A stretch of 59,382 nt of DNA from an uncultured Elusimicrobia bacterium (lineage in GTDB: Bacteria; Elusimicrobiota; Elusimicrobia; Elusimicrobiales; UBA9959). This document shows, in pieces, positions 1-59,382 of this stretch. The position numbers and the translations under genes were made by a program. Position 1 is the first letter of the stretch. Every line of letters starts with the position of its first letter. The notes beneath the pieces are model-generated. The model searched no databases. It had not been told where the DNA came from and saw only the letters and a program-made list of their open reading frames with translations. The stretch is taken from positions 1 to 59,382 of the forward strand of contig CAIRNJ010000108.1 of assembly GCA_903879915.1 (NCBI GenBank). Reading direction: 5' to 3'.

Positions 1-30
1 ATGCAGGTCAATTGCCGCGTATAATTTCAT
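1..30 (-). CDS. IS110-family transposase, N-terminal tip (cut by window edge)
   Basis: Ten codons read from the minus strand give MKLYAAIDLH, preceded by a strong AAGGAGGGG ribosome site seven bases before the ATG. This start resembles the opening of IS110/IS1111 transposases, where the Asp of the IDLH segment begins the DEDD catalytic core. The rest of the gene lies outside the window. The call rests on ten residues plus the context of an unusual leader, so another protein with the same start is possible. If it is IS110, the non-coding DNA between this start and comEC could include the element end that encodes a bridge RNA. Confidence 0.5.
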   Translation of the reverse strand, partial: MKLYAAIDLH

Positions 31-110
31 ATAAGTCCCCTCCTTAGCTGTTTGCAACTGCTTCTTAGACAAAGCAATGTTACAAACTACGGGAGGGGAC
101 CCTCTATATG
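28..110 (-). promoter_or_regulatory. Inverted repeat that can hide the transposase ribosome site
   Basis: GTCCCCTCC at 35-43 and GGAGGGGAC at 92-100 are perfect 9-base complements, flanked by CATATA (28-33) and TATATG (105-110). In minus-strand RNA the upstream arm would pair with the Shine-Dalgarno of the transposase, leaving a loop of about 48 bases. This is the arrangement expected of a structure that blocks translation of transposase mRNA made by read-through from comEC. The pairing is seen; the function is inferred. Confidence 0.45.
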
Positions 111-141
111 ATTATCGGGTTAAAAAAGCCGCTCATGGGAT

Positions 142-2142
142 TTAAAATTCCAACACCGCTGTTGTACCTTTTTGGGCTTGCACGCTGCTCTGCGCGGCGC
201 AGGCAGCGCCGGCGCAGAGGCGGGAGACGGAGTCACCGGCGTTCTCTATCTTCACCCGGCCTATCTCCAGGTCGAAAACGTCGCCGAGGCCGGTGTAGCC
301 GCGCGGGTCGTCCGTCCAGCGGGCTATGATCTTCATATCCGAAGCCGGCTCGCCGGGCCAGGCTTTAACTATAGCCGCCCCTTTCTTTTTCAGCTCCCCC
401 AGCAGCGCGCTTAACGCCGGGGGCTGCGGACCGAACGGAAGGACAACCCGCTCTATCTCCACCAGCCGGGACAGCCCGGCCAGGCCGCTGAAATTCTTTT
501 CCTCCAGCGAGGTAAAGGTTACCCCGGACAGGCGCCGCGCGCCGCCGGCGAAAACCGCGTCGGCCAGCGTTTTGCCGCTGACCCCCGGATTTACCAGGAA
601 CAGGGTACCGTCCGGCAGATGCACCAGCGCGCAGGAAGTATTTGAATCCCCGAACAGTTCGGTGCGGTATTTGCGCGATCCATCGGCCAGGGCGTTCGTT
701 AAAGCCCCGGCCTCCATAACGCACAGCCCCAGGGCGGCGCAGGTGTAAAGCCTGATGTTATTGAACCCGAAAAGAGGCGCGTGCAGCACGGCGAAAGCCA
801 GCAGGTAAAAGCCGGCCACGCCCCAGCCTGAAGGCTCGGCTACGCTGAAAGCGGAAAAGGGCAGGGCGGCGAAGAACTTCACCGCGCTGATGAACAAGCC
901 GGTAAAAGCAGCGCATGGCCAGGCGAAAAGCTCGAAAAGAAACCCCGCGCCGGAAAAGATCGCCATCAGGAAACCCAGCGCCATGGCCACCCCGGACGCG
1001 GGCACCAGCACCATGTTCGAGAACAGCGAGGCCACCGAGATCCTGTGGAAATACACCGCCAGCAGCGGGTAGAGGAAAAGCTGGGCGAAAAAACTTATAG
1101 TGAACAGGCCGCCAAGTTCTACCGCCAGGCCCTCAAGCCGGGCCGAAGCTTTAAAACCGCAGGCCGCGGCGAAAGCCTTTACCCCGCCCTTGAAAATATT
1201 ACTCAAAGGTTTGTCCCAGATAGACATGCCAACCGTAAGGCCGTACGCGGCCAGGAACGACATCTGAAAACTGGCGTCAAAAAGGGAACGCGGGGTCATG
1301 ACCAGTATAGCCAGGGCGGCCACGGTAAGCGAATGGAAAGCGCCGGCCCCCCTGCCCAGCATGAAAGCGCACAGTCCGGCCGAGAACATCAGGTAAGCCC
1401 GCACCAGCGGCGCGTCCAGCCCGGAAGTAAGCACATAAAAACCGGAGAACACCAGGGCGGCCAGGCCGGCATATTTCCGCCCCAGGCCCACCTTTGAACA
1501 CAGGAAGTAGACGACAACGACCACAAAGCCCACGTTCGAACCGGAGGCCACCAGCAGGTGCATGGCGCCGGAATCCTGGAAAGCCTTTTTCATCTCCGGT
1601 GAGACGTTCTTTTTTTCCCCGATAACAACGCCGCCCATGACCGCGGCGGCTTCGGGGTCAAGGTTTTTTTCAAAAGTATCCAGTACCCGGTTCCTGAACG
1701 CGCGGGCCAGCAGCAGCACCCGGTTGGCGGGTTTTACAATTTCCAGTTCCCTCGTCCGGGCTTCGGTCCCTATGCCGCGCCGGGCCAGGAAATCCGCCCA
1801 GTCCAGGCCGCCCGGGGCCGAGCTGCCGGCGGGCTCGTCCAGGTCCGCCAGGAATTCCACCCTGTCGCCGTAAGAGGCGCCGCCCATGTCCCTGACATAG
1901 ACCATAAGCCCGGTTTTGAACGGGGAACCGTACACCTTGCTTGTTTCCAGCGCGAAGCGCCAGCGGCCGCGGTTAAAAGCCGGGTATTCGCTGATGCGGC
2001 CTTCCACCAGCGCGCCGGCGCGCGGCAGCGGGAAAGGCAGCGGCTGCGGCGGCTTAAGGAAAAAGCCTTTGAAGAGGAGAATGGTAGCGGCGTAGCAGAG
2101 AAGCAGGAGGAACAGCGGCCGGCGGTAATAGGAAAAAAGCAT
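142..2142 (-). CDS. comEC: ComEC/Rec2-family DNA uptake channel protein
   Basis: A 666-residue polytopic membrane protein expected to form the inner-membrane channel for single-stranded DNA during natural transformation. The N-terminus has two hydrophobic segments and a DUF4131-like domain. The core competence domain carries the typical stretch around VMGGVVIGEKKNVSPEMKK and LLVASGSNVGF at about residues 165-205, followed by many membrane helices. The C-terminal 170 residues look like the ComEC metallo-beta-lactamase-like domain, but the usual His/Asp metal motif is not apparent (NPGVSGKTLADAV in its place), so that domain may be inactive. It is the last gene of dnaX-recR-comEC, 41 bases after recR. 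The start codon has only a weak AAGG upstream. Confidence 0.88.
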   Translation of the reverse strand: MLFSYYRRPLFLLLLCYAATILLFKGFFLKPPQPLPFPLPRAGALVEGRISEYPAFNRGRWRFALETSKVYGSPFKTGLMVYVRDMGGASYGDRVEFLADLDEPAGSSAPGGLDWADFLARRGIGTEARTRELEIVKPANRVLLLARAFRNRVLDTFEKNLDPEAAAVMGGVVIGEKKNVSPEMKKAFQDSGAMHLLVASGSNVGFVVVVVYFLCSKVGLGRKYAGLAALVFSGFYVLTSGLDAPLVRAYLMFSAGLCAFMLGRGAGAFHSLTVAALAILVMTPRSLFDASFQMSFLAAYGLTVGMSIWDKPLSNIFKGGVKAFAAACGFKASARLEGLAVELGGLFTISFFAQLFLYPLLAVYFHRISVASLFSNMVLVPASGVAMALGFLMAIFSGAGFLFELFAWPCAAFTGLFISAVKFFAALPFSAFSVAEPSGWGVAGFYLLAFAVLHAPLFGFNNIRLYTCAALGLCVMEAGALTNALADGSRKYRTELFGDSNTSCALVHLPDGTLFLVNPGVSGKTLADAVFAGGARRLSGVTFTSLEEKNFSGLAGLSRLVEIERVVLPFGPQPPALSALLGELKKKGAAIVKAWPGEPASDMKIIARWTDDPRGYTGLGDVFDLEIGRVKIENAGDSVSRLCAGAACAAQSSVQAQKGTTAVLEF

Positions 2143-2183
2143 CAGTTAATGCCCTTAAGACCCGCTATTACGGAACGAGAAGT

Positions 2184-2777
2184 TTAAATATTGGTCCGGC
2201 CTTTCAGCGCGTGCCCGAGGGTCACTTCGTCCATGTAGTCTATGTCCCCGCCCAGCGGCACGCCGCAGGCTATGCGGGTTATCTTACCCACATAGGGCTT
2301 AAGACTGTGCATCAGGTACATGGCGGTGGCCTCGCCCTCGGTGTCAGGGTTGGTGGCGATAATGACTTCTTTCACCCGCCCGTCGGCGGCGCGGACGCGC
2401 TCGATAAGCTCTTTGATCTTTATCTGCTCGGGCGCTATCCCCTCCGCCGGGGACACGGAGCCGTGCAGCACATGGTAAACGCCGGTGAAGCTCCTGGCCT
2501 TTTCTATGGCGGCCAGGTCCTGCGGCCGCTCCACCACGCAGATAAGGGACCGGTCCCGCTCCGGCTCGGAGCAGACGGAGCAAAGTTCCTCCTCCGCGTA
2601 GTTATAGCATTCCCGGCAGTACCTTACGGATCTCTTTACGTTGCGCAGCGCCTCCACCAGGCTTTCTATTTCCGGGCCGGAAGCGCGCACCACGTACAGC
2701 GCGAACCGCTCCGCCTGCTTGGGGCCGACGCCGGGGAACTTGCGGAAAACGGTTATTATTTTATCCAGTGCTTTCAT
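2184..2777 (-). CDS. recR: Recombination mediator protein RecR
   Basis: A 197-residue protein of normal RecR length that works with RecO/RecF to load RecA at gaps. An N-terminal helix-hairpin-helix segment (FRKFPGVGPKQAERFA, about residues 11-26) is followed by a C4 zinc finger (CRECYNYAEEELCSVC, about 54-69). A Toprim domain (ICVVERPQDLAAIEK, then IIATNPDTEGEATAMYL) completes it. It starts 20 bases after dnaX, the widespread dnaX-recR pairing, with a modest CAGGT ribosome site. No anomalies are visible. Confidence 0.96.
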   Translation of the reverse strand: MKALDKIITVFRKFPGVGPKQAERFALYVVRASGPEIESLVEALRNVKRSVRYCRECYNYAEEELCSVCSEPERDRSLICVVERPQDLAAIEKARSFTGVYHVLHGSVSPAEGIAPEQIKIKELIERVRAADGRVKEVIIATNPDTEGEATAMYLMHSLKPYVGKITRIACGVPLGGDIDYMDEVTLGHALKGRTNI

Positions 2778-2797
2778 ACCTGATAAGGGGCCGGGAT

Positions 2798-4612
2798 TTA
2801 TTTAACCTTGGTAATGCGGGTCAAGCGGCCGTGGAACACTTTGGCCAGATGCTTAAGTTCCGGCTCCGTCGCGGCTTCCACCACATGCGATTCCGGGGCC
2901 TTCACGCGCGGCGCCAGGTTCCCTGTGTCTTCAGGCGGCGGCATGTCTTCAAGGTCGGTCTCTTCCCCGTCGGAAGGCGGAACGTCGTCCTGCCCCTGTT
3001 CGTAGGCGGCCTGCACCGGCGATGCCGCCACCGCGGCCAGCGCCGCGGGGGCGGCGCTTACCTGCTGGGCGGCCGGGCCGCCCGCTTTCTGGGCCAGCTC
3101 GGCCGAGAGCTTTATCGTTCTGCCGGCGGCCCGGGCGAGGATCTCCTCCAGCTCCGGCAGGGATTTCTCTATCATGGAAACTTCGAATTTATTGGCGAGG
3201 AGCAGCCGCAGCGCGCCGTCGGCCTCGGTAACTATCTTAACGGAAAGCAGCGCGTTGTGCATGGCCGGGCGCTGCGAGGCGATAACGCCCAGCATCTTGC
3301 GCCAGGCGTCGGCCGGCATCGGCCCCGGCTTCACGGCGGCCGCCGCCGGGACGGGCACGGGGGCTGGCGCGGGCGCGGCGACCGGCGCCGGCGCGGGAGC
3401 CGCGGCTACAGGGCGGGCTGCCGCCGGCCCGCTAGCGGGAGAATAACTGTTTTTTTTTTGCTCCGCCGTTTCGCCGGGTTGGGACTGGCCCGGTTCGGCC
3501 GCCAGGCGGCCTTCAAGGCCCTCGAGCCGCCGCACCAGGCTTTCAAGCTCCACCGGCGTCTCGATAAGGGTGAAAAGGCCTATTTCCGCCGCTATGGCCA
3601 GCGCGTCGGAGAATTTAACTTCCTCGATGATGACGGTGATCTTGCGCGACAGCCGCGCCAGCGCCGCCGGCGGCAGGCCCGCGGGCAGGCCTTTGATGGG
3701 CGCGGCCTCTTTCGAGAAGCCCTGCGCCGCCAGGAAAGCTTCGGCGAAAAGGTTGCGCAGGTTGCGCAGCGCGGTCACGGGGTCGTAGCCCTCGGAATTA
3801 ATGCGGTCGAAAGCGGAATGCAGGCCGGCCGCGTCGCGGTTCACCAGCGCCAACGCCAGCGCCTCCAGCAACGCAGGGCCCGGGTGGCCGAGCAGTTCGT
3901 TGAGCACGTCCGTCTTGACCTCGCCGTGGCCGAAAGAGGCCGCGCGGTCGAGCATGGTAAGCGCGTCGCGCATGGCGCCGTCGGCGGCGCGCGCTATCAG
4001 TTTCAGCGCCTCGGGCTCGGCCGCGATCTTCTCTTTGGCCGCTATCTCCGTAAGCCGCTCCGTCATGCAGGCTTCGGTCAGAGGGCGGAAGCGGAAGCAC
4101 TGGCTGCGGGAAAGGATGGTGGGCGGAACCTTCTGGTTCTCGGTGGTGGCCATGATGAACACCACGTGCGCCGGCGGTTCCTCCACGGTTTTCAGCAGCG
4201 CGTTGAACGCGCCGGTGGAAAGCATGTGCACTTCGTCGAGGATATAAATTTTATATTTGTCGCGGGAAGGCGCGAAATCCACCTGTTCGATGATGACGCT
4301 GCGCACCTTGTCCACGCCGGTATTGGACGCGGCGTCTATCTCTATCACGTCCAGAGATTTGCTCTCGGCTATCTCTACGCAGGACGGGCACTTGCCGCAG
4401 GGCGTGCCGTTCTTGGGATGGTGGCAATTGAGGGTTTTGGCCAGGATGCGCGCGATGGTGGTCTTGCCGCAGCCGCGCGGCCCGTAGAACACGTAAGAAT
4501 GGGCCACCCGGCCCAGCTTGACGGCGTTGGCCAGCGTGGTCTTTATGGTGTCCTGCCCCAGCACCTCGGTAAGGTCGGCGGGGCGGTATTTAGCGGCAAG
4601 ATTTTCGTACAT
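2798..4612 (-). CDS. dnaX: DNA polymerase III subunit gamma/tau
   Basis: A 604-residue clamp-loader ATPase. Walker A is GPRGCGKTTIARILAKTL (about residues 45-62), a CxxC zinc module (CGKCPSC) follows, Walker B/DExx is DEVHML, and sensor 1 falls in ATTENQKVPPTILSRSQCF. The AAA+ and collar domains take up about the first 370 residues. A low-complexity Ala/Pro linker (about 390-425) precedes a tau-like C-terminal part of about 170 residues. No Shine-Dalgarno is seen before the ATG; the upstream sequence is AT-rich (AATAATAATT), so translation may start on a very short leader. It is the first gene of the dnaX-recR-comEC set. Confidence 0.95.
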   Translation of the reverse strand: MYENLAAKYRPADLTEVLGQDTIKTTLANAVKLGRVAHSYVFYGPRGCGKTTIARILAKTLNCHHPKNGTPCGKCPSCVEIAESKSLDVIEIDAASNTGVDKVRSVIIEQVDFAPSRDKYKIYILDEVHMLSTGAFNALLKTVEEPPAHVVFIMATTENQKVPPTILSRSQCFRFRPLTEACMTERLTEIAAKEKIAAEPEALKLIARAADGAMRDALTMLDRAASFGHGEVKTDVLNELLGHPGPALLEALALALVNRDAAGLHSAFDRINSEGYDPVTALRNLRNLFAEAFLAAQGFSKEAAPIKGLPAGLPPAALARLSRKITVIIEEVKFSDALAIAAEIGLFTLIETPVELESLVRRLEGLEGRLAAEPGQSQPGETAEQKKNSYSPASGPAAARPVAAAPAPAPVAAPAPAPVPVPAAAAVKPGPMPADAWRKMLGVIASQRPAMHNALLSVKIVTEADGALRLLLANKFEVSMIEKSLPELEEILARAAGRTIKLSAELAQKAGGPAAQQVSAAPAALAAVAASPVQAAYEQGQDDVPPSDGEETDLEDMPPPEDTGNLAPRVKAPESHVVEAATEPELKHLAKVFHGRLTRITKVK

Positions 4613-4654
4613 AATTATTATTGGACTACTGATGGAGGCCTTGAGAACTGATAC

Positions 4655-4687
4655 GCCGGCAGGCTTTTAACTGCAAAGCCTGCCGGC
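4655..4687. terminator. 13-bp perfect hairpin between dnaX and the next upstream gene
   Basis: GCCGGCAGGCTTT (4655-4667) and AAAGCCTGCCGGC (4675-4687) pair perfectly around a 7-base loop. It lies just downstream of the minus-strand gene ending at 4705 and upstream of dnaX. Neither side has a U-tract, so it is either a processing/stability hairpin or an atypical terminator. Confidence 0.5.
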
Positions 4688-4704
4688 ACCGGCCGTAACC
4701 GGCC

Positions 4705-5562
4705 TTAGAACTTCAACCCGACGCCCATGGTCATAAAGCTCTTACTGTGGGAGTTCTGGCTGAAGATCTGGTAGCCCACGTTCGCGGTCACCATGCTCAG
4801 GTCTATATAGGCGCCGAACAGGTACGCCGAACTATCTTCCGCGCCCTTGTACTTGCTGCCGGTATAGGAAACGAACGGCGTGACCAGGGGCTGCCCCGGC
4901 AGGTCCAGTTTCACGTTCACGCTGGATCTGGGCTTGGCGGCCTGCACGAAATTAAGGCCGGAAACGAAAACCTGCGGAGCGAAATCCTCGTCGCCGTACT
5001 TATAGCCGGTATAGGAGGCGGAAAGGTTCACCATCAGTATTTTCGCCCCGGCGAACAGAGAGCCCTCGGTCTGGCCGGTTTTCTTATCGGTGGTGCCGGA
5101 ACTGTCCGTATGAAGGGTCTGCTTAAGCCCCGCGCCGACATCGATGCGGGTTACGCCTTTGCCGCCGCTGGTGCCGCCGCGCGAACCGGGGCCTGCCAGG
5201 CGGGAATGGCCGCCGGAGCCGGGGGTAAGGGAGAAGGTTATGTCGCCGCCGACAAAAGCGTTTGTATAGTTGTTAACTTTAGGCGTGGTACCGGCGAAAG
5301 CGCCAATAGTGTACTTTTCCGCTTCCCAGGCGCCGCGCAGGGCGTAGGTGCGGTAAGTTTTACCATCTAACAATGGATCGTCGTTAGTGTAAGTAGCTAA
5401 TGACGGCTCAATGGCCAGGTTGCCGGAACCGATGACCAGGTTCAGGTTCATGCCCTTATAACCGCCGGGGCCGGTGGTGCCGGTAAGCCCGCCGTCGAAA
5501 TAAGCCGCCGCGTTAAGCCCCAACCCGGCAAGCATGGTAACAGCTATGATAAGTTTTTTCAT
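4705..5562 (-). CDS. Putative secreted or outer-membrane beta-barrel-like protein
   Basis: I do not recognise a family. The start at 5562 is chosen because AAGGAGAAAC lies just upstream and it opens a clean signal peptide (MKKLIIAVTMLAGLGLNAAA); a longer frame to 5604 lacks both. The mature part, about 265 residues, alternates polar and aromatic residues (for example LNLVIGSGNLAIEPSLATY, VNLSASYTGYKYGDEDF). It is rich in Gly, Ser and Thr and ends in MTMGVGLKF, a terminal aromatic as in many outer-membrane barrels. This supports a small barrel or surface-exposed beta protein without proving it. It stands alone between two hairpins. Confidence 0.55.
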   Translation of the reverse strand: MKKLIIAVTMLAGLGLNAAAYFDGGLTGTTGPGGYKGMNLNLVIGSGNLAIEPSLATYTNDDPLLDGKTYRTYALRGAWEAEKYTIGAFAGTTPKVNNYTNAFVGGDITFSLTPGSGGHSRLAGPGSRGGTSGGKGVTRIDVGAGLKQTLHTDSSGTTDKKTGQTEGSLFAGAKILMVNLSASYTGYKYGDEDFAPQVFVSGLNFVQAAKPRSSVNVKLDLPGQPLVTPFVSYTGSKYKGAEDSSAYLFGAYIDLSMVTANVGYQIFSQNSHSKSFMTMGVGLKF

Positions 5563-5621
5563 TATTCTGTTTCTCCTTAATTGCGCTTTCCGCTCACTAG
5601 CCAACTGCCCGTTAAACCCCG

Positions 5622-5638
5622 ATTATACTTCTATTATA
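5622..5638 (-). promoter_or_regulatory. Two TATAAT -10 boxes for the gene starting at 5562
   Basis: On the minus strand TATAAT occurs at 5633-5638 and again at 5622-5627, about 60-75 bases before the start codon. No good -35 is seen for either (TTTTTA lies 18 bases from the first). Probably the promoter region of the 285-residue envelope protein. Confidence 0.35.
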
Positions 5639-5653
5639 TGACTTTAATGGCGC

Positions 5654-5686
5654 AAATAAAAACCCCGCGGCTTTTGGGCCGCGGGG
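5654..5686 (-). terminator. Intrinsic terminator after the 1130-residue protein gene
   Basis: CCCCGCGGC (5663-5671) pairs with GCCGCGGGG (5678-5686) around a 6-base loop. On the minus strand the stem is followed at once by TTTTTATTT (5662-5654). It lies 25 bases after the stop of the gene ending at 5712, so the large gene is probably a single transcription unit. Confidence 0.8.
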
Positions 5687-5711
5687 CTTTTCGTTATGCT
5701 ACGGGTACTGC

Positions 5712-8700
5712 TTACCTGCAACCGGCAGGCACACGGCTCGCGATCATACAGCGCCTCGTGAACTCACAGGCTGTGTCCTTGCGGTGATTAAGGTTGCCGA
5801 GCGATTCCGCGGAGTTGCTCCGGATCACTTCATCGTAGTCCATTTTAGCCGACTGCAGCTCGTCCTGCACACGGCCAGCTTCCTGCACAGTGCAATTCGC
5901 CGAACCTCCGGGTTTGAATCCGGAGACCAGTATGGAGCACCTGGTGATCGTAGTGAAGAGACTGGTTGCGGTTTCGCCGGCAGGGGTCAAACTCCTTGAT
6001 GCTGTCGCGCATTTGTTATCAAAAGCACTCGACGCGTTCCGGTAGTTTTCCTGAGCCGTGGAGAATGCTTCCGATTTCGCCGCGACTTCTTCGTCGGTGC
6101 CGGATTTAATCGCTGTATCCAGGTCTCTCTTCGCAGTATTAAGCCCTGCCTGTGCTTCATGCAGGAGGACATTATTATCCCTTACTGCAGCCTGCTTCGC
6201 TGCAGGAAGCTGCGCCATCTGTATATCAGCAGCGTTAACTTCTCTTCTGGCGCCATCCGTGAAACTGGCCGAGGTTTGGCCAAGAGTCGCTCTTGCAACC
6301 TTGCCATTGTTCCCTCCAACCGCCGGCGGAAGATTGCCGCTGGTGTCCTGATGTATTTCCTGGCCGGCCGGGCGGGCGGTCGGGTCATCCACGTTTATCC
6401 CCAGCTCTTCAAGCCGGTCGGAGATCTCCGTTATATTTTCCGAAATAAGGTTCATCTTGGTAGCGGCGGAAAGAGGGAACGGCGTTGAGCTGTCCGCCTC
6501 TCCGGAAACCGCGCCGGCCCGCATCTGTTCGGCCAGCAGGGACCTCGGCGCCATGTTATTGCCGACCGTAGGCACAGGGGTCTTTTTAAACGGCGAAGCC
6601 TCCGCCCAGGCTGTCTGTTCGGCTTTGACAGCGGCGGCGTCGTTGGCTTTCGAATCCGCGTAAGCCTTGGTGAAGTCCTGGGGCAGACCTCTCCAGGCCA
6701 GCGGGCCGGCAAGCAGCGCCTGGTCGGCGCCCAGCGCGGAATCCACGCCGCCTGAGACCTGTCTGCCGATAGAACTGGAGATACCTGAGACGGGGGCTAT
6801 AGAATCCCTGAAGTCCCTTATACCGGTAGGGTTAAGGGCCAGGGCATTGGGCTCGAGCCGCATTCCGACCGCGCCTGGCGCAATGACGGGAGCGGCGTCA
6901 ACAGTATCCGGGATAACGGAATCCTTGCCGGACAGGAGCTTGAACTTCTCTTTCAGTTTCTTCAGTTTATCGCCGGCCGGCTTAGGGTCCGCCGGGATGG
7001 CTTTCAGCTCTTCGTTTATCGCTTTCGCCCTTTCGGCAACGCCGGTATAATCGCTCTTTACGCCTGTTACGCCGGCCGTCACAAATCCGCTCTGCGCTTT
7101 ATAAACGTCAAGCCGCTGCTGCTCAAGAGCGATCTCCGCCTTGGCCGTTTCTATCAGTTTTCTCTTGCCCAGGAAACCGGTCTGGAGCGGCGTCAACTCG
7201 TTCACCAAGGACGGAATATCCACCGTGCTGCTGCCGCCGGTGGCATTAGCCTTGGGCTTTACATAGAGGGTGACCGGTTTTGCGTTGGCCGCGTCAAGAA
7301 CAGCCTTAAGTTTGTTCTTGAACGTCTCATAGTCCGTGGTCATCCGCAGAACCTTCTGGTTGGCATCGTCTACGTTTTTCTGATACGCTTCTATTTTCTC
7401 GTTAGCGCCGGTAACGGCGGTACCTATACCGGTGGATATGTCCTTGACCGGCAGGTTAGCGAAACCGCCGGACAGGGATTGGGCCTCCCGCAGCAGTTCC
7501 GCGGGATCGTTGGTCCTGGTTCCTGTTATGGCGGACATCACCATCATCGCAAGGGTGCCGTCATAACCGGAGAAGGTCTGCTGGGACACCCCGGGGGTAG
7601 CGCCGGGGGTAGCGCCAGGGGTTGCTCCGGGAGTTGCGCCAGGAGTGGCTCCGGGGGTTGCGCCAGGAGTTGCTCCGGGAGTGGCTCCGGGGGTAGCTCC
7701 GGGGGTTGCTCCGGGGGTACCGCCGGGATTGGCGGCTCCTCCGCCAGCCATGATCTTCATATAGTCGTCCGCCCGCAGAACGCCGCAAGGGCAGGTCTTA
7801 TCCGCGGTAGCGCTGCCGTTCATCCAGGCGTTAGAAGTCTTCTCGTCGCTGGACCGGTTCTTTACCCAGGTATTAAGGTAGGGCAAGGGATAATCGCAGT
7901 CTTTCGGAGTAGGCGGGGTTACGCCCGGGATGTTGTCTTTGGCTTTCTGGCCAAGACACACATATTCGGTAGAGCCGCCGCCGTTGCCCAGTATGCCGTC
8001 CATGGTGCCGCCGATGAACTTGGTCAGCGAACCCGTGAAGCCGGTGAGGATGGCGTTTATTATCTGCTTGGGAATTTCGTACTGCTTGTAGAACTCCCAC
8101 TCCAGCGCCTTGTTCATGCGCTGCTTGGCGGCCATCTGGGCCAGCGTTTCGCCGCTGTTGGAGTGTGAATTCTTGTTGGTGGAGTTGCTGGAGCCTTTGG
8201 CTTTATCGCCTTCTCCGCCGGTGCCGAACCCGCCGTCGCCTTTCCCTATGGAAACGGCATCGGCCGCGGCTTTATCCAGGGCGTTCATGGCCGAACCGCC
8301 GCTGAAATTTCCGGCGGATTTGTCGGCCGCGGCGCGGGCTTTCTCGAGCGCGCTGCTGGACGCGCTGCGGGGCGTGTTGTTCGCCACGCCTTTATAACCG
8401 GGCATGGCCACAGGGCCCACCATGGAGCGCTTCGCCGCCTTGGAAGAGGCCGACTTGGCGTCGTCTATGATCTTGCCGCCGCTCAGGTTGCCGGACGTGC
8501 GGCTGCCTTCGCCGCCGCCGAAGAAGGAGCTGACGCCGCGCAGCCCGGCCTGCATCCTTGGTATGGGCGTGGGGGCGCCGGCCGATTTCGCGGCCTCGGA
8601 GAAGGCGGCGCGGCCGGAGTCTTTCATGGCGTCACGCATGGAGCTGCCGCCCATGTCGGGGGGCGGGGCGGACGCCGCTACCGCCGGCGCAGCCGGCTGG

Positions 8701-9104
8701 GAACCGAGAATAAGAGAGGCGGGGTCCCTGGAGCTTAACGGGGTTATAACCTCGCCGGAACCGTCCGCGGAGCCCTGGCTGAGGGCGTTTATGCCTGGCT
8801 CGTAAAGGCCTGAGGGGTTAGGATTTTCCTTGCCGCCGAAAGTGGTGGCCAGCTGGTTCTCCGGGGCGGTGGGTTTGCCCATCATGTATTCGGCCACCGG
8901 AGCCGTAACCAGTACGCTCAACCCCAGGCCCACGAAAGCCATGTCCCTGCGGGAAAGGTTCTTAAGCCTGTCCATTATCCCGCCGGCGGCGCGTGAGAAC
9001 ATCGGCGTTTTGCCGAAGATGGAAGTTTTTTTGAACGGCGCACCGCCTTTGCCCAGCGCCGGGATACCGTTTTTATTCTCTTCCTCGTTATTGTAGAGGT
9101 TCAT
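5712..9104 (-). CDS. Very large low-complexity membrane-anchored protein with TPGA repeats
   Basis: An 1130-residue protein of unknown function. A short cytoplasmic N-terminus (KKTSIFGKTPMFSRAAGG region) leads into one membrane helix at about residues 54-72. A long Ala/Gly/Ser-rich stretch follows, then a small Cys-containing region (about 380-460, including TCPCGVLRADDY). Eleven four-residue units of the TPGA type come next, at about 465-505. A helical, charged region with coiled-coil character and a Cys-containing tail complete it. The start has GGAGGCGGTT upstream. It is the last of six similar genes in a row but has its own promoter and terminator. I infer a structural or envelope-spanning role; no enzyme motif is visible. 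Confidence 0.75.
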   Translation of the reverse strand: MNLYNNEEENKNGIPALGKGGAPFKKTSIFGKTPMFSRAAGGIMDRLKNLSRRDMAFVGLGLSVLVTAPVAEYMMGKPTAPENQLATTFGGKENPNPSGLYEPGINALSQGSADGSGEVITPLSSRDPASLILGSQPAAPAVAASAPPPDMGGSSMRDAMKDSGRAAFSEAAKSAGAPTPIPRMQAGLRGVSSFFGGGEGSRTSGNLSGGKIIDDAKSASSKAAKRSMVGPVAMPGYKGVANNTPRSASSSALEKARAAADKSAGNFSGGSAMNALDKAAADAVSIGKGDGGFGTGGEGDKAKGSSNSTNKNSHSNSGETLAQMAAKQRMNKALEWEFYKQYEIPKQIINAILTGFTGSLTKFIGGTMDGILGNGGGSTEYVCLGQKAKDNIPGVTPPTPKDCDYPLPYLNTWVKNRSSDEKTSNAWMNGSATADKTCPCGVLRADDYMKIMAGGGAANPGGTPGATPGATPGATPGATPGATPGATPGATPGATPGATPGATPGVSQQTFSGYDGTLAMMVMSAITGTRTNDPAELLREAQSLSGGFANLPVKDISTGIGTAVTGANEKIEAYQKNVDDANQKVLRMTTDYETFKNKLKAVLDAANAKPVTLYVKPKANATGGSSTVDIPSLVNELTPLQTGFLGKRKLIETAKAEIALEQQRLDVYKAQSGFVTAGVTGVKSDYTGVAERAKAINEELKAIPADPKPAGDKLKKLKEKFKLLSGKDSVIPDTVDAAPVIAPGAVGMRLEPNALALNPTGIRDFRDSIAPVSGISSSIGRQVSGGVDSALGADQALLAGPLAWRGLPQDFTKAYADSKANDAAAVKAEQTAWAEASPFKKTPVPTVGNNMAPRSLLAEQMRAGAVSGEADSSTPFPLSAATKMNLISENITEISDRLEELGINVDDPTARPAGQEIHQDTSGNLPPAVGGNNGKVARATLGQTSASFTDGARREVNAADIQMAQLPAAKQAAVRDNNVLLHEAQAGLNTAKRDLDTAIKSGTDEEVAAKSEAFSTAQENYRNASSAFDNKCATASRSLTPAGETATSLFTTITRCSILVSGFKPGGSANCTVQEAGRVQDELQSAKMDYDEVIRSNSAESLGNLNHRKDTACEFTRRCMIASRVPAGCR
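7590..7721 (-). repeat. Eleven tandem 12-bp units inside the large gene
   Basis: The 12-base unit encodes Ala-Thr-Pro-Gly (ten copies, plus one Gly-Thr-Pro-Gly). Third positions vary from copy to copy, so the protein sequence is held constant while the DNA has drifted. That suggests selection on the Pro-rich spacer rather than a very recent slippage event. Copy number could still vary between strains. Confidence 0.9.
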
Positions 9105-9191
9105 AACCGCCTCCAGAAACTGAATTTAAATCGCCTTAATCTCACTACAAATGAACTAACCACAACGCCGGGCTTTCCCCTGCTATCTCAA

Positions 9192-9225
9192 ATTATACTA
9201 TACAGCGCGCCCATCCCGCTCCCAA
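9192..9225 (-). promoter_or_regulatory. Probable sigma70 promoter of the 1130-residue protein
   Basis: TTGGGA (9220-9225) and TATAGT (9197-9202) are separated by 17 bases on the minus strand; TATAAT overlaps at 9192-9197. The promoter sits about 90 bases before the ATG and separates this gene from the upstream paralogs. Confidence 0.5.
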
Positions 9226-9281
9226 GTGTCCTTTGACCTTACATTTTATGGGCCTTTAGGCCCAACCGAAAAACACACCGT

Positions 9282-9326
9282 AAAAAACCCGCGGTCAAAA
9301 GCCGGAACAACGCCCGCTTACGCGGG
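9282..9326 (-). terminator. Possible terminator with two alternative stems
   Basis: On the minus strand CCCGCG (9326-9321) can pair with CGCGGG (9293-9288), which is followed by TTTTTT (9287-9282). The same CCCGC can instead pair with the nearby GCGGG to make a small CCCGC-GTAA-GCGGG hairpin. The two folds exclude each other. It would end transcripts coming from the gene that stops at 9501. Confidence 0.4.
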
Positions 9327-9420
9327 CTGAAAAGACGCCCATGCCGCACCGCTGAAGAATGCTCTCAACGTTGTAAAAATACCGCACAGGCACCTCTCCG
9401 CTCATGGCTTCGAACTACGG

Positions 9421-9475
9421 GCTAAGATGAACCGCAACTGCTAAGATGAACCACAACTGCTAAGATGAACCGCAA
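9421..9475. repeat. Three tandem copies of a 19-bp unit
   Basis: The unit GCTAAGATGAACCGCAACT starts at 9421, 9440 and 9459. The second copy differs by one base and the third is cut short at its end. It lies just after the stop codon at 9501 (minus strand), so it would be in the 3' untranslated part of that transcript or act as DNA-binding sites. No reading frame runs usefully through it. Confidence 0.85.
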
Positions 9476-9500
9476 AAACCTGAACCGCCGCCCCCGGCCG

Positions 9501-11003
9501 TCAGGGCGCGGGGGGCAGCGTGGGCGGAGCCGGGGTATCGCCCGACCCGGTGATCCATTTCATACAGCCGTCCACGAAGTTCGTCACGCTGCTGCCGAAC
9601 AGATTCCAGCCGCACATGGTGGAGAACACCGCCAGAAGACCCACCACACCCAGGAACGAGCCTACGATGAACATAAGCAGCCACGCGAATAAACAATGCA
9701 GCCAGCTGCAGGGGTTGATATGCATATCAAGGTAGCCCTGACAGTTGATCACCGCGCTCTGGGTCTGGCACGCCGCGTCCAGCGTGGCCGTCGTAGTGGT
9801 ATAAGCTATGCAGTAGTCATGGAGCTTCTGCAGCGTGTCGTTCCAGTGGCCCACGCCGCTGTCGCAGCAGGAGGGCGGGTTATTGGGGTCTATCTCCGCG
9901 CTCTTTTTGGTCATCAGGCTCACAAGGTCGCCCACCTGCTTGCCTTCCTTGCCCGACGCTTCGGAACACAGTTCAGCCTGCTGCTGCAGCTGGTCGACGC
10001 CGCCCAGCATCCCGGTGAACGAGGCGTTGGGAGTGGCCGGCACTATCGCGTCGCCCTGCAGGAAATCCGCGTCCACGTCGTTGCCGTCGTAAGTGGCCCC
10101 GCTGTAGGATTGCTCGTATTCCGGGGTGGAGGAGTCATAGGCCATCGTGCCGGTGGTAAAAGCCTGCGATAGCTGGAACATGGGCCTTTTATTGTCCTTT
10201 ACAAGATGCCCCAGCGCCCTGGACTTGCTGGTCTTGGTATTCATGTTCTTCCACGCAAAATTAGAAACGCGGCCCATCCTGCTCTTGGTCTTTACCGGGG
10301 AGCCGGGAACCGGCACTTTTTCCGCCGACTGGTCCAGCACATGGCTGTACATGCCTGAAGCTTTGCTGGCGGTGCCCGGGCCGGTCAGCACATCGCGGCC
10401 GGCGTAAGGCCCGGCGCCCGCGCCCTGGCGGTCGCCCAGGTTCTCGCCCATAAGATTACCGTAGATGCCGTCCCCGCCGCCGCCGCCGGCGCTGCCCACC
10501 AGGCCGGCCAGATTCACGCTGTCGCCGGTATCCCCCGCGCGGCGCTCTTCGGCGTTGACCGCGCCTTTCACTTTATCGGGCCGCACGGGCTTCCCGTCGT
10601 CCTTATCTTTCAGCACCGGCGGGCCGAACACATCGCCGCCGCCGCGCAGCATGGCCATCGTGGAGGTAGCGCCGGCCGGGGGCAGAGGAGCGTTGACGGC
10701 GCGCAGATATTTCTCCCAGAACGAAGCTTCCTTGCCGCCGGCCTCGCGGCCGGCCGCGGCCATCATGGCCGCGGCGTTGCCCGGCTGGGCGTCCGCGCCG
10801 CCAAGGCCCACCGCGCGCATCGCCGCCGCAACGGACGGGAAAGCCATTATCTTGTCCAGCCGCTCGCCCGAGATCAGGAAAGGCACGGAAACCAGGCCGG
10901 CGACGAACAGAGTGGCGACGTACTTGCCGCGGCCGCTGAAAAGAAGCAACAGGGCGGCCAGGGCCGACTTGCGTTTATTTCGCTCCAAGAATTCGCTTCC
11001 CAT
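9501..11003 (-). CDS. Low-complexity membrane protein, Cys-rich C-terminal part
   Basis: A 500-residue protein of unknown function. The start at 11003 is chosen over a longer frame because GTGGAGG lies 6 bases upstream and the protein then opens MGSEFLERNKRKSALAAL. One hydrophobic segment at about residues 26-43 follows a positive N-terminus. The middle is Gly/Ala/Asp-rich and contains MAYDSSTPEYEQSYSG, resembling the AFSG-type motif of the neighbours. The last 150 residues hold many cysteines (SCCDSGVGHWND, DAACQTQ, INPCSWLHCLFAW), a hydrophobic pair of helices and another Cys segment (DGCMKWI), suggesting an extracytoplasmic disulfide-bonded domain. Gap to the upstream gene is 53 bases. Confidence 0.72.
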   Translation of the reverse strand: MGSEFLERNKRKSALAALLLLFSGRGKYVATLFVAGLVSVPFLISGERLDKIMAFPSVAAAMRAVGLGGADAQPGNAAAMMAAAGREAGGKEASFWEKYLRAVNAPLPPAGATSTMAMLRGGGDVFGPPVLKDKDDGKPVRPDKVKGAVNAEERRAGDTGDSVNLAGLVGSAGGGGGDGIYGNLMGENLGDRQGAGAGPYAGRDVLTGPGTASKASGMYSHVLDQSAEKVPVPGSPVKTKSRMGRVSNFAWKNMNTKTSKSRALGHLVKDNKRPMFQLSQAFTTGTMAYDSSTPEYEQSYSGATYDGNDVDADFLQGDAIVPATPNASFTGMLGGVDQLQQQAELCSEASGKEGKQVGDLVSLMTKKSAEIDPNNPPSCCDSGVGHWNDTLQKLHDYCIAYTTTTATLDAACQTQSAVINCQGYLDMHINPCSWLHCLFAWLLMFIVGSFLGVVGLLAVFSTMCGWNLFGSSVTNFVDGCMKWITGSGDTPAPPTLPPAP

Positions 11004-11056
11004 ATCATGCCTCCACAAAAGCCGCGGTAACGCCGTGAACAGCCCCCCCGCGGCCG

Positions 11057-12544
11057 TCAGCCGCCGAGCATGCTGCCTATCATGGCGCACACGGACGCCG
11101 CGCCGGCGATCCACAACAGGTTCGTGAGAGAGGCTTTAAAGCTCCCCATCATGGCGCCCACCGCTCCGGCCAGGGCTATAGCGCCGCCGATGCCGTAGAT
11201 AGTGGCCATCCATGCCTGCTTGAACTGTGTGCCCAACATGACCGCGTACACGATGGCCATTACGGCCATGGCCGCCGCTATGGCGCAAATAGCCAGGCCT
11301 AACGCGTACAGTATCATGCCGATATAGGGCACGCTCTTCATGTTCACCAGCACCGCGCCTACGATGGACAGAAGGGCCGACGCAAGTATCATCATCATGC
11401 ACTTGCTGGCCAAAGCCTTCCACGGGCTTATGTCCTCGGCGCAGGCCGCGTAATCGCCGCTGGGGCACGGGTCGTTGAACGTAGCGGGCCCGTTAGTGCC
11501 GGTATCTCCGGTGCCGGTGCCGCCGCTGGCGTTATCCAGCGAAGGGGACGTAACTATGCCCGCGCCGCCGTCGCCTTCGGCCAGCCCGGCTCCCGCGTCT
11601 CCGGTAGCGGTGGTCCCTGTCCAGGCCTCGTTCTGCGTTGCGGCCGCCTGGTCGACCTTCGACCCGGTATAGCTGCGCTGCTTGGCGTTCATCGCCCTGG
11701 CCTGGTTCCAGGATTTGGTACCGTCGTTGAATTTGGCAGGTTTTCCGCCTTTACCGCTTGAGAACACAGGCCTGGCCCCGGCTTTCATGGCCAGCAGTTT
11801 GCCTTTGCGCTCCTGGAACTTGGGCATAGCCTGGAACCCGGTGCCGGGACTGCCGGACAGGCCCACTTTCGGGCCTATGGCGCCCTGGCCGAACTTGCCC
11901 AGGCTGACGGTCCTGCCCGCCCCGCCGCCGCCTATGGAAGTGGTGAGCGAACTGGCGCCCATCCCGCCCTGAAGGCCGCCGGTGGCCTGTTCCGCCACGC
12001 CCTGGGCCTGGCTGTTGGCGGCTTCGTCCTTGGCGGCTGCAGCCGCTGTTGCGTCGGCCGCCGCTGCGTCGGCATTCTTAGCCGCCTTCTTGGAGCCGGG
12101 AACGGCTTCCTGCAAGGAAAGGCCCGACCCCTTGTTCGTGTTGGTGAACATGGCCAGGGAAGAACCCTGGTTGGCCGCCTGGCTCCTTACTATGGCAGGC
12201 ACATATTCGGCCGATGCCACTTTATTGGAGCTCAAAGCGCCGTTCTGAACGGCGGTATCCGGCGCGTTATTGACCAGGTACGTTCCCCCGGCCACGGCCA
12301 CGGCCGCTATCGTAAGGATAGTGCCCATTTTCCCGGCGAGCAGGGCCCCGATGCCGGCGGAAGCACCGCCGAAACCGCCGCCCGCTCCCAGAGCGCCGCC
12401 GAAACCGGCAGAGCCGGTGGAAGCGGAGCCGGCTATGGAACCGCCGCGCGCGCCGCCTGAACCCAGGCCGCGCAGCCAGCCGAGAAAGCCACCCCGCTTT
12501 TCTTTATTCCTTTTAATATTTATCTCCGGCAGATTGTCGCTCAT
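11057..12544 (-). CDS. Low-complexity paralog with four C-terminal membrane helices
   Basis: A 495-residue protein of unknown function with a GGGAGGCG ribosome site. After a polar, Gly-rich N-terminus comes one membrane helix (about residues 72-90), then a long Ala/Ser/Gly stretch. Next is a segment (FNDGTKSWNQARAMNAKQRS to AWTGTTATGDAGAG) that lines up with FNKKGAHAQAKFANAKGS to AFSGETSGAGD of the next gene. The C-terminus (SPWKALASKCMMMIL onward) has about four tightly spaced hydrophobic helices. This helix bundle resembles the membrane part of small integral secretion or pilus-platform proteins, but I cannot assign a family. Confidence 0.72.
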   Translation of the reverse strand: MSDNLPEINIKRNKEKRGGFLGWLRGLGSGGARGGSIAGSASTGSAGFGGALGAGGGFGGASAGIGALLAGKMGTILTIAAVAVAGGTYLVNNAPDTAVQNGALSSNKVASAEYVPAIVRSQAANQGSSLAMFTNTNKGSGLSLQEAVPGSKKAAKNADAAAADATAAAAAKDEAANSQAQGVAEQATGGLQGGMGASSLTTSIGGGGAGRTVSLGKFGQGAIGPKVGLSGSPGTGFQAMPKFQERKGKLLAMKAGARPVFSSGKGGKPAKFNDGTKSWNQARAMNAKQRSYTGSKVDQAAATQNEAWTGTTATGDAGAGLAEGDGGAGIVTSPSLDNASGGTGTGDTGTNGPATFNDPCPSGDYAACAEDISPWKALASKCMMMILASALLSIVGAVLVNMKSVPYIGMILYALGLAICAIAAAMAVMAIVYAVMLGTQFKQAWMATIYGIGGAIALAGAVGAMMGSFKASLTNLLWIAGAASVCAMIGSMLGG

Positions 12545-12595
12545 AACGCCTCCCAGAAAACCCTTTCACTAAAAAAACTTCGCCGCTGCGGCCAA

Positions 12596-14041
12596 TTACA
12601 TCCCTTTAAATATATCCCCGATCTGCGCGCCGGCGCCGAGCGGTTTGGGGCAGCCGCCCGGTTTTGCATCCGCTCCGGCACCCACTTCGCAGAACGCGTC
12701 CCAGGCTTTCATGGCAAGCATAAGACCGGCGGCGACATATATACCGCCCATCCAGCTCTGCCCCGCCCAGGCGCCTTTTCCTGCGGAATTACTCGGATCG
12801 CCCTGCATCAGCTTAATACCGTTGAGGACTACTATCAGGGCGGAAGCCAGCGCTATGGCCAGCGATATGCAGGCCCCTACGTACCCGATCCAGGCAGTAA
12901 TCGGATTCGCCATCTTGGCCAGTTTGGCGAACAGCTTGATCAGGATTATGCCCACCACGGCGCCGATCATGCCTTTCATGGCCTTATCTTCGAACGTCTT
13001 CCAGGGGCTGGCGTTCGTCGGGTCGGTCACCGGCGGAATGGTACTCTTGTTGCTGTTCAGGCTGGGGTCGCTGCCTTTCAGCGCCGAACCCTGGGAAATG
13101 CCCGCGCCGCCCAGGCCCGCGCCGCCGTCTGGGGTGGCAACATCGCCCGCCCCGCTGGTCTCGCCCGAGAACGCCTCCCCGGCCGTAGAGCGCGCGCTGC
13201 CCGCGTCGGCCGAATAAACCGCCTGGGAGCCCTTCGCGTTGGCGAACTTGGCCTGCGCGTGCGCCCCTTTCTTGTTAAAGTTAGGAACCGCGTATTTCGG
13301 CGAGCCTTTCGTCCTGGCCGCCATCGAAGCGCTCATGGCCGAGGTCCTGCCGTCGCTCTGCCCCGCGGGCGCCTTGTACATCGTAGCGAACTGGCCGCCT
13401 ATGCCGCCGGAAAGCCCGCCGGCGTTCTGCATGCGCGGCATTACGGAAGAAGAAGACCCGCCGCCGCCGCCTTTGCCCACGCTGCTGCTGAACCCGGAAC
13501 CGGGTTTAAGTTTCGCTCCGCCGTCAGCTCCGGCTGAGGGCGCTGCCGGCGCTCCGGCGGAAGCGTTCGCCCCGGCGCCGTCGGCAGGCGCTTCGGCGCT
13601 GGCCGCCGCGTCCGCTGCAGGCTCCGCTTTACCGTCTCCGCCGGCTTCGGACGCCAGCCCGCTAAGGCCGTCTTTCTTAGCCTGGGCGCTGAAAATATCG
13701 AGCGTGGAAGCCGAGGCCGAGGAGCGGTCCTTGGACTGCGCCCGCGCCTGGCTGGCCGAAGCCGATTCATCCTCGTAATAACTTTGCTGGAAAAGTTCCG
13801 GGGAATAAACGGGCTTGGAGGACGAGCCGACGAAGTTGTAAACAACCCCGATGCCGGCCGCGATAGTGGCGCCTCCGAGCACCATGCCGACTATGCCGGC
13901 CTTGGTGGCGAAAAGGCCGCCCGCGGCCCCCATGCCGGAGGACGCCCCGCCGCCCATGGCGGAGGAACCTCCCCGGAAAAGTCCTGAAAGCGCGGACCAG
14001 AAGCCGCCCTTCTCTTCTTTTTTGTCGTTATAGTTGTTCAT
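12596..14041 (-). CDS. Low-complexity paralog with C-terminal helix bundle
   Basis: A 481-residue protein of unknown function with a CTGGAGGATG ribosome site. One membrane helix at about residues 46-70 (AGIVGMVLGGATIAAGIG) is followed by an Ala/Ser-rich region and the paralog motif AKFANAKGSQAVYS to GEAFSGETSG. DPSLNSNKSTIPPVTDP and SPWKTFEDKAMKGMIG come next, then three or four hydrophobic segments. The DPxLN-K-PP piece recurs in the gene at 14069 (DPTLNKSKVTPP) and the SPWK piece in the gene at 11057. The gap to the upstream gene is 27 bases and to the downstream gene 51, so these are probably cotranscribed. Confidence 0.72.
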   Translation of the reverse strand: MNNYNDKKEEKGGFWSALSGLFRGGSSAMGGGASSGMGAAGGLFATKAGIVGMVLGGATIAAGIGVVYNFVGSSSKPVYSPELFQQSYYEDESASASQARAQSKDRSSASASTLDIFSAQAKKDGLSGLASEAGGDGKAEPAADAAASAEAPADGAGANASAGAPAAPSAGADGGAKLKPGSGFSSSVGKGGGGGSSSSVMPRMQNAGGLSGGIGGQFATMYKAPAGQSDGRTSAMSASMAARTKGSPKYAVPNFNKKGAHAQAKFANAKGSQAVYSADAGSARSTAGEAFSGETSGAGDVATPDGGAGLGGAGISQGSALKGSDPSLNSNKSTIPPVTDPTNASPWKTFEDKAMKGMIGAVVGIILIKLFAKLAKMANPITAWIGYVGACISLAIALASALIVVLNGIKLMQGDPSNSAGKGAWAGQSWMGGIYVAAGLMLAMKAWDAFCEVGAGADAKPGGCPKPLGAGAQIGDIFKGM

Positions 14042-14068
14042 AACATCCTCCAGCTGTAAGACCTAAGA

Positions 14069-14992
14069 TCAAGCGCCGAACACGCACCCCAGAGCGGCCT
14101 GCAGGAACATCTTTATTATCATCTGTTTCATTTCTTCATTCGGATCTTTAACCGATTTGGGAGGCGTAGGCGCGGGCGGAGTTACCTTGCTCTTGTTAAG
14201 CGTGGGATCGTTCTTTTTAAGGTTGTCCGTAGCCTCGCCCAGCGCCAGCCCCGATACCGCCGAAGATTCCTCGGCCGAGCCCTTCAGCAGGTCCGAAGAG
14301 GCGGCTTTAGCAGTGCCGCCGAAAGCGGAGGAGGCTCCCCCGCGGGCGTCTGCCAGGTTGCCGGTCCTGGCCGCCAGCTTGCTCTGCTCCAAAGTGCTGT
14401 TAAGTATGGACGCCACGGATTTTTTCGTATCCGGGCCAGAAGCGGACTTCTTCAGGTCGGCCGCCACCGCGGGAGCGAAGTCGGATTTCTGGTTGCCGCT
14501 GCCGAAGAATTTCCCGTGGTTGCTGCCTGCCGTCATCGAATTGGAATTGCTGCCCGACAGCGACGCCACCGCCGCCAGCTTGCCGCCGGGACGCCCTGCC
14601 GGGGCGGAGCCGCCGCCGGGGCCGGAAACTTCGGCGCCGCCGGGCGCGGGCGCCGGGCCCACGTCGGCCGAGGCCGAAGGCTGGGCCGCGTCTTCGGGAG
14701 AGGGACCGGACTGGAAAAGGGAGGAGAGGATCTCTTCTCCGGAAGTAGCCGGGTTGTTTATCATCTCGCCGCTGAGCGCCGAGCCGGGCGCGCCGCCTTC
14801 CTGCGAGATATCGCTGCCCAGGGAGGAGATGTCAGAAACCCGCGAGCTGAAAGGATTGCCCGCGGCGGAGGACGACATGGAAGAGCTGTTCATGAGCGGC
14901 AGGGAGATCCATGCCCCCAGTATGATAATCGCCACCGTGGCGCCCACCACGTACTGGGCGGATTTGTTCTTTCTGGTATTTATTTTTATCAT
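14069..14992 (-). CDS. Low-complexity paralog, first gene of the four-gene block
   Basis: A 307-residue protein of unknown function. The start at 14992 (MIKINTRKNKSAQYVVG) is chosen because GAGGCGGG precedes it and the membrane helix at about residues 14-33 then follows a basic N-terminus as in the paralogs; the longer frame to 15052 runs toward the promoter. It has the family's Ala/Ser/Gly linker, SKLAARTGNLADARGGASSAFGG (cf. the AFSG motif) and DPTLNKSKVTPPAP. It ends in one hydrophobic segment (MIIKMFLQAALGCVFGA) at the very C-terminus. A strong promoter lies about 100 bases upstream. Confidence 0.72.
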   Translation of the reverse strand: MIKINTRKNKSAQYVVGATVAIIILGAWISLPLMNSSSMSSSAAGNPFSSRVSDISSLGSDISQEGGAPGSALSGEMINNPATSGEEILSSLFQSGPSPEDAAQPSASADVGPAPAPGGAEVSGPGGGSAPAGRPGGKLAAVASLSGSNSNSMTAGSNHGKFFGSGNQKSDFAPAVAADLKKSASGPDTKKSVASILNSTLEQSKLAARTGNLADARGGASSAFGGTAKAASSDLLKGSAEESSAVSGLALGEATDNLKKNDPTLNKSKVTPPAPTPPKSVKDPNEEMKQMIIKMFLQAALGCVFGA

Positions 14993-15093
14993 AGCCCCGC
15001 CTCTTACCACTTTCCCCGACGGCATAAAAGAAAACTTAACCTTCCCTGACACAGTCCCGCGGACGTTCAGGGCAAAGCTGCTTTTACAGTGAT

Positions 15094-15122
15094 GTTATAC
15101 CAGACGAAAGTTGACTTGTCAA
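15094..15122 (-). promoter_or_regulatory. Strong sigma70 promoter for the four-gene paralog block
   Basis: TTGACA (15117-15122), a 17-base spacer and TATAAC (15094-15099) on the minus strand. The spacer ends in TTTCGTCTGG, nearly the same as in the promoters at 16560 and 55597. The leader to the ATG at 14992 is about 95 bases. Confidence 0.85.
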
Positions 15123-15143
15123 GGGCCCCGGATCTTACCAAAA

Positions 15144-15182
15144 CAACCAAAAACAAGCCGCGCCGGGACTGCCGCGCATGGC
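15144..15182 (-). terminator. Weak intrinsic terminator after the gene ending at 15192
   Basis: On the minus strand GCC-AT-GCGC and GCGC-GGC can pair with a two-base bulge, followed by TTGTTTTTGG. It would separate the 426-residue protein gene from the downstream block. Confidence 0.4.
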
Positions 15183-15191
15183 GTTCCATAA

Positions 15192-16472
15192 TTACGGTGT
15201 GCCCGCCCCGGCCGGGCCATTTCCCGGGATGGAAAGATCGGGGCAAGGCCCGGTCGGCGTTACGCAGCTCCCGCTGCTGATAGGCGTTAACTCGCCTGAC
15301 CCGGCTGCGATCACAAAGGTCTGCTCATAATTAGCATAATGTTCCCCGCCCGGTTTATCGCCAAGCGTATACTCCCCTTTGAAGGTCGCCGTCCAGACAT
15401 CGCCCTGTTTCTGGTAAGTGATACTGTCGTCCTTGGCCATGAATTTGTAGCCGGCCGCGTCGGCGCAACAGGCCGTTTTACAGTAATAGCCGCTCTCTTC
15501 CGTCTTCTGCTTGATATCCGCGGGCGGTTCAGCCGGGGTGCCTTTGGGCTGTGAAGCGGCCGGGGTCCCGCCGCCGCCGGTGAGCGCTGCGGCGCCTTTA
15601 CTTGTCAGGCCGCTGGCCAAACCCTTGGAAACATCCGATGCGGCGTCTTTCTTATCTTCTTCCAGTTTAGGCGGGCTCGCTGCAGGAGCGTTGGCGGCCG
15701 CCGGATCCGTGGTCTTGAGATTGGTTATCTCCCCGCTTTTTATGGTATCCAGCCCCGCCAGGCCTTTGTTGCCGTAAGACAGCGCCCCGCCTGCGCCTCC
15801 ACTACCGCCGCCGCCGCTGCGGCCGGTAGTACCCACGCCGAAGCTCTTGTCCCATGAACTTTTAGCCGTCATGGCCGAACCGCTGCGCAAGCCGTTGTTA
15901 AGCATCGCCTGGGTGCCGCGGAGCGCGTTGAGCGTCCCCTTGCCGGACCCGGCGCCCAGCCCCCCGGACTGAGAGGCTGAGATCCTGGTATTTCCCCTGC
16001 TGGGGCCGCCTTCGAACCGCGAACCGCCGCCGGAAGACTGGCTGCCGCCGCCGGAGGGCATGCCGCCGCCGCCGCCCCCGCTCATTCTGGGCACGGACGA
16101 GGGAGCCCGGGCGGAAGCCGAACTCCTGGCGCCGCTATCGCGGGGGGACGCCGCACCCGCTCCCTCCGGGCTTTTGTTCATCCAGCCGGACATATCCAGA
16201 TTTTCGCTGGCCTGTTTGTCTAAAAACCGGGACAATCGCGCTTCATGCACTGTTTTAGGGGTTTTCTCATCGTCAGCCAGACCGAAATAACGGAAGAACG
16301 GGGCCATGCTCTGCCTCACCACGGAACCGTAATGGAAATTCGCATTTTTAGGCCCCGTAAGGTCATTGGAGCCCTGGATGATGAAAAAAAGGAATACGCC
16401 CCCGCCTATCAGCAGGAAAGCCAGCAGCGAGACTATTACTGTTCTTTTCTTGTCTTTCGAATCATCGGCCAT
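15192..16472 (-). CDS. Low-complexity membrane-anchored paralog with C-terminal Cys domain
   Basis: A 426-residue protein of unknown function. The start at 16472 (MADDSKDKKRTVIVS) has GGGGGACGT just upstream; the longer frame has none. One membrane helix lies at about residues 11-31, followed by a Gly/Ser-rich stretch with poly-Gly runs and a segment SAMTAKSSWDKSFGVGTTG that resembles the paralog AFSG motif. The last 90 residues form a more ordered region with cysteines (YYCKTACCADAAGYKF, SSGSCVTPTGPCPDL) and alternating beta-like hydrophobicity, probably outside the inner membrane. It has its own promoter. Confidence 0.72.
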   Translation of the reverse strand: MADDSKDKKRTVIVSLLAFLLIGGGVFLFFIIQGSNDLTGPKNANFHYGSVVRQSMAPFFRYFGLADDEKTPKTVHEARLSRFLDKQASENLDMSGWMNKSPEGAGAASPRDSGARSSASARAPSSVPRMSGGGGGGMPSGGGSQSSGGGSRFEGGPSRGNTRISASQSGGLGAGSGKGTLNALRGTQAMLNNGLRSGSAMTAKSSWDKSFGVGTTGRSGGGGSGGAGGALSYGNKGLAGLDTIKSGEITNLKTTDPAAANAPAASPPKLEEDKKDAASDVSKGLASGLTSKGAAALTGGGGTPAASQPKGTPAEPPADIKQKTEESGYYCKTACCADAAGYKFMAKDDSITYQKQGDVWTATFKGEYTLGDKPGGEHYANYEQTFVIAAGSGELTPISSGSCVTPTGPCPDLSIPGNGPAGAGTP

Positions 16473-16559
16473 ACGTCCCCCTGGCAACACGAAACTATGC
16501 CCGTTCTCCACCCTTCCCTTAATTCCGGGAAACTGGAAAAGCAGGTCACCTGTAACTAG

Positions 16560-16588
16560 AGTTTAGCAGACGAAACCCGGAATTTCAA
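16560..16588 (-). promoter_or_regulatory. Promoter of the 426-residue paralog
   Basis: TTGAAA (16583-16588), a 17-base spacer ending TTTCGTCTGC, and TAAACT (16560-16565) on the minus strand. The spacer end matches the promoters at 15094 and 55597. Confidence 0.75.
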
Positions 16589-16611
16589 GGCCCCCCCGCG
16601 GACGCCGACCG

Positions 16612-17784
16612 CTATGCGGCCAGCGTCTTATGCTTTTCGGCTATCAGCGCGGCCAGTTCGTCGATCTGCGCCAGGTCCGCCTCCGCGGGCTGGCCTTTCA
16701 CCATCACAGGCTTAAGCACTTCCGCCTTCAGGTTCGGGATAAGGCCGGCTATGGTCTCCACCGCGCGGCCGCCCCAGGCGAAAGAACCTATCACCGAAAC
16801 GAATTTCGCCTTGGGCCTGAGCAGGTTGGCAAGACAGGCGGCGTAGATGGCCTTGGGGTGCGGGCCGGTCAGCACGGTAGGCGTGCCCACCACTATGGTG
16901 GCGGCGTCCACCAGCGCCATGGCCACCCGTCCCTCGTCGAACTGGTCCAGGTTGAGCTTTTCCACTTCCACGCCGGCCTCCTCAAGGCGGCTGACCAGCC
17001 GATTGACCAGCATATACGTGCTGCCGTGCATGGAGATATAAACGATAACGGCCTTGTTCTTTGGCGCGCTTACGGCCCAGTCCCTGTAGATGTCCAGCAC
17101 GAACTTCACGTTCCGGTGCACCGGGCCGTGGCTGGGCATTATGAAAGCGATCCCGTACTTGCCCAGCTTCTCGAGATGGCCTTTTATGTTGGAGCGGAAA
17201 GGCATCATTATTTCGGCGAAATAGCGCTTCATGGGCTCGTACACCAGGTGTTCTTCGGAGAACAGCTCGCCGGCGGCCAGGTGCGCGCCGAAGAAGTCGC
17301 AGGAGAACAGGCATTTGTCCTCGCGCAGGTAGGTGCACATGGTCTCGGGCCAGTGCACCCAGGGGGTGTAGATGAACTCCAGCGTTTTGCCGCCCAGCTG
17401 CAGGATCTCCCCGTCCATGACCTCGATGAATTTATCCGCCGGGAGGTGCAGGTGGGACATCAGGAATTCTTTGCACTTGGGGTTGGTCACCACCTTGGCG
17501 GCCGGGTAGCGTTCCAGCACCAGCGGGATGGAGCCGGAATGGTCCTGCTCGGCGTGGTGGGAGACGATATAATCTATCTTACCTTCGTCCTTCAGGTAGT
17601 CGAACAGCACTGCCGCTTTCTCGGGGTCGGCGGAATCCAGCAGCGCGGTCTTCTCCGTGCCTTTTACCAGATAGGCGTTATAACTGGTGCCCTGCGGCAG
17701 CGGGATGAGCGAATCGAACAGCCGCCTGTTGAAATGGTTAACGCGCAGCGAATAAACGCCTTCGGTAATCTTTACAGGTTTCAT
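16612..17784 (-). CDS. Flavodiiron protein (FprA-type, O2/NO reductase)
   Basis: A 390-residue cytoplasmic A-type flavoprotein that reduces oxygen or nitric oxide using rubredoxin or a similar donor. The N-terminal metallo-beta-lactamase domain keeps the diiron motif HHAEQDHSG (about residues 77-85) and the later ligands in HWPETM, SCDFFGAH and PSHGPVHR. A flavodoxin domain follows (VIVYISMHGSTYMLV, about 244-258), ending with WGGRAVE near the flavin site. There is no C-terminal rubredoxin extension, so this is the simple class. It is last in the operon murC-like / MoaD-like / flavodiiron, 18 bases after the MoaD-like gene, and implies exposure to oxygen or NO stress in an anaerobic or microaerobic life. 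Confidence 0.93.
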   Translation of the reverse strand: MKPVKITEGVYSLRVNHFNRRLFDSLIPLPQGTSYNAYLVKGTEKTALLDSADPEKAAVLFDYLKDEGKIDYIVSHHAEQDHSGSIPLVLERYPAAKVVTNPKCKEFLMSHLHLPADKFIEVMDGEILQLGGKTLEFIYTPWVHWPETMCTYLREDKCLFSCDFFGAHLAAGELFSEEHLVYEPMKRYFAEIMMPFRSNIKGHLEKLGKYGIAFIMPSHGPVHRNVKFVLDIYRDWAVSAPKNKAVIVYISMHGSTYMLVNRLVSRLEEAGVEVEKLNLDQFDEGRVAMALVDAATIVVGTPTVLTGPHPKAIYAACLANLLRPKAKFVSVIGSFAWGGRAVETIAGLIPNLKAEVLKPVMVKGQPAEADLAQIDELAALIAEKHKTLAA

Positions 17785-17802
17785 ATCGCCTCCAGGATGG
17801 AT

Positions 17803-18081
17803 CTAGCCGCCGGAGACCGGCGGAAAAACGTGCAGTATATCCCCGTCTTTCACCGGCGCGCGCGCGGTCTTTTTATTGTCCAGTATCTCGGAATTCAGCG
17901 TCAGCACGAAATGCTGCCTGATATGGCCTTCCGAGTCGAGTATGAGCTTGGCGGTCTCGGGCGCCTTGTATTCGCACAGCCTGTCCACGATGTCGCGCAC
18001 GGTGGCGCCTTCCAGCGTAAGCTTAGAGACGCCCAGGCGCTTTCTGAGCGTGGTATAGATCATCACGGTTATTTTAGCCAT
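17803..18081 (-). CDS. MoaD/ThiS-family ubiquitin-like sulfur carrier
   Basis: A 92-residue beta-grasp protein ending in the diagnostic Gly-Gly (FPPVSGG), the residue that is adenylated and thiocarboxylated in MoaD and ThiS. The segment VKDGDILHVFPPVSGG matches the family C-terminus and TLEGATVRDIVDRLCEY the helix region. It lies 8 bases after the murC-like gene and 18 before the flavodiiron gene. No molybdopterin or thiamine genes are visible in the window, so its partner, whether cofactor synthesis or another sulfur-transfer job, is open. Confidence 0.75.
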   Translation of the reverse strand: MAKITVMIYTTLRKRLGVSKLTLEGATVRDIVDRLCEYKAPETAKLILDSEGHIRQHFVLTLNSEILDNKKTARAPVKDGDILHVFPPVSGG

Positions 18082-18089
18082 AACAGCCC

Positions 18090-19442
18090 TCAGGGCAAAA
18101 CTTCCAGTATCTGCCTGGCGAAGTCCGACAAAGTGGCGTCGCGGGCGCCCATCACGGCAACGATATCCCCGCTGCGCACCAGCTTCGCCAGCTCCGCCGG
18201 GATGGCGCCGCGGTCGGAGAAGTACCTGGCCGCGCGCCCGGCGGCGGCTACCGCACCGGTGATATCCTTCGACGAAATATCCTTGGCCGCCGTGCCGCCG
18301 GCGTAATAGATCTCCGGCATCAGCAGCAGGTCCTGCGGCGCCAGGCCGGTCACGAAAGCGTCTATCAGCTCGGCCTTCAGGTGCCGGGTGGGCGCGAAGC
18401 CGTGCGGCTGGTAAACGGCGAACACGCGCCCGCCGCCGGCATGGCGCAGGGCCTTCAGCACGGCGCTGACCTTGGCGGGGTTATGAGCGAAATCGTCTAT
18501 CACTTTCACGCCGCTTTTCTCCCCCACCAGCCGGAAGCGGCGCTCCACGCCGCGGAAATCTTTCAGGCCCGCGGCGGCAGTCTCCGGTCTCACGCCGTAA
18601 AGGGCGGCGGCGGCGGCGGCGGCCACGGCGTTCTCTATGTTGTAAAGGCCCGGCGCCGGCAGATAGAATTCGGCGCCGTTGAGGCTGAAGCGGGAAGCGA
18701 AAGGCTCGAGGCGCACATTAGCCGCTTTCCAGCCTTCGGTGTTCAGGCCGAAAGCCGGGGCGGCGGGCAGCAGCGCGCGGGCCTGCGCGTCGTCGGCGTT
18801 CACAAGGATGCGGCCGCAGTTGCCGGCGAATTCCAGGAAAATTTTATTCAGCTCGGCCAGCTCCTTGTGGTCCTTGGTGATGTTCAGCAGCACGCCGGTC
18901 TTGGGCGTGTAGCGCACGATGCTGCCGTCGGATTCGTCGGCCTCCACCACCAGGATCCTGCCTTTGCCGCGGAAAGCGTTGCCTATCAGGCCGCGCTCTT
19001 TGAGCTGCACCAGCGCGCCGCCGGTTATTATGGAAGGCCCCAGCCCGGCGGCTTCCAGCACGGCGAACAGCATGGCCGCGGTGGTGGACTTGCCGCTGGT
19101 GCCGGCCACTACGATAGAATCGAACCGGTTCACCTGCCCGGCCAGCAGCTCGGAGCGGTGGCTTATTTTAACGTTCAGCGCCCGGGCCTTGATAACTTCG
19201 GGATTGGAATCCTCTATGGCCGTGGACAGCGCCAGTTCGGAGGTGGCGTCGTTCACGCCCGAGCCGTCCTGCGGATAAATTTTCACCCCCAGGGCTTCCA
19301 GCGCCGCCTTAACCTGCATGTTGCGGCCGCGGTCGAAGTCGCGGTCGGAGCCGCTGACCCGCTTCCCCTCCATGGCCGCTATCTGTGCCAGGGCGCTCAT
19401 GCCCACTCCGCCCGCGCCGGAAAAATGTATGGTGTCACGCAT
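18090..19442 (-). CDS. MurC-like Mur ligase (UDP-N-acetylmuramate-L-alanine ligase or relative)
   Basis: A 450-residue protein with the MurC layout: Rossmann start HFSGAGGVGMSALAQIA, ATP loop GTSGKSTTAAM, EADESDGS, DDFAHNPAKV and the C-terminal VYQPHGFAPTRHL and LLMPEIYYAGG. The reaction expected is ATP-dependent addition of L-alanine (or a peptide, as in Mpl) to UDP-MurNAc. Two motifs differ from the usual MurC form: GTSGKSTT instead of GTHGKTTT, and HN instead of HH in DDYaHHP. The gene is also not in a cell-wall cluster but heads an operon with a MoaD-like carrier and a flavodiiron protein. It may therefore be a divergent paralog rather than the essential MurC. Confidence 0.7.
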   Translation of the reverse strand: MRDTIHFSGAGGVGMSALAQIAAMEGKRVSGSDRDFDRGRNMQVKAALEALGVKIYPQDGSGVNDATSELALSTAIEDSNPEVIKARALNVKISHRSELLAGQVNRFDSIVVAGTSGKSTTAAMLFAVLEAAGLGPSIITGGALVQLKERGLIGNAFRGKGRILVVEADESDGSIVRYTPKTGVLLNITKDHKELAELNKIFLEFAGNCGRILVNADDAQARALLPAAPAFGLNTEGWKAANVRLEPFASRFSLNGAEFYLPAPGLYNIENAVAAAAAAALYGVRPETAAAGLKDFRGVERRFRLVGEKSGVKVIDDFAHNPAKVSAVLKALRHAGGGRVFAVYQPHGFAPTRHLKAELIDAFVTGLAPQDLLLMPEIYYAGGTAAKDISSKDITGAVAAAGRAARYFSDRGAIPAELAKLVRSGDIVAVMGARDATLSDFARQILEVLP

Positions 19443-19544
19443 GCCTACATGATAGAAAATTATTGCCCGTCCATGCGCGCGGCCGGCCCGCGGTTTTTAG
19501 GCCGCCTTTAATTTTGGTAGTATAATATTATAGGAAGCGCCGTA

Positions 19545-19742
19545 ATGGATTGCAAAAAAAGTTCGAACGCTAAAAGCTGTACCTGCACTTACGAGCCCTG
19601 CAGCCGCAAGGGCGTCTGCTGCGACTGCGTAGCCTACCACCGCGCCAGCGGCGAGCTGCCGGGCTGTTACTTCACGCCTGAGGCCGAGCGCTCCTACGAC
19701 CGCTCCATAGCGAATTTCATCCGCACGGCAAAAAAAGGCTGA
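19545..19742 (+). CDS. Small Cys-rich DUF6485-like protein
   Basis: A 65-residue protein with eight cysteines arranged as in metal-binding or redox modules ([24 protein letters not shown]). This pattern matches my memory of the DUF6485 family, whose function is unknown. AGGAAG lies upstream of the ATG and a TATAAT box at 19521-19526 fits a promoter that fires away from murC. The next gene, ridA, follows after 2 bases, so the two are translated together. Confidence 0.75.
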
Positions 19743-19744
19743 TC

Positions 19745-20122
19745 ATGAAAAAAATTATTTCTACAAAGAACGCACCCGCGGCCATCGGGCCTTACTCCCA
19801 GGCCGTCGAGGCCGGCGGACTTATCTTCATCTCGGGCCAGCTGCCCATCGACCCCGCCACCGGGGCCATGGCGCCGGCCGAGATAAAAGCCCAGACCGAG
19901 GCCGTGCTGAAGAACATCGCCGGCATACTCAAGGCCGAAGGCCTGGCGCCGGAGAACGTGCTGAAGACCACCGTTTTCATGGCCGACCTCGGCCAGTTCG
20001 CGCAGATGAACGAAGTTTACTCGAAGTTCTTCCCGGCCAACGCGCCGGCCCGGGCCACTATTGAAGTGAAAGCCCTGCCCAGGGCCGCGCTGGTGGAGAT
20101 AGAAGCCGTAGCGGCCAGGTAA
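19745..20122 (+). CDS. ridA: RidA-family enamine/imine deaminase
   Basis: A 125-residue protein of typical RidA length that hydrolyses reactive enamine/imine intermediates from PLP enzymes. Family landmarks are APAAIGPYSQAVEAGGLIFISGQ (about residues 9-31), the segment VLKTTVFMADLGQFAQMNEVY, and PARATIEVKALPRAALVEIEAVA, which holds the active-site Arg and the conserved Glu near the C-terminus. It is cotranscribed with the upstream Cys-rich gene and lies 24 bases before malQ. Confidence 0.94.
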   Translation: MKKIISTKNAPAAIGPYSQAVEAGGLIFISGQLPIDPATGAMAPAEIKAQTEAVLKNIAGILKAEGLAPENVLKTTVFMADLGQFAQMNEVYSKFFPANAPARATIEVKALPRAALVEIEAVAAR

Positions 20123-20146
20123 AGCGGCCGGCGGCGGTTTAAAATT

Positions 20147-21706
20147 ATGCATCCATTATTAGAAAAAGAACAGACAGGCACTCTCTTCCCGCTTTTTTCC
20201 ATGCGCTCCAGGAAGGACTGGGGCATAGGCGATACCGGCTCGATGGTGCTCTGGTTCGACGTGCTGAAAGCGCTGAACCTGGACCTGCTGCAGGTGCTGC
20301 CCATCAACGAAATGCCGCCGGGCGTTTCCTGCCCCTACACCGCGCTGTCGGCCTTCGCGCTGGACCCCATCTACATAGCCGTGGAAGAGCTGCCCGAACT
20401 GCAGGGTTTCCCCGGCCTGCTGGAAGAAATAAATTCCCGCCGCTTCCAGGCCGGAGTCAGGCAGCTGCGCCACTCGAAAGCCGTGCTGTACAACGAGGTG
20501 CGGCACCTTAAATTCTCCACGCTGTGGAAGATCTATACCGCCTTCCACGAGCACCACGTGCTGAAAGATTCCGCCCAGGCCGGGGAGTTCAGGGCTTTCT
20601 GCCGCGCCAACGCCGACTGGCTGGAGGATTACGCCGCTTTCCGCAGGCTGAAGGACACTCACGACTGGACCTCGTGGACGCACTGGGAACACCCGCTGAA
20701 GAACCGGGAGCCGCAGGCGCTGAAGGACCTGCACAAGCACGAGGAGCATCAGCTGCTTTTCTTCAAGTACCTGCAATGGGCCATACACCGGCAGTGGACC
20801 GCGGCCCGCGCGCGCGCCACCGAGCTTGACATAAAGCTGCTGGGCGACCTGCCCTTCATGGTGAACCAGGAAAGCTCCGACGTCTGGGCCCGCCAGGCCG
20901 AGTTCGACCTGACCCGCGAGGTGGGCGCGCCGCCCGACGCGTTCAGCGAGACCGGCCAGCGCTGGGGCCTGCCGGCCTATAACTGGCCGGTGATAGAGGA
21001 CAATAAATTCGAATGGTGGCGTACCAAGGTAAAAAAGGCCGCCGAGTTCTACGACCTGTTCCGCATCGACCACATGGTGGGCTTTTTCCGCACCTGGGTG
21101 ATACCGCGCGACGTGGCGCTGAAGCCCGAGTTCGATATCAAGGACGCGCCCGGCCAGCGCGCGCGGGGCAAACGCTTCCTGGAAGCGGTGGCCGGGGCCA
21201 GCCCCATGCTGCCGGTGGCCGAGGACCTCGGCCTTATCCCCCCTTACGTGGGAGAAGTGCTGTCCGAGCTGAACATCCCCGGCTATAAAGTGATGCGCTG
21301 GGAGAAAGGCAAGGACAATAATTATCTGTCCCCCGCCAGCTACCCGCCGGTCTCGCTGGCCACCTCGTCCACGCACGACAACGAGCCGCTGGCCGACTGG
21401 TGGGACACGGTGGACGCCGCCGAAAAAAAGCTTTTCTGGAAACTGGTCTCGGGCGAGACAGGCCGTCCGCCGGTATTCTCGAAAGCCCGGGAAAAGATCC
21501 TGGCCTCCATCCTTACCGCGGGCTCGCGCATAATCATACTGCCCATACAGGACATAGTGGGTTCGAAGGACCGCGTGAACACGCCGGGCACGCTGGGCGA
21601 CCATAACTGGACCTACCGCTTCCCGGAAACTCCGGAGGACTTCCTGAAAAAGCACGCGGACATGGTGGAAAGCTTCGCTGCCCTGGTCAAGGAGCACCGC
21701 AAATGA
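20147..21706 (+). CDS. malQ: 4-alpha-glucanotransferase (amylomaltase, GH77)
   Basis: A 519-residue enzyme that transfers alpha-1,4-glucan segments between maltodextrins and glycogen-like polymers. GH77 landmarks are SMRSRKDWGIGDTGSMVLWFD near the N-terminus, PYTALSAFALDPIYI, the nucleophile region FRIDHMVGFFRTWVIP, the acid/base region PVAEDLGLIPPYV, and STHDNEPLADWW. The length fits the bacterial type without extra N-terminal domains. No Shine-Dalgarno is seen (TTTAAAATT directly before the ATG). Its stop overlaps the tatT start (ATGA), so glucan metabolism and the TRAP genes share a transcript here. Confidence 0.93.
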   Translation: MHPLLEKEQTGTLFPLFSMRSRKDWGIGDTGSMVLWFDVLKALNLDLLQVLPINEMPPGVSCPYTALSAFALDPIYIAVEELPELQGFPGLLEEINSRRFQAGVRQLRHSKAVLYNEVRHLKFSTLWKIYTAFHEHHVLKDSAQAGEFRAFCRANADWLEDYAAFRRLKDTHDWTSWTHWEHPLKNREPQALKDLHKHEEHQLLFFKYLQWAIHRQWTAARARATELDIKLLGDLPFMVNQESSDVWARQAEFDLTREVGAPPDAFSETGQRWGLPAYNWPVIEDNKFEWWRTKVKKAAEFYDLFRIDHMVGFFRTWVIPRDVALKPEFDIKDAPGQRARGKRFLEAVAGASPMLPVAEDLGLIPPYVGEVLSELNIPGYKVMRWEKGKDNNYLSPASYPPVSLATSSTHDNEPLADWWDTVDAAEKKLFWKLVSGETGRPPVFSKAREKILASILTAGSRIIILPIQDIVGSKDRVNTPGTLGDHNWTYRFPETPEDFLKKHADMVESFAALVKEHRK

Positions 21707-22524
21707 AAGTTCCCGTCCGCGCCTCTTCGGTCCTGGCCTGCGCCGCGCTGTGCCTGTCGGGCTGCTCGCTCAACCGCACGGCGGCGCATGTGACGTCGGG
21801 CGTGATAGACAAGGGCCTGCCCTCGGTTTTCAGCCAGCAGGACCCCCAGTACGTTAAGGAAGCGCTGCCGGCCAACCTCCAGCTTATGGAGATACTGCTC
21901 AAGAGCGACCCCGGCAACCGGCGCATGCTGGTGAACGCGGCGCAGGGCTTCTGCGGCTACGCGCTGATGTTCCTCGAGGACGAGAACAACGAACGGGCGG
22001 CGCAGTTCTATTTAAAGGGCGAGGCCTACGCGGCGCGCGCGCTGAAAGGGCGCGCTCCGGAACAAGCGAAAAAATGCGACGTGCCGGCCCTGTTCTGGGC
22101 CACTTTCTGCAAGGCGTCCTATATCAATATCAGCCGCGACAATCCCGAAGCCGTGGCGGAGTTGCCGGCCATAGAGCCCGCCGTACAAAGGCTGCTCGTG
22201 CTGGACCCCGGCTATTACTATAACGGCGCCGAAAGCCTGATGGGCGCCTACTATTCCATAAGGCCGCGCATGTTCGGCGGGGACCCCGACAAGGCGAAAG
22301 CGCATTTCGAGCTGGCGCTGAAAGGCCCCGGCGGGAACTTCCTGTTGAACCGCTTTATGTACGCCCGCATGGGCGCGGTGGCGGCGCAGGACCCCGGGCT
22401 GTTCGAGAAGCTTTTGAACGAGATCATAGCCGCGGAGCCCAGGGACGGAGAGACCCGCCTGCCCGACGAAGTGGCCAAGCTGAAGGCGAAGAAGTTACTG
22501 GAGAAAAAAGATGAGCTCTTCTAA
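21703..22524 (+). CDS. TRAP transporter T-component (TatT-like TPR lipoprotein)
   Basis: A 273-residue lipoprotein with lipobox LSGCS at about residues 15-20 and an all-helical remainder resembling the TatT family described in Treponema (Tp0956), which forms trimers with pores and pairs with a DctP-like protein. Segments such as ANLQLMEILLKSDPGNRRMLVN, GGDPDKAKAHFELALKGP and FLLNRFMYARMGAVA show the family's TPR-like repeats. It overlaps malQ by 4 bases and dctP by 14. The TatT-DctP pairing implies ligand transfer through the periplasm for a hydrophobic or unusual substrate; the substrate cannot be read from the sequence. Confidence 0.85.
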   Translation: MKVPVRASSVLACAALCLSGCSLNRTAAHVTSGVIDKGLPSVFSQQDPQYVKEALPANLQLMEILLKSDPGNRRMLVNAAQGFCGYALMFLEDENNERAAQFYLKGEAYAARALKGRAPEQAKKCDVPALFWATFCKASYINISRDNPEAVAELPAIEPAVQRLLVLDPGYYYNGAESLMGAYYSIRPRMFGGDPDKAKAHFELALKGPGGNFLLNRFMYARMGAVAAQDPGLFEKLLNEIIAAEPRDGETRLPDEVAKLKAKKLLEKKDELF

Positions 22525-23524
22525 GAAACTGCCCGCTGTGTGCGCTCTGCTGCTGGCACTGTGCGCCGCGTCCGCGCAGGCCCAGACCATGATAAAGTTC
22601 GCCACGCTGGCGCCGGAAGGCTCCACCTGGATGAAAGCCATGCGGCAGTATACCGCCGAGGTTTCTTCGAAGACGGCCAACCGCGTGCAGTTCAAGATCT
22701 ACGCCGGCGGCGTGTCGGGCGACGAGAAGGACGTGGTGCGCAAGATCCGCCTGGGCCAGCTGCAGGCCGGCGGCTTCACCGGCGTGGGCATAGGCGAGAT
22801 AGCGCCCGAAATACGCCTGCTGGACACCCCTTTCCTGTTCAAGAACTCCGCCGAGATAGACCATATCTATAAAACTTTCGACGCCGACTTCCGCAAATAT
22901 TTCGAGACCCGCGGCTACGTGCTGCTGGGCTGGGCCGAGGTGGGGATAGTCAACGTTTTTTCCAACTCGCCGGTCACGAAACCGGAGGATATGCGCAGCG
23001 TTAAGATCTGGATGTGGGAGGGCGACCCCATAGCGGAGGCCATGTTCGACGCGCTGAAAGTTAAGCCCATCCCGCTGTCGGTCACCGACGTGATGACCTC
23101 GCTGCAGACCGGCATGATCAACGGCGTGTACGGCTCGCCGCTGTCCGTGATAGCGCTGCAGTGGTTCGCGCGCATGAAATACGTTTTCTCGCTGCCCATC
23201 ACCAACGCTTCGGGCGCGGTGGTGCTGGCCAAGAAAACCTTCGACGCGCTGTCCAAAGAGGACCAGAGAACGCTGCTGGACCTGGGAGACAAGCACCTGC
23301 GGGCGCTGACGCTGCAAAGCCGCAAGGACAATACGCAGTCGCTGACGGTGCTTAAGAACAAGAAGCTGGTGTTCACCGACCCCGCCGGCCCCGCCGTGGT
23401 GGCCGAGTTCGAGAAGGCCGGCGACACCGCGCGGCAGTCGCTGGTGGGCAAGATGTACCCCAAAGAGCTGATGGACCGGCTGCAAGCGGCGCTGAAGGTT
23501 TTTCGCGCCGGCAAGAAAAGCTGA
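22511..23524 (+). CDS. dctP: TRAP transporter solute-binding protein (DctP family)
   Basis: A 337-residue periplasmic binding protein with a signal peptide ending in SAQA (about residue 24). DctP-family landmarks are IKFATLAPEGSTWMKAM, the helix-strand pattern through LLDTPFLFKNSAEIDHIY, the domain-crossing segment near ADFRKYFETRGYVLLGW, and VTDVMTSLQTGMINGVYGSP around the conserved ligand pocket. It completes the tatT-dctP pair. The matching permeases are 5 kb downstream (28409-30181) rather than adjacent. An intrinsic terminator follows 40 bases after the stop. Confidence 0.93.
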   Translation: MSSSKKLPAVCALLLALCAASAQAQTMIKFATLAPEGSTWMKAMRQYTAEVSSKTANRVQFKIYAGGVSGDEKDVVRKIRLGQLQAGGFTGVGIGEIAPEIRLLDTPFLFKNSAEIDHIYKTFDADFRKYFETRGYVLLGWAEVGIVNVFSNSPVTKPEDMRSVKIWMWEGDPIAEAMFDALKVKPIPLSVTDVMTSLQTGMINGVYGSPLSVIALQWFARMKYVFSLPITNASGAVVLAKKTFDALSKEDQRTLLDLGDKHLRALTLQSRKDNTQSLTVLKNKKLVFTDPAGPAVVAEFEKAGDTARQSLVGKMYPKELMDRLQAALKVFRAGKKS

Positions 23525-23563
23525 TATAACGCGCAGCCGCGGGGGAACCGCCCGGAAGGGCTT

Positions 23564-23592
23564 GACCTCTACCCAACGGTAGAGGTCATTTT
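23564..23592 (+). terminator. Intrinsic terminator after dctP
   Basis: GACCTCTACC (23564-23573) pairs perfectly with GGTAGAGGTC (23578-23587) around CAAC, followed by ATTTTAT. It ends the DUF6485-ridA-malQ-tatT-dctP transcript. Confidence 0.85.
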
Positions 23593-23605
23593 ATATGGAG
23601 ACAAT

Positions 23606-24739
23606 ATGGAACCCGACAAAACACCGCTGATAGCCGGCCTGATAATTTTCGCGGCCAGCATACTCAGCCTGCGGCTGGGCGTTTCGGTGGCTATCTTCGA
23701 AGTGCTGCTGGGGCTGGCCGCCGGCAACCTGGGCCTGCACGCCGCCGACTGGATGCTGTACCTGGCCGGCTTCGGCGGCATAGTGCTGACCTTCCTGGCC
23801 GGCAGCGAAGTGGACTTAAAACTGCTGAAAGAGAATTTCAGGGCGGCCGGCGTACTGAGCTTTTTTTCTTTCTTCGCGCCGCTGGCCGGCGGTTTCCTGT
23901 TCTGCCGCTACGCGGCGGGCTGGACGGCGAGCGCCGCGCTGGTGGCCGGGATAGCGCTGTCCGAGACCTCGCTGGCGGTGGTGTACTCGGTGCTTACTGA
24001 AACCGGGCTGGCTAAAAAAGAGACCGGCAAGCTGCTGATGGTCTGCACTTTCCTTACCAATACGCTGACGGCCGTAGCGCTGAGCTTCGTGTTCTTAAAA
24101 CCCAGCCTTTACACGCTGCTGTTCCTGGCCGCTTCCGCCGTTTTCCTGGTCTTCGCCGGGCGTTTCTCCATGGGCGTCATCCGCCACCCCGCGCTGGCCG
24201 GCAAAGTGATAGAGCCGGAGATCAAATATATTTTCTTCGTGCTGCTGGCCTTTATTTACCTGGCCGAGCTGGGAGCCAGCCAGGCCATACTGCCGGCTTT
24301 CCTGTTCGGGCTGGTGATGAGCGGACATTTCAAAGAACAGCGCAGCGCGGCCGACGTAAAGAACCGGCTGCGCACGGTGGCTTACGCGTTCATCACGCCG
24401 TTCTTCTTTATCGTGGCCGGCATGAAAGTTTCGCTGCCGGCGCTGTGGGCAGCGGCGGGCCTGTTCCTGGCTATTTTCGCCGTGAAGCAGGTCTCCAAGT
24501 TCGCCGGGGTTTATTTTTTAATGAAAAAATATTTCCCTAAAGAAGGCATGTATTCCACGCTGCTGATGTCCACGGGGCTGACCTTCGGCGTGATGGCCGT
24601 GCTGTTCGGCAGCCGGGCGGGCTACCTGGACCAGGCGCAGTATTCGGTGCTGACCGGCGTGCTGATAGCCAGCGCGGTGATCCCCACTTTCGTGGCGCAG
24701 CGCTGGTTCCCGCCGGTGGAAGAAGAGGATATTATTTAA
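23606..24739 (+). CDS. CPA2-family cation:proton antiporter
   Basis: A 377-residue membrane protein of about 12 helices, resembling the Na+(K+)/H+ exchanger domain of the KefB/NapA group. The pattern GVSVAIFEVLLGLAAGNLGL near residue 30, FLAGSEVDLKLLKENF (about 67-82) and SETSLAVVYSVLTETGL (about 121-137, with the Glu/Thr region of the core helix) fit the family. It lacks the C-terminal TrkA-N/RCK regulatory domain, so it is the short form. TGGAGA precedes the start. It lies between the dctP terminator and the accessory patch and is probably monocistronic. Confidence 0.88.
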   Translation: MEPDKTPLIAGLIIFAASILSLRLGVSVAIFEVLLGLAAGNLGLHAADWMLYLAGFGGIVLTFLAGSEVDLKLLKENFRAAGVLSFFSFFAPLAGGFLFCRYAAGWTASAALVAGIALSETSLAVVYSVLTETGLAKKETGKLLMVCTFLTNTLTAVALSFVFLKPSLYTLLFLAASAVFLVFAGRFSMGVIRHPALAGKVIEPEIKYIFFVLLAFIYLAELGASQAILPAFLFGLVMSGHFKEQRSAADVKNRLRTVAYAFITPFFFIVAGMKVSLPALWAAAGLFLAIFAVKQVSKFAGVYFLMKKYFPKEGMYSTLLMSTGLTFGVMAVLFGSRAGYLDQAQYSVLTGVLIASAVIPTFVAQRWFPPVEEEDII

Positions 24740-24773
24740 AACAACGGCGGCCGGGCCGTTCTGGGGCCCGGTA

Positions 24774-25805
24774 TCACTCAGCGGCAGCGCATTTCTGCCA
24801 GGCCGGGGAGCCCGCCTTTGCGGCGCAGCAATTTACCGCCCCTTCGGCCTTCACGGGAAGCTTAACCGGCCAGTCGAGTTGTTTAAGCGTACGGAATTCA
24901 TCCCTGTGCACCACATGGAACTGCTCCACGCCGCCCTCGGGCCTGCTGTACACGTAGAAGCCGCTCCCGCACATCAGTTTTATCAGGGCGGCCCTTTCGC
25001 TTGAACTGAAGCCGGTTTTTCCTATGTCTGCGGCTATTCCGTAGGCATGGTGCATATTGTCGGCCTTCCAGTCCCCCTTTACGTCGAAAGCCCCGCCCCA
25101 CGGCAGGCTGATGTTGCCTATTTCGAGTAGCGGCGCCGAGGGATGCGCGTTTCGCCACTCTTCGGCAAGGTTCATCAGCGCGGTGATGGTGGTGGTGGAG
25201 GCGTAATGGTTTTCCGGATGCGCCCTCGTTGCGCCGGCCAATTTATAAAGCCGGTCGTCCGCCGGCATGGGGGCAATGCCGGGAGTTTTTATATGCAAAT
25301 AATCCGTAAGCGTAGGTTTAAGCGTTATGCCTTCATGAAATTTAGCGAAGGATCCCCTGACCGTCAGGTCGGTAGCATACGCTACCGGAGCCATGTGCAC
25401 ATGGAACCGCTGGTCCTGCACAAGTTGCGGTGAGCGTATAGTTGTCCCGTCAAGCCTGGCTACGGTGTTCCTATCAGGCCAGTTGGGATAATAGAACAGC
25501 TTCGGCGGCGGATCGCTATGGTTGTGCCCCGCCTTGGCAGTATCGTTCGCAATAACGGCAACATCCACCTGCCATTGGAACGCGGCAGAAGAATTCCCGA
25601 AACCATAATTAAAATCCCAGCCGCCCCCCGGTATGGGAGAAAAGTTATAAATTACATGCCGATACGGGTCCGCTAAGTTCTGCCCGGCAAGGCGCGAGTC
25701 AGCCTTGCCGCTGTCGGGTATATTAATTATTTTCGCATTGGTCGGTTTGGGGATAACGCTCAAAGCGATGGTCAAAACAAACATTCTTGTCACGATTCCG
25801 TCCAT
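24774..25805 (-). CDS. Secreted M15-like (LAS) peptidase-domain protein
   Basis: A 343-residue protein with a signal peptide (cleaved near TNA, residue 24). The C-terminal third carries the LAS metallopeptidase pattern: HAYGIAAD (H-x2-G-x-A-x-D) and EQFHVVHRD further on, as in M15-type murein endopeptidases or carboxypeptidases. A peptidoglycan substrate is likely but not shown. The first 200 residues (with FNYGFGNSSAAFQWQVDVAV) resemble nothing I know. The tail WPVKLPVKAEGAVNCCA is duplicated in a broken copy upstream of the gene. GAGG, 11 bases before the ATG, is the only ribosome site. Confidence 0.6.
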   Translation of the reverse strand: MDGIVTRMFVLTIALSVIPKPTNAKIINIPDSGKADSRLAGQNLADPYRHVIYNFSPIPGGGWDFNYGFGNSSAAFQWQVDVAVIANDTAKAGHNHSDPPPKLFYYPNWPDRNTVARLDGTTIRSPQLVQDQRFHVHMAPVAYATDLTVRGSFAKFHEGITLKPTLTDYLHIKTPGIAPMPADDRLYKLAGATRAHPENHYASTTTITALMNLAEEWRNAHPSAPLLEIGNISLPWGGAFDVKGDWKADNMHHAYGIAADIGKTGFSSSERAALIKLMCGSGFYVYSRPEGGVEQFHVVHRDEFRTLKQLDWPVKLPVKAEGAVNCCAAKAGSPAWQKCAAAE

Positions 25806-25811
25806 AACAAC

Positions 25812-26045
25812 TTAAACCTCGTTCAGTTCTCGCCGTATCTCTCTGAAACGGCGCAGGCTTCCCGCAAACCCCATTAATAATAAATAGACCAGCAGCACCG
25901 AACTGGAGACATCAACACCCCCGGGGCAGATTATTGCATCTTCTTTTCGGCAAGAACGGCTCCCCGCGCAGCAATTTACCGCCCCTTCGGCCTTCGTGGG
26001 AAGTTTAACCAGCCATATACAAGGGTTTTGTGTTGCTGCTATATT
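25812..26045 (-). pseudogene. Remnant of a second M15-like gene copy, 3' end only
   Basis: Bases 25966-26015 match the 3' end of the M15-like gene (24823-24872) at 46 of 50 positions, same strand. They encode WLVKLPTKAEGAVNCCA against WPVKLPVKAEGAVNCCA. The frame stays open from 26045 to a TAA at 25812-25814 but has no credible start and is not similar to the rest of the peptidase. After the match it encodes a hydrophobic stretch (SSVLLVYLLLMGFAGS) and a basic tail. This looks like a tandem duplication whose upstream copy lost its 5' part; the toxin gene begins directly beyond it. Confidence 0.65.
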
Positions 26046-26440
26046 TTATTGCCCAGAAGAAACGCCCTCGGGGTCAGGATCGGGATCCCTTCGATTACTT
26101 TTAAGACCGCCAGATCTTTGTCACCGGAGATAAGCGCCTGTACACGGCCGCCGCCGGCGGCTTCCAGATACTTCTGATCCCCGGGGTCGCGGCAGATCAC
26201 CGGAACCTGCTGCGGTTCGACAAATTCCCCCAACTCAGTAAGGTAGTGGTTCCATTTCGCGTAGATATCTCCGCCATGGTCCCCCGTCATTCTACGGAGA
26301 ACGTCCTGGTATTCGGCCAGGATAGGCGGCGACATCACGAGCATCAACTTCCCCTCAAGCCACCGTCGCAGTATCTGCTGCGGCGGCCCGCCCCAGAAGA
26401 TCCCGGGAATCACCACGTTGGCATCAAGGACGATCCTCAT
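26039..26440 (-). CDS. PIN-domain toxin of a type II toxin-antitoxin pair
   Basis: A 133-residue protein of the PIN family seen in toxin-antitoxin modules (PF13470-like), expected to be a Mg-dependent RNase. The first acidic residue is in MRIVLDANVVIPGIFW, followed by a conserved Glu (ILAEYQDVL). Further Asp residues fall in CRDPGDQKYLEAA and SGDKDLAVLKVI. The start overlaps the antitoxin stop by 4 bases (ATGA). Its 3' end touches the M15-like remnant, suggesting that the module arrived at or near the duplication. Confidence 0.85.
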   Translation of the reverse strand: MRIVLDANVVIPGIFWGGPPQQILRRWLEGKLMLVMSPPILAEYQDVLRRMTGDHGGDIYAKWNHYLTELGEFVEPQQVPVICRDPGDQKYLEAAGGGRVQALISGDKDLAVLKVIEGIPILTPRAFLLGNKI

Positions 26441-26700
26441 TTATCGGCGCGGGATTTCCGAATCGCCTTTTTCACGTCCGCCTTTTTCAATCCGGTCCTT
26501 CTTGCGAATTTCCGGCTTGCGCCAAAAAGCCGTTCAGCTTCTTCCAGCGCCGGCCGGCCGATCTTCCTTAAAATGACAGTATCCCCTTCTCCGGCTACAA
26601 CGAACTTCGTCCCGGTCACAAGGCCCAGGGCCTGCCGGATATCGCCCGGTATAACCACCTGTCCTTTGACGGACATCCGCGTCACATCCAGATTCTGCAT
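26437..26700 (-). CDS. AbrB/MazE-type antitoxin
   Basis: An 87-residue protein. The start at 26700 (MQNLDVTRMSVKGQVVIP) is chosen because GAGGTGG lies just before it; a longer frame to 26742 would translate through the operator. The N-terminal swapped-hairpin AbrB/SpoVT motif is clear (VKGQVVIPGDIRQALGL, then GTKFVVAGEGDTVILRKI). The basic C-terminus (ARRTGLKKADVKKAIRKSRADK) probably binds and blocks the PIN toxin. The pair is expected to repress its own promoter through the palindrome just upstream. Confidence 0.87.
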   Translation of the reverse strand: MQNLDVTRMSVKGQVVIPGDIRQALGLVTGTKFVVAGEGDTVILRKIGRPALEEAERLFGASRKFARRTGLKKADVKKAIRKSRADK

Positions 26701-26718
26701 AACCACCTCAGTCTTACT

Positions 26719-26736
26719 TATCTTACTAATAAGATA
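26719..26736 (-). promoter_or_regulatory. Probable operator of the toxin-antitoxin pair
   Basis: TATCTTA (26719-26725) and TAAGATA (26730-26736) form a perfect inverted repeat with a 4-base spacer, 19 bases upstream of the antitoxin start. A further CTTACTTA (26713-26720) abuts it. AT-rich palindromes at this place are typical AbrB/MazE-antitoxin binding sites overlapping the promoter. Confidence 0.65.
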
Positions 26737-26840
26737 CAGCATAAAAGCCGTATAGTCAAGACGTCCCCTTTATGCCGTTCTAACGACAACGGCCGGGCCG
26801 GCCCATAGTGGACCGTACCCGGCCGCCAGGTCTATGCCGC

Positions 26841-27371
26841 TCAGGCCTGGGCGCCGCCGGCGGGCAGCGTGCTGTCCACGAACACGCGCACCGAAAGTTC
26901 CTTGTCCAGCATGAACAGGCCTTCTTTGGATTCGCCGATGAGCTTCAGCTTCTCGGCGATCTCGGAGGAATTGGCCTCCTCCTCCACCTGCTCGTCCACG
27001 AACCAGTTGAGCATGCTGGCGGTGGCGTGGTCGCGCTCGGCCAGTGCTATGTCCATGATGTTGTTTATCAGGGCGGTCACTTTCTGCTCGTGCGCGTAAG
27101 CGGTCTCGAACATCTGGAGCGGCGTTTTCCAGTCGGTGGAAACGCCTTCTATACCCGGCATTACGGCGTGGCCGTTCCTCTCGAGGATGAACCGGTAGAA
27201 TTTCATGGCGTGGGTCATTTCTTCCTGCGCCTGCACGTAAAGCCAGTGAGCCATGCCCTTCAGGTTCAGTTCGGTGCATCTGGCCGACATGCCCAGGTAA
27301 AGGTAAGCCGAATAAAGCTCGGCGTTCACCTGCTTGTTGACAGCCTCTTCAACCTTGTTGCCTATTTTCAT
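26841..27371 (-). CDS. ftnA: Ferritin (non-heme, FtnA-like)
   Basis: A 176-residue four-helix iron-storage protein. The ferroxidase ligands are visible: Glu in NAELYSAYLYL (about 18), Glu and His in AQEEMTHAMKFY (about 49-55), Glu in AYAHEQKV (about 94) and Glu-Gln in WFVDEQVEEE (about 125-130). GGAGGATCT precedes the ATG and a TATAAT lies about 40 bases upstream. It stands alone in the accessory patch. Together with the flavodiiron protein it points to handling of iron and oxygen stress. Confidence 0.94.
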   Translation of the reverse strand: MKIGNKVEEAVNKQVNAELYSAYLYLGMSARCTELNLKGMAHWLYVQAQEEMTHAMKFYRFILERNGHAVMPGIEGVSTDWKTPLQMFETAYAHEQKVTALINNIMDIALAERDHATASMLNWFVDEQVEEEANSSEIAEKLKLIGESKEGLFMLDKELSVRVFVDSTLPAGGAQA

Positions 27372-27556
27372 AGATCCTCCGTTGCGTCTCTTTACCGCCC
27401 CCGAAAATTATATGATAAAAAGGTTCACGGCATACCGCAATTCAATGCCTTTTTTCTCCGGTTTCGCCAGGGATACTTTTAAACCTTTCAGCACAGGGCC
27501 TCCGCCGCAGACAAATAGTCAAAAAGTCAAATACGTCCCCTACCCGCCCCCGTCCT

Positions 27557-28330
27557 CTACGATTTTTTCTGCTTTACTCTTATTGTTCGTTTTATTTCAA
27601 TAAAATTACAATCGCCCTTTTTTTCGCGAGAAGGCCACTCAAACCACTCTTTAAATTCACCGCGGCCATAATCATGTTCAGAATAATCAAACGGGCTCAA
27701 ACCGAGGGATCTTCTTAGCCACGGAATGAACAGGATATCACCGCGCTGCATAGGCATGTCCTGATCTTTTAAGCAGTACAGATTGTGCCTCAAATCGGTG
27801 AAACAAATACCTTCTCTAGCCCCGGAAACAAAACCGGCAGAAAAAGGCGCCCCCGGGACAATCCCGTATTTTATTTCAGGATTAATACCAACGGTTTCCA
27901 AAGCATGTTTTTCAACAAACTCTTTCAACTCAGACATTTCGGCAGGCTTTCTGTTTTTGGGTTTATATATAACAAGATCCGTATTGCCACCGACATTGGA
28001 CATTGCTGATGAGTATTTAAGATTGGTTTCCGCAAAGGTTTGCTTTGCCTCTCCACTATCAACATGTCGTTCCATTCCCCTCGCTTCTTTGTTGCTGAAA
28101 TAAAAAAAACTGATATTCTCATCTTCATATAGTTCTAACGGAGCCGAAGAGCACGGGGTCAGAGCATAGGCAAGATTGTAGTAACGCCCTTCCCAACCTC
28201 TGGCCTGGGCAGGCCCTGCCGGGGCGCGAGAATAGAGAATCCTTATCGTTGAGAAGACAACTCCCGAAGCACCGATCAGGACAGCCCCAATGATCAGCGA
28301 TCTCCACATAATATTATGTTTCAATTTCAT
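27557..28330 (-). CDS. Unknown membrane-anchored protein, lower GC than its neighbours
   Basis: A 257-residue protein I cannot assign. A single N-terminal membrane helix (SLIIGAVLIGASGVVFS, about residues 11-28) is followed by a soluble domain with mixed alpha/beta character and a basic C-terminus (KRTIRVKQKKS). The pieces YGIVPGAPFSAGFVSGAREG and LKDQDMPMQRGDILFIPWLRR are the most structured. Neither the ATG at 28330 nor a GTG at 28348 has a ribosome site. Its base composition is clearly more AT-rich than the flanking genes, which suggests recent acquisition. It lies divergent to dctQ. Confidence 0.55.
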   Translation of the reverse strand: MKLKHNIMWRSLIIGAVLIGASGVVFSTIRILYSRAPAGPAQARGWEGRYYNLAYALTPCSSAPLELYEDENISFFYFSNKEARGMERHVDSGEAKQTFAETNLKYSSAMSNVGGNTDLVIYKPKNRKPAEMSELKEFVEKHALETVGINPEIKYGIVPGAPFSAGFVSGAREGICFTDLRHNLYCLKDQDMPMQRGDILFIPWLRRSLGLSPFDYSEHDYGRGEFKEWFEWPSREKKGDCNFIEIKRTIRVKQKKS

Positions 28331-28408
28331 TCTGTTATTTTGTAACACATAAAGTCGGAATATTCAAGCGGCCTTGCGGGGCGGGGCGGGCATTTAGGAT
28401 AATAAGGC

Positions 28409-28918
28409 ATGCGCGGATTGTTCGTGGCGGAAAATTACATCGTTAAAGCGGAGAAGGCGGCCGTCGTCGCGCTTATTTTCGCCATGGTGGGGCTGTCGTT
28501 CATGCAGGTGCTGCTGCGCATATTTTTCCACGCCGGCATAATCTGGCTCGACCCCCTGCTCCGGCACATGGCGGTCTGGGCGGGGCTTACCGGCGCGGCC
28601 ATCGCGGCGCGCTACTCCCGCCATTTCGCGCTGGAAGCTTTCGTGAAGTTCGCGCCCCCGCGCCTGCACCGGCCGCTGGAAGTATTCGCCGGCCTGTTCA
28701 CCATGGCGGCTTCGCTGCTGCTCTTTTACGCCTCGTACAAATTCATCCGCGACGAATTCGCCGCTGGCGCCGTGGCGTTCTATATCAAGGACCTCAAGGT
28801 TCCGGGCGGCTGGGCCGAGATGATAATTCCCGCGACATTTCTGCTGATCGTGTTCCACACGCTGGTAGGCCTGTTCCGGCCCAAGGACGCGCTGCCCGGC
28901 CAGGGCGGGGTCTACTGA
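28409..28918 (+). CDS. dctQ: TRAP transporter small permease (DctQ family)
   Basis: A 169-residue protein with four membrane helices, the normal DctQ layout. The helix pair around FAMVGLSFMQVLLRIFFHAGIIWLDPLLRHMAVWAGLTGAAIAAR carries the family's WLDPLLRH-type segment. It is followed after 3 bases by dctM. It probably serves the TatT-DctP pair encoded 5 kb upstream, since no other binding protein is near. A possible promoter (TTGCGG, GATAAT) lies just upstream. Confidence 0.9.
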   Translation: MRGLFVAENYIVKAEKAAVVALIFAMVGLSFMQVLLRIFFHAGIIWLDPLLRHMAVWAGLTGAAIAARYSRHFALEAFVKFAPPRLHRPLEVFAGLFTMAASLLLFYASYKFIRDEFAAGAVAFYIKDLKVPGGWAEMIIPATFLLIVFHTLVGLFRPKDALPGQGGVY

Positions 28919-28921
28919 GCC

Positions 28922-30181
28922 ATGGCCATACTAATAGCCCTCCTGATACTGCTGCTGGCTTTCCTGGGCGCGCCCATCTTCACGCTGATCGGCGCGGGCT
29001 CGGTGCTGCTGTTCGCCGGCGCGCAGATAGATTCCTCCGCCGTGATAGTGGAGATGCTGCGCCTGGCCTCGTTGCCGGCGCTCATCGCCATTCCGCTGTT
29101 CACTTTCGCCGGCTACGTGCTGGCCGAGAGCAAGGCCCCGCAGCGCATGCTGGCCCTGGCCGAAGCGCTGTTCGGCTGGCTGCCGGGGGGGCTCGCCATC
29201 GTGGCGCTGTTCACTACGGCGCTGTTCACCGCTTTCACCGGCGCCTCGGGCGTGACGATAATTGCCATGGGCGGACTGCTTTACCCCATGATGAGAAAGC
29301 AGGGCTACCCGGAAAAATTCACGCTGGGCCTGCTCACCACCACCGGCAGCCTGGGCCTGCTGTTCCCCCCCAGCCTGCCCATAATCCTGTACGGCCTGGT
29401 GGCGAAGATCAGCATCGACGACCTTTTTAAAGCGGCCCTGCTGCCCGGCCTGCTGCTGCTGGCGGCGCTGTCCGTGTACGCTTTTTTCACCGCGCGCAGA
29501 TCCGAAGCCAAGCATACGCCTTTCTCGCTGGCCGCGCTGAAAACCGCGGCCCGCGACGCGGGCTGGGAAATACCGCTGCCTTTCATCATCATCGGCGGCA
29601 TCTACGCCGGCCTGTTCACCGCCAGCGAAGCCGCTTCGGTGATGGCGTTCTACGTACTCGCCACGGAGGTGGCGATACACCGGGACCTCGACGTGTTCCG
29701 GGACATCCCGCGCGTGGCGGTAAAAAGCATGCTGCTGGTAGGCGCTATTTTTATGGTGCTGGGCACGGCGCTGGGCTTCACCAATTACCTTATAGACGCG
29801 CAGATACCCGACCGCATCTTCGCCTGGCTGCACGCCTACGTCTCCGGCAAAGTGCTGTTCCTGGTCCTGCTCAACGCTTTCCTGCTGGTCATCAACATGA
29901 TAGAGATCTTCTCGGCTATCATCATCGTGGTGCCCATCATCGTGCCGGTGGCCGCGCAGTACGGCATAGCGCCGGTGCACCTGGGCGTGATCTTCCTGCT
30001 TAACCTGGAGATAGGCTACATGCTGCCGCCGCTGGGCCTGAACCTTTTCCTCGCGAGCTCGCGCTTCAACAAGAAACTGCCGGAGCTGTACCGCGCCGTG
30101 GGGCCTTTCCTGCTCATCCTGCTCGTCATGCTGGCCCTGGTAACCTACCTGCCGCAATTAAGCCTGCTGGGCATTAAATAA
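28922..30181 (+). CDS. dctM: TRAP transporter large permease (DctM family)
   Basis: A 419-residue protein with about 12 helices that forms the Na+-coupled transport domain. DctM landmarks are AIPLFTFAGYVLAES, FTTALFTAFTGASGVTIIAMGGLLYPMM, the LTTTGSLGLLFPPSLPIILYG signature and GVIFLLNLEIGYMLPPLGLNLF near the C-terminus. Translation follows dctQ directly. The 5-kb distance from its binding protein is unusual for a TRAP system. Confidence 0.93.
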   Translation: MAILIALLILLLAFLGAPIFTLIGAGSVLLFAGAQIDSSAVIVEMLRLASLPALIAIPLFTFAGYVLAESKAPQRMLALAEALFGWLPGGLAIVALFTTALFTAFTGASGVTIIAMGGLLYPMMRKQGYPEKFTLGLLTTTGSLGLLFPPSLPIILYGLVAKISIDDLFKAALLPGLLLLAALSVYAFFTARRSEAKHTPFSLAALKTAARDAGWEIPLPFIIIGGIYAGLFTASEAASVMAFYVLATEVAIHRDLDVFRDIPRVAVKSMLLVGAIFMVLGTALGFTNYLIDAQIPDRIFAWLHAYVSGKVLFLVLLNAFLLVINMIEIFSAIIIVVPIIVPVAAQYGIAPVHLGVIFLLNLEIGYMLPPLGLNLFLASSRFNKKLPELYRAVGPFLLILLVMLALVTYLPQLSLLGIK

Positions 30182-30296
30182 CCCCGGCGCGCAATTCTGC
30201 CGGCCTCCGGACTTGAACGATTCTAGAACGGCGTCAGCTATACTATATCCGACCGGGCGGTGGGATTTTTTAATTTATAAGGCGCAGTTAAATAAA

Positions 30297-31538
30297 ATGA
30301 AGAACTCAAAGATACTTACCCTCATCTGTGTTTCGATGCTTCTTTCCGGCTGCGGCCTGTTCAAAGAAAAAGCGGCCGGTTCCTGCCTGGACAAGGCCCG
30401 CGCCGCCGCCCAGATACAGCCCCTTTCCCCGGCCGAAACCGACGCCGCTTTCGAGCAGATCGACAAAGCCGTAGCCTACCTGCCCGGCTCCGCCGAAGCC
30501 GTTGCGGTGATGGAGGAATTGACCGCCGCCGCCGTAAAGAGCGGCTACGCCAAAGCCCAGGAGATGGAATACACGGCTTTAAAAAAAATGATCTCGCAGA
30601 ACTCCGGCTACTGGCCGGCCTGGATGGCGCTTATTAATTCCATGGCCGCCGCCGGAGACGTCGGGGGCCTGGCCAGCACGGCCATAGACGCCGAAAGGCT
30701 GGCCGCCGCGGAAGGCGGCGACGCCGGTACCAAGTACTGCGCGCTGCTGACGCAGATGGCCGCCACGGCTTCGGCCGCTCCCTGGCTAAAATCCGAGGCG
30801 GCCCAGAACGTGGACAAGTCGCCGGATGTTTTTTTTGAAAAGTCCTCCGTCTATTCCCTGGTGGCGGCGAAAGTGGCGGAGCTGAAGGCCGAAACGGACA
30901 AGATGGCCGCCGCCGACCTGTCGCTTAAACAGGCGGCGCCGGCGGAGCTGGCGGCCGCCGCCGAAACCGCGGCCCTGAGCGCTTTAAAGGACACCGGAGA
31001 AATAGAACGAGCGACGGATTTTACCGCCAGGGTGGAAACCAACCCGAGGTTCAAAGTTGCAGTAGAACTGGTAGTGCGCGGCAACGCCGCGCTGCTCGCC
31101 AAGGAATACGCCAAAGCAAGGACCCTTTACCAGGGGGCCCTGGGCCAGTACCCCGACCTGATAGACGCGCGGCGTCAGCTGGCGGAAACGGATTACCAGG
31201 AGGGCGAGAGCCTGGCCGCGGAGGAGCGGACGAAGAAAGCCGCCGACAAGCTGCTGGACAGGGCCTACGCCGGCGTTAATTCGGTAATAAAGGATTCCGC
31301 CGCCACCCCCAACCGCATACCGTTCATGGACCGCGATAATTTCCTGGGCGCGACCTACGCCCTTAAGGCCGCCGCCATTTCCTCGATGCGGACGGTGGAA
31401 GGAGAGAAGATCAACAAAACGTCCCTGGCCAGGCTGGAGACCGAGTTCAAGTCGGCTTTGGACGAATCCATAAAGCTCAACCCGCAAGGCCGGCTGGCGC
31501 GCCAGCTGTTCGACACCTACACCCAGAAAGGTTTTTAA
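30297..31538 (+). CDS. TPR-like lipoprotein of unknown function
   Basis: A 413-residue lipoprotein. The start at 30297 is chosen because it opens a signal peptide with a lipobox (MLLSGCGLF), whereas the longer frame to 30213 does not. The mature protein is almost wholly helical and rich in Ala, with at least one clear TPR-like unit (ARTLYQGALGQYPDLIDARRQ region) and others weaker. No partner domain is visible. An extended hairpin terminator follows, so it is a single-gene unit. Possible promoter elements TTGAAC and TATACT lie upstream with a long 20-base spacer. Confidence 0.6.
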   Translation: MKNSKILTLICVSMLLSGCGLFKEKAAGSCLDKARAAAQIQPLSPAETDAAFEQIDKAVAYLPGSAEAVAVMEELTAAAVKSGYAKAQEMEYTALKKMISQNSGYWPAWMALINSMAAAGDVGGLASTAIDAERLAAAEGGDAGTKYCALLTQMAATASAAPWLKSEAAQNVDKSPDVFFEKSSVYSLVAAKVAELKAETDKMAAADLSLKQAAPAELAAAAETAALSALKDTGEIERATDFTARVETNPRFKVAVELVVRGNAALLAKEYAKARTLYQGALGQYPDLIDARRQLAETDYQEGESLAAEERTKKAADKLLDRAYAGVNSVIKDSAATPNRIPFMDRDNFLGATYALKAAAISSMRTVEGEKINKTSLARLETEFKSALDESIKLNPQGRLARQLFDTYTQKGF

Positions 31539-31562
31539 CCGGCCGGTCCGGCACGGTTCTTT

Positions 31563-31588
31563 CCCGCGCGGCCCGCAAGGCGCGCGGG
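31563..31588 (+). terminator. Intrinsic terminator after the TPR-like lipoprotein
   Basis: CCCGCGCG (31563-31570) pairs with CGCGCGGG (31581-31588) around a 10-base loop, followed by ATCTTTCT. The U-tract is interrupted. Confidence 0.6.
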
Positions 31589-31635
31589 ATCTTTCTGAAC
31601 GGACCCCGGCCCGGGCCCGGTAATTTGGTAAAATC

Positions 31636-34593
31636 ATGTACATGGACTCTAAGCGCAAAGCGGCGGATTTCGAAGTGGAATTCGGCGGTTTCGAGAAGCT
31701 GATGCCCCACAGGATCAAGAACGTCCTGATGGTGGCCTCGCTGTACGACTCCTTCCTGCTGGCGGACGACGACCGCCTCAACGAGGCGCTGTTCGGGGAA
31801 ATGCCCGACTCCGGCGCCCGCTCCGCGCCGAAAATAACCAGGGTGGCCACGGCCGAGCAGGCGTTCGACAGGCTGGCCGGCGGCGGCTACGACCTGGTGA
31901 TCGCCATGATACAGGTGGGCGAAACGGACATGCCCGACTTTTTCCGCAGCCTGAAGGCCGGCCGGCCCGACCTGCCGGTGGTGCTGCTTTCCTTCAATAT
32001 CCAGGACATCAAGAACATACCCGAGGAGGCCCGGGCGCTGGCCGACGGGGTTTACCTGTGGAACGGCGACACGCGCATTTTCTCGGCCATAATAAACCTT
32101 ATAGAGGACACCCGCAATTTCGGGCACGACGCCAAAGTGGGCGTGCAGGCCGTGCTGCTGGTGGAGGACAACATCAAGTTCTATTCCTCCTACCTGCCGG
32201 TGATCTACACGGAGCTCCTGAAGCAGACCCAGATAGTGATGGCCGAAGAGCTTAACCCGGTAAAGAAGAACCTGCGCCTGCGCGCGAGGCCCAAGGTGCT
32301 TTTCTGCAGCAACTACGACGAGGCGTGGGCCATCTACGAGCGGTACAAAGCCAACCTCCTGGGCGTGATCAGCGACATCGAGTACCCGCGCGGCAACGTG
32401 TGCGACCCCGAAGCGGGGCTGGAGCTGACGCGCCGGATAAAAGAGGAGAACCCGGACATGCCGGTGCTGCTGCAGTCCTCCAACTCCAAATTCGCGGCGG
32501 CCGCGGGCGCGCTGGGGGCGTCCTTCATGCACAAGGCCGCGCCCGACCTTTCCAAGCAGCTGCGCGCTTTCATCCTGCGCTATTTCGGCTTCGGCGACTT
32601 CGTGTTCTCCGACAAGAACGGCTTCGAGTTCGCCCGCGCCGCCGACATGAACACCATGCTCAAGCTCCTGAAGGTGGTGCCGCTGGATTCCATCCTGTAC
32701 CACGCCGGCCGCAACCACTTCTCCAAGTGGCTGTTCGCCCGCACGGAGTTCGAGACCGCCTACCACATCCGCCCGAAAAGGATCTCCGAATTCGGCAACC
32801 CCGAAGGCCTGCGCAAATACCTTATAGAGACGCTGCACCAGTTCATCTACAAAACGCAGCTGGGCACGGTGCTTAAGTTCGACCGGCGGCTTTTCGACAA
32901 CTCCACCCCGTTCGTGAAGATAGGCTCAGGCTCCATCGGGGGCAAGGCCAGGGGGCTCGCGTTCGTGGACTTCCTGCTCAGCAAGAGCGACATGGAGACG
33001 CGCTGGCCGGGCGTTGCCGTGACGGTGCCCAACACCATAGTGCTGGCCACCGACGTGTTCGATTTTTTCATGGAGCAGAACGGGCTGGACGCCATCCTGA
33101 ACGAAAATTATCCCGACGAGCGCGTGGCCGGCCTTTTCGAGAAGGCCCGCCTGCCGGATTACGTCAGCCGCGACCTGGAGACCGTGGTGAGCAAGCTGGA
33201 GGGCCCCCTGGCGGTGCGCTCCTCGTCGCTCCTGGAGGACTCCAAAACGCAGCCTTTCGCCGGGGTTTATAAAACGTACATGCTGCCCAACAACAGCCCC
33301 GACCCCGCGCGCCGGCTGGCCGAGCTGGAGCAGGCGATAAAATTCATCTACGCTTCCGTGTTCTCGCACGAAGCCCGGGCCTACCGCAAGCTAAACCCGC
33401 TGGTGATTGACGAAGAGAAGATGGCGGTGATCATACAGCGCGTGGTGGGGCGCCGCAACGCCTCGGGGCTGCACTACCCTGCTTTCTCGGGCGTGATGCA
33501 GTCGTATAATTACTACCCCGTGCCGCCGCTGGAGACGGAGGAGCCCATAGCCCACGTGGCCCTTGGGCTGGGCAAGATTATCGTGGAGGGCGCGGGCGCG
33601 CTGCGGTTCTCGCCGGCGCACCCGCACAACCTGCACCAGTTCTCCACCATCGGGGACTTCCTGGCCAATTCCCAGAAAAAATTCGTGGCGCTGGACCTGG
33701 CGGCCATTTCGTCGCCCCCGCGCTACGACGCCGAGCCCGCCCTGACCGAGGCCGGCATTACCGTGGCGGAGGAGGACGGCACGCTGGAGCTGGTGGGCTC
33801 CACTTATTCCCGGGAGAACGACCGCGTCTCCGACGGCATAGCCGAGCCCGGCACGCGCCTGGTCACTTTCGCGCCGATACTTAAAGGCGAGGCCCTGCCG
33901 CTGTCCCCCGTGCTGGAAGCGCTGGCCGCGCTGGGCAAGGAAGCCATGGGCTCGAATATCGAGATGGAATTCGCCTGCGATTACGACGTCCGCTCCGGCG
34001 AAGCCGCTTTCAACATCCTGCAGATGCGCCCCATGGTCTCGCGCAGCCAGGTAAAGAAAGTGACGCTCAAGGACATCAAGCCGGAGAACCTGCTGTGCCT
34101 GAGCGCCCAGGCGCTGGGCAACGGCGCGCACAAGGACATCTCCGACCTGGTCTACGTGATACCGGAAGCCTTCGACCCGATGAAGACCAGGGACATAGCC
34201 GCCGAGATAGGGGAGCTCAACGCCCGGCTGAGGAGCGAAGGGCGTTCCTACCTGGTGATAGGCCCCGGCCGCTGGGGGTCCAGCGACCCCCTGCTGGGCA
34301 TACCGGTGAAATGGAACCATATCTCGAACTCGCGGATAATAGTGGAGGCGGCCTACGGCGATTTCGTGGTGGACCCCTCGTACGGCACGCATTTTTTTCA
34401 TAACGTGACCTCCCTGGGCATAGGCTACTTCACCATCAACGTGACCGCGGCCGATTCCTTCATAAACTGGAGCCGCCTCAAGGCCATAAAACCCCTTGAG
34501 GAATTCTCCTACATCCGGCACCTGCGCTTCGAGCGGCCGCTGGATATAAGGGTGGACGGCTCGGACGGCCGGGGCGCCGTGGCTTTCGCCTGA
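31636..34593 (+). CDS. Two-receiver PEP/pyruvate-binding domain protein
   Basis: A 985-residue cytoplasmic protein. The N-terminus has two response-regulator-like domains. The first (about residues 24-150) is degenerate. The second (about 170-320) keeps the acidic pocket in VLLVEDN, the phospho-acceptor Asp in GVISDIEYPR and the Lys in FMHKAAP. The rest resembles the nucleotide-binding PEP/pyruvate-binding domain of PEP synthase/PPDK (GSIGGKARGLAF; LAVRSSSLLEDSKTQPFAGVY). The phosphohistidine swivel and PEP-utilising domains are absent, so it cannot run the full PEP synthase cycle. Similar proteins occur in Bacteroidota. TGGTAAAAT lies just before the start without any Shine-Dalgarno; the second ATG (31642) is the likely start if the mRNA is leaderless. 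Confidence 0.75.
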   Translation: MYMDSKRKAADFEVEFGGFEKLMPHRIKNVLMVASLYDSFLLADDDRLNEALFGEMPDSGARSAPKITRVATAEQAFDRLAGGGYDLVIAMIQVGETDMPDFFRSLKAGRPDLPVVLLSFNIQDIKNIPEEARALADGVYLWNGDTRIFSAIINLIEDTRNFGHDAKVGVQAVLLVEDNIKFYSSYLPVIYTELLKQTQIVMAEELNPVKKNLRLRARPKVLFCSNYDEAWAIYERYKANLLGVISDIEYPRGNVCDPEAGLELTRRIKEENPDMPVLLQSSNSKFAAAAGALGASFMHKAAPDLSKQLRAFILRYFGFGDFVFSDKNGFEFARAADMNTMLKLLKVVPLDSILYHAGRNHFSKWLFARTEFETAYHIRPKRISEFGNPEGLRKYLIETLHQFIYKTQLGTVLKFDRRLFDNSTPFVKIGSGSIGGKARGLAFVDFLLSKSDMETRWPGVAVTVPNTIVLATDVFDFFMEQNGLDAILNENYPDERVAGLFEKARLPDYVSRDLETVVSKLEGPLAVRSSSLLEDSKTQPFAGVYKTYMLPNNSPDPARRLAELEQAIKFIYASVFSHEARAYRKLNPLVIDEEKMAVIIQRVVGRRNASGLHYPAFSGVMQSYNYYPVPPLETEEPIAHVALGLGKIIVEGAGALRFSPAHPHNLHQFSTIGDFLANSQKKFVALDLAAISSPPRYDAEPALTEAGITVAEEDGTLELVGSTYSRENDRVSDGIAEPGTRLVTFAPILKGEALPLSPVLEALAALGKEAMGSNIEMEFACDYDVRSGEAAFNILQMRPMVSRSQVKKVTLKDIKPENLLCLSAQALGNGAHKDISDLVYVIPEAFDPMKTRDIAAEIGELNARLRSEGRSYLVIGPGRWGSSDPLLGIPVKWNHISNSRIIVEAAYGDFVVDPSYGTHFFHNVTSLGIGYFTINVTAADSFINWSRLKAIKPLEEFSYIRHLRFERPLDIRVDGSDGRGAVAFA

Positions 34594-34642
34594 ACGGCGC
34601 GGCGCGCTACCCTAATCCCGCATAAAATGATAAATTGATATT

Positions 34643-35446
34643 ATGAAAATCCTCATCCCACTGCTCGGCGTCATACTGCTGGCCTCCGCCTGTTCGAAAC
34701 AGGACAATAAGGTCATAGCGCGCGTAGGCGCGGAAAAAATAACCGAGGCCTACCTGCAGGATAAATTCGCGGAAATAAGCCCGGCGGCCCAGGAATACCT
34801 GTCCAGCAAGCCCGGCCGGCGCCAGTTCCTGGACGTGCTCATACACGAGCGCCTGATGCTGATGGCCGCCAAGAAAAGCCGGGTGGCTTCAGGCGCCGGC
34901 TATAAGACGCAGGTGACCCAGAAAGAGGAAGAGATGAAGGCCACGCTGGCCGCCTACAAGGATTTCATGCTCACGAAGATGTGGGTGGAGGATATGCGCG
35001 GCGGCGAGCTCAAGGTGACGGAGGACGAGGTCAGGGATTATTACCGTAAATATCCCTACAAGGTCACGCTCGCGCACATACTGATGGCCGACAAAGAGAC
35101 CGCGGAGTCCGTCTATAAAAAGCTCAAAAGCGGCGCCGATTTCGAAAAAATGGCCAAAGAGCATTCGCTGGACCGCGAAACCGTGCGCCTGCCGCCGGTG
35201 ATGTACGGCGAGTTCATGCCGGAGCTGGAGGACATGGCTTTCAAGATGCGCGTAGGCGAGACGCAGGGCATAGTAAAGACCCCCCTGGGTTTTCATATCA
35301 TCAAAAAGCTCGCGCAGGACATAGAGAACGAGCCCATGGCGCTCGACCGGGTGCGCAAGATACTTGAAAAAAAGAAATTCGACGCTTACCTGTCCAAATT
35401 CCAGGAAAAGATAAAAGTGGAGGTTTTAGATGAAAACTATAAATAA
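34643..35446 (+). CDS. Parvulin-type peptidyl-prolyl isomerase lipoprotein
   Basis: A 267-residue lipoprotein (signal with ASACSK lipobox at about residues 14-19) of the SurA/PrsA class that helps folding of exported proteins. An N-terminal helical chaperone part precedes a parvulin domain (VTLAHILMADKETAESVYKK, VGETQGIVKTPLGFHIIKKL). It overlaps the start of the next gene, also a parvulin chaperone, by 17 bases. No ribosome site is visible (AAATTGATATT before the ATG). Confidence 0.88.
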   Translation: MKILIPLLGVILLASACSKQDNKVIARVGAEKITEAYLQDKFAEISPAAQEYLSSKPGRRQFLDVLIHERLMLMAAKKSRVASGAGYKTQVTQKEEEMKATLAAYKDFMLTKMWVEDMRGGELKVTEDEVRDYYRKYPYKVTLAHILMADKETAESVYKKLKSGADFEKMAKEHSLDRETVRLPPVMYGEFMPELEDMAFKMRVGETQGIVKTPLGFHIIKKLAQDIENEPMALDRVRKILEKKKFDAYLSKFQEKIKVEVLDENYK

Positions 35447-36539
35447 GTTCGCCGCAGCGCTGCTGCTGGCCGGGCTCTGCGCCGGGCCGGCCGCCGCCGC
35501 CAAAATATCGGAGGGGCTGGCCGCCAGCGTGAACAACGAGCCCATAACCGTCTCCGACTACGAGAAGGCCAAGGCGGCGCTGACCGAGCAGTATACCGCC
35601 GCCATGCCGGATTTTTTCCGGCAGGCGGACGCTGACGCGCAGCTGGAGAAAGCGGCGCTGGACAAGCTCGTGGACGAAGCCCTGCTGCGCCAGAAAGCCG
35701 AAGCCCTGAAACTGAAGGTTTACGAGCGCGAGCTGGAGAACGGCATAACGGAGATCCGCAAGCGCTTCTCCGTCACGCCTGACGGCGAGAAGCTGACCCC
35801 GGAAAAAGCCGAGGAGGTCTTCCGCTCCGAGCTGAAGAAGGACGGCCTCACCATGGAGGAGTTCCGCGAAAAGATACGCAAGCAGCTGATGGTGCAGAAG
35901 CTGGTGCAGGACACGGTAAAGGCGCGGGTCAAGCTGCCGGGCGACGCCGAGGTCAAGGCGTACTTCGACAACCTCGCGCTGATGCTGAAAGGTTCGGAGG
36001 CTGAAGTGAAAGGGCTGAACGCCGAGGCCATGGACGACCTGAAAGCCGTGACCGGCCGCTTCAGGGAGGTTACCGCCGAGCGCCTGCGCCTGCGGCATAT
36101 CCTGCTGAAGACCAAAGAGGGCGCCACTCCAGAAGAGAACGCGGCGGTCATGAAGAAAGCGCAGGACATCCGCAGGGAGCTGGCCGAAGGGCTCGATTTC
36201 GACGAGGCCGCGGTAAAATATTCCGAGGACCTGGAAAGCGCCAAGAACGGCGGCGACCTGGGCTACGTGGTGAAGGGCATGCTGCCGCCCGAAGTAGAGA
36301 AACCCGCCTTCGAAATGCAGGTAGGCGGCATCTCCCAGCCGCTGCAGTCCAAATTCGGCTGGCACATACTGCGCCTGGAAGAGAAACGCGCCGCCCAGAA
36401 ACTGCGCTACGACGCCGTCAAGGACGACCTGGAGCAGATCCTCTCCCAGACCAGCTTCGCCGCGGAACTGGCGGCCTATCTGAAGGAACTGCGCAAGGAC
36501 GCGAAAATACAGGTTTTCCTGGAAGCTAAGAAGCCGTAA
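35430..36539 (+). CDS. SurA-like periplasmic chaperone with parvulin domain
   Basis: A 369-residue exported protein (signal peptide ending near AAA, residue 23). The SurA N-domain is followed by one parvulin domain (RLRLRHILLKTKEGATPEEN, NGGDLGYVVKGMLPPEVE, QSKFGWHILRLEEKR). SurA of E. coli has two parvulin domains, so this is the single-domain type. It is translationally coupled to the preceding lipoprotein and followed by pdxA after 8 bases. The surA-pdxA pairing is also found in E. coli, which supports the assignments. Confidence 0.88.
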   Translation: MKTINKFAAALLLAGLCAGPAAAAKISEGLAASVNNEPITVSDYEKAKAALTEQYTAAMPDFFRQADADAQLEKAALDKLVDEALLRQKAEALKLKVYERELENGITEIRKRFSVTPDGEKLTPEKAEEVFRSELKKDGLTMEEFREKIRKQLMVQKLVQDTVKARVKLPGDAEVKAYFDNLALMLKGSEAEVKGLNAEAMDDLKAVTGRFREVTAERLRLRHILLKTKEGATPEENAAVMKKAQDIRRELAEGLDFDEAAVKYSEDLESAKNGGDLGYVVKGMLPPEVEKPAFEMQVGGISQPLQSKFGWHILRLEEKRAAQKLRYDAVKDDLEQILSQTSFAAELAAYLKELRKDAKIQVFLEAKKP

Positions 36540-36547
36540 GCTTTAAC

Positions 36548-37477
36548 TTGAAACCAAAAATACTCATAACCGCCGGGGATCCGCTGGGCATAGGCCCGGA
36601 AGTCACGGTAAAAGCCCTCAGGAACCCGGCAGTACGCCGGGCCTGCCGGCCTTTTGTCATAGGCGACGCCGCGGCCCTGGCCGCGGCGGGCTGGACCCCC
36701 GCGCTGTGCCCGCTGCTGCCCGTGAACGCGCCCCCGCGCCGCAGCGCCGCCCCGCGCCCCACGGCCGGCGGAGGGGCGGCCTCCTTGAAAGCGGTGCTGC
36801 TTGCCTACCGGCTCGTCCGGAGCGGTCTTTTCCGGGCGCTGGTGACCGCGCCCGTTTCGAAAGAAGCCTGGGCCCTGGCCGGCGCGCCGCAAATGGCGCA
36901 CACCGACCTCTTCCGCGCGCTCGAGCACAAAGAGCCGCTGATGCTTTTTTCCAGGGGGCCGGTGAACGCGGCGCTGGTAACGGAACATGTGCCGATGAAG
37001 GACCTTGCCGGGAAGCTCACCAGGGGGCTGGTGATGGAAAAAGCGCTGCTGTTCCGCGGCGCTCTGAAGGCGCTGGGGTTCGGCCGCCCGCGCATAAAGC
37101 TGTGCGCGCTGAACCCGCACGCCGGGGACGGCGGCGTTACCGGCCGCGAGGAGGCCGAGATCCTGCTGCCCGCCCTTAAAGCCCTGCGCAGGCGCGGCCT
37201 GCGCGCGGCGGGCCCCGAGCCTTCTGACGCGGCCTGGGCGGGCCACCTGGCCGGAGACAGCGACGGCCTGCTGTGCCTCTACCACGACCAGGCGCTTACG
37301 CCTCTTAAGACCGCTCCGGGCGCGGCCCCCGCCGTGCACTGGACCTGGGGGCTTTCTTTTATACGCACTTCTCCGGCGCACGGCACGGCTTTCGACATAG
37401 CCGGCCGCGGCCGGGCCGACGCCGGCGGCATGGCGGAGGCCATCCTCTTCGCCGCCCGCCTGGCCCGCAGGAAATAA
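36548..37477 (+). CDS. pdxA: 4-hydroxythreonine-4-phosphate dehydrogenase
   Basis: A 309-residue NAD-dependent enzyme of vitamin B6 synthesis. PdxA landmarks are ITAGDPLGIGPEV at the N-terminus, VTAPVSKEAW, the metal-binding HTDLFRALEHKE, LNPHAGDGGVTGREE and YHDQALTPLKT with the second metal His, then SFIRTSPAHGTAFDIAG. It is about 20 residues shorter than E. coli PdxA. The start codon is TTG. It is in the parvulin operon, 8 bases after the surA-like gene. Confidence 0.94.
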   Translation: MKPKILITAGDPLGIGPEVTVKALRNPAVRRACRPFVIGDAAALAAAGWTPALCPLLPVNAPPRRSAAPRPTAGGGAASLKAVLLAYRLVRSGLFRALVTAPVSKEAWALAGAPQMAHTDLFRALEHKEPLMLFSRGPVNAALVTEHVPMKDLAGKLTRGLVMEKALLFRGALKALGFGRPRIKLCALNPHAGDGGVTGREEAEILLPALKALRRRGLRAAGPEPSDAAWAGHLAGDSDGLLCLYHDQALTPLKTAPGAAPAVHWTWGLSFIRTSPAHGTAFDIAGRGRADAGGMAEAILFAARLARRK

Positions 37478-37488
37478 ATAACAAGGTT

Positions 37489-38289
37489 TTAAGGGACCTG
37501 CACCAGTTTTATCGGGGGGCCTTTCCTGGGAACGGGCGCGCTGGCGTACGCTTCGCGGCCGGACCGGTCCGCTTCGGCGGCCATGGCCAGGGGGTCCACG
37601 CGGTATTTTACCACCGTTTCATCGACGCTTCTTTCCACGCCTACGATCTTGAAAATGCCGTTGGGGAAATCCGAAACGGAGAACAGGATAAGCAGGCCGG
37701 AGGCGGCGAAATCGTGCGGGATGTCGGCTATTTTCCGCGAATCGGCGAAGGCCCGCCAGACGGCCGAACTTTTAAAGACCTTGTAGTCCACCGGGGCCGT
37801 TATCAGGGTAACCCCGTCCTGGCCCGGCTTGCGGCCGAGTTCCGGCATCACCGAGTCCTCCAGCCGCTGCTTCGGCCCGGCGGGCGCGGAGATCTTTTTA
37901 GCCATATCCTCGTCGCGCAGGCTGACCGGCGTCGGCCCTTTCCTGCCGCCGCCCAGCGCGTTGAGCGCGTCCATCCGGCTCTTGGGGCTGTCGGCCACGC
38001 CGCCGAAATCTTTTTCCCGGACCAGCATTATGGCGCCCTCGGTCCTGACGGAAGCGGTGGAGAGCCCTTCGCGTCCGGAAGGCAGCGGGGTTTTGGCCGA
38101 ACGGTCGTATTTCATAGAGCCGTAGAACAGCCCGGCTATGCCGCTTTCTTCCTTAGCCGCCGGCTCACCGGCTTTGGGCCCGCGGTGCGCGCCGATAAAA
38201 TTGACCAGCAGCAGTAAAAAGAAAACGCCGAGCAGGGCCAGACAGAGAGATATAAGGATTCTTATAGTTTTCACTTCCATAGTTTTCAT
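37489..38289 (-). CDS. Membrane-anchored protein with a PrcB-like C-terminal domain
   Basis: A 266-residue protein of unknown function. One N-terminal membrane helix (about residues 9-29) is followed by a Ser/Gly/Arg-rich linker and a C-terminal domain of about 110 residues (VFKSSAVWRAFADS, DFAASGLLILFSVSDFPNGIFKIVGVE, KYRVDPLAMAAE) that recalls the PrcB fold, seen as a partner of exported proteases. This resemblance is by eye and weak. It is divergent from the GYF-domain gene. TTACAA and TAAATT 17 bases apart may be its promoter. Confidence 0.45.
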   Translation of the reverse strand: MKTMEVKTIRILISLCLALLGVFFLLLLVNFIGAHRGPKAGEPAAKEESGIAGLFYGSMKYDRSAKTPLPSGREGLSTASVRTEGAIMLVREKDFGGVADSPKSRMDALNALGGGRKGPTPVSLRDEDMAKKISAPAGPKQRLEDSVMPELGRKPGQDGVTLITAPVDYKVFKSSAVWRAFADSRKIADIPHDFAASGLLILFSVSDFPNGIFKIVGVERSVDETVVKYRVDPLAMAAEADRSGREAYASAPVPRKGPPIKLVQVP

Positions 38290-38322
38290 TGTACAACAAT
38301 TTAAAGATTCAGTATCATTTTT

Positions 38323-38386
38323 GTAACAGGCCTCGGCTAAACTAGTATAAGAGTCGGCCGGACTTTACGCTGCAGCTGTCCGGCCG
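38323..38386 (+). promoter_or_regulatory. Promoter and 9-bp leader hairpin of the GYF-domain gene
   Basis: GTAACA (38323-38328) and TATAAG (38346-38351) lie 17 bases apart. Just after them CGGCCGGAC (38355-38363) pairs with GTCCGGCCG (38378-38386) around a 14-base loop that itself contains the palindrome GCTGCAGC. The hairpin falls at the 5' end of the mRNA, about 40 bases before the start codon, and could stabilise it or act in regulation. Confidence 0.5.
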
Positions 38387-38426
38387 CCTCCCGGGAGCGG
38401 GAAGAAAGCGAGATCGGGAGAACGCT

Positions 38427-40190
38427 ATGAAATATTGGGCCTATGTAAACAACGAGATCCTGGGGCCGTTCGAAAAGGAGAAGCTCCTCGCGCTGCCCGC
38501 TTTTTCCCCGTCGCTGCTGATCTGCCCCCAGACCCCGGTAGGCGAAAAGACCGAGGATTGGAAAGAGGCCGCCACCTACCCCGAGATCTCCGCCGGGCTG
38601 AGCGCGGGCACGCTGCAGAGCGCGCCCTCCGCCGACACGCAGGGCTCCCCCGCCGTAGCCGTCGGGCAGCCTTTGCAGCAGCAGGACCATAAGGCCCTCA
38701 CTCCCGCGCCCGTAGACCCTTTTCCGCCGAAAGAAAGCAATTTGGGCGGCATCTCGCTCGAAGTGAACCACCTGGAGCGTTCCGGGCGGTCGATGCCGGA
38801 CCCGGCGCCGGTGGCCCAGTCGTCTTCCAGTTTCGACCCCATCTCCCTGTCCTCCATCTCCCGGAAAGCGGACGCGCTGTCGGGAACGGAAGCGCCCGCC
38901 CGCAGCGCCGCCGACTCCATAGCCAAGGAACCGCACCCGGCCTTCTCCGCCCCTGAGCCGGAGCCCCTGCAGCCTTTGGCCCTGGAGCCGCAGCCCCAGC
39001 CGCTGGCCCAGTCGTTCTCCCAGCCGCAGCCCGCCGCCGCCGCGGCAGCCGCCCCCGGCGGGCCCGGCACCGAAGAATTGAACCGCAAGCTGGAAGCCCT
39101 GCTGCAGAACGCCGTAAGCAAGCAGGACGTGGCGGCCCTCACCGAACCGCTGCGCATGAAGATAGACCAGATGGGCGAAGTGCTGTCCAGCATGAAGAAC
39201 TCCCAGTTCCAGCGGGAGATAATGGATAAGCTGGCCTATCTCGAGAACGCGGTTGGAGAAATAAAATCCGACCTCAAGGAAAAGGGTCCCGCTCCCGCGC
39301 CCGCGCAGCCGGCCATGGTCTTCGAGCGCAACTCGGACACCGTCTTCGGCGCCCAGCCGCCGGCCCGCGAGGAAAAGAGCAAGCCGGCCCCGGCCGCCGC
39401 GGCCGCCTCAAAAACCACCGTAATAGTGGACCAGGGCAGCAGGAAGTTCAACTTCGGAGCTATATTCGGCTCGATGGGGAAGATGTTCTTCAAGATCATA
39501 ATGACGGTGGTGCTGCTGACGGCGGTGGCCTTCGTAGCCGCCATCGCCCTGAAGAACGCCGGTGTTTTTGACGCGTCCAGGTTCATTCCCTTCCCCGTTC
39601 CGTTCCTTACCCCGTCGGGCGGCAAGACCGCTCCGGCCGGGGCCCCCGCCCCCGCGGAGGAGAAACCGGCCGCCCAGCCCCAGGCCCAGCCCCAGGCGGA
39701 AGCCGCGCCGGCGCCGGCGGAAAAACAGGCGGCCGACGCCTCGCCCGAAGTTATTTACTTCGCGCGCTACTACACCGCGCGCGCCGGCGGCCCCAAGCTG
39801 GAGGACAAGATCACGGAAATAACCGCCAAGGCCGGCGGCACCTACAGCCCGACCTACTGGCAGGCGAAAAAATACGGCCCCGACATGTACGAGGCCGCGG
39901 TGGTGGTCCCGCTGAACGGCGGCACCATAACCTTCGCCTATAACGTGGACTTCGCGAAAAAGACCATTCAGCCGGCCGACCCTACGGGCAAAGCCGCTTT
40001 CGACGCCCTGACAAAACCGGCGGCCGCCCAGAAAAAAACCGGCCAGCGCGCGAAAAGGCAGAACCAGAAACAGGGCGCCGCCGCCCAGGAACCCGCCGGC
40101 GGGCAGGCCGCTAAGGCCAAGCCGGCGGGAGCCAAGAAAGCCGGCAAGGCGGAGGATGAATTCGAATACGTGGACGAGGAAGAGCAGTAA
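38427..40190 (+). CDS. GYF-domain membrane protein with coiled coil
   Basis: A 587-residue protein of unknown function. The first 50 residues form a GYF_2-like (DUF4339) domain (MKYWAYVNNEILGPFEKEKL), which usually binds peptides. A Pro/Ala-rich linker, a coiled-coil segment (about 210-290), one membrane helix (about 351-376) and a second Pro/Ala linker follow. A folded extracytoplasmic domain of about 95 residues (EVIYFARYYTARAGGPKLED to AFDALTKPAA) comes next, then a Lys-rich and acidic tail. The layout suits a scaffold that links a cytoplasmic partner to the envelope. A strong hairpin follows the stop. Its leader contains the hairpin described above. Confidence 0.6.
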   Translation: MKYWAYVNNEILGPFEKEKLLALPAFSPSLLICPQTPVGEKTEDWKEAATYPEISAGLSAGTLQSAPSADTQGSPAVAVGQPLQQQDHKALTPAPVDPFPPKESNLGGISLEVNHLERSGRSMPDPAPVAQSSSSFDPISLSSISRKADALSGTEAPARSAADSIAKEPHPAFSAPEPEPLQPLALEPQPQPLAQSFSQPQPAAAAAAAPGGPGTEELNRKLEALLQNAVSKQDVAALTEPLRMKIDQMGEVLSSMKNSQFQREIMDKLAYLENAVGEIKSDLKEKGPAPAPAQPAMVFERNSDTVFGAQPPAREEKSKPAPAAAAASKTTVIVDQGSRKFNFGAIFGSMGKMFFKIIMTVVLLTAVAFVAAIALKNAGVFDASRFIPFPVPFLTPSGGKTAPAGAPAPAEEKPAAQPQAQPQAEAAPAPAEKQAADASPEVIYFARYYTARAGGPKLEDKITEITAKAGGTYSPTYWQAKKYGPDMYEAAVVVPLNGGTITFAYNVDFAKKTIQPADPTGKAAFDALTKPAAAQKKTGQRAKRQNQKQGAAAQEPAGGQAAKAKPAGAKKAGKAEDEFEYVDEEEQ

Positions 40191-40214
40191 CCTTTGCGGA
40201 CCAGCGGAAACGCG

Positions 40215-40243
40215 GCGGCGCCGCCCGGCAAGGGCGGCGCCGC
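40215..40243 (+). terminator. 12-bp GC hairpin after the GYF-domain gene
   Basis: GCGGCGCCGCCC (40215-40226) and GGGCGGCGCCGC (40232-40243) pair perfectly around GGCAA, followed by TGTATTT. A terminator is likely although the U-tract is short; it also lies 55 bases beyond the end of glnA on the other strand. Confidence 0.65.
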
Positions 40244-40298
40244 TGTATTTCCGGCGCAAAGTGGCGCAATACCGCCGGGCCTCGGCCCGCGGCCCCGC

Positions 40299-41750
40299 CT
40301 AGAACTTATGCCAGAGCATCTGCGTGGTCACGTCGTGATGGAACAGCACCTCTGAAGATTTAACTATCATGCCCAGCTCTTTGGGACTGCGGTCCGCCGC
40401 GGCCTGCTTGTGCGACAGGTACTTCTCGTGCGGAGAGGCCCCCATTACGCCCCTGATGAAGTCGCTGCCGCGGAAGATCCTTATCGCGTCGTAGACGTTC
40501 CCCGGCAGGAAGCGCACGCGGTCGCGCTTGCTTTCGTCCTTGGTCAGCGGCTCGCCGTTCAGGGCGGTGCGCAGCAGCGCGTACAGCGCCAGGTACGGGT
40601 TGGCGTCCGGCCCTACGGAACGGATCTCTATGCGGGCCGACCTTTCGTTGCCGGCGGGGATGCGGACCATGGCGCCGCGGTCTATGGAGGACACCTTGAT
40701 CTGGTTGGGCGCCTCGAAGCGAGGGTCCAGGCGGCGATAGGCGTTCACGCTGGAGTTCAGGATCAGCGAAAGCTCCTGCGCGTGATTGAGTATCCGGGAG
40801 ATAACGTCCCAGGCCGTCGCGGACAGGCCGTCCTCCCCTTTCCTGTCGTGGAAGATGTTCTTCCCGTTCTTGAAAAAAGAAAGGTTCAGATGCATCCCGC
40901 TGCCGTTCACTCCGGAAACCGGCTTCGGCAGGAAGGTGGCGGTCATGCCCATGTTCGAGGCCACCTGCCGGCAGACCAGCTTGTACAGCTGCACCAGGTC
41001 GCAGGCCCGCACCACGTCCGCGTAGGAGAAATTAAGCTCGAACTGCGAGGGCGCCACTTCGGGGTGGTCCTTTTCGTTCCTGAAGCCCATGGCCCGCTGC
41101 GCCTCGGCCGCGGCGTCTATGAACATCTTCAGCCGGTCCAGCGGCAGCGAATGGAAATAACCGCCGGTGGAAATAAGGTCGAACCCCGCGGTCTCGGTAT
41201 ACGCCTGCTCGGCGCTGAGCCCTTTGACCAGGAAGCCCTCCACCTCGGCGGCCACCTTCGCCGAGACGCCCCGCCCGGCTTCCATCTGTCCGGCGAGCTC
41301 CGCCAGCCGGGCGCGGAAATCCGATTCGTAGGTGGTCTTGTCGCGGTTGAGCACCGTGCCGAAAAGTATCACCTTGCCCGGGCCGAAGACGTCGGAAGGC
41401 AGCCAGAAGATGCTGCTCCAGTCGATGCCCAGCCGCAGGTCGGATTCCTTCTGCGCGGAAAAGCCCCGGATGGAGGAGCCGTCGAAGGTGAGGTTGTCGC
41501 CCGCGTTCAGGAAATGCTGCTTATCGTAGTCCAGCATGTGGAACCGCCCCTCTATGTCCGTGAAACAGAGGGTGACGGCTTTGAGGCGCTTTTCCTTCTG
41601 CAGGTACGCGCGGTATTTTTTCTCCAGCTCCGCAACGGGCAGCGTCCCGGCCGCGGCCGCGGCCTCGAGGTTCATGGTCTCGAGCTCGTCGTACGGGATC
41701 TCGAGGAATTTTTTCAGGACCACGGGTTCATTGGTTTTGGTTTTGATCAT
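40299..41750 (-). CDS. glnA: Glutamine synthetase, type I
   Basis: A 483-residue enzyme making glutamine from glutamate and ammonia. Core motifs are FDGSSIRGF, KDHPEVAPSQFELNF, KPVSGVNGSGMHLNLSFF, NAYRRLDPRFEAPNQIKVS and RIEIRSVGPDANPYLALYALL. NGSGMHLN, with Asn where enteric enzymes have His, resembles the Bacillus-type form. I see no adenylylation-site Tyr context near the C-terminus, so control by adenylylation is unlikely. TTGCTT and TACATT 17 bases apart in the AT-rich upstream region are a possible promoter; the mnmA-ddl terminator separates it from upstream genes. Confidence 0.93.
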   Translation of the reverse strand: MIKTKTNEPVVLKKFLEIPYDELETMNLEAAAAAGTLPVAELEKKYRAYLQKEKRLKAVTLCFTDIEGRFHMLDYDKQHFLNAGDNLTFDGSSIRGFSAQKESDLRLGIDWSSIFWLPSDVFGPGKVILFGTVLNRDKTTYESDFRARLAELAGQMEAGRGVSAKVAAEVEGFLVKGLSAEQAYTETAGFDLISTGGYFHSLPLDRLKMFIDAAAEAQRAMGFRNEKDHPEVAPSQFELNFSYADVVRACDLVQLYKLVCRQVASNMGMTATFLPKPVSGVNGSGMHLNLSFFKNGKNIFHDRKGEDGLSATAWDVISRILNHAQELSLILNSSVNAYRRLDPRFEAPNQIKVSSIDRGAMVRIPAGNERSARIEIRSVGPDANPYLALYALLRTALNGEPLTKDESKRDRVRFLPGNVYDAIRIFRGSDFIRGVMGASPHEKYLSHKQAAADRSPKELGMIVKSSEVLFHHDVTTQMLWHKF

Positions 41751-41849
41751 AATTCCTTTCAGCTAAAATATAGCGGAATAAATACAAATGTATCATAAAT
41801 TAGCTTAAGAAGCAAACTAGTTATCTTAAACCAGGAAACAAATACCATT

Positions 41850-41871
41850 AAAAACCTGCCGCGCCGGCAGG
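41850..41871 (-). terminator. Intrinsic terminator after ddl
   Basis: On the minus strand CCTGCCG-GCG-CGGCAGG (41871-41855) is followed at once by TTTTTAATGG. It lies 5 bases after the ddl stop. Confidence 0.85.
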
Positions 41872-41875
41872 CCAG

Positions 41876-42958
41876 CTATTTGCGCGCGGTGGAGAGCCTG
41901 CCTCTGGCGGCGCGGTTGGCCAGGGCCAGGGCGACCAGCCGTTTAAGGACGGCCGCGGGCTTGAGCCCGGTCTTGGCCCAGAGCCGCGGGTAAAGGCTGT
42001 GGGAGGTGAACCCCGGCAGGGTGTTGATCTCGCAGAACCAGAATTTTTTTTCGTCGGCGGGGTCCAGCAGGAAATCTATCCGGGCCAGGCCCGAGCAGCC
42101 CAGCGCCTGGAAGACCTTCACGGCCAGGGCCCGCAGCGCGGCCGCCGTGGCCGGGGCCAGCGGGGCCGGCAGCAGGAAGTCCATGCCGTTGTCGTCGAGG
42201 TACTTCGCCTCGTAATCGTAGAACTCGTGCCCGCCCTTGGGCGCCACCTCTCCGGTCACGCTGGCGGAGGCTTTCGCGGCCGAGCCCAGCACGCCGCAGA
42301 CTATCTCCCGCGCGCGGTCCACCCCTTTTTCAATTATCACCGCCGTATCGAAGCGGAAAGCGTAGTCCGCCGCCCGCTTCAGGTCCGCGGCTTTTTTTAC
42401 TTTGGTGATGCCCACCGAAGAGCCCTGCGCCGCCGGCTTCACGAAAAGCGGGAAGCCCAGGCGCGCCGCTTTTTTCAGCAGCGGCCCCATGGCCTGGCGC
42501 TGGTAGGAGCGCACCACCACGTGCGGCAGCACCGGCACGCCCTCCAGGGCCGCCAGCTCCTTGGAGATGATCTTGTCCATGCCCACCGCGGAAGCGGTCA
42601 CCCCGCAGCCAGCGTAAGGCAGGCCCAGCAGCTCCAGCGCGCCCTGCAGCACGCCGTCCTCGCCGGTAACGCCGTGGATGATAGGAAAGATAGCGTCCAC
42701 GCGCAGCCGGCGGCCGCCTTGCTTTACAAGGCAGCCCGCGCCGAACGAAGGCTCGACCGCCGGGCCGGAAAGTTTTTTCCCGGCCGTCAGGGCCTCCAGC
42801 GCGACCAGCTGCCAGCCGCCGGCGCGGGGAGAGTAGAGCGGCAGCACGGCGAACCCGGCTTTCCGCAGCTCAAGGCAGACCGTCTTGGCCGACTCTATGG
42901 AAACTTCGTGTTCCGGAGATTTTCCGCCGAAGATCACGCCGATGGTTTTTTTCGCCAT
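41876..42958 (-). CDS. ddl: D-alanine-D-alanine ligase
   Basis: A 360-residue ATP-grasp enzyme making the D-Ala-D-Ala end of the peptidoglycan precursor. The start at 42958 is chosen because AGAGGATG precedes it and it opens the family N-terminus (KKTIGVIFGGKSPEHEVSIES). Further landmarks are HGVTGEDGVLQGALELLGLPY, SAVGMDKIISK, FVKPAAQGSSVGI and EINTLPGFTSHSLYPRLW. It begins 19 bases after mnmA and is followed by a terminator. The longer frame overlapping mnmA is not needed. Confidence 0.93.
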   Translation of the reverse strand: MAKKTIGVIFGGKSPEHEVSIESAKTVCLELRKAGFAVLPLYSPRAGGWQLVALEALTAGKKLSGPAVEPSFGAGCLVKQGGRRLRVDAIFPIIHGVTGEDGVLQGALELLGLPYAGCGVTASAVGMDKIISKELAALEGVPVLPHVVVRSYQRQAMGPLLKKAARLGFPLFVKPAAQGSSVGITKVKKAADLKRAADYAFRFDTAVIIEKGVDRAREIVCGVLGSAAKASASVTGEVAPKGGHEFYDYEAKYLDDNGMDFLLPAPLAPATAAALRALAVKVFQALGCSGLARIDFLLDPADEKKFWFCEINTLPGFTSHSLYPRLWAKTGLKPAAVLKRLVALALANRAARGRLSTARK

Positions 42959-42977
42959 AAATTCATCCTCTCTTCTT

Positions 42978-44048
42978 TTACTCTCCGCGCCGCGCTGCGC
43001 GTTCAATTATCCCGCCGCCCAGCACCCGGTCGCCGCCGTAAAAGACCACGGACTGGCCCGGCGCCACCGCGAACTCCGGCCGCTCGAAGACCACGTCCGC
43101 GCCGCCGCCGCGCGGCGTAACAACGCACGGCGCGGGCTTATGCCTGTAGCGTATCTGCGCCGTTGTATTAAAAGGCCCGGCCGGGGCCGGCGCCAGCCAG
43201 TTAAGCTCTTTAACGCTGAAAGCGGGTGAGCAGGCGGCGGCAAGCTCGCCCAGCACCACCTCGTTGGCGGCCGGCCGCAGCTCGATAACGTAAAGGCGCC
43301 TCCCGCCGTAGACGCCGGTGCCGCGGCGCTGGCCCACGGTAAAATTAAAAAAACCCTTGTGCGTGCCTATGCGCCGGCCGGTCTCGTCGAGTATGGCGCC
43401 CGGCCTGGGTTTTACCGCGGCGCTGTTCTTCAGGTAGGTATTATAATTGCCGCCGGTAACGAAGCAGATGTCCTTGCTCTCGGCCTGCGCGGCGGAAGGC
43501 AGCCCCAGCTCGGCCGCTATGCGGCGGATCTCTTTTTTTTCCATCCCCCCCAGCGGGAACAGCAGCCGGCCCAGCTGCGCTCTTTTCAGGCAATAAAGGA
43601 AATAGCTCTGGTCCTTGAGCGGATCGGCCCCCCGGAACAGCCCGCAGCCGTCCGCCGTCTTCCTTATCTCCGCGTAATGCCCGGTGGCGAGATACTCCGC
43701 GCCCATGGACCGGGCCAGGTCAGCGAGGTACGAGAACTTAAGATAGCGGTTGCATTCAACGCAGGGATTGGGGGTGGAGCCGGCCAGGTATCCGTCCACG
43801 AAATTCTTTATGACCTTTTCGGAGAACAGCCCCTGGGCGCTTTTGAAGTAATGCCGTATGCCCAGCGCGTCGGCGGAGCTCCGGGCTTTGGCGGCGCTTT
43901 CGGCCCCGCCGCAGCATTTGACGGCGTTCTTCTCCTCGGCGAAAAGCCGCAGCGTCACGCCCACCACCTCGTAGCCTTCTTTTTTGAGCAGGGCGGCGGC
44001 CACGGAGGAATCCACGCCGCCGGACATGGCGACGACCACTTTCTTCAT
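42978..44048 (-). CDS. mnmA: tRNA 2-thiouridine(34) synthase MnmA
   Basis: A 356-residue enzyme that thiolates U34 of tRNA for Lys, Glu and Gln. The PP-loop is MSGGVDSSVAAALLKKEGYEVVG. The catalytic cysteines lie in NPCVECNRYLKF and KDICFVTGGNYNTYL. LATGHYA, KDQSYFLYCL and GQRRGTGVYGG complete the family pattern. It heads the mnmA-ddl operon and is divergent from the glycosyltransferase gene, with an 87-base shared upstream region. Confidence 0.95.
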   Translation of the reverse strand: MKKVVVAMSGGVDSSVAAALLKKEGYEVVGVTLRLFAEEKNAVKCCGGAESAAKARSSADALGIRHYFKSAQGLFSEKVIKNFVDGYLAGSTPNPCVECNRYLKFSYLADLARSMGAEYLATGHYAEIRKTADGCGLFRGADPLKDQSYFLYCLKRAQLGRLLFPLGGMEKKEIRRIAAELGLPSAAQAESKDICFVTGGNYNTYLKNSAAVKPRPGAILDETGRRIGTHKGFFNFTVGQRRGTGVYGGRRLYVIELRPAANEVVLGELAAACSPAFSVKELNWLAPAPAGPFNTTAQIRYRHKPAPCVVTPRGGGADVVFERPEFAVAPGQSVVFYGGDRVLGGGIIERAARRGE

Positions 44049-44135
44049 ACCTCTATTTTAGTATTTTTAGCCGGGCGGCGGGACAACCGGCTTTTCCGGA
44101 AACCCCGGCGGTTTTAGTTGTAAAATAGGGTACTT

Positions 44136-46391
44136 ATGGCGAACACTGCCCCGGCTGCCGGCGGAAAGATAACGGAGCTCCTGCGCGGCCCGGGAGCGTG
44201 GCCGGCATGGCTCAGGGGCGGCCTGCCCGCGCTGCTGGCCGTCGCCTTCTCTCTCTGGAACCTGCACCGCTCCGATATAGGCTGGTTTTACGCCGACCTG
44301 CAGCGGTTCAGCCACGGCGGCTTCTTCCTCGCCGGGGTCCCGTTCCCCGGCAACGCCGGCACGGACATAACTTTCAACATGCCGCTTTTCGAAATAGTCA
44401 TAGCGGCCGCGCGGCAGTTGGGCGCCACGGCGGGACACATCTTCGTGGCCCTGCATTTAGGGGTCTACGCGCTCGTCTTCCTGGCCGGCTGCCTTCTGCA
44501 GGGCTACTGGACCGGGCTGATCTCCCTGGCGGCCGCAGGCCTGCTGAATACGGGGAACGGGCTGATCTATGAGCAGATGTTCTACACTTTTTTCCTGCTG
44601 CTGGTACTGCTGTTCCAGCTGCTGAAAGCCCGGCAGAACACCGCGAAGAACGCGCTGCTGTGCGGCCTGGCGGCGGGGGCGTCCCTGCTGGTGCGCACGC
44701 CGCTGTTCCTTTTCCCCCCGCTGGCCGTACTCTGCGACTGGCTGTATTTCCGGGAGCGCTCCCGGGCTTTCGCTGTGCGCTCGCTCGTCCTGCTGGCGGC
44801 TTGCTATGCGCTGCTGCTTCCCTGGGGTTTTCTGAACCGCTCTCTTGCCGGAAAGTTCGCCCCCCTCGACAGCGGCCGCACGGCCTGCAACACCATTACC
44901 GCCGCCAAGGGCAGCGTTTTCACCATGGAGGGCGACTGCCGCAAGCTCGCCGGGCTGGGGCCGGAGGACAGCGCCCTGGCGTTCTATATAAAGGAATGGG
45001 CCAAAGACCCCTTGTTCCATGCGCTGACCGTGCTGAGAAGGCTTTGGGCGATCTTCCTCATGTACCCCGTACTTTTCGCCCTTTTCCTGGCGGCGCTGGC
45101 GCTCGACCGCCGGCGCGACAAGCTTCTTATTTACTGCCTGCCGGCATATTTCATACTCGTTCATTCGCTGCTTTCGGTGGAAATACGCTATTTCTACCCG
45201 CTGAGATATCTGCTGCTCCCGCTGATAACCGGCGGGGTCATCTCGCGCCTTTGCCGGGAAGGGGCCGGCGCGCGCTGCGCTTTCGCGGAGAAAGGAGCGG
45301 CCGCCGCGCTGAGCCTCGCCCTCTGCGCCGTTCTGGCGGCGGAGGCGGTCATAACAGCTTACCCTTTCCGCATAGCCGGCGCGGAGAAAGAGGACGGCAT
45401 CTACGCGCGCGCGTCCGCCCGCTTTCCGCGCGACAGCATGCTGCGCAGCCTGAAATGCCGCGAACTCTGGACCAAAGGCGACGATGCGGGGTTCCGCGCA
45501 TGCCTGGGCACGCAGATACAAAGCCTCGAGGATATCCCCGCCGTTTATTTCCTGGCCGTCCAGGATTCCGTCTCTCCGTCCAAAATACCCCTGCCGGAGC
45601 TGGACGACAGCGACAGGGCCTATATGCTGTGCCTTATGGTCAGAATGCTGCGCGAATTCGAGCTGGGCCGGCGCGCGAACGCGGAAACGTCCCTGCGCGC
45701 GGCGCGCGCCATTTTCGAGCGGGACTGCAACAGGCTGCAGGGCAACGGGCATAACGGGGAAAGGGAAGCCCCGCTGGACCGGGATTCGGAGCCGTACGCG
45801 CGGGACCGGGAGCTGGTGGCGCGCATGAAACAGGATTCCGACAGGTTCTGGGACAGGTTCGTCTACCAGGTACTGATGTTCTGGCCGCCGCAAAGGATGG
45901 CCGTCATACTTTCCTGGATCGAAAAAAGCGCGCCGCTGACCCGGAACCTGCAAGCCCTTTCCTCGTCGCTGGCCCGGGACCTCGCGCGCGGAAAGGCCGG
46001 GGAGCTCGGCCTGCGGGCGAGTCTTTCTTCCTGGATGCTGGCCCCGGTTTCAGTGCGCTTCAACAATAAGAACGGCGAAAGCTCCGGCCGGCCCGTTTCA
46101 GGGAAGAATACCGCGCAGGAGCTGCTTGCCCGGTGCCGGGCGCTGGCGGCCGAGAATAAAAAAGAACAGGCGCTGCAGGCCTGCCAGGGCGCGCTTTACG
46201 GCGCCGCGGCGGACAGCGGGAAGCCCGGCGCAGCGCTTACCGGCTGCGACGCCTCGTTCGAAAGCTACAGGCTGCTTAAAGGCCTGGGCAGGGAGGACGA
46301 GGCCGCCGAAGCGCTGCTGTGGGCGGTGAACAACGCCCCCCCCGGCTGGCCCGCGCTGCGGGAGGCCCGCGCCGCGCTCAAAGCGCGCTAA
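44136..46391 (+). CDS. Membrane glycosyltransferase-like protein with large soluble tail
   Basis: A 751-residue protein. The first 420 residues hold about 10-11 membrane helices in the layout of GT-C (ArnT/PMT-like) glycosyltransferases, with an acidic residue in the first loop (GWFYADLQRFSHGG) and EIRYFYPLRYLLLPL near the end. These enzymes use lipid-linked sugars to modify lipids or proteins at the outer face. The last 330 residues are soluble, helical and TPR-like (ALQACQGALYG, ESYRLLKGLGREDEAAEALLWAV). The acceptor is unknown. TTGTAAAATAGGGTACTT precedes the ATG, with at most a weak AGGG ribosome site. Confidence 0.6.
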   Translation: MANTAPAAGGKITELLRGPGAWPAWLRGGLPALLAVAFSLWNLHRSDIGWFYADLQRFSHGGFFLAGVPFPGNAGTDITFNMPLFEIVIAAARQLGATAGHIFVALHLGVYALVFLAGCLLQGYWTGLISLAAAGLLNTGNGLIYEQMFYTFFLLLVLLFQLLKARQNTAKNALLCGLAAGASLLVRTPLFLFPPLAVLCDWLYFRERSRAFAVRSLVLLAACYALLLPWGFLNRSLAGKFAPLDSGRTACNTITAAKGSVFTMEGDCRKLAGLGPEDSALAFYIKEWAKDPLFHALTVLRRLWAIFLMYPVLFALFLAALALDRRRDKLLIYCLPAYFILVHSLLSVEIRYFYPLRYLLLPLITGGVISRLCREGAGARCAFAEKGAAAALSLALCAVLAAEAVITAYPFRIAGAEKEDGIYARASARFPRDSMLRSLKCRELWTKGDDAGFRACLGTQIQSLEDIPAVYFLAVQDSVSPSKIPLPELDDSDRAYMLCLMVRMLREFELGRRANAETSLRAARAIFERDCNRLQGNGHNGEREAPLDRDSEPYARDRELVARMKQDSDRFWDRFVYQVLMFWPPQRMAVILSWIEKSAPLTRNLQALSSSLARDLARGKAGELGLRASLSSWMLAPVSVRFNNKNGESSGRPVSGKNTAQELLARCRALAAENKKEQALQACQGALYGAAADSGKPGAALTGCDASFESYRLLKGLGREDEAAEALLWAVNNAPPGWPALREARAALKAR

Positions 46392-46477
46392 TGACGGCCC
46401 GCGGGTCCGTGTTTAAAATTTGAAAAAGTTTTATAGAATATAGGGGCAGGCAGAAACTCAGTTTGGAGGGGGAGAAA

Positions 46478-46837
46478 ATGAGAATACTAGTCGCAGATGA
46501 CGAACCGCTTATAATAGACCTTTTGACCGAATACCTCGGCGCGGCGGGACACGAGGTCGCCTCGGCCTATGACGCCAAGTCCCTCATCGCCATGGTAGAG
46601 GCCGACCCCCCCGAGCTCGTTTTCTTCGATATAAACATGCCGGGCATCAAGGATTCTCTCTCGCCCAACATAATAATACCGCCGGCGCTGAAAAATATCC
46701 CGATCGTGGCGGTAACCGGCACCGACAGCGAAAAGCTGTACAAGATGGGCCTGCCGGCCGACATCCAGGTCCTGGCAAAACCGATCGATTTCGCCGAGGT
46801 GGACGCCATAATAGCCAAGATTACCGGCGCGGCCTGA
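46478..46837 (+). CDS. Stand-alone CheY-like receiver protein
   Basis: A 119-residue single-domain response regulator with no output domain. The acidic pocket (RILVADDEPL), phospho-acceptor Asp (VFFDINMPG), Thr (AVTGTDSE) and Lys (VLAKPIDF) are all present. The start at 46478 follows GGAGGGGGAGAAA closely; a start 15 bases earlier would put the ribosome site inside the gene. It converges on motB, with 12 bases between the stops. Its position next to stator genes suggests it could signal to that motor, but a partner kinase is not in the window. Confidence 0.9.
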   Translation: MRILVADDEPLIIDLLTEYLGAAGHEVASAYDAKSLIAMVEADPPELVFFDINMPGIKDSLSPNIIIPPALKNIPIVAVTGTDSEKLYKMGLPADIQVLAKPIDFAEVDAIIAKITGAA

Positions 46838-46849
46838 AGCCGGAGAAGG

Positions 46850-47503
46850 TCAGGGGCCGACGGGCGGCGCGGCGGCCGGCGCCTCCGGGTACGGGGTGCT
46901 CCTGATGAAAAAGACCACCCTGCGGTTCTTGCGGCGGTTCTCCTCGGTGTCGTTGGCCGCTACGGGATGGTATTCTCCGTAGCCTATGGCGGACATCCGC
47001 TTCGGGGAGAAGCCCGCTTCCAGAAAATATCTCACTACGCTGGTAGCCCTGGCGGTGGAAAGTTCCCAGTTGGTGGTGAACTGCTTGTTGGCGATGGGCA
47101 CGTTGTCGGTGTGCCCTTCCACTATAATATCGTTCTTGCGTGAAAGCGTTTTCAGCGCTCCGGCCAGCTTGTCCAGCTTCTGCTTCATGTCGCCGGTTAT
47201 GTCGGCGCGGCCGCTCTCGAAAAAAGCCAACTGCCCCTGTTCCTCGAGGGTGATGCGCATCCCCTCCTTGTCCATCATGACCTGGCCCTGCAGCTGCCCC
47301 TCTTTCATCAGCTGACGGATCGCCTGCTGGGCCTTCTGCATGTCCTTGTTGAGCGCCGCGGAAAGGGCGTAGAGGATGATAAAAAAACAGACCAGCTCCG
47401 TCATCAGGTCGGCGTAATTCACCAGCCACGGCGGGGCCGGGCGGCCGATCTGCGCCACCCTGGGGTCGTCCTCCGGGATCAGGTTCCTGACTCTTAAAGG
47501 CAT
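46850..47503 (-). CDS. motB: MotB-like stator subunit with OmpA-type peptidoglycan-binding domain
   Basis: A 217-residue protein. The start at 47503 is chosen because it opens the short cytoplasmic N-terminus of MotB; the longer frame runs back through motA. The single helix NYADLMTELVCFFIILYALSA carries the proton- or sodium-binding Asp (residue 32). The C-terminus has the OmpA/MotB signature (VEGHTDNVPIANKQFTTNWE, LSTARATSVVRYFLEAG, NRRKNRRVVFFI). It follows motA after 13 bases. It would anchor the stator to peptidoglycan and gate ion flow. Confidence 0.92.
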   Translation of the reverse strand: MPLRVRNLIPEDDPRVAQIGRPAPPWLVNYADLMTELVCFFIILYALSAALNKDMQKAQQAIRQLMKEGQLQGQVMMDKEGMRITLEEQGQLAFFESGRADITGDMKQKLDKLAGALKTLSRKNDIIVEGHTDNVPIANKQFTTNWELSTARATSVVRYFLEAGFSPKRMSAIGYGEYHPVAANDTEENRRKNRRVVFFIRSTPYPEAPAAAPPVGP

Positions 47504-47516
47504 AAAGGTACGCGGC

Positions 47517-48305
47517 CTAGGCCGGCCTGGGCTCTTTTTTAACGGTGGCGCGCTTGGAAGGGGCGAGATACGCTTTAAGATTGGCCTCCACCACGCTGGG
47601 CGTGGAGCCGCTCTGCAGCAGCAGCACGCCGCGGATGATGATCTCTTTGACGAAAAGTTCCTCTTCGGAGCGGTGCTTGAGCTTGCCGGCCATCGGCAGG
47701 AACAGCCAGTAGCCGGCGCCCATGCCGTAGAACGCGGCGGCAAGCGCCACGCCCATCAGCTTGGGCACCTGCGACACGTCCTCTATGGAGGACAGCATCA
47801 TGATCATGCCCAGCACGGTGCCGATGATGCCGAAAGCCGGCGCGTAGGTGCCCAGCGCGTTGAAGATCTCGCGGCCCACCTTATGGCGCTCGCGGATGAA
47901 ATCCAGCTCCGTCTCCAGCATGTTGCGGATGAACTCGTGGTCGGCGCCGTCGATGACCAGCTGCACGCCGCGCCGCAGGAAATCGTTGTCCACGGTCTTC
48001 ACGTCGGCCTCCAGCGCCAGGAAGCCTTCTTTTTTAGCCTTCATCGACAGCGACACGAAAGTAGAGACCAGCCGGGAGGTATCCTCTCCCTTCGTGGTGA
48101 GCACCTGCTTGAGCACGGTGCCTACTTTTATGACGGCGGAAAGCGGATAGTTGACCAGCAGCGCGCAGCAGGTGCCGCCCATCACGATAAGGAAAGCCTG
48201 CAGGTTTATGAACGGCTTGAACCCGGCCAGGCCCTGCCCCAGGTAAACGGCCAGGATCACGGACCCGAAAAAAACTATTATTCCGCTGAAAGTGGCGATA
48301 TCCAT
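47517..48305 (-). CDS. motA: MotA-like stator subunit
   Basis: A 262-residue protein with four membrane helices and a large cytoplasmic loop between helices 2 and 3. The conserved prolines lie in YAPAFGIIGTVLGMIMML and GYWLFLPMAGKL, and the charged loop expected to touch the rotor lies around ELDFIRERHKVGREIFNALG. It is 45 bases after flbD and 13 before motB, so the three form one operon. Combined with the FliF-FliG fusion downstream, it implies a rotary-type motor. Confidence 0.93.
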   Translation of the reverse strand: MDIATFSGIIVFFGSVILAVYLGQGLAGFKPFINLQAFLIVMGGTCCALLVNYPLSAVIKVGTVLKQVLTTKGEDTSRLVSTFVSLSMKAKKEGFLALEADVKTVDNDFLRRGVQLVIDGADHEFIRNMLETELDFIRERHKVGREIFNALGTYAPAFGIIGTVLGMIMMLSSIEDVSQVPKLMGVALAAAFYGMGAGYWLFLPMAGKLKHRSEEELFVKEIIIRGVLLLQSGSTPSVVEANLKAYLAPSKRATVKKEPRPA

Positions 48306-48350
48306 GGTTTTACCCTGAAGCCGGGCGGCGGCGGAGCTGGGGGGCCTGCG

Positions 48351-48590
48351 CTAGAAAGGCTTTTCTTCTTTTCTTTCGAAGCCCTCTATGGGGTTGACGC
48401 ACTTTCGCTCGGCATAGACCTGCTTTTTGTACTCTATGACCTTGGCCACCACCTCGTCCACCGGGTTCTTGACGATGAAGCGGTTGCCGGTGGCCAGGTT
48501 CAGCACGGTATCGGGGGTCGCCTCGATACTTTCGATTATATCGGCGTTGACCACGATCATGGTGCCGTTGAGCTTTTCTAGTTTTATCAT
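48351..48590 (-). CDS. flbD: FlbD-family flagellar-associated protein
   Basis: A 79-residue protein opening with MIKLEKLNGTMIVVNADIIE and continuing IEATPDTVLNLATGNRFIV and VDEVVAKVIEYKKQVY, which matches the small FlbD family found next to motAB in spirochetes and Firmicutes (not the Caulobacter sigma54 regulator of the same name). Its function is unknown, though it is always tied to motor genes. The start at 48590 is the family start; a longer frame to 48614 has no support. It is first in the flbD-motA-motB operon. Confidence 0.9.
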   Translation of the reverse strand: MIKLEKLNGTMIVVNADIIESIEATPDTVLNLATGNRFIVKNPVDEVVAKVIEYKKQVYAERKCVNPIEGFERKEEKPF

Positions 48591-48616
48591 CGGATCCGGC
48601 CCTGACTGACGCACAA

Positions 48617-48622
48617 ATTATA
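48617..48622 (-). promoter_or_regulatory. TATAAT -10 box of the flbD-motA-motB operon
   Basis: TATAAT on the minus strand, 27 bases before the flbD ATG, with no convincing -35 box. The coiled-coil gene ends just upstream in a GC-rich hairpin (CCCCGCC-GGCG-GGCGGGG), so the operon likely has its own start. Confidence 0.5.
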
Positions 48623-48669
48623 CTTAAAAACCTGCGGCTCCCCGCCCGCCGGCGGGGCCGGACGGCGGC

Positions 48670-50787
48670 TCAGGCCTTTTTTTTCAGCGCCCATTTAAGC
48701 CTGTCGCCCAGCGAACCCTCCATGGCCGTGTAAGCTTCCAGCTTCGCGGTGAGCTCGGCGATGACGGCGGCGTTCCTGGACTGCTGCTCTTTGGCGGCCG
48801 CCTCCTGCGTGGCGTAGCCCGCGCGCTCAGATTCGAAAGCGTCGGCCGTCTCCTTCTCCCTGAATTCCATCTGCTGGATCTTCTGCTTCAGGAAAAGCAT
48901 CTCGGATTCGAAGCGGACGCGGTTCTCGCTCTCGGTCTTGAAATTGGCGGTGAGCCTGGCCAGGTCGCTTTCGAGGGCGGCGTTGCGGGCGCCCAGCGCG
49001 GCCATTTTCTCGCGCAGGGCCGCCTGCTCGCCGAAAACTTCGCTGGCGTGCTTCTCGGCCTGGTTCTTCTGCGCGGAAAGCGCCTCGGCCGAGCCCTGCA
49101 GCCGCTGCCGCTCGGCCTCGAGCGCCGAAGCGCGTTCGGCGGATTCCCGCTGCAGAGCGGCGTACTTGGCGCCGAACTCCCGCTGCTGCGCCTCAAATTT
49201 CCCGTCCATGTCCTTCTGCTGGAAAGCGAGCCTGCGGTTCTCCAGCTCTAGGCCCGAGCGGGTCCCTTCCGCGGCCATCAGCGCCACGCGCAGCTCTTTA
49301 AGCTGGCGGTTGTAATCGTCGTCGAGCTGGCGCCTGACGGAGATCTTTCCTTCTTCGGCCGCGGCGTCGTATTTAGCGCGCAGCTGGAAAACTTTATTGT
49401 CCAGGTCGGCCTGGTTCTGGGCCGACAGCTTGGACAGCTCGGCCTGATGCACGGCGGCGATCCGGGACAGCTCTTCCCGGTGGGCCTGGGTCAGCTCCGC
49501 GCCGTATTCGTTCTTGACCCTTTCTATCTCGGCCTGCGCGGCCGCTTTGGCGCTCTCCGCCTCATGCCGGTAGCGCTTCAGGTCCTCCATCTGGGCGGCC
49601 ATGGTCTGGGCCAGCTGCATCTTCTCGAGGCGCAGCTGCCCGCGCTCCTTATCCATGGCGGCGTTGACGGCCTGCACCCTGGAGACGAAGCCTTTCACCT
49701 TGAGCAGTTCCGAAATGGCGCGCATCTTCTCCCCCGCCAGGTCGGCCAGCGTCCTGTCCTTGTCCTGCATCTCGGCCTGGAAGCGCTCCTGCGCCTTCTG
49801 GATCTCCGCGTTCTTCTCTTCGTTCTTGCGGTCGGAGATAGTGCCCAGCTCGGCCTGCAGCCGGCCCATCTCTTTCTGCATGGCGTCCTCGCGGTGCTTG
49901 ATCTCGTCCTGCAGCTTTTCCTCGCGGTGCTTGTATTCCTCTTTTACCTTGTCCTCGCGCATGCGCAAGAGCGAGCACTCGGCCTTGGCCTCGGCGATCT
50001 CCCGCTCCTTCTCCGGCATCATCTTGATGTAGTTCTCCACCGCGGCCCGTTCCCTGTCGGCGCGCGCGAGGTCGTCGCGGAGCTTCGAAATTTCTTTTTC
50101 CGCCATGGCCTTGTCCATGCTCACTTCGCGGAATTCGTCCTTGAGTTCGTTCATGCGCTCGGCCGCGGACTTCAGCGAGCGTATGGCCTCTTCCCGCTCC
50201 GACAGCGCCTTCTGCCACTGGCCCTTCTCGTCCAGCCACCGGCGCTCCATCTCCTGCAGGCGGTAGACGAAATGGCCTTCCACGTCGCGCCCCTGGGTCT
50301 CGCGCTCGGCCAGCTGGTTCTTGAGCGTGGCCATCCAGGTCTCGCGCTCCTGCGCCAGGCGGGACTCGAGCTCCTTTATCTTTCCTTTAAGCGAGATCCT
50401 CTCTTCCTCCACCTGGCTGTCGCGCCTGTCGCGGCGCATTTTCTCCTGGATATCCTTGAGCGAGGACTCCACCTTGGAGGAGAGCGCCTCGTCCTGCTGG
50501 CTCTTGAGCGCGGCCACCAGCGCTTTTTCCTTCTCCTGGGCTACTATCTTCTCCATCTCGGCTATCTTTTTTTCGAGCTTTTCTTTTTCCTCGTTCATCC
50601 GGGCCGTCTCGGCGGCGGCGGGATCGGAGAACGCGCCCTGGGCCTGCGCGGGCATGGGAGGCAGCGGGAAAGGCAGAGGCTGCCCCGCCGCGGGAAGCTG
50701 CGGGGGCTGCGGCAGGTGCGGCTTGGCCATTCCCGGGGGGAAGGGCGGCAGGCCGTGAGCGTATTTTTTTTGTTCTCTGTCTTCCAT
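48670..50787 (-). CDS. Long coiled-coil protein with Pro-rich N-terminus
   Basis: A 705-residue protein of unknown function. The first 55 residues are Pro-rich (LPPFPPGMAKPHLPQPPQLP), a possible docking segment. The remainder to about residue 690 is an almost unbroken run of Glu, Lys, Arg, Gln, Ala and Leu with heptad spacing, i.e. a very long coiled coil, without an ATPase head, signal peptide or membrane helix. It lies between flbD-motA-motB and the FliF-FliG fusion with its own promoter. A cytoplasmic scaffold or filament for the motor is a reasonable inference; it is not an SMC protein. Confidence 0.75.
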   Translation of the reverse strand: MEDREQKKYAHGLPPFPPGMAKPHLPQPPQLPAAGQPLPFPLPPMPAQAQGAFSDPAAAETARMNEEKEKLEKKIAEMEKIVAQEKEKALVAALKSQQDEALSSKVESSLKDIQEKMRRDRRDSQVEEERISLKGKIKELESRLAQERETWMATLKNQLAERETQGRDVEGHFVYRLQEMERRWLDEKGQWQKALSEREEAIRSLKSAAERMNELKDEFREVSMDKAMAEKEISKLRDDLARADRERAAVENYIKMMPEKEREIAEAKAECSLLRMREDKVKEEYKHREEKLQDEIKHREDAMQKEMGRLQAELGTISDRKNEEKNAEIQKAQERFQAEMQDKDRTLADLAGEKMRAISELLKVKGFVSRVQAVNAAMDKERGQLRLEKMQLAQTMAAQMEDLKRYRHEAESAKAAAQAEIERVKNEYGAELTQAHREELSRIAAVHQAELSKLSAQNQADLDNKVFQLRAKYDAAAEEGKISVRRQLDDDYNRQLKELRVALMAAEGTRSGLELENRRLAFQQKDMDGKFEAQQREFGAKYAALQRESAERASALEAERQRLQGSAEALSAQKNQAEKHASEVFGEQAALREKMAALGARNAALESDLARLTANFKTESENRVRFESEMLFLKQKIQQMEFREKETADAFESERAGYATQEAAAKEQQSRNAAVIAELTAKLEAYTAMEGSLGDRLKWALKKKA

Positions 50788-50806
50788 ATATTTTTTCCGC
50801 TTCCTG

Positions 50807-50834
50807 GTTATATTTTAGACAAGGCGGATTTCAA
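50807..50834 (-). promoter_or_regulatory. Sigma70 promoter of the coiled-coil gene
   Basis: TTGAAA (50829-50834), a 16-base spacer containing TTGTCT, and TATAAC (50807-50812) on the minus strand. The leader is about 15 bases. Confidence 0.7.
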
Positions 50835-50929
50835 TTAAGTTGAAAAATTGTTAACAAACCAATTCCCGTCCCCGCTCCCCGGCCGCCGGTCCCCTATTCC
50901 CGATCACCGATCCTTGATCGCGATCTCTT

Positions 50930-52765
50930 TTATCTGCCCACCCTCTGCCTGAACCCGGCCAGCCATTCGCCCGCGGCCGGGTCTCCGGAAAGAACGGCGT
51001 AGCGCTCATAGGCCGCCACGGCCTCGTCGACGCGCTGCAGCGCGTAATACGCCCCGCCCAGGTACTGCCAGACGCCCGCGTCCCTGGGGTCCAGCGCCGA
51101 GGCGTACTCCAGGTACTGCAGGCTCTCCTGCACTCTGCCCTGGTTGAAGAATTCCACCCCCGCCGAGAAATATTCGGCGGCGGCCGGCGCGGGAGCGGGC
51201 TCCCCGGCGGCGCTCTCTTTGCTCCCGCGCTGTTCGCCGGGAAAGAGTTCCTCGCCGTCTATGAGGCAGATCTCGCGCGTGGGCCGGCGCGGCGTTATCC
51301 TGCCCTCGTCCTCCAGGCGTTTCACCGCGCCGAGTATTTTCATCCGCGCCTCTTCCGCCTGCTGCTGGGACACGTCCCCCTGGTAATCCATTATTTCCCT
51401 GACAACTTCCACCGCGCCCTGCGACATATTGCCGAAAAATTTCTGCTGCAGCGCGGGAGCGGCCTTATAGACCACCCGGGCTATATCCTCATTGCTTACG
51501 CTCCGGATCACGGTCTGCATGTCCTTGTCGCTGAACTCCAGCAGGTCCTCGAACACCAGTATCGCCTTCCTTACCTTCTCATAGATCTCCGGCTTCTGGG
51601 TCTTAAGATAATCCAGGATATTTTTCCTTATGGCCACGTCCGTCTCTTCCAGCATCTTGGTAAGGCGCTCGATGCCGCCGGTCACGAAATCCACGTTCTC
51701 TTTTATTTCCTTATCTATGGCCTCTATCTGCGCGCGCGTGGCCTGGCGCACGGCCAGGGATTCCAGCGCCACCTTGGCCTGCACCTCGGCCGACAGCATG
51801 GTCAGCGCCTGTCCCGCCAGGTCGGGCCTGATATAGTTCAGCACCAGCGCTATGACCCAGGGGTCCTCTTTTTTCAGCAGGAAGTAATAGATCAGCCTTT
51901 TAAGATTCTCTTCCGTCAGGTAAGCGAAGGGTTTAGCCTGTTTCATGTCTTCCTCCTCCCCCTCCTGCTCCGGGCCCAGGCCCGGCAGCTGGCGCCCTTC
52001 AGCAGCGCCCGCGCCTTCCGCCGCTCTCCGGCCGGCGGCGCCGGTGCCGGCAAGCATAGCCTGCGCGTATTTCCTGAAAAAATCCCGCAGCGGCCCGAAA
52101 AGGAACGCCAGCAGCAGCAGGAAAAGCGCGGCGTACACCAGCGGCAGATAAACGCCGGGGCGCCGCATGTCTTCAAGGACGCTGCCGCCCTTGAACCTGG
52201 TGGGCTTGAAGATAACTACGGGAGCGGCGGTGCCGCGGACCTTGTACTGGAGCAGGAACCCGTCGAGGCGCTCGCGGGCCAGCTTAAGGCTCTCCGGAGA
52301 CAGCCGGTCGTCGTGCAGCACGGTAAGCTGGAAGCGGGTGATCTCGGTGCCCAGGCCGTAGCGGACCTCCCTGACCCCCCTGCCCTGCTGGGCCTGGTGG
52401 CCGAGGGAGGCGCCGGGGCGCGCGCCGCCCTTTCCCCCGTCAGGGCGGGGGCTGGCGATGTCCGCCATAAGAAAGTCGGCCTCTTCCGCGGAAACGGAGC
52501 CTTTTCCCTTGTAATCCCGCACCACGCCCAGCCCCTCTTTGGTCTGCCAGGCGTTCTTGGAGATAAGCTCCATCTCGATATCGGCGAAGACGAAGGACCT
52601 GGCCGGCCCCAGTATGGGGTCCAGGATCTCGGTCTTTATCTTCGTTTCCATCTCCCGGCGCGTGGAATCCTGCTTCTCCATGACGGAGGCGTCCATGCCG
52701 TCGGCGGCGGACGCCGCCGGGCAGGCGGCCAGGGCCAGCAGAAAAGCGAAACAGAGCTTTCTCAT
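50930..52765 (-). CDS. FliF-like/FliG/TPR fusion protein (non-canonical motor rotor)
   Basis: A 611-residue protein with a signal peptide (about residues 1-20). A periplasmic domain (about 30-195) resembles the C-terminal part of FliF (KTEILDPILGPARSFVFADIE; EITRFQLTVLHDDRLSPESL). One membrane helix (205-223) is followed by an Ala/Glu linker. FliG middle and C-terminal domains span about 285-490 (KKEDPWVIALVLNYIRPDLAGQ, ILVFEDLLEFSDKDMQ, KFFGNMSQGAVEVVRE, AEEARMKILGAVKRLEDEGRI). A C-terminal TPR pair lies at about 530-600. In flagella FliF and FliG are separate. It starts on an AT-rich leader without a ribosome site, just after the small RNA gene. By eye several FliG torque residues are changed. 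Confidence 0.82.
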   Translation of the reverse strand: MRKLCFAFLLALAACPAASAADGMDASVMEKQDSTRREMETKIKTEILDPILGPARSFVFADIEMELISKNAWQTKEGLGVVRDYKGKGSVSAEEADFLMADIASPRPDGGKGGARPGASLGHQAQQGRGVREVRYGLGTEITRFQLTVLHDDRLSPESLKLARERLDGFLLQYKVRGTAAPVVIFKPTRFKGGSVLEDMRRPGVYLPLVYAALFLLLLAFLFGPLRDFFRKYAQAMLAGTGAAGRRAAEGAGAAEGRQLPGLGPEQEGEEEDMKQAKPFAYLTEENLKRLIYYFLLKKEDPWVIALVLNYIRPDLAGQALTMLSAEVQAKVALESLAVRQATRAQIEAIDKEIKENVDFVTGGIERLTKMLEETDVAIRKNILDYLKTQKPEIYEKVRKAILVFEDLLEFSDKDMQTVIRSVSNEDIARVVYKAAPALQQKFFGNMSQGAVEVVREIMDYQGDVSQQQAEEARMKILGAVKRLEDEGRITPRRPTREICLIDGEELFPGEQRGSKESAAGEPAPAPAAAEYFSAGVEFFNQGRVQESLQYLEYASALDPRDAGVWQYLGGAYYALQRVDEAVAAYERYAVLSGDPAAGEWLAGFRQRVGR

Positions 52766-52838
52766 ACAGTTATTATTTTATCTTTGGCTTATTGCGGAAA
52801 AGTTTCAAAAAGATAAAGGCTGGACCGGGCCGGGGCAG

Positions 52839-52870
52839 AAAAAAGCCGCTGCGGCGCGCGCCGCAACGGC
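52839..52870 (-). terminator. Intrinsic terminator of the small RNA
   Basis: On the minus strand GCCGTTGCGGC (52870-52860) and GCCGCAGCGGC (52855-52845) pair along 11 bases with one G-U, loop GCGC, and are followed directly by TTTTTT (52844-52839). Confidence 0.85.
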
Positions 52871-53036
52871 AATAACCTCCTGCTAAAGCAAACACCCCGC
52901 CCTTTTGGCCGTCTGCCGGACACTACTGCCGCCGCTGTACCAACACACGCTATACTGCCGCAACCGCAACCGCCTGCTGCCACACCGCTGCCGCTCTACG
53001 CTGCGCCAAAAGGGCGGGGCACCGCACCCACTCCGC
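52839..53036 (-). ncRNA. Candidate small RNA of about 200 nt with 15-bp closing stem
   Basis: A sigma70 promoter, a structured body and an intrinsic terminator bound this unit on the minus strand. CCCCGCCCTTTTGGC and GCCAAAAGGGCGGGG (53019-53005 and 52909-52895 on the transcript strand) form a perfect 15-bp stem. It closes a 95-base interior that is very G-rich and C-poor, with repeated GCGGCAG/GGCAGC motifs and little internal pairing. An AGGAGG-containing spacer then leads to the terminator. I do not recognise 6S, SRP, tmRNA or RNase P features. The open G-rich interior could bind C-rich targets, such as Ala-codon-rich mRNAs, or fold as a weak quadruplex; both are speculation. Confidence 0.7.
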
Positions 53037-53042
53037 AGTGAT

Positions 53043-53070
53043 ATTATACCAGATTTTAAGCCGCTGTCAA
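53043..53070 (-). promoter_or_regulatory. Strong sigma70 promoter of the small RNA
   Basis: TTGACA (53065-53070), a 16-base spacer ending TCTGG, and TATAAT (53043-53048) on the minus strand: perfect consensus boxes. The GGCCTTGACA and TCTGGTATAA parts match the promoters of the low-complexity membrane proteins. Confidence 0.85.
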
Positions 53071-53088
53071 GGCCGGGCCATTGACAGG

Positions 53089-54204
53089 TCAAGGCAGCTG
53101 AAGTGCTTTAACAAGAACGCTGTCCGAACTTGCCAGCGCGGCGGGGAATTCCCGCGGGCCCTTGTCCGCTTCGCCCGCGCTGACGTCGGGCGCCAGCCCC
53201 TTGCCGTCCAGGTCCAGGCCCGCGGGGGTAAGCAGGCGGGCCACCGTTATGCGCAGGGACGCGCCGTTCTTAAGGCGGAACCCCCTGCTAACGGAAACGT
53301 TGCCGGCCGTAGCGCCGCCCACTACCGCCGCGCCGCCCCACTCGCGCAGGGCCGCGGCGAAGACCTCGGCCCGCGACGCGGTGGCTGCGTCCGTCAGCAC
53401 GAGCGCCTTAAGCCCGGCGTAAGGGCCGGCCTCCCCGGCGGAAAAGACCCGGCAGTAGCCGGGATGCCGGGAAACGGCCTTGAACAGCGGCCCGGGGCGC
53501 GGAACGAAAAGGGCCAGCGCCGAAGACAGCTCCTCTATGGAGCCGCCGAAATTGCCGCGCAGATCTATGATCACCCGGTTCGCCCCGCCGTCGAGCAGGG
53601 CTTTCGTCTCGGCCTTCAGCCTGGCCGCCGCTTTGGCCGTGAAATTAACGACGCGCAGGTAGCCGGTGCGCGTGCCGGGCACGAGAAAGCCCCAGACCGC
53701 GGGCATGCCGCCGAACTCCCGTCTCAGCGAACCGTCCAGTTCGCCGCCGGAGCGGCTCCGGCCTTTGAACCTGAACACCCCGTCCCTGGTGCCGTAAAGC
53801 TCCCGCCCGATCACGGCCTCGGGCAGGCCGGCCACGGGCCTGCCGTCCACGGAAAGTATCCGGTCGCCGGCTTTCAGGCCGGCGGCCTCGGCCGGCGAGC
53901 CCGGGAACACCCGCACCACCGCCGCCGCGCCGCCGGCGCTCCACAGCACCAGGCCCGTGCCGGCGTGGTCCCGGCCGCGCGCCGGCAGCTCGGGCCGCCA
54001 ATGCGGCGGCAGAAAAACGGCCTGGGGATCGAAGGAGGCCAGCGCGGACGGGCCGGAGGCGCGCAGGCTTTCCTGCATGCGGGGGAGGTCGCAGACGGCG
54101 TAGCTGTGCCGGTCAAAAACGCGGGTTATCTCGGCGGGATCCGCCTGGTTCTTTGCGCAGCCTGACACGAGAAGCACTAGGGCCAAAAACAGGACATGGG
54201 GCAT
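53089..54204 (-). CDS. S41 (CtpA/tricorn-like) peptidase-domain lipoprotein
   Basis: A 371-residue lipoprotein (lipobox LLVSGC near residue 16). A short helical N-domain is followed by a PDZ domain (GTGLVLWSAGGAAAVVRVFP, GDRILSVDGRPVAGL) and an S41 core (NRVIIDLRGNFGGSIEELSSAL, VLTDAATASRAEVFAAALREWG). The nucleophile Ser is in TASRAE. Where C-terminal processing proteases carry the catalytic Lys (TxGKG), this protein has TAGNV, so the Ser-Lys dyad seems to be missing. It may use another base or only bind peptide ends. It lies between the small RNA and a low-complexity paralog. Confidence 0.8.
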   Translation of the reverse strand: MPHVLFLALVLLVSGCAKNQADPAEITRVFDRHSYAVCDLPRMQESLRASGPSALASFDPQAVFLPPHWRPELPARGRDHAGTGLVLWSAGGAAAVVRVFPGSPAEAAGLKAGDRILSVDGRPVAGLPEAVIGRELYGTRDGVFRFKGRSRSGGELDGSLRREFGGMPAVWGFLVPGTRTGYLRVVNFTAKAAARLKAETKALLDGGANRVIIDLRGNFGGSIEELSSALALFVPRPGPLFKAVSRHPGYCRVFSAGEAGPYAGLKALVLTDAATASRAEVFAAALREWGGAAVVGGATAGNVSVSRGFRLKNGASLRITVARLLTPAGLDLDGKGLAPDVSAGEADKGPREFPAALASSDSVLVKALQLP

Positions 54205-54247
54205 TCATCCTCCAGAAAATACGAATATGCGGACCGCGGCCGCGTAC

Positions 54248-55498
54248 TCAGGGGCACCCGGGGGCGCCGGCCATCAGGCACATCCCAGCGGCGTTATCGG
54301 TGCAGCCCATCAGATTGCCTTCCGAATCAAAAACGACCTGCGTACCGTTCGGGTCCCCGTAGCTGATATAACCGAACTCGTCTACGACCGGCTCAAGCAG
54401 CGGCTGATCCTCCGCTTTTCCGTTCTTGCCGGTGCCGGTGAGAGAAAGACGGTCATCCTCGCCCGTATCCGTGTCTTCCGTCTCCGGGCTGAGGCTGCTG
54501 CTGCCGAACATCGGGCCCATCATGCCGGACAGCATGCTGGCGGCGGAATCGTCCTTCTCGGCCTTGTCCTTCTCGGCCGCCGCCGCGGTGGCCTCTTTGT
54601 CCAGCCCCGGGTTGGAAACCTTCGACGTCGTAAGCGTCTTGGCCCCGGCCGCGCTGATGTCCTGGTCGCGCAGGAACTGCGGTATCGAGTTCGGGTTCAC
54701 CACGTCCAGCTTGGAGCGCATGTTCTCTTCGTACTGTATGGTGGTTTCGGCCTCGGGAGTAGCGTCGAAAGACCTGGAGATCCAGTTCTTGGCCGAATCG
54801 GCCGAGGCTATGCGCGCGCCGTAGATGGAGGCGCGGAAAGCCCCCTTGAGCGATTCCAGCACGCCGCCCCCGCCGCCTCTTTTGGGCGCCGCGGCCCTGA
54901 CGCCGCTCTGCTGCGCGGAAACCGCGGCCACCGCGCCGTTTTCCTGGAAAGCCACGGCCCCGCCCTGCCCGGTAGTTTTAGAGGTATTCCCTCCGGAACC
55001 CTTGCCTGAGAAAGAACTCACGGCCTGAAGTTTTGCGGACATCTCGCCGTCCCCGCCGCCCCTCCTCGCGCCTTTCCCCGCTGCGGCGGCGCCGTCCCCG
55101 GTGTCCTCTTCCGCCGCCGCTACCGCCTGCCCGCCCTGCTCTCCAGCGGCGGCCTGTCCGCGGTCTTTGTCTATCAAAGGCTTCATGGCAGGCATTCTGT
55201 CCGCGCCCGACTCGTCCCGCTTGCCGGAGAGCGGCTCCTCTTCCGTATCAAAAAAACCGTCGTGTTTGGGCACGGAAGCTTTGCCTTCGTAAATAGCGCT
55301 GTTGGCGGAAAGCTGGTTATAGCTGTCCCCTCCGGCGAGCTTATGTGCCGACTGGCGCATGGCGGTCACCGCGTAATACCCGCCGGCCAGCAGGAACAGG
55401 AACAGGCAGGCGAAAGGCAGCCACCAGTAGCTCTTGCTCCCCGTTCCTTTCAGCAGGGAGAAGAAGCCTATCCCGGTATCGTTTTCATCTTCGCTCAT
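54248..55498 (-). CDS. Low-complexity membrane-anchored protein, remote family member
   Basis: A 416-residue protein of unknown function. The start at 55498 (MSEDENDTGIGFF) follows GGGGAGGC; the longer frame overlaps the promoter. One membrane helix at about residues 24-46 (WLPFACLFLFLLAGGYYAV) is followed by an Ala/Gly/Glu-rich linker and a segment LESLKGAFRASIYGARIASAD. A more ordered C-terminal half follows (PEAETTIQYEENMRSKLDVV, FGYISYGDPNGTQVVFDSEG). It shares its layout and promoter type with the cluster at 5.7-16.5 kb, 40 kb away, and lies next to pilus-like genes, suggesting a common machine. Confidence 0.65.
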   Translation of the reverse strand: MSEDENDTGIGFFSLLKGTGSKSYWWLPFACLFLFLLAGGYYAVTAMRQSAHKLAGGDSYNQLSANSAIYEGKASVPKHDGFFDTEEEPLSGKRDESGADRMPAMKPLIDKDRGQAAAGEQGGQAVAAAEEDTGDGAAAAGKGARRGGGDGEMSAKLQAVSSFSGKGSGGNTSKTTGQGGAVAFQENGAVAAVSAQQSGVRAAAPKRGGGGGVLESLKGAFRASIYGARIASADSAKNWISRSFDATPEAETTIQYEENMRSKLDVVNPNSIPQFLRDQDISAAGAKTLTTSKVSNPGLDKEATAAAAEKDKAEKDDSAASMLSGMMGPMFGSSSLSPETEDTDTGEDDRLSLTGTGKNGKAEDQPLLEPVVDEFGYISYGDPNGTQVVFDSEGNLMGCTDNAAGMCLMAGAPGCP

Positions 55499-55596
55499 AA
55501 AGCCTCCCCGCTTTTCACCCGAACAAAAAACAAAATTTGGTCCGGGAACTGGCTTCTGCCATCCCCGCGGCCAATAACGCTTCAAGCGCCGGTAAT

Positions 55597-55625
55597 GTTA
55601 TAGCAGACAAAACCCGTTTTTTCAA
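55597..55625 (-). promoter_or_regulatory. Promoter of the 416-residue low-complexity protein
   Basis: TTGAAA (55620-55625), a 17-base spacer ending TTTTGTCTGC, and TATAAC (55597-55602) on the minus strand, nearly identical from the spacer end to the base after the -10 with the promoter at 15094. Confidence 0.85.
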
Positions 55626-55637
55626 GGCCGGACCGGC

Positions 55638-57260
55638 TCAGTTCTTCAGCAGCAGGCGCGGCGGTTTGCCGTATTCGGAGAAGATGGCGGCTATTTCGTC
55701 GAAATCCAGCTCTTCCCGCTTCAGCAGTTCGTCGGCGAAGCGCTCCACTATCTTCCAGTTCGCGGAAAGAAGTTTCTCCACCTCCGCCAGCTGCTCCCGC
55801 ATCAGTTCCTGGGTCTCCCTCTCGAGCATGTCGGTTATCACGGCCGAGCGCTCGGATTTCCTGACGGAAGAATAATTGCCGATAAAGCCGCTCTTGCCCA
55901 TGCCCATGGCCCACACCATCCGGTGCGCGGTGCCGGTGGCGGAGACGAAATCAGAGCCCACCCCGGAGGAGGTGACGCCGTACTTTATTTTTTCCGCGGC
56001 GTAGCCGCCCAGAGAGGCGCGCAGCCAGCCCATATAGCTGTCGCGGTCGGGCACGTGCAGCTCCTCCGTCGGCATATGATGCACCACGCCCAGCGCGCCG
56101 CCGCGGTGCAGGATGGAAGCCTTAAAAACGTCGTCGGTGGGATGCGACAGGTAGATGGTGACCAGGTGGCCGGCCTCGTGGCAGGCTATGCGCTCGCGCT
56201 CCCGCGGCGTCATGCTGAGGCGGTGGGCCACGCCAAGCTCGATGCGCTCTATCGCGGCGCTGATGTCCTTGTAGGTGACCTGCGCCGCGGAGTTGCGCAC
56301 GGCTATCAGCGCGGCCTCCTTGACCACGTTCTCTATGTCGGCAGGGGAACTGCCCACGGCCTTCCGGGCGAGCCTGCCCAGGTCCATGCTTTTGTCGAAG
56401 CTCACCTTGTTCAGATAATAGGCGAAAAGCTTCTCGCGCTCAGCGAGATTGGGCCGGTCCACGAAGATCTTGCGGTCGAAGCGGCCCGGGCGCAGCAGGG
56501 CCTCGTCCAGGATGCCCTCCAGCGCGTTGGTGGCCGCGAAAACTATGATATTGGCGTCGCTGCCGGAAAGGCCGTCCATCTCCACCAGCAGCTGGTTCTG
56601 CGTGCTGTTGGTCTCGGAGCCGCCGCCGAACGCGTCGAACAGGATGCGGCGCCGCCCGATCACCTCGACCTCGTCGATAAAAATGATGCAGGCGCCGTGG
56701 ACCTGCGCGTATTCCCGGGCCTGCTTGAACAGCTTGCGCACGCGGCTCGCGCCCACGCCCACGAAAACCTCCACGAACTCGGAGCCGGAAACGGACAGGA
56801 ACGGCACGCCGGCCTCGGTGGCCACGGCCTTGGCCATCAGGGTCTTGCCGCAGCCCGGCGGCCCCACCAGCAGCGCGCCTTTCAGGATCTTGCCGCCTAT
56901 GGCCTTCACCCGGGTGCGGTCCTTGATGAGCTGCACCACCTCCCAGGCCTCGCGCTTGGCTTCTTCCAGGCCTATGATATCGGAAAACCGTATATTGACC
57001 GCGCTCGCGTCCACCCTGGTCTTTTTCAGCGCGCTGAAGCCGCCCATCTGCATCAGGTACAGGAACCCCACGAAGATCACCGTGTTGAGCACCATCCACG
57101 GCATGCTGGCCACGTTCATGCTGATGATATAGCGCCGGGTGTTCTCCTCTATGCCGGCCAGGTACCAGACGGGGAAGACCACGGCCACCAGCACCACCGC
57201 GGTTATGGTCAGCGGCAGCCAGTACTTGCCCAGGAATATTTTAAGTTTAAGCCAGAACAT
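55638..57260 (-). CDS. FtsH-like membrane AAA+ zinc protease
   Basis: A 540-residue protein. Two membrane helices near the N-terminus (about 13-32 and 52-70) enclose only about 20 residues, far shorter than the usual FtsH periplasmic domain. Walker A is GPPGCGKT, Walker B IIFIDEVEV, the arginine finger region RPGRFDRK, and the zinc site HEAGHL with a later Asp (GSDFVSAT) is intact, so proteolysis is expected. It starts 4 bases after the TadE-like gene, with translational coupling and no separate ribosome site. A housekeeping FtsH would normally be elsewhere, so this copy may be dedicated to quality control or processing for the pilus-like system. Confidence 0.88.
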   Translation of the reverse strand: MFWLKLKIFLGKYWLPLTITAVVLVAVVFPVWYLAGIEENTRRYIISMNVASMPWMVLNTVIFVGFLYLMQMGGFSALKKTRVDASAVNIRFSDIIGLEEAKREAWEVVQLIKDRTRVKAIGGKILKGALLVGPPGCGKTLMAKAVATEAGVPFLSVSGSEFVEVFVGVGASRVRKLFKQAREYAQVHGACIIFIDEVEVIGRRRILFDAFGGGSETNSTQNQLLVEMDGLSGSDANIIVFAATNALEGILDEALLRPGRFDRKIFVDRPNLAEREKLFAYYLNKVSFDKSMDLGRLARKAVGSSPADIENVVKEAALIAVRNSAAQVTYKDISAAIERIELGVAHRLSMTPRERERIACHEAGHLVTIYLSHPTDDVFKASILHRGGALGVVHHMPTEELHVPDRDSYMGWLRASLGGYAAEKIKYGVTSSGVGSDFVSATGTAHRMVWAMGMGKSGFIGNYSSVRKSERSAVITDMLERETQELMREQLAEVEKLLSANWKIVERFADELLKREELDFDEIAAIFSEYGKPPRLLLKN

Positions 57261-57264
57261 AGGA

Positions 57265-57882
57265 TCAGTCTTTTATGCCCGGCAGCACGAACTGTATGGG
57301 CCGGTCGCGGCTGGGCACGTACTTGATGACCTCCAGCGATTTGCCGCCCCCGTTCTGGTGATTGCCGGGCTCCACGCACATGAAATCGTAGCCGTTCATG
57401 CAGTCCTGCCCGTAAGGATAGGCGCAGACGGCCTGCTTCGGATACCTGCACAGCAGTTTTATGTTCTTGGGGCTGGTATACACCCGGAGGGTTATCACGT
57501 TCCAGACCTGCGTGCGCTGCACCTCCAGCTTCATGCTCTGCAGGTTCAGGAACTTGGCCACCGAAGGATTGTCGAAGCCGATATAGCCCCGCACCTTGTC
57601 CTCTATGTCCTTCTGCAGCCGGTCGTCGGGGTAGTCCCCGGCGTTCAGGTGCGATTCCAGCTGCCAGCGGCGGGCGGCGTAGAACGAGGCGATCTCCAGC
57701 TTCTGCACCAGCACCAGCAGCGCGAAGATCTTGGCGGTGATGAAGACTATGACCAGGAAAACGGGAAAAAGCAGCACCACCTCGGTCATGGCCTGCCCCG
57801 GGCGCCCGTCGCGCAGCGCAGCCGCGCCGCGCGCCAGCCGCCGCGAAATAGTTCTGAACGCCGCTGTGATAGTTATCATCAT
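57265..57882 (-). CDS. TadE-like pseudopilin
   Basis: A 205-residue protein. A basic N-terminus is followed by GQAMTEVVLLFPVFLVIVF (about residues 29-47), matching the TadE-like prepilin pattern in which processing occurs before the Gln/Ala-x-x-Glu and the hydrophobic stretch. The mature domain of about 155 residues has four cysteines (LLCRYPKQAVCAYPYGQDC, FMCVEPG). TadE/TadF proteins help assemble or initiate Flp-type pili. It is 75 bases after the TadG-like gene and coupled to the FtsH-like gene. Confidence 0.78.
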   Translation of the reverse strand: MMITITAAFRTISRRLARGAAALRDGRPGQAMTEVVLLFPVFLVIVFITAKIFALLVLVQKLEIASFYAARRWQLESHLNAGDYPDDRLQKDIEDKVRGYIGFDNPSVAKFLNLQSMKLEVQRTQVWNVITLRVYTSPKNIKLLCRYPKQAVCAYPYGQDCMNGYDFMCVEPGNHQNGGGKSLEVIKYVPSRDRPIQFVLPGIKD

Positions 57883-57957
57883 GTCGCTATCCGCTTTCCC
57901 GACAAGACAGTCTCGCTGCGCTCGCCCCCCGACCCTCGATTCTCGATTCTTGATCCC

Positions 57958-59157
57958 CTACGGGTAAAGCCTCGTCTGATATTTCGGCGTGGGGTTCGGC
58001 CAGACGCAGTTATTGCTGGCCGAGGTAAGCTGTGGGCACTGCGTGGCTATGCGCGAATGAACGCAGGGCCGCCCCACCTCCTTGCAGGCCGCGATATCGT
58101 TGAACTTGACGTTGAAATAGTTGCTGGGCGCGTTCCAGCCCTGGTAGACCTGCAGGCCTTTGCCCAGCTTATCCAGAAAACTGTCCGACACGGTAGCCAG
58201 CTGGAACAGGCCGTGGGGATCGGACCCCAGCGTCATATCCATCGCCGGATTGCTTTTGCCCAAGTAGTAAGGCGAAGGCCAGCCGCCGGTATAGACCTTG
58301 GCGTGAAACTCTATGTGCTTGATGTAATGCATCATGAAGTCGCCGCCGGGCGCCTTCCTGAGCTTCGCCATCATGAAACCGCCGTTGCTCCTGAGGCCGT
58401 CCTCGCCGCAGGCCCCGGGGTTGTTGACGCATTCCTGCGTGCCGGCGTTAAGGTAGTAGGATTTCCTAAAAAAGTTAAAGGTGTCGGTCAGGCGGTCGAA
58501 GACGGTCCACTGCGACTCCTCCACGGAGCCCAGCAGGCTGTAGACCTGGGCGTAGAACATGTAGATGCCCGACGCCACCGGCCAGGGCAGTTTTATCGAG
58601 CCGCCCTGCGCCGAAGTCGTCAGGTCGAACATTTCTATGTCCGCGTTGGAGGTGGGGTTCGTCTTTACCGGGTCGCGCACCGTATTGTTGCCCCAGGGGT
58701 TGGTGGGGTTGTTGCTGTTGTTGGTGAATTCTATGCGCCAGATGGACTTCTCATCCAGGAGCTGCGGGTCAACGCCGGCGGAATTGTCCTCGATATCCTT
58801 GGGGAAAGCGCCGGCGTCGTAAAGGATGTCGTACTCGCAGATCTCGCCGGAATCGTCGTCATAGCCGTACTTGTCGCCGGGCGGGCAGGAATACCTTTCC
58901 CGGAAGATCCTGTGGGGGAACGGGCCGTTCACATAGGCCGTGCGGTTGAGCAGGTTCGTATAGTCGCCCATTTGTATGAACGAGGCCGAGTCCACCGCGA
59001 ACTGCTGCCGTATCTTTTCGCGGGAGATCTTGGTGGTCTCGAACAGCAGGTAGACGAAGATCAGCAGGGAAGGGATGACGAACAGCGAGGGCAGGAGTAT
59101 CTGGCCGCGGCGCAGCACGAAAGCCAAGGAGAAAAAACGTGGATTCGAGCGTTTCAT
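57958..59157 (-). CDS. TadG-like pilus-associated membrane protein
   Basis: A 399-residue protein. Basic residues and RRGQILLPSLFVIPSLLIFVY (about residues 16-36) form a prepilin-like or anchor segment with the same RGQ feature as its neighbours. The following KISREKIRQQFAVDSASFIQ is the helix typical of Tad-locus TadE/TadG proteins. The large mature part is Tyr/Asn/Pro-rich with several cysteines and no von Willebrand motif that I can see. It sits between a small prepilin and the TadE-like gene. The function, minor pilin or assembly scaffold, is inferred from context. Confidence 0.65.
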   Translation of the reverse strand: MKRSNPRFFSLAFVLRRGQILLPSLFVIPSLLIFVYLLFETTKISREKIRQQFAVDSASFIQMGDYTNLLNRTAYVNGPFPHRIFRERYSCPPGDKYGYDDDSGEICEYDILYDAGAFPKDIEDNSAGVDPQLLDEKSIWRIEFTNNSNNPTNPWGNNTVRDPVKTNPTSNADIEMFDLTTSAQGGSIKLPWPVASGIYMFYAQVYSLLGSVEESQWTVFDRLTDTFNFFRKSYYLNAGTQECVNNPGACGEDGLRSNGGFMMAKLRKAPGGDFMMHYIKHIEFHAKVYTGGWPSPYYLGKSNPAMDMTLGSDPHGLFQLATVSDSFLDKLGKGLQVYQGWNAPSNYFNVKFNDIAACKEVGRPCVHSRIATQCPQLTSASNNCVWPNPTPKYQTRLYP

Positions 59158-59185
59158 AAGCCTGTCTCTTGCCCTGCTCTGCCCG

Positions 59186-59382
59186 CTACTTCGGCGTGCC
59201 GGCGCCGATGATCATGCCCGCCAGCGTAAAGATACCCCCGAGAAGCTTCTTATGGAACAGGATGGTAAAAATTATCACCGCGCTGGCCACCACCGCCAGC
59301 ATCAGCAGGTAGTCCACGGTACTCTGTCCCGTCCGCCGGCGGAAAGCCGCGGCGCCCGGGAATGGAACGCCCGGGCCGAACG
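59186..59382 (-). CDS. Small class III-type prepilin, 5' end outside window
   Basis: The C-terminal 64 residues of a short protein whose start lies beyond the right edge. RRRTGQSTVDYLLMLAVVAS is a clear prepilin processing and hydrophobic segment: the GQ-S-T-V-D-Y pattern is that of class III signal peptides, with the acidic residue at +5 after the presumed G/Q cut. The mature peptide would be only about 45 residues (ending GMIIGAGTPK), like Flp pilins. It ends 28 bases before the TadG-like start. Probably a major or minor pilin subunit. Confidence 0.7.
   Translation of the reverse strand, partial: FGPGVPFPGAAAFRRRTGQSTVDYLLMLAVVASAVIIFTILFHKKLLGGIFTLAGMIIGAGTPK

Follow-up and report, generated by a model that had tools for sequence, protein, structure and literature searches.

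A survey of stator proteins ties MotA with a torque-generating domain to flagella (PMC12505986), and a survey of flagellar loss left filament-less rotor proteins unexplained (PMC12199754). A natural protein in which a shortened FliF is fused to FliG is known from Chlamydia, which is not considered flagellated (Bergeron 2016, PMC4768692). The chlamydial protein, of about 330 amino acids, keeps an RBM2-like region and the FliG middle region, has no SpoIIIAG-like domain (RBM3), and is accompanied by FliL and FlhA (PMC4768692). Surface movement is served by a MotAB-like stator in the Agl-Glt system of Myxococcus (PMC13104615). The SprF carrier of Bacteroidota is fixed to a track that moves (PMC12635249), and a recent review places the type IX system in the Fibrobacteres-Bacteroidetes-Chlorobi group (PMC11205867). 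According to a paper on a related phylum, Elusimicrobia lack flagellar genes (PMC7031533).

Here we analyze a stretch of 59,382 nucleotides (the window), which is contig C108 of an Elusimicrobiota genome (G000; 3.37 Mb, 99% complete). We propose that it encodes a flagellum-independent, ion-driven rotary motor which is probably coupled to a type IX-like surface system and probably moves adhesins. Our search of open-access papers gave no account of FliF-FliG/MotAB motors in Elusimicrobiota; an earlier description may exist among preprints or subscription papers.

A motor operon in a genome without a flagellum

The motor genes form an intact minus-strand operon, transcribed in the order fusion, coiled coil, FlbD, MotA, MotB, with a receiver gene convergent to it on the plus strand. 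The components, with the evidence for each, are as follows.

50930..52765, minus strand: FliF(RBM3/collar)-TM-FliG(M,C)-TPR fusion, the putative rotor, 611 aa (Pfam, PDB FliG, AlphaFold2)
52199..52699, minus strand: FliF RBM3 domain with its collar loop, predicted to be the periplasmic ring-building part of the fusion, aa 23-189 (AlphaFold2, Foldseek, VIA-align)
52049..52159, minus strand: long helix of the fusion with a single transmembrane segment, aa 203-239 (AlphaFold2 and a hydrophobic stretch in the alignment)
51290..51934, minus strand: FliG middle and C-terminal domains of the fusion, aa 278-492 (PDB sequence match to 3ajc/1lkv; VIA-align)
50933..51190, minus strand: C-terminal TPR domain of the fusion, aa 526-611 (Pfam TPR; AlphaFold2 pLDDT at least about 90)
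48670..50787, minus strand: coiled-coil protein, 705 aa (homologue downstream of the fusion in relatives)
48351..48590, minus strand: FlbD, 79 aa (PF06289, E 1.5e-24)
47517..48305, minus strand: MotA, 262 aa (Pfam, NCBIfam, PDB)
46850..47500, minus strand: MotB, 216 aa (Pfam, PDB MotB; start taken from the sister locus L122)
46478..46837, plus strand: single-domain response-regulator receiver (PF00072, Response_reg, E 4.7e-15)

The initial annotation had read these genes as MotA, MotB, FlbD, a receiver, a coiled-coil protein and a FliF-FliG fusion, and all of them are present at the stated place; Pfam identifies MotA, MotB, FlbD (PF06289), the receiver and the FliG part of the fusion. MotA matches the MotA_ExbB domain of Pfam (E 1.6e-27) and the MotP/MotA models of NCBIfam (up to E 3.5e-72), and it aligns with solved flagellar stators in the PDB over nearly its full length, cytoplasmic domain included (E 3.4e-51). 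MotB, whose start was set by comparison with the 94.5%-identical sister locus, matches the plug and OmpA models of Pfam (1.3e-11 and 1.4e-22) and aligns with solved MotB over both its membrane and periplasmic parts. The pair thus has the features of a flagellar-type stator: a full-length MotA, and a MotB with the channel aspartate (in YADLMT), the plug and an OmpA-type peptidoglycan-binding domain. No family could be assigned to the 705-aa coiled-coil protein, which has no evident signal peptide; a homologue follows the fusion in all 57 testable type-1 loci, and FlbD adjoins MotA in 59 of the 59 loci that bear MotA. It is uncertain that the receiver belongs to the operon: it is present in the sister locus but is no constant part of type-1 loci.

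We searched G000 family by family with single-family profiles. No FlhA export gate was found, although the positive controls were, and neither the C-terminal domain of FliM/FliN nor the rod/hook marker Flg_bb_rod is present in this genome; in these markers, the absence of flagellar genes first noticed in the window extends to the whole genome. Our survey of the phylum comprised 150 Elusimicrobiota genomes, including that of the window. FliG_C occurs in 48 of them, FlhA and FliM/FliN each occur in a single genome (G032), and Flg_bb_rod occurs in two (G032 and G100), so that 47 of the 48 genomes with FliG have neither FlhA nor FliM/FliN. G032 is the only sampled genome with a real flagellar set, and there a free FliG of 355 aa and flagellar export genes share one contig. 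In the other 47 genomes, the frames that carry FliG domains are mostly about 480-700 aa long, as fusions would give. We regard it as almost certain that the named motor parts are present and that a flagellum is absent.

The nearest relative of the window copy is locus L122 from a Lake Pavin assembly, which is collinear over the operon. The close relatives in public collections bear the titles Elusimicrobia, Elusimicrobiota or Endomicrobia, and among the best 80 of 115 collection matches nearly all fusion loci are titled Elusimicrobiota. An oddity of a single genome, or an assembly artefact, is ruled out by the collinear sister locus and by the 80 loci from public genomes.

Anatomy of the fused rotor protein

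The fusion consists of a signal peptide, a FliF RBM3 domain, one membrane helix, the FliG middle and C-terminal domains, and a TPR domain. Its FliG part is matched by FliG_C (3.8e-27) and FliG_M (6e-9) in Pfam, which also reports the TPR, and by FliG in the PDB (E 3e-31). AlphaFold2 gives residues 23-189 a helix-strand-strand-helix-strand fold in which a long loop joins the two adjacent strands; pLDDT is high in the core, and the collar loop is predicted with low confidence. When this region was modelled alone, the top 18 Foldseek rows were all FliF (best E 4e-7). In VIA-align it superposes on FliF RBM3/S-ring structures with Z 10.1-11.8 and rmsd 2.6-4.3 Å over 106-132 residues, whereas the other rows reach Z 8.9 or less. 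The FliG part aligns with the C-ring FliG of 8wiw over 221 residues (Z 17.7, rmsd 7.2 Å), and its C-terminal domain matches 1qc7 within 0.8 Å over 89 residues. Structure prediction therefore bears out both halves of the fusion suggested at the outset, and narrows the FliF-like half to RBM3 and its collar.

RBM1, RBM2 (the injectisome SctJ-like part) and the N-terminal domain of FliG are missing from the fusion. The lack of RBM1 and RBM2 follows from the fact that only residues 23-189 lie on the signal-peptide side of the membrane, and these form one RBM. Judging from this topology, the RBM would be periplasmic and the FliG and TPR domains cytoplasmic, which matches the arrangement in the flagellum.

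The FliM-binding EHPQ motif of FliG is absent: the window protein has E-D-P-W, and the histidine is found in none of 59 relatives. The acidic residue E457 of the torque helix is invariant in 59 of 59 sequences; in MotA, the R90 and E98 positions of the rotor interface are still occupied by basic and acidic residues. The charges of the torque helix differ in part from those of E. coli, the R281 position being a glycine in 55 of 59 sequences. Retention of E457 and of the MotA interface residues, together with loss of the FliM-binding histidine, is what would be expected of a rotor that is still pushed by a stator and works without FliM.

Conserved genomic neighborhood and the link to a type IX-like system

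Directly upstream of the fusion and on the same strand, a gene for a PorV/PorQ-family barrel is found in 67 of 71 testable type-1 loci; most of these barrels bear a TPR tail, and the gap to the fusion is mostly below 300 bases. Model NF033709 is matched by 40 of the 41 upstream barrels that were scanned and the PorP/SprF model also by six, and no barrel reaches the equivalog cut-offs for PorV itself. G000 has about 21 PorV/PorQ-family genes in 3.37 Mb, approximately one per 160 kb, so that adjacency to the fusion by chance would be expected in about one per cent of cases. Farther upstream, 36 of 56 testable loci encode a giant protein that has a sorting-type domain at its C terminus, and the T9SS type A sorting domain is matched by nine of 15 such giants. 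In G000 itself, CHU_C is found over its cut-off in a 766-aa protein on contig C62. Operons that combine a surface protein with an outer-membrane carrier recall sprB-sprF of Flavobacterium.

The SprA translocon was identified in 131 of the 150 genomes, among them G000 (C91:30028-35238) and all 48 with FliG. About 83 of the genomes that have it lack FliG, and comparison of the family with the solved SprA structure (6h3i) gives E 5e-33. This places the translocon outside the Fibrobacteres-Bacteroidetes-Chlorobi group. Models of the known SprA family caught 29 genomes against these 131, thus missing most divergent SprA. The GldL and GldM models gave nothing over cut-off in the 150 genomes, and divergent members could escape such models.

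The window copy and its sister locus have no adjacent PorV and giant genes, and carry an S41 protease, an FtsH-like AAA protease and TadE-like genes instead. A type-1 PorV was not found elsewhere in G000. We considered a 2071-aa gene beside a PorV paralogue (contig C61) as the missing giant and rejected it: its relationship to the giants is not clear, and the PorV beside it is part of the type-2 motor. The motor of the window is a derived case in which the linked PorV and giant genes have been lost. A link to Tad-like pilus genes, proposed in the initial annotation, is not supported: TadE-like neighbors occur only in the window and in the sister locus, while the neighbors conserved in relatives are the PorV/PorQ-family barrel and the sorting-domain surface protein. 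Synteny of the fusion in relatives' loci accordingly extends to MotAB and not to Tad genes.

Paralogues, selection and co-evolution

G000 encodes three fusions, that of the window and two more. The second (contig C60) lies in an operon with a PorV-like protein, receiver, histidine kinase, MotA, fusion, coiled coil and MotB, and in many relatives FliG_C genes number two to five. The motors of a single genome are distant from one another; for each motor type, the nearest MotA is in most cases one of that type from another genome. Trees of the fusion and of the neighboring MotA match (Mantel r 0.864, 0/2000 permutations). MotA and MotB are absent within about 7 kb and from the extended flanks examined in 10 of 57 testable type-1 loci, mainly Endomicrobia-like ones. 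Comparison with the sister locus gave dN/dS of 0.18 for the fusion, 0.15 for the coiled coil, 0.09 for MotA and 0.05 for MotB. G000 has no normal flagellar set elsewhere of which the window gene could be a decayed copy, and a decayed flagellar duplicate is ruled out by the dN/dS values, the paralogous operons and the co-evolution of stator and rotor.

A proposed machine and the alternatives

That the operon encodes a stator-driven device for something other than a flagellum, as had been suggested from the window, agrees with the missing gate, FliM-FliN and rod, with its recurrence in the phylum, and with co-evolution and purifying selection. In the machine that we propose, MotA and MotB would act as a flagellar-type stator anchored to peptidoglycan, and the RBM3 domain would assemble the fusion into a minimal rotor resembling the S-ring, on whose FliG domains the stator pushes. 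Torque generation by the stator on the fusion rotor is likely. What the data show directly is gene content, domains, predicted folds, conservation, co-evolution and linkage; ring formation, rotation, coupling to the outer membrane and the phenotype we infer. Since FliF and FliG are one chain here and the FliM-binding motif is gone, the FliM/FliN ring, the switch and the export gate would be dispensable. The cytoplasmic TPR domain and the coiled-coil protein probably organize the rotor. On the outer face, the ring or its periplasmic collar may turn or drag a partner that reaches the outer membrane, which in nearly all relatives would be the upstream, usually TPR-tailed PorV/PorQ-family barrel. 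A PorV-type carrier would in turn hold a type IX-type surface protein exported via SprA. Coupling of the motor to this outer-membrane module seems probable, if less so than torque generation. The likely result would be that surface adhesins are moved, or delivered in an energized manner, which would amount to gliding or surface-protein transport. The gliding and envelope transport that had been offered as possible functions thus gain a specific candidate partner, whereas pilus dynamics, offered with them, loses its footing because the Tad genes are not conserved. Gliding in particular is a tentative choice, to which we give somewhat less than an even chance.

One alternative is a machine that replaces GldL/GldM as the energizer of type IX-like secretion, powering export of CTD proteins via SprA with no role in movement. 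Genes for PorV-family carriers and CTD cargo lie inside the operons, SprA accompanies every FliG in our sample, and GldL/GldM models have no match over cut-off in the 150 genomes. The last point is weakened by the performance of known-family models on SprA (29 genomes against 131). Moreover, SprA is near-universal in the sample, and its presence in some 83 genomes without FliG indicates that secretion proceeds independently of the motor. The motor would then be an optional addition to the translocon, which favors movement over secretion as its task, and we consider a pure secretion energizer unlikely. Less probable still is that the operon drives or senses some other envelope process, be it Tad pilus dynamics, work on peptidoglycan or the outer membrane, or surface sensing via linked histidine kinases. 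The TadE-like, FtsH-like and S41 protease genes beside the window copy, and the histidine kinases and receivers beside some motor types, would suit such a role, but what relatives keep is PorV, the coiled coil and MotAB, and no Tad neighborhood.

A motor that does not rotate would be a static complex of the fusion with MotAB, for instance a polar organizer or an ion channel. The only partial conservation of torque-helix charges is compatible with this, as is the indirect nature of the case for rotation; purifying selection on both components, their tight co-evolution, and retention of FlbD and of the MotB channel aspartate make it very improbable. The flagellar ancestry of the parts would also be expected of a decaying remnant of a lost flagellum. 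This explanation, the least probable of all, is refuted by the present data: dN/dS is 0.05-0.18, genomes carry several paralogous operons, and the fusion architecture is shared across the phylum and co-evolves with its stator. We therefore favor the rotary motor and its coupling to the type IX-like surface system. Whether it amounts to a new, phylum-wide class of machine, in which filament-less FliF-FliG/MotAB motors of several co-inherited types per cell drive a type IX-like outer-membrane system, we consider an evenly balanced question.

Comparison with known systems

The families of all parts of this motor are known; what is new is their assembly and the setting in which it occurs. As a case on the scale of a phylum, its anatomy makes it testable which components may suffice for a rotary motor (one RBM ring, the FliG middle and C-terminal domains, MotAB and FlbD) and which may be dispensable (switch ring, export gate and rod), with type IX-like surface proteins as the candidate load. 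If our reading is true, one machine unites the flagellar and the type IX/gliding worlds, and evolution would have arrived at rotary gliding or surface-protein transport by a second route.

With the flagellar motor, the Elusimicrobiota motor shares flagellar-type MotA/MotB, FlbD, the FliF RBM3 fold and the FliG middle and C-terminal domains. It differs in that FliF and FliG are one chain without RBM1, RBM2 and the FliG N-domain, in that FliM/FliN, the export gate and the rod are missing, and in the added TPR domain and coiled-coil partner. In contrast to the chlamydial fusion, that of Elusimicrobiota has RBM3 as its only RBM, joined to the FliG middle and C-terminal domains, and is encoded beside MotAB in the absence of FlhA. 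We know of no FliF or FliG rotor in the Agl-Glt system of Myxococcus, and the outer-membrane partners of that system are different. The type IX/gliding machinery of Bacteroidota (GldLM, SprA, PorV, SprF, SprB) has in common with the present system SprA, PorV/PorQ-family barrels (some of them matching PorP/SprF), giant surface proteins with sorting domains and an ion-driven motor; in Elusimicrobiota, where GldL and GldM were undetected by the models, that motor is MotAB with a FliF-FliG rotor.

The SprA/Sov-type translocon and PorV module

The SprA/Sov-type translocon, a type IX secretion component, is near-universal in Elusimicrobiota: a phylum-specific profile recovered it at full length in the genome that contains the window (G000) and in 130 other sampled genomes (131 of 150), whereas Pfam SprA_N identified 29 SprA-positive genomes. 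Those without SprA are chiefly small-genome members of one family. The relevant G000 loci outside the window are as follows.

Contig C91, 30028-35238 (L237, 8026-13530): full-length SprA/Sov-type translocon
Contig C62, L236, 1-5832: adjoining genes for a 664-aa PorV-type protein, a 766-aa fn3 protein and a receiver

The fn3 protein carries a CHU_C type IX signal. In relatives, genes for a histidine kinase and a FliF-FliG fusion come after this type of PorV, a continuation that in G000 is cut by the contig end.

Diversity of motor loci

In type-3 motors (L077, L083, L085, L088, L091 and similar loci) a single MotA precedes two distinct MotB genes and the gene for a protein of about 290 aa that contains TPRs. 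Elsewhere (L074, L075, L082, L086, L095) the fusion is surrounded by histidine kinases, receivers and PorP/SprF-like barrels, which suggests sensory control of this motor type. The fusion reading frames of L078, L079, L166, L169 and L185 span 944-1244 aa and may include PorV or other domains that are fused to or overlap the rotor. Endomicrobia-type loci (L039-L044, L240-L247) encode two giant coiled-coil proteins 3' of the fusion, several with additional PorV modules downstream; no MotAB was found near them.

Other genes of the window

4705-16511, minus strand: seven consecutive genes, 299-1130 aa
31636-34593: response-regulator receiver and pyruvate phosphate dikinase ATP-binding domain within one 985-aa protein
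54248-59157: 540-aa FtsH-like AAA/M41 protease, flanked by TadE-like and unknown secreted proteins

The seven-gene cluster, in which no Pfam family exceeded the cut-off, is probably envelope-related. The protease arrangement is kept in L122, the sister locus from Lake Pavin.

Comparison with the flagellated lineage

G032 C2:108000-127800 (L081): complete-looking flagellar cluster with free FliG

Among the sampled Elusimicrobiota, a flagellar cluster of this kind occurs in this one lineage only.
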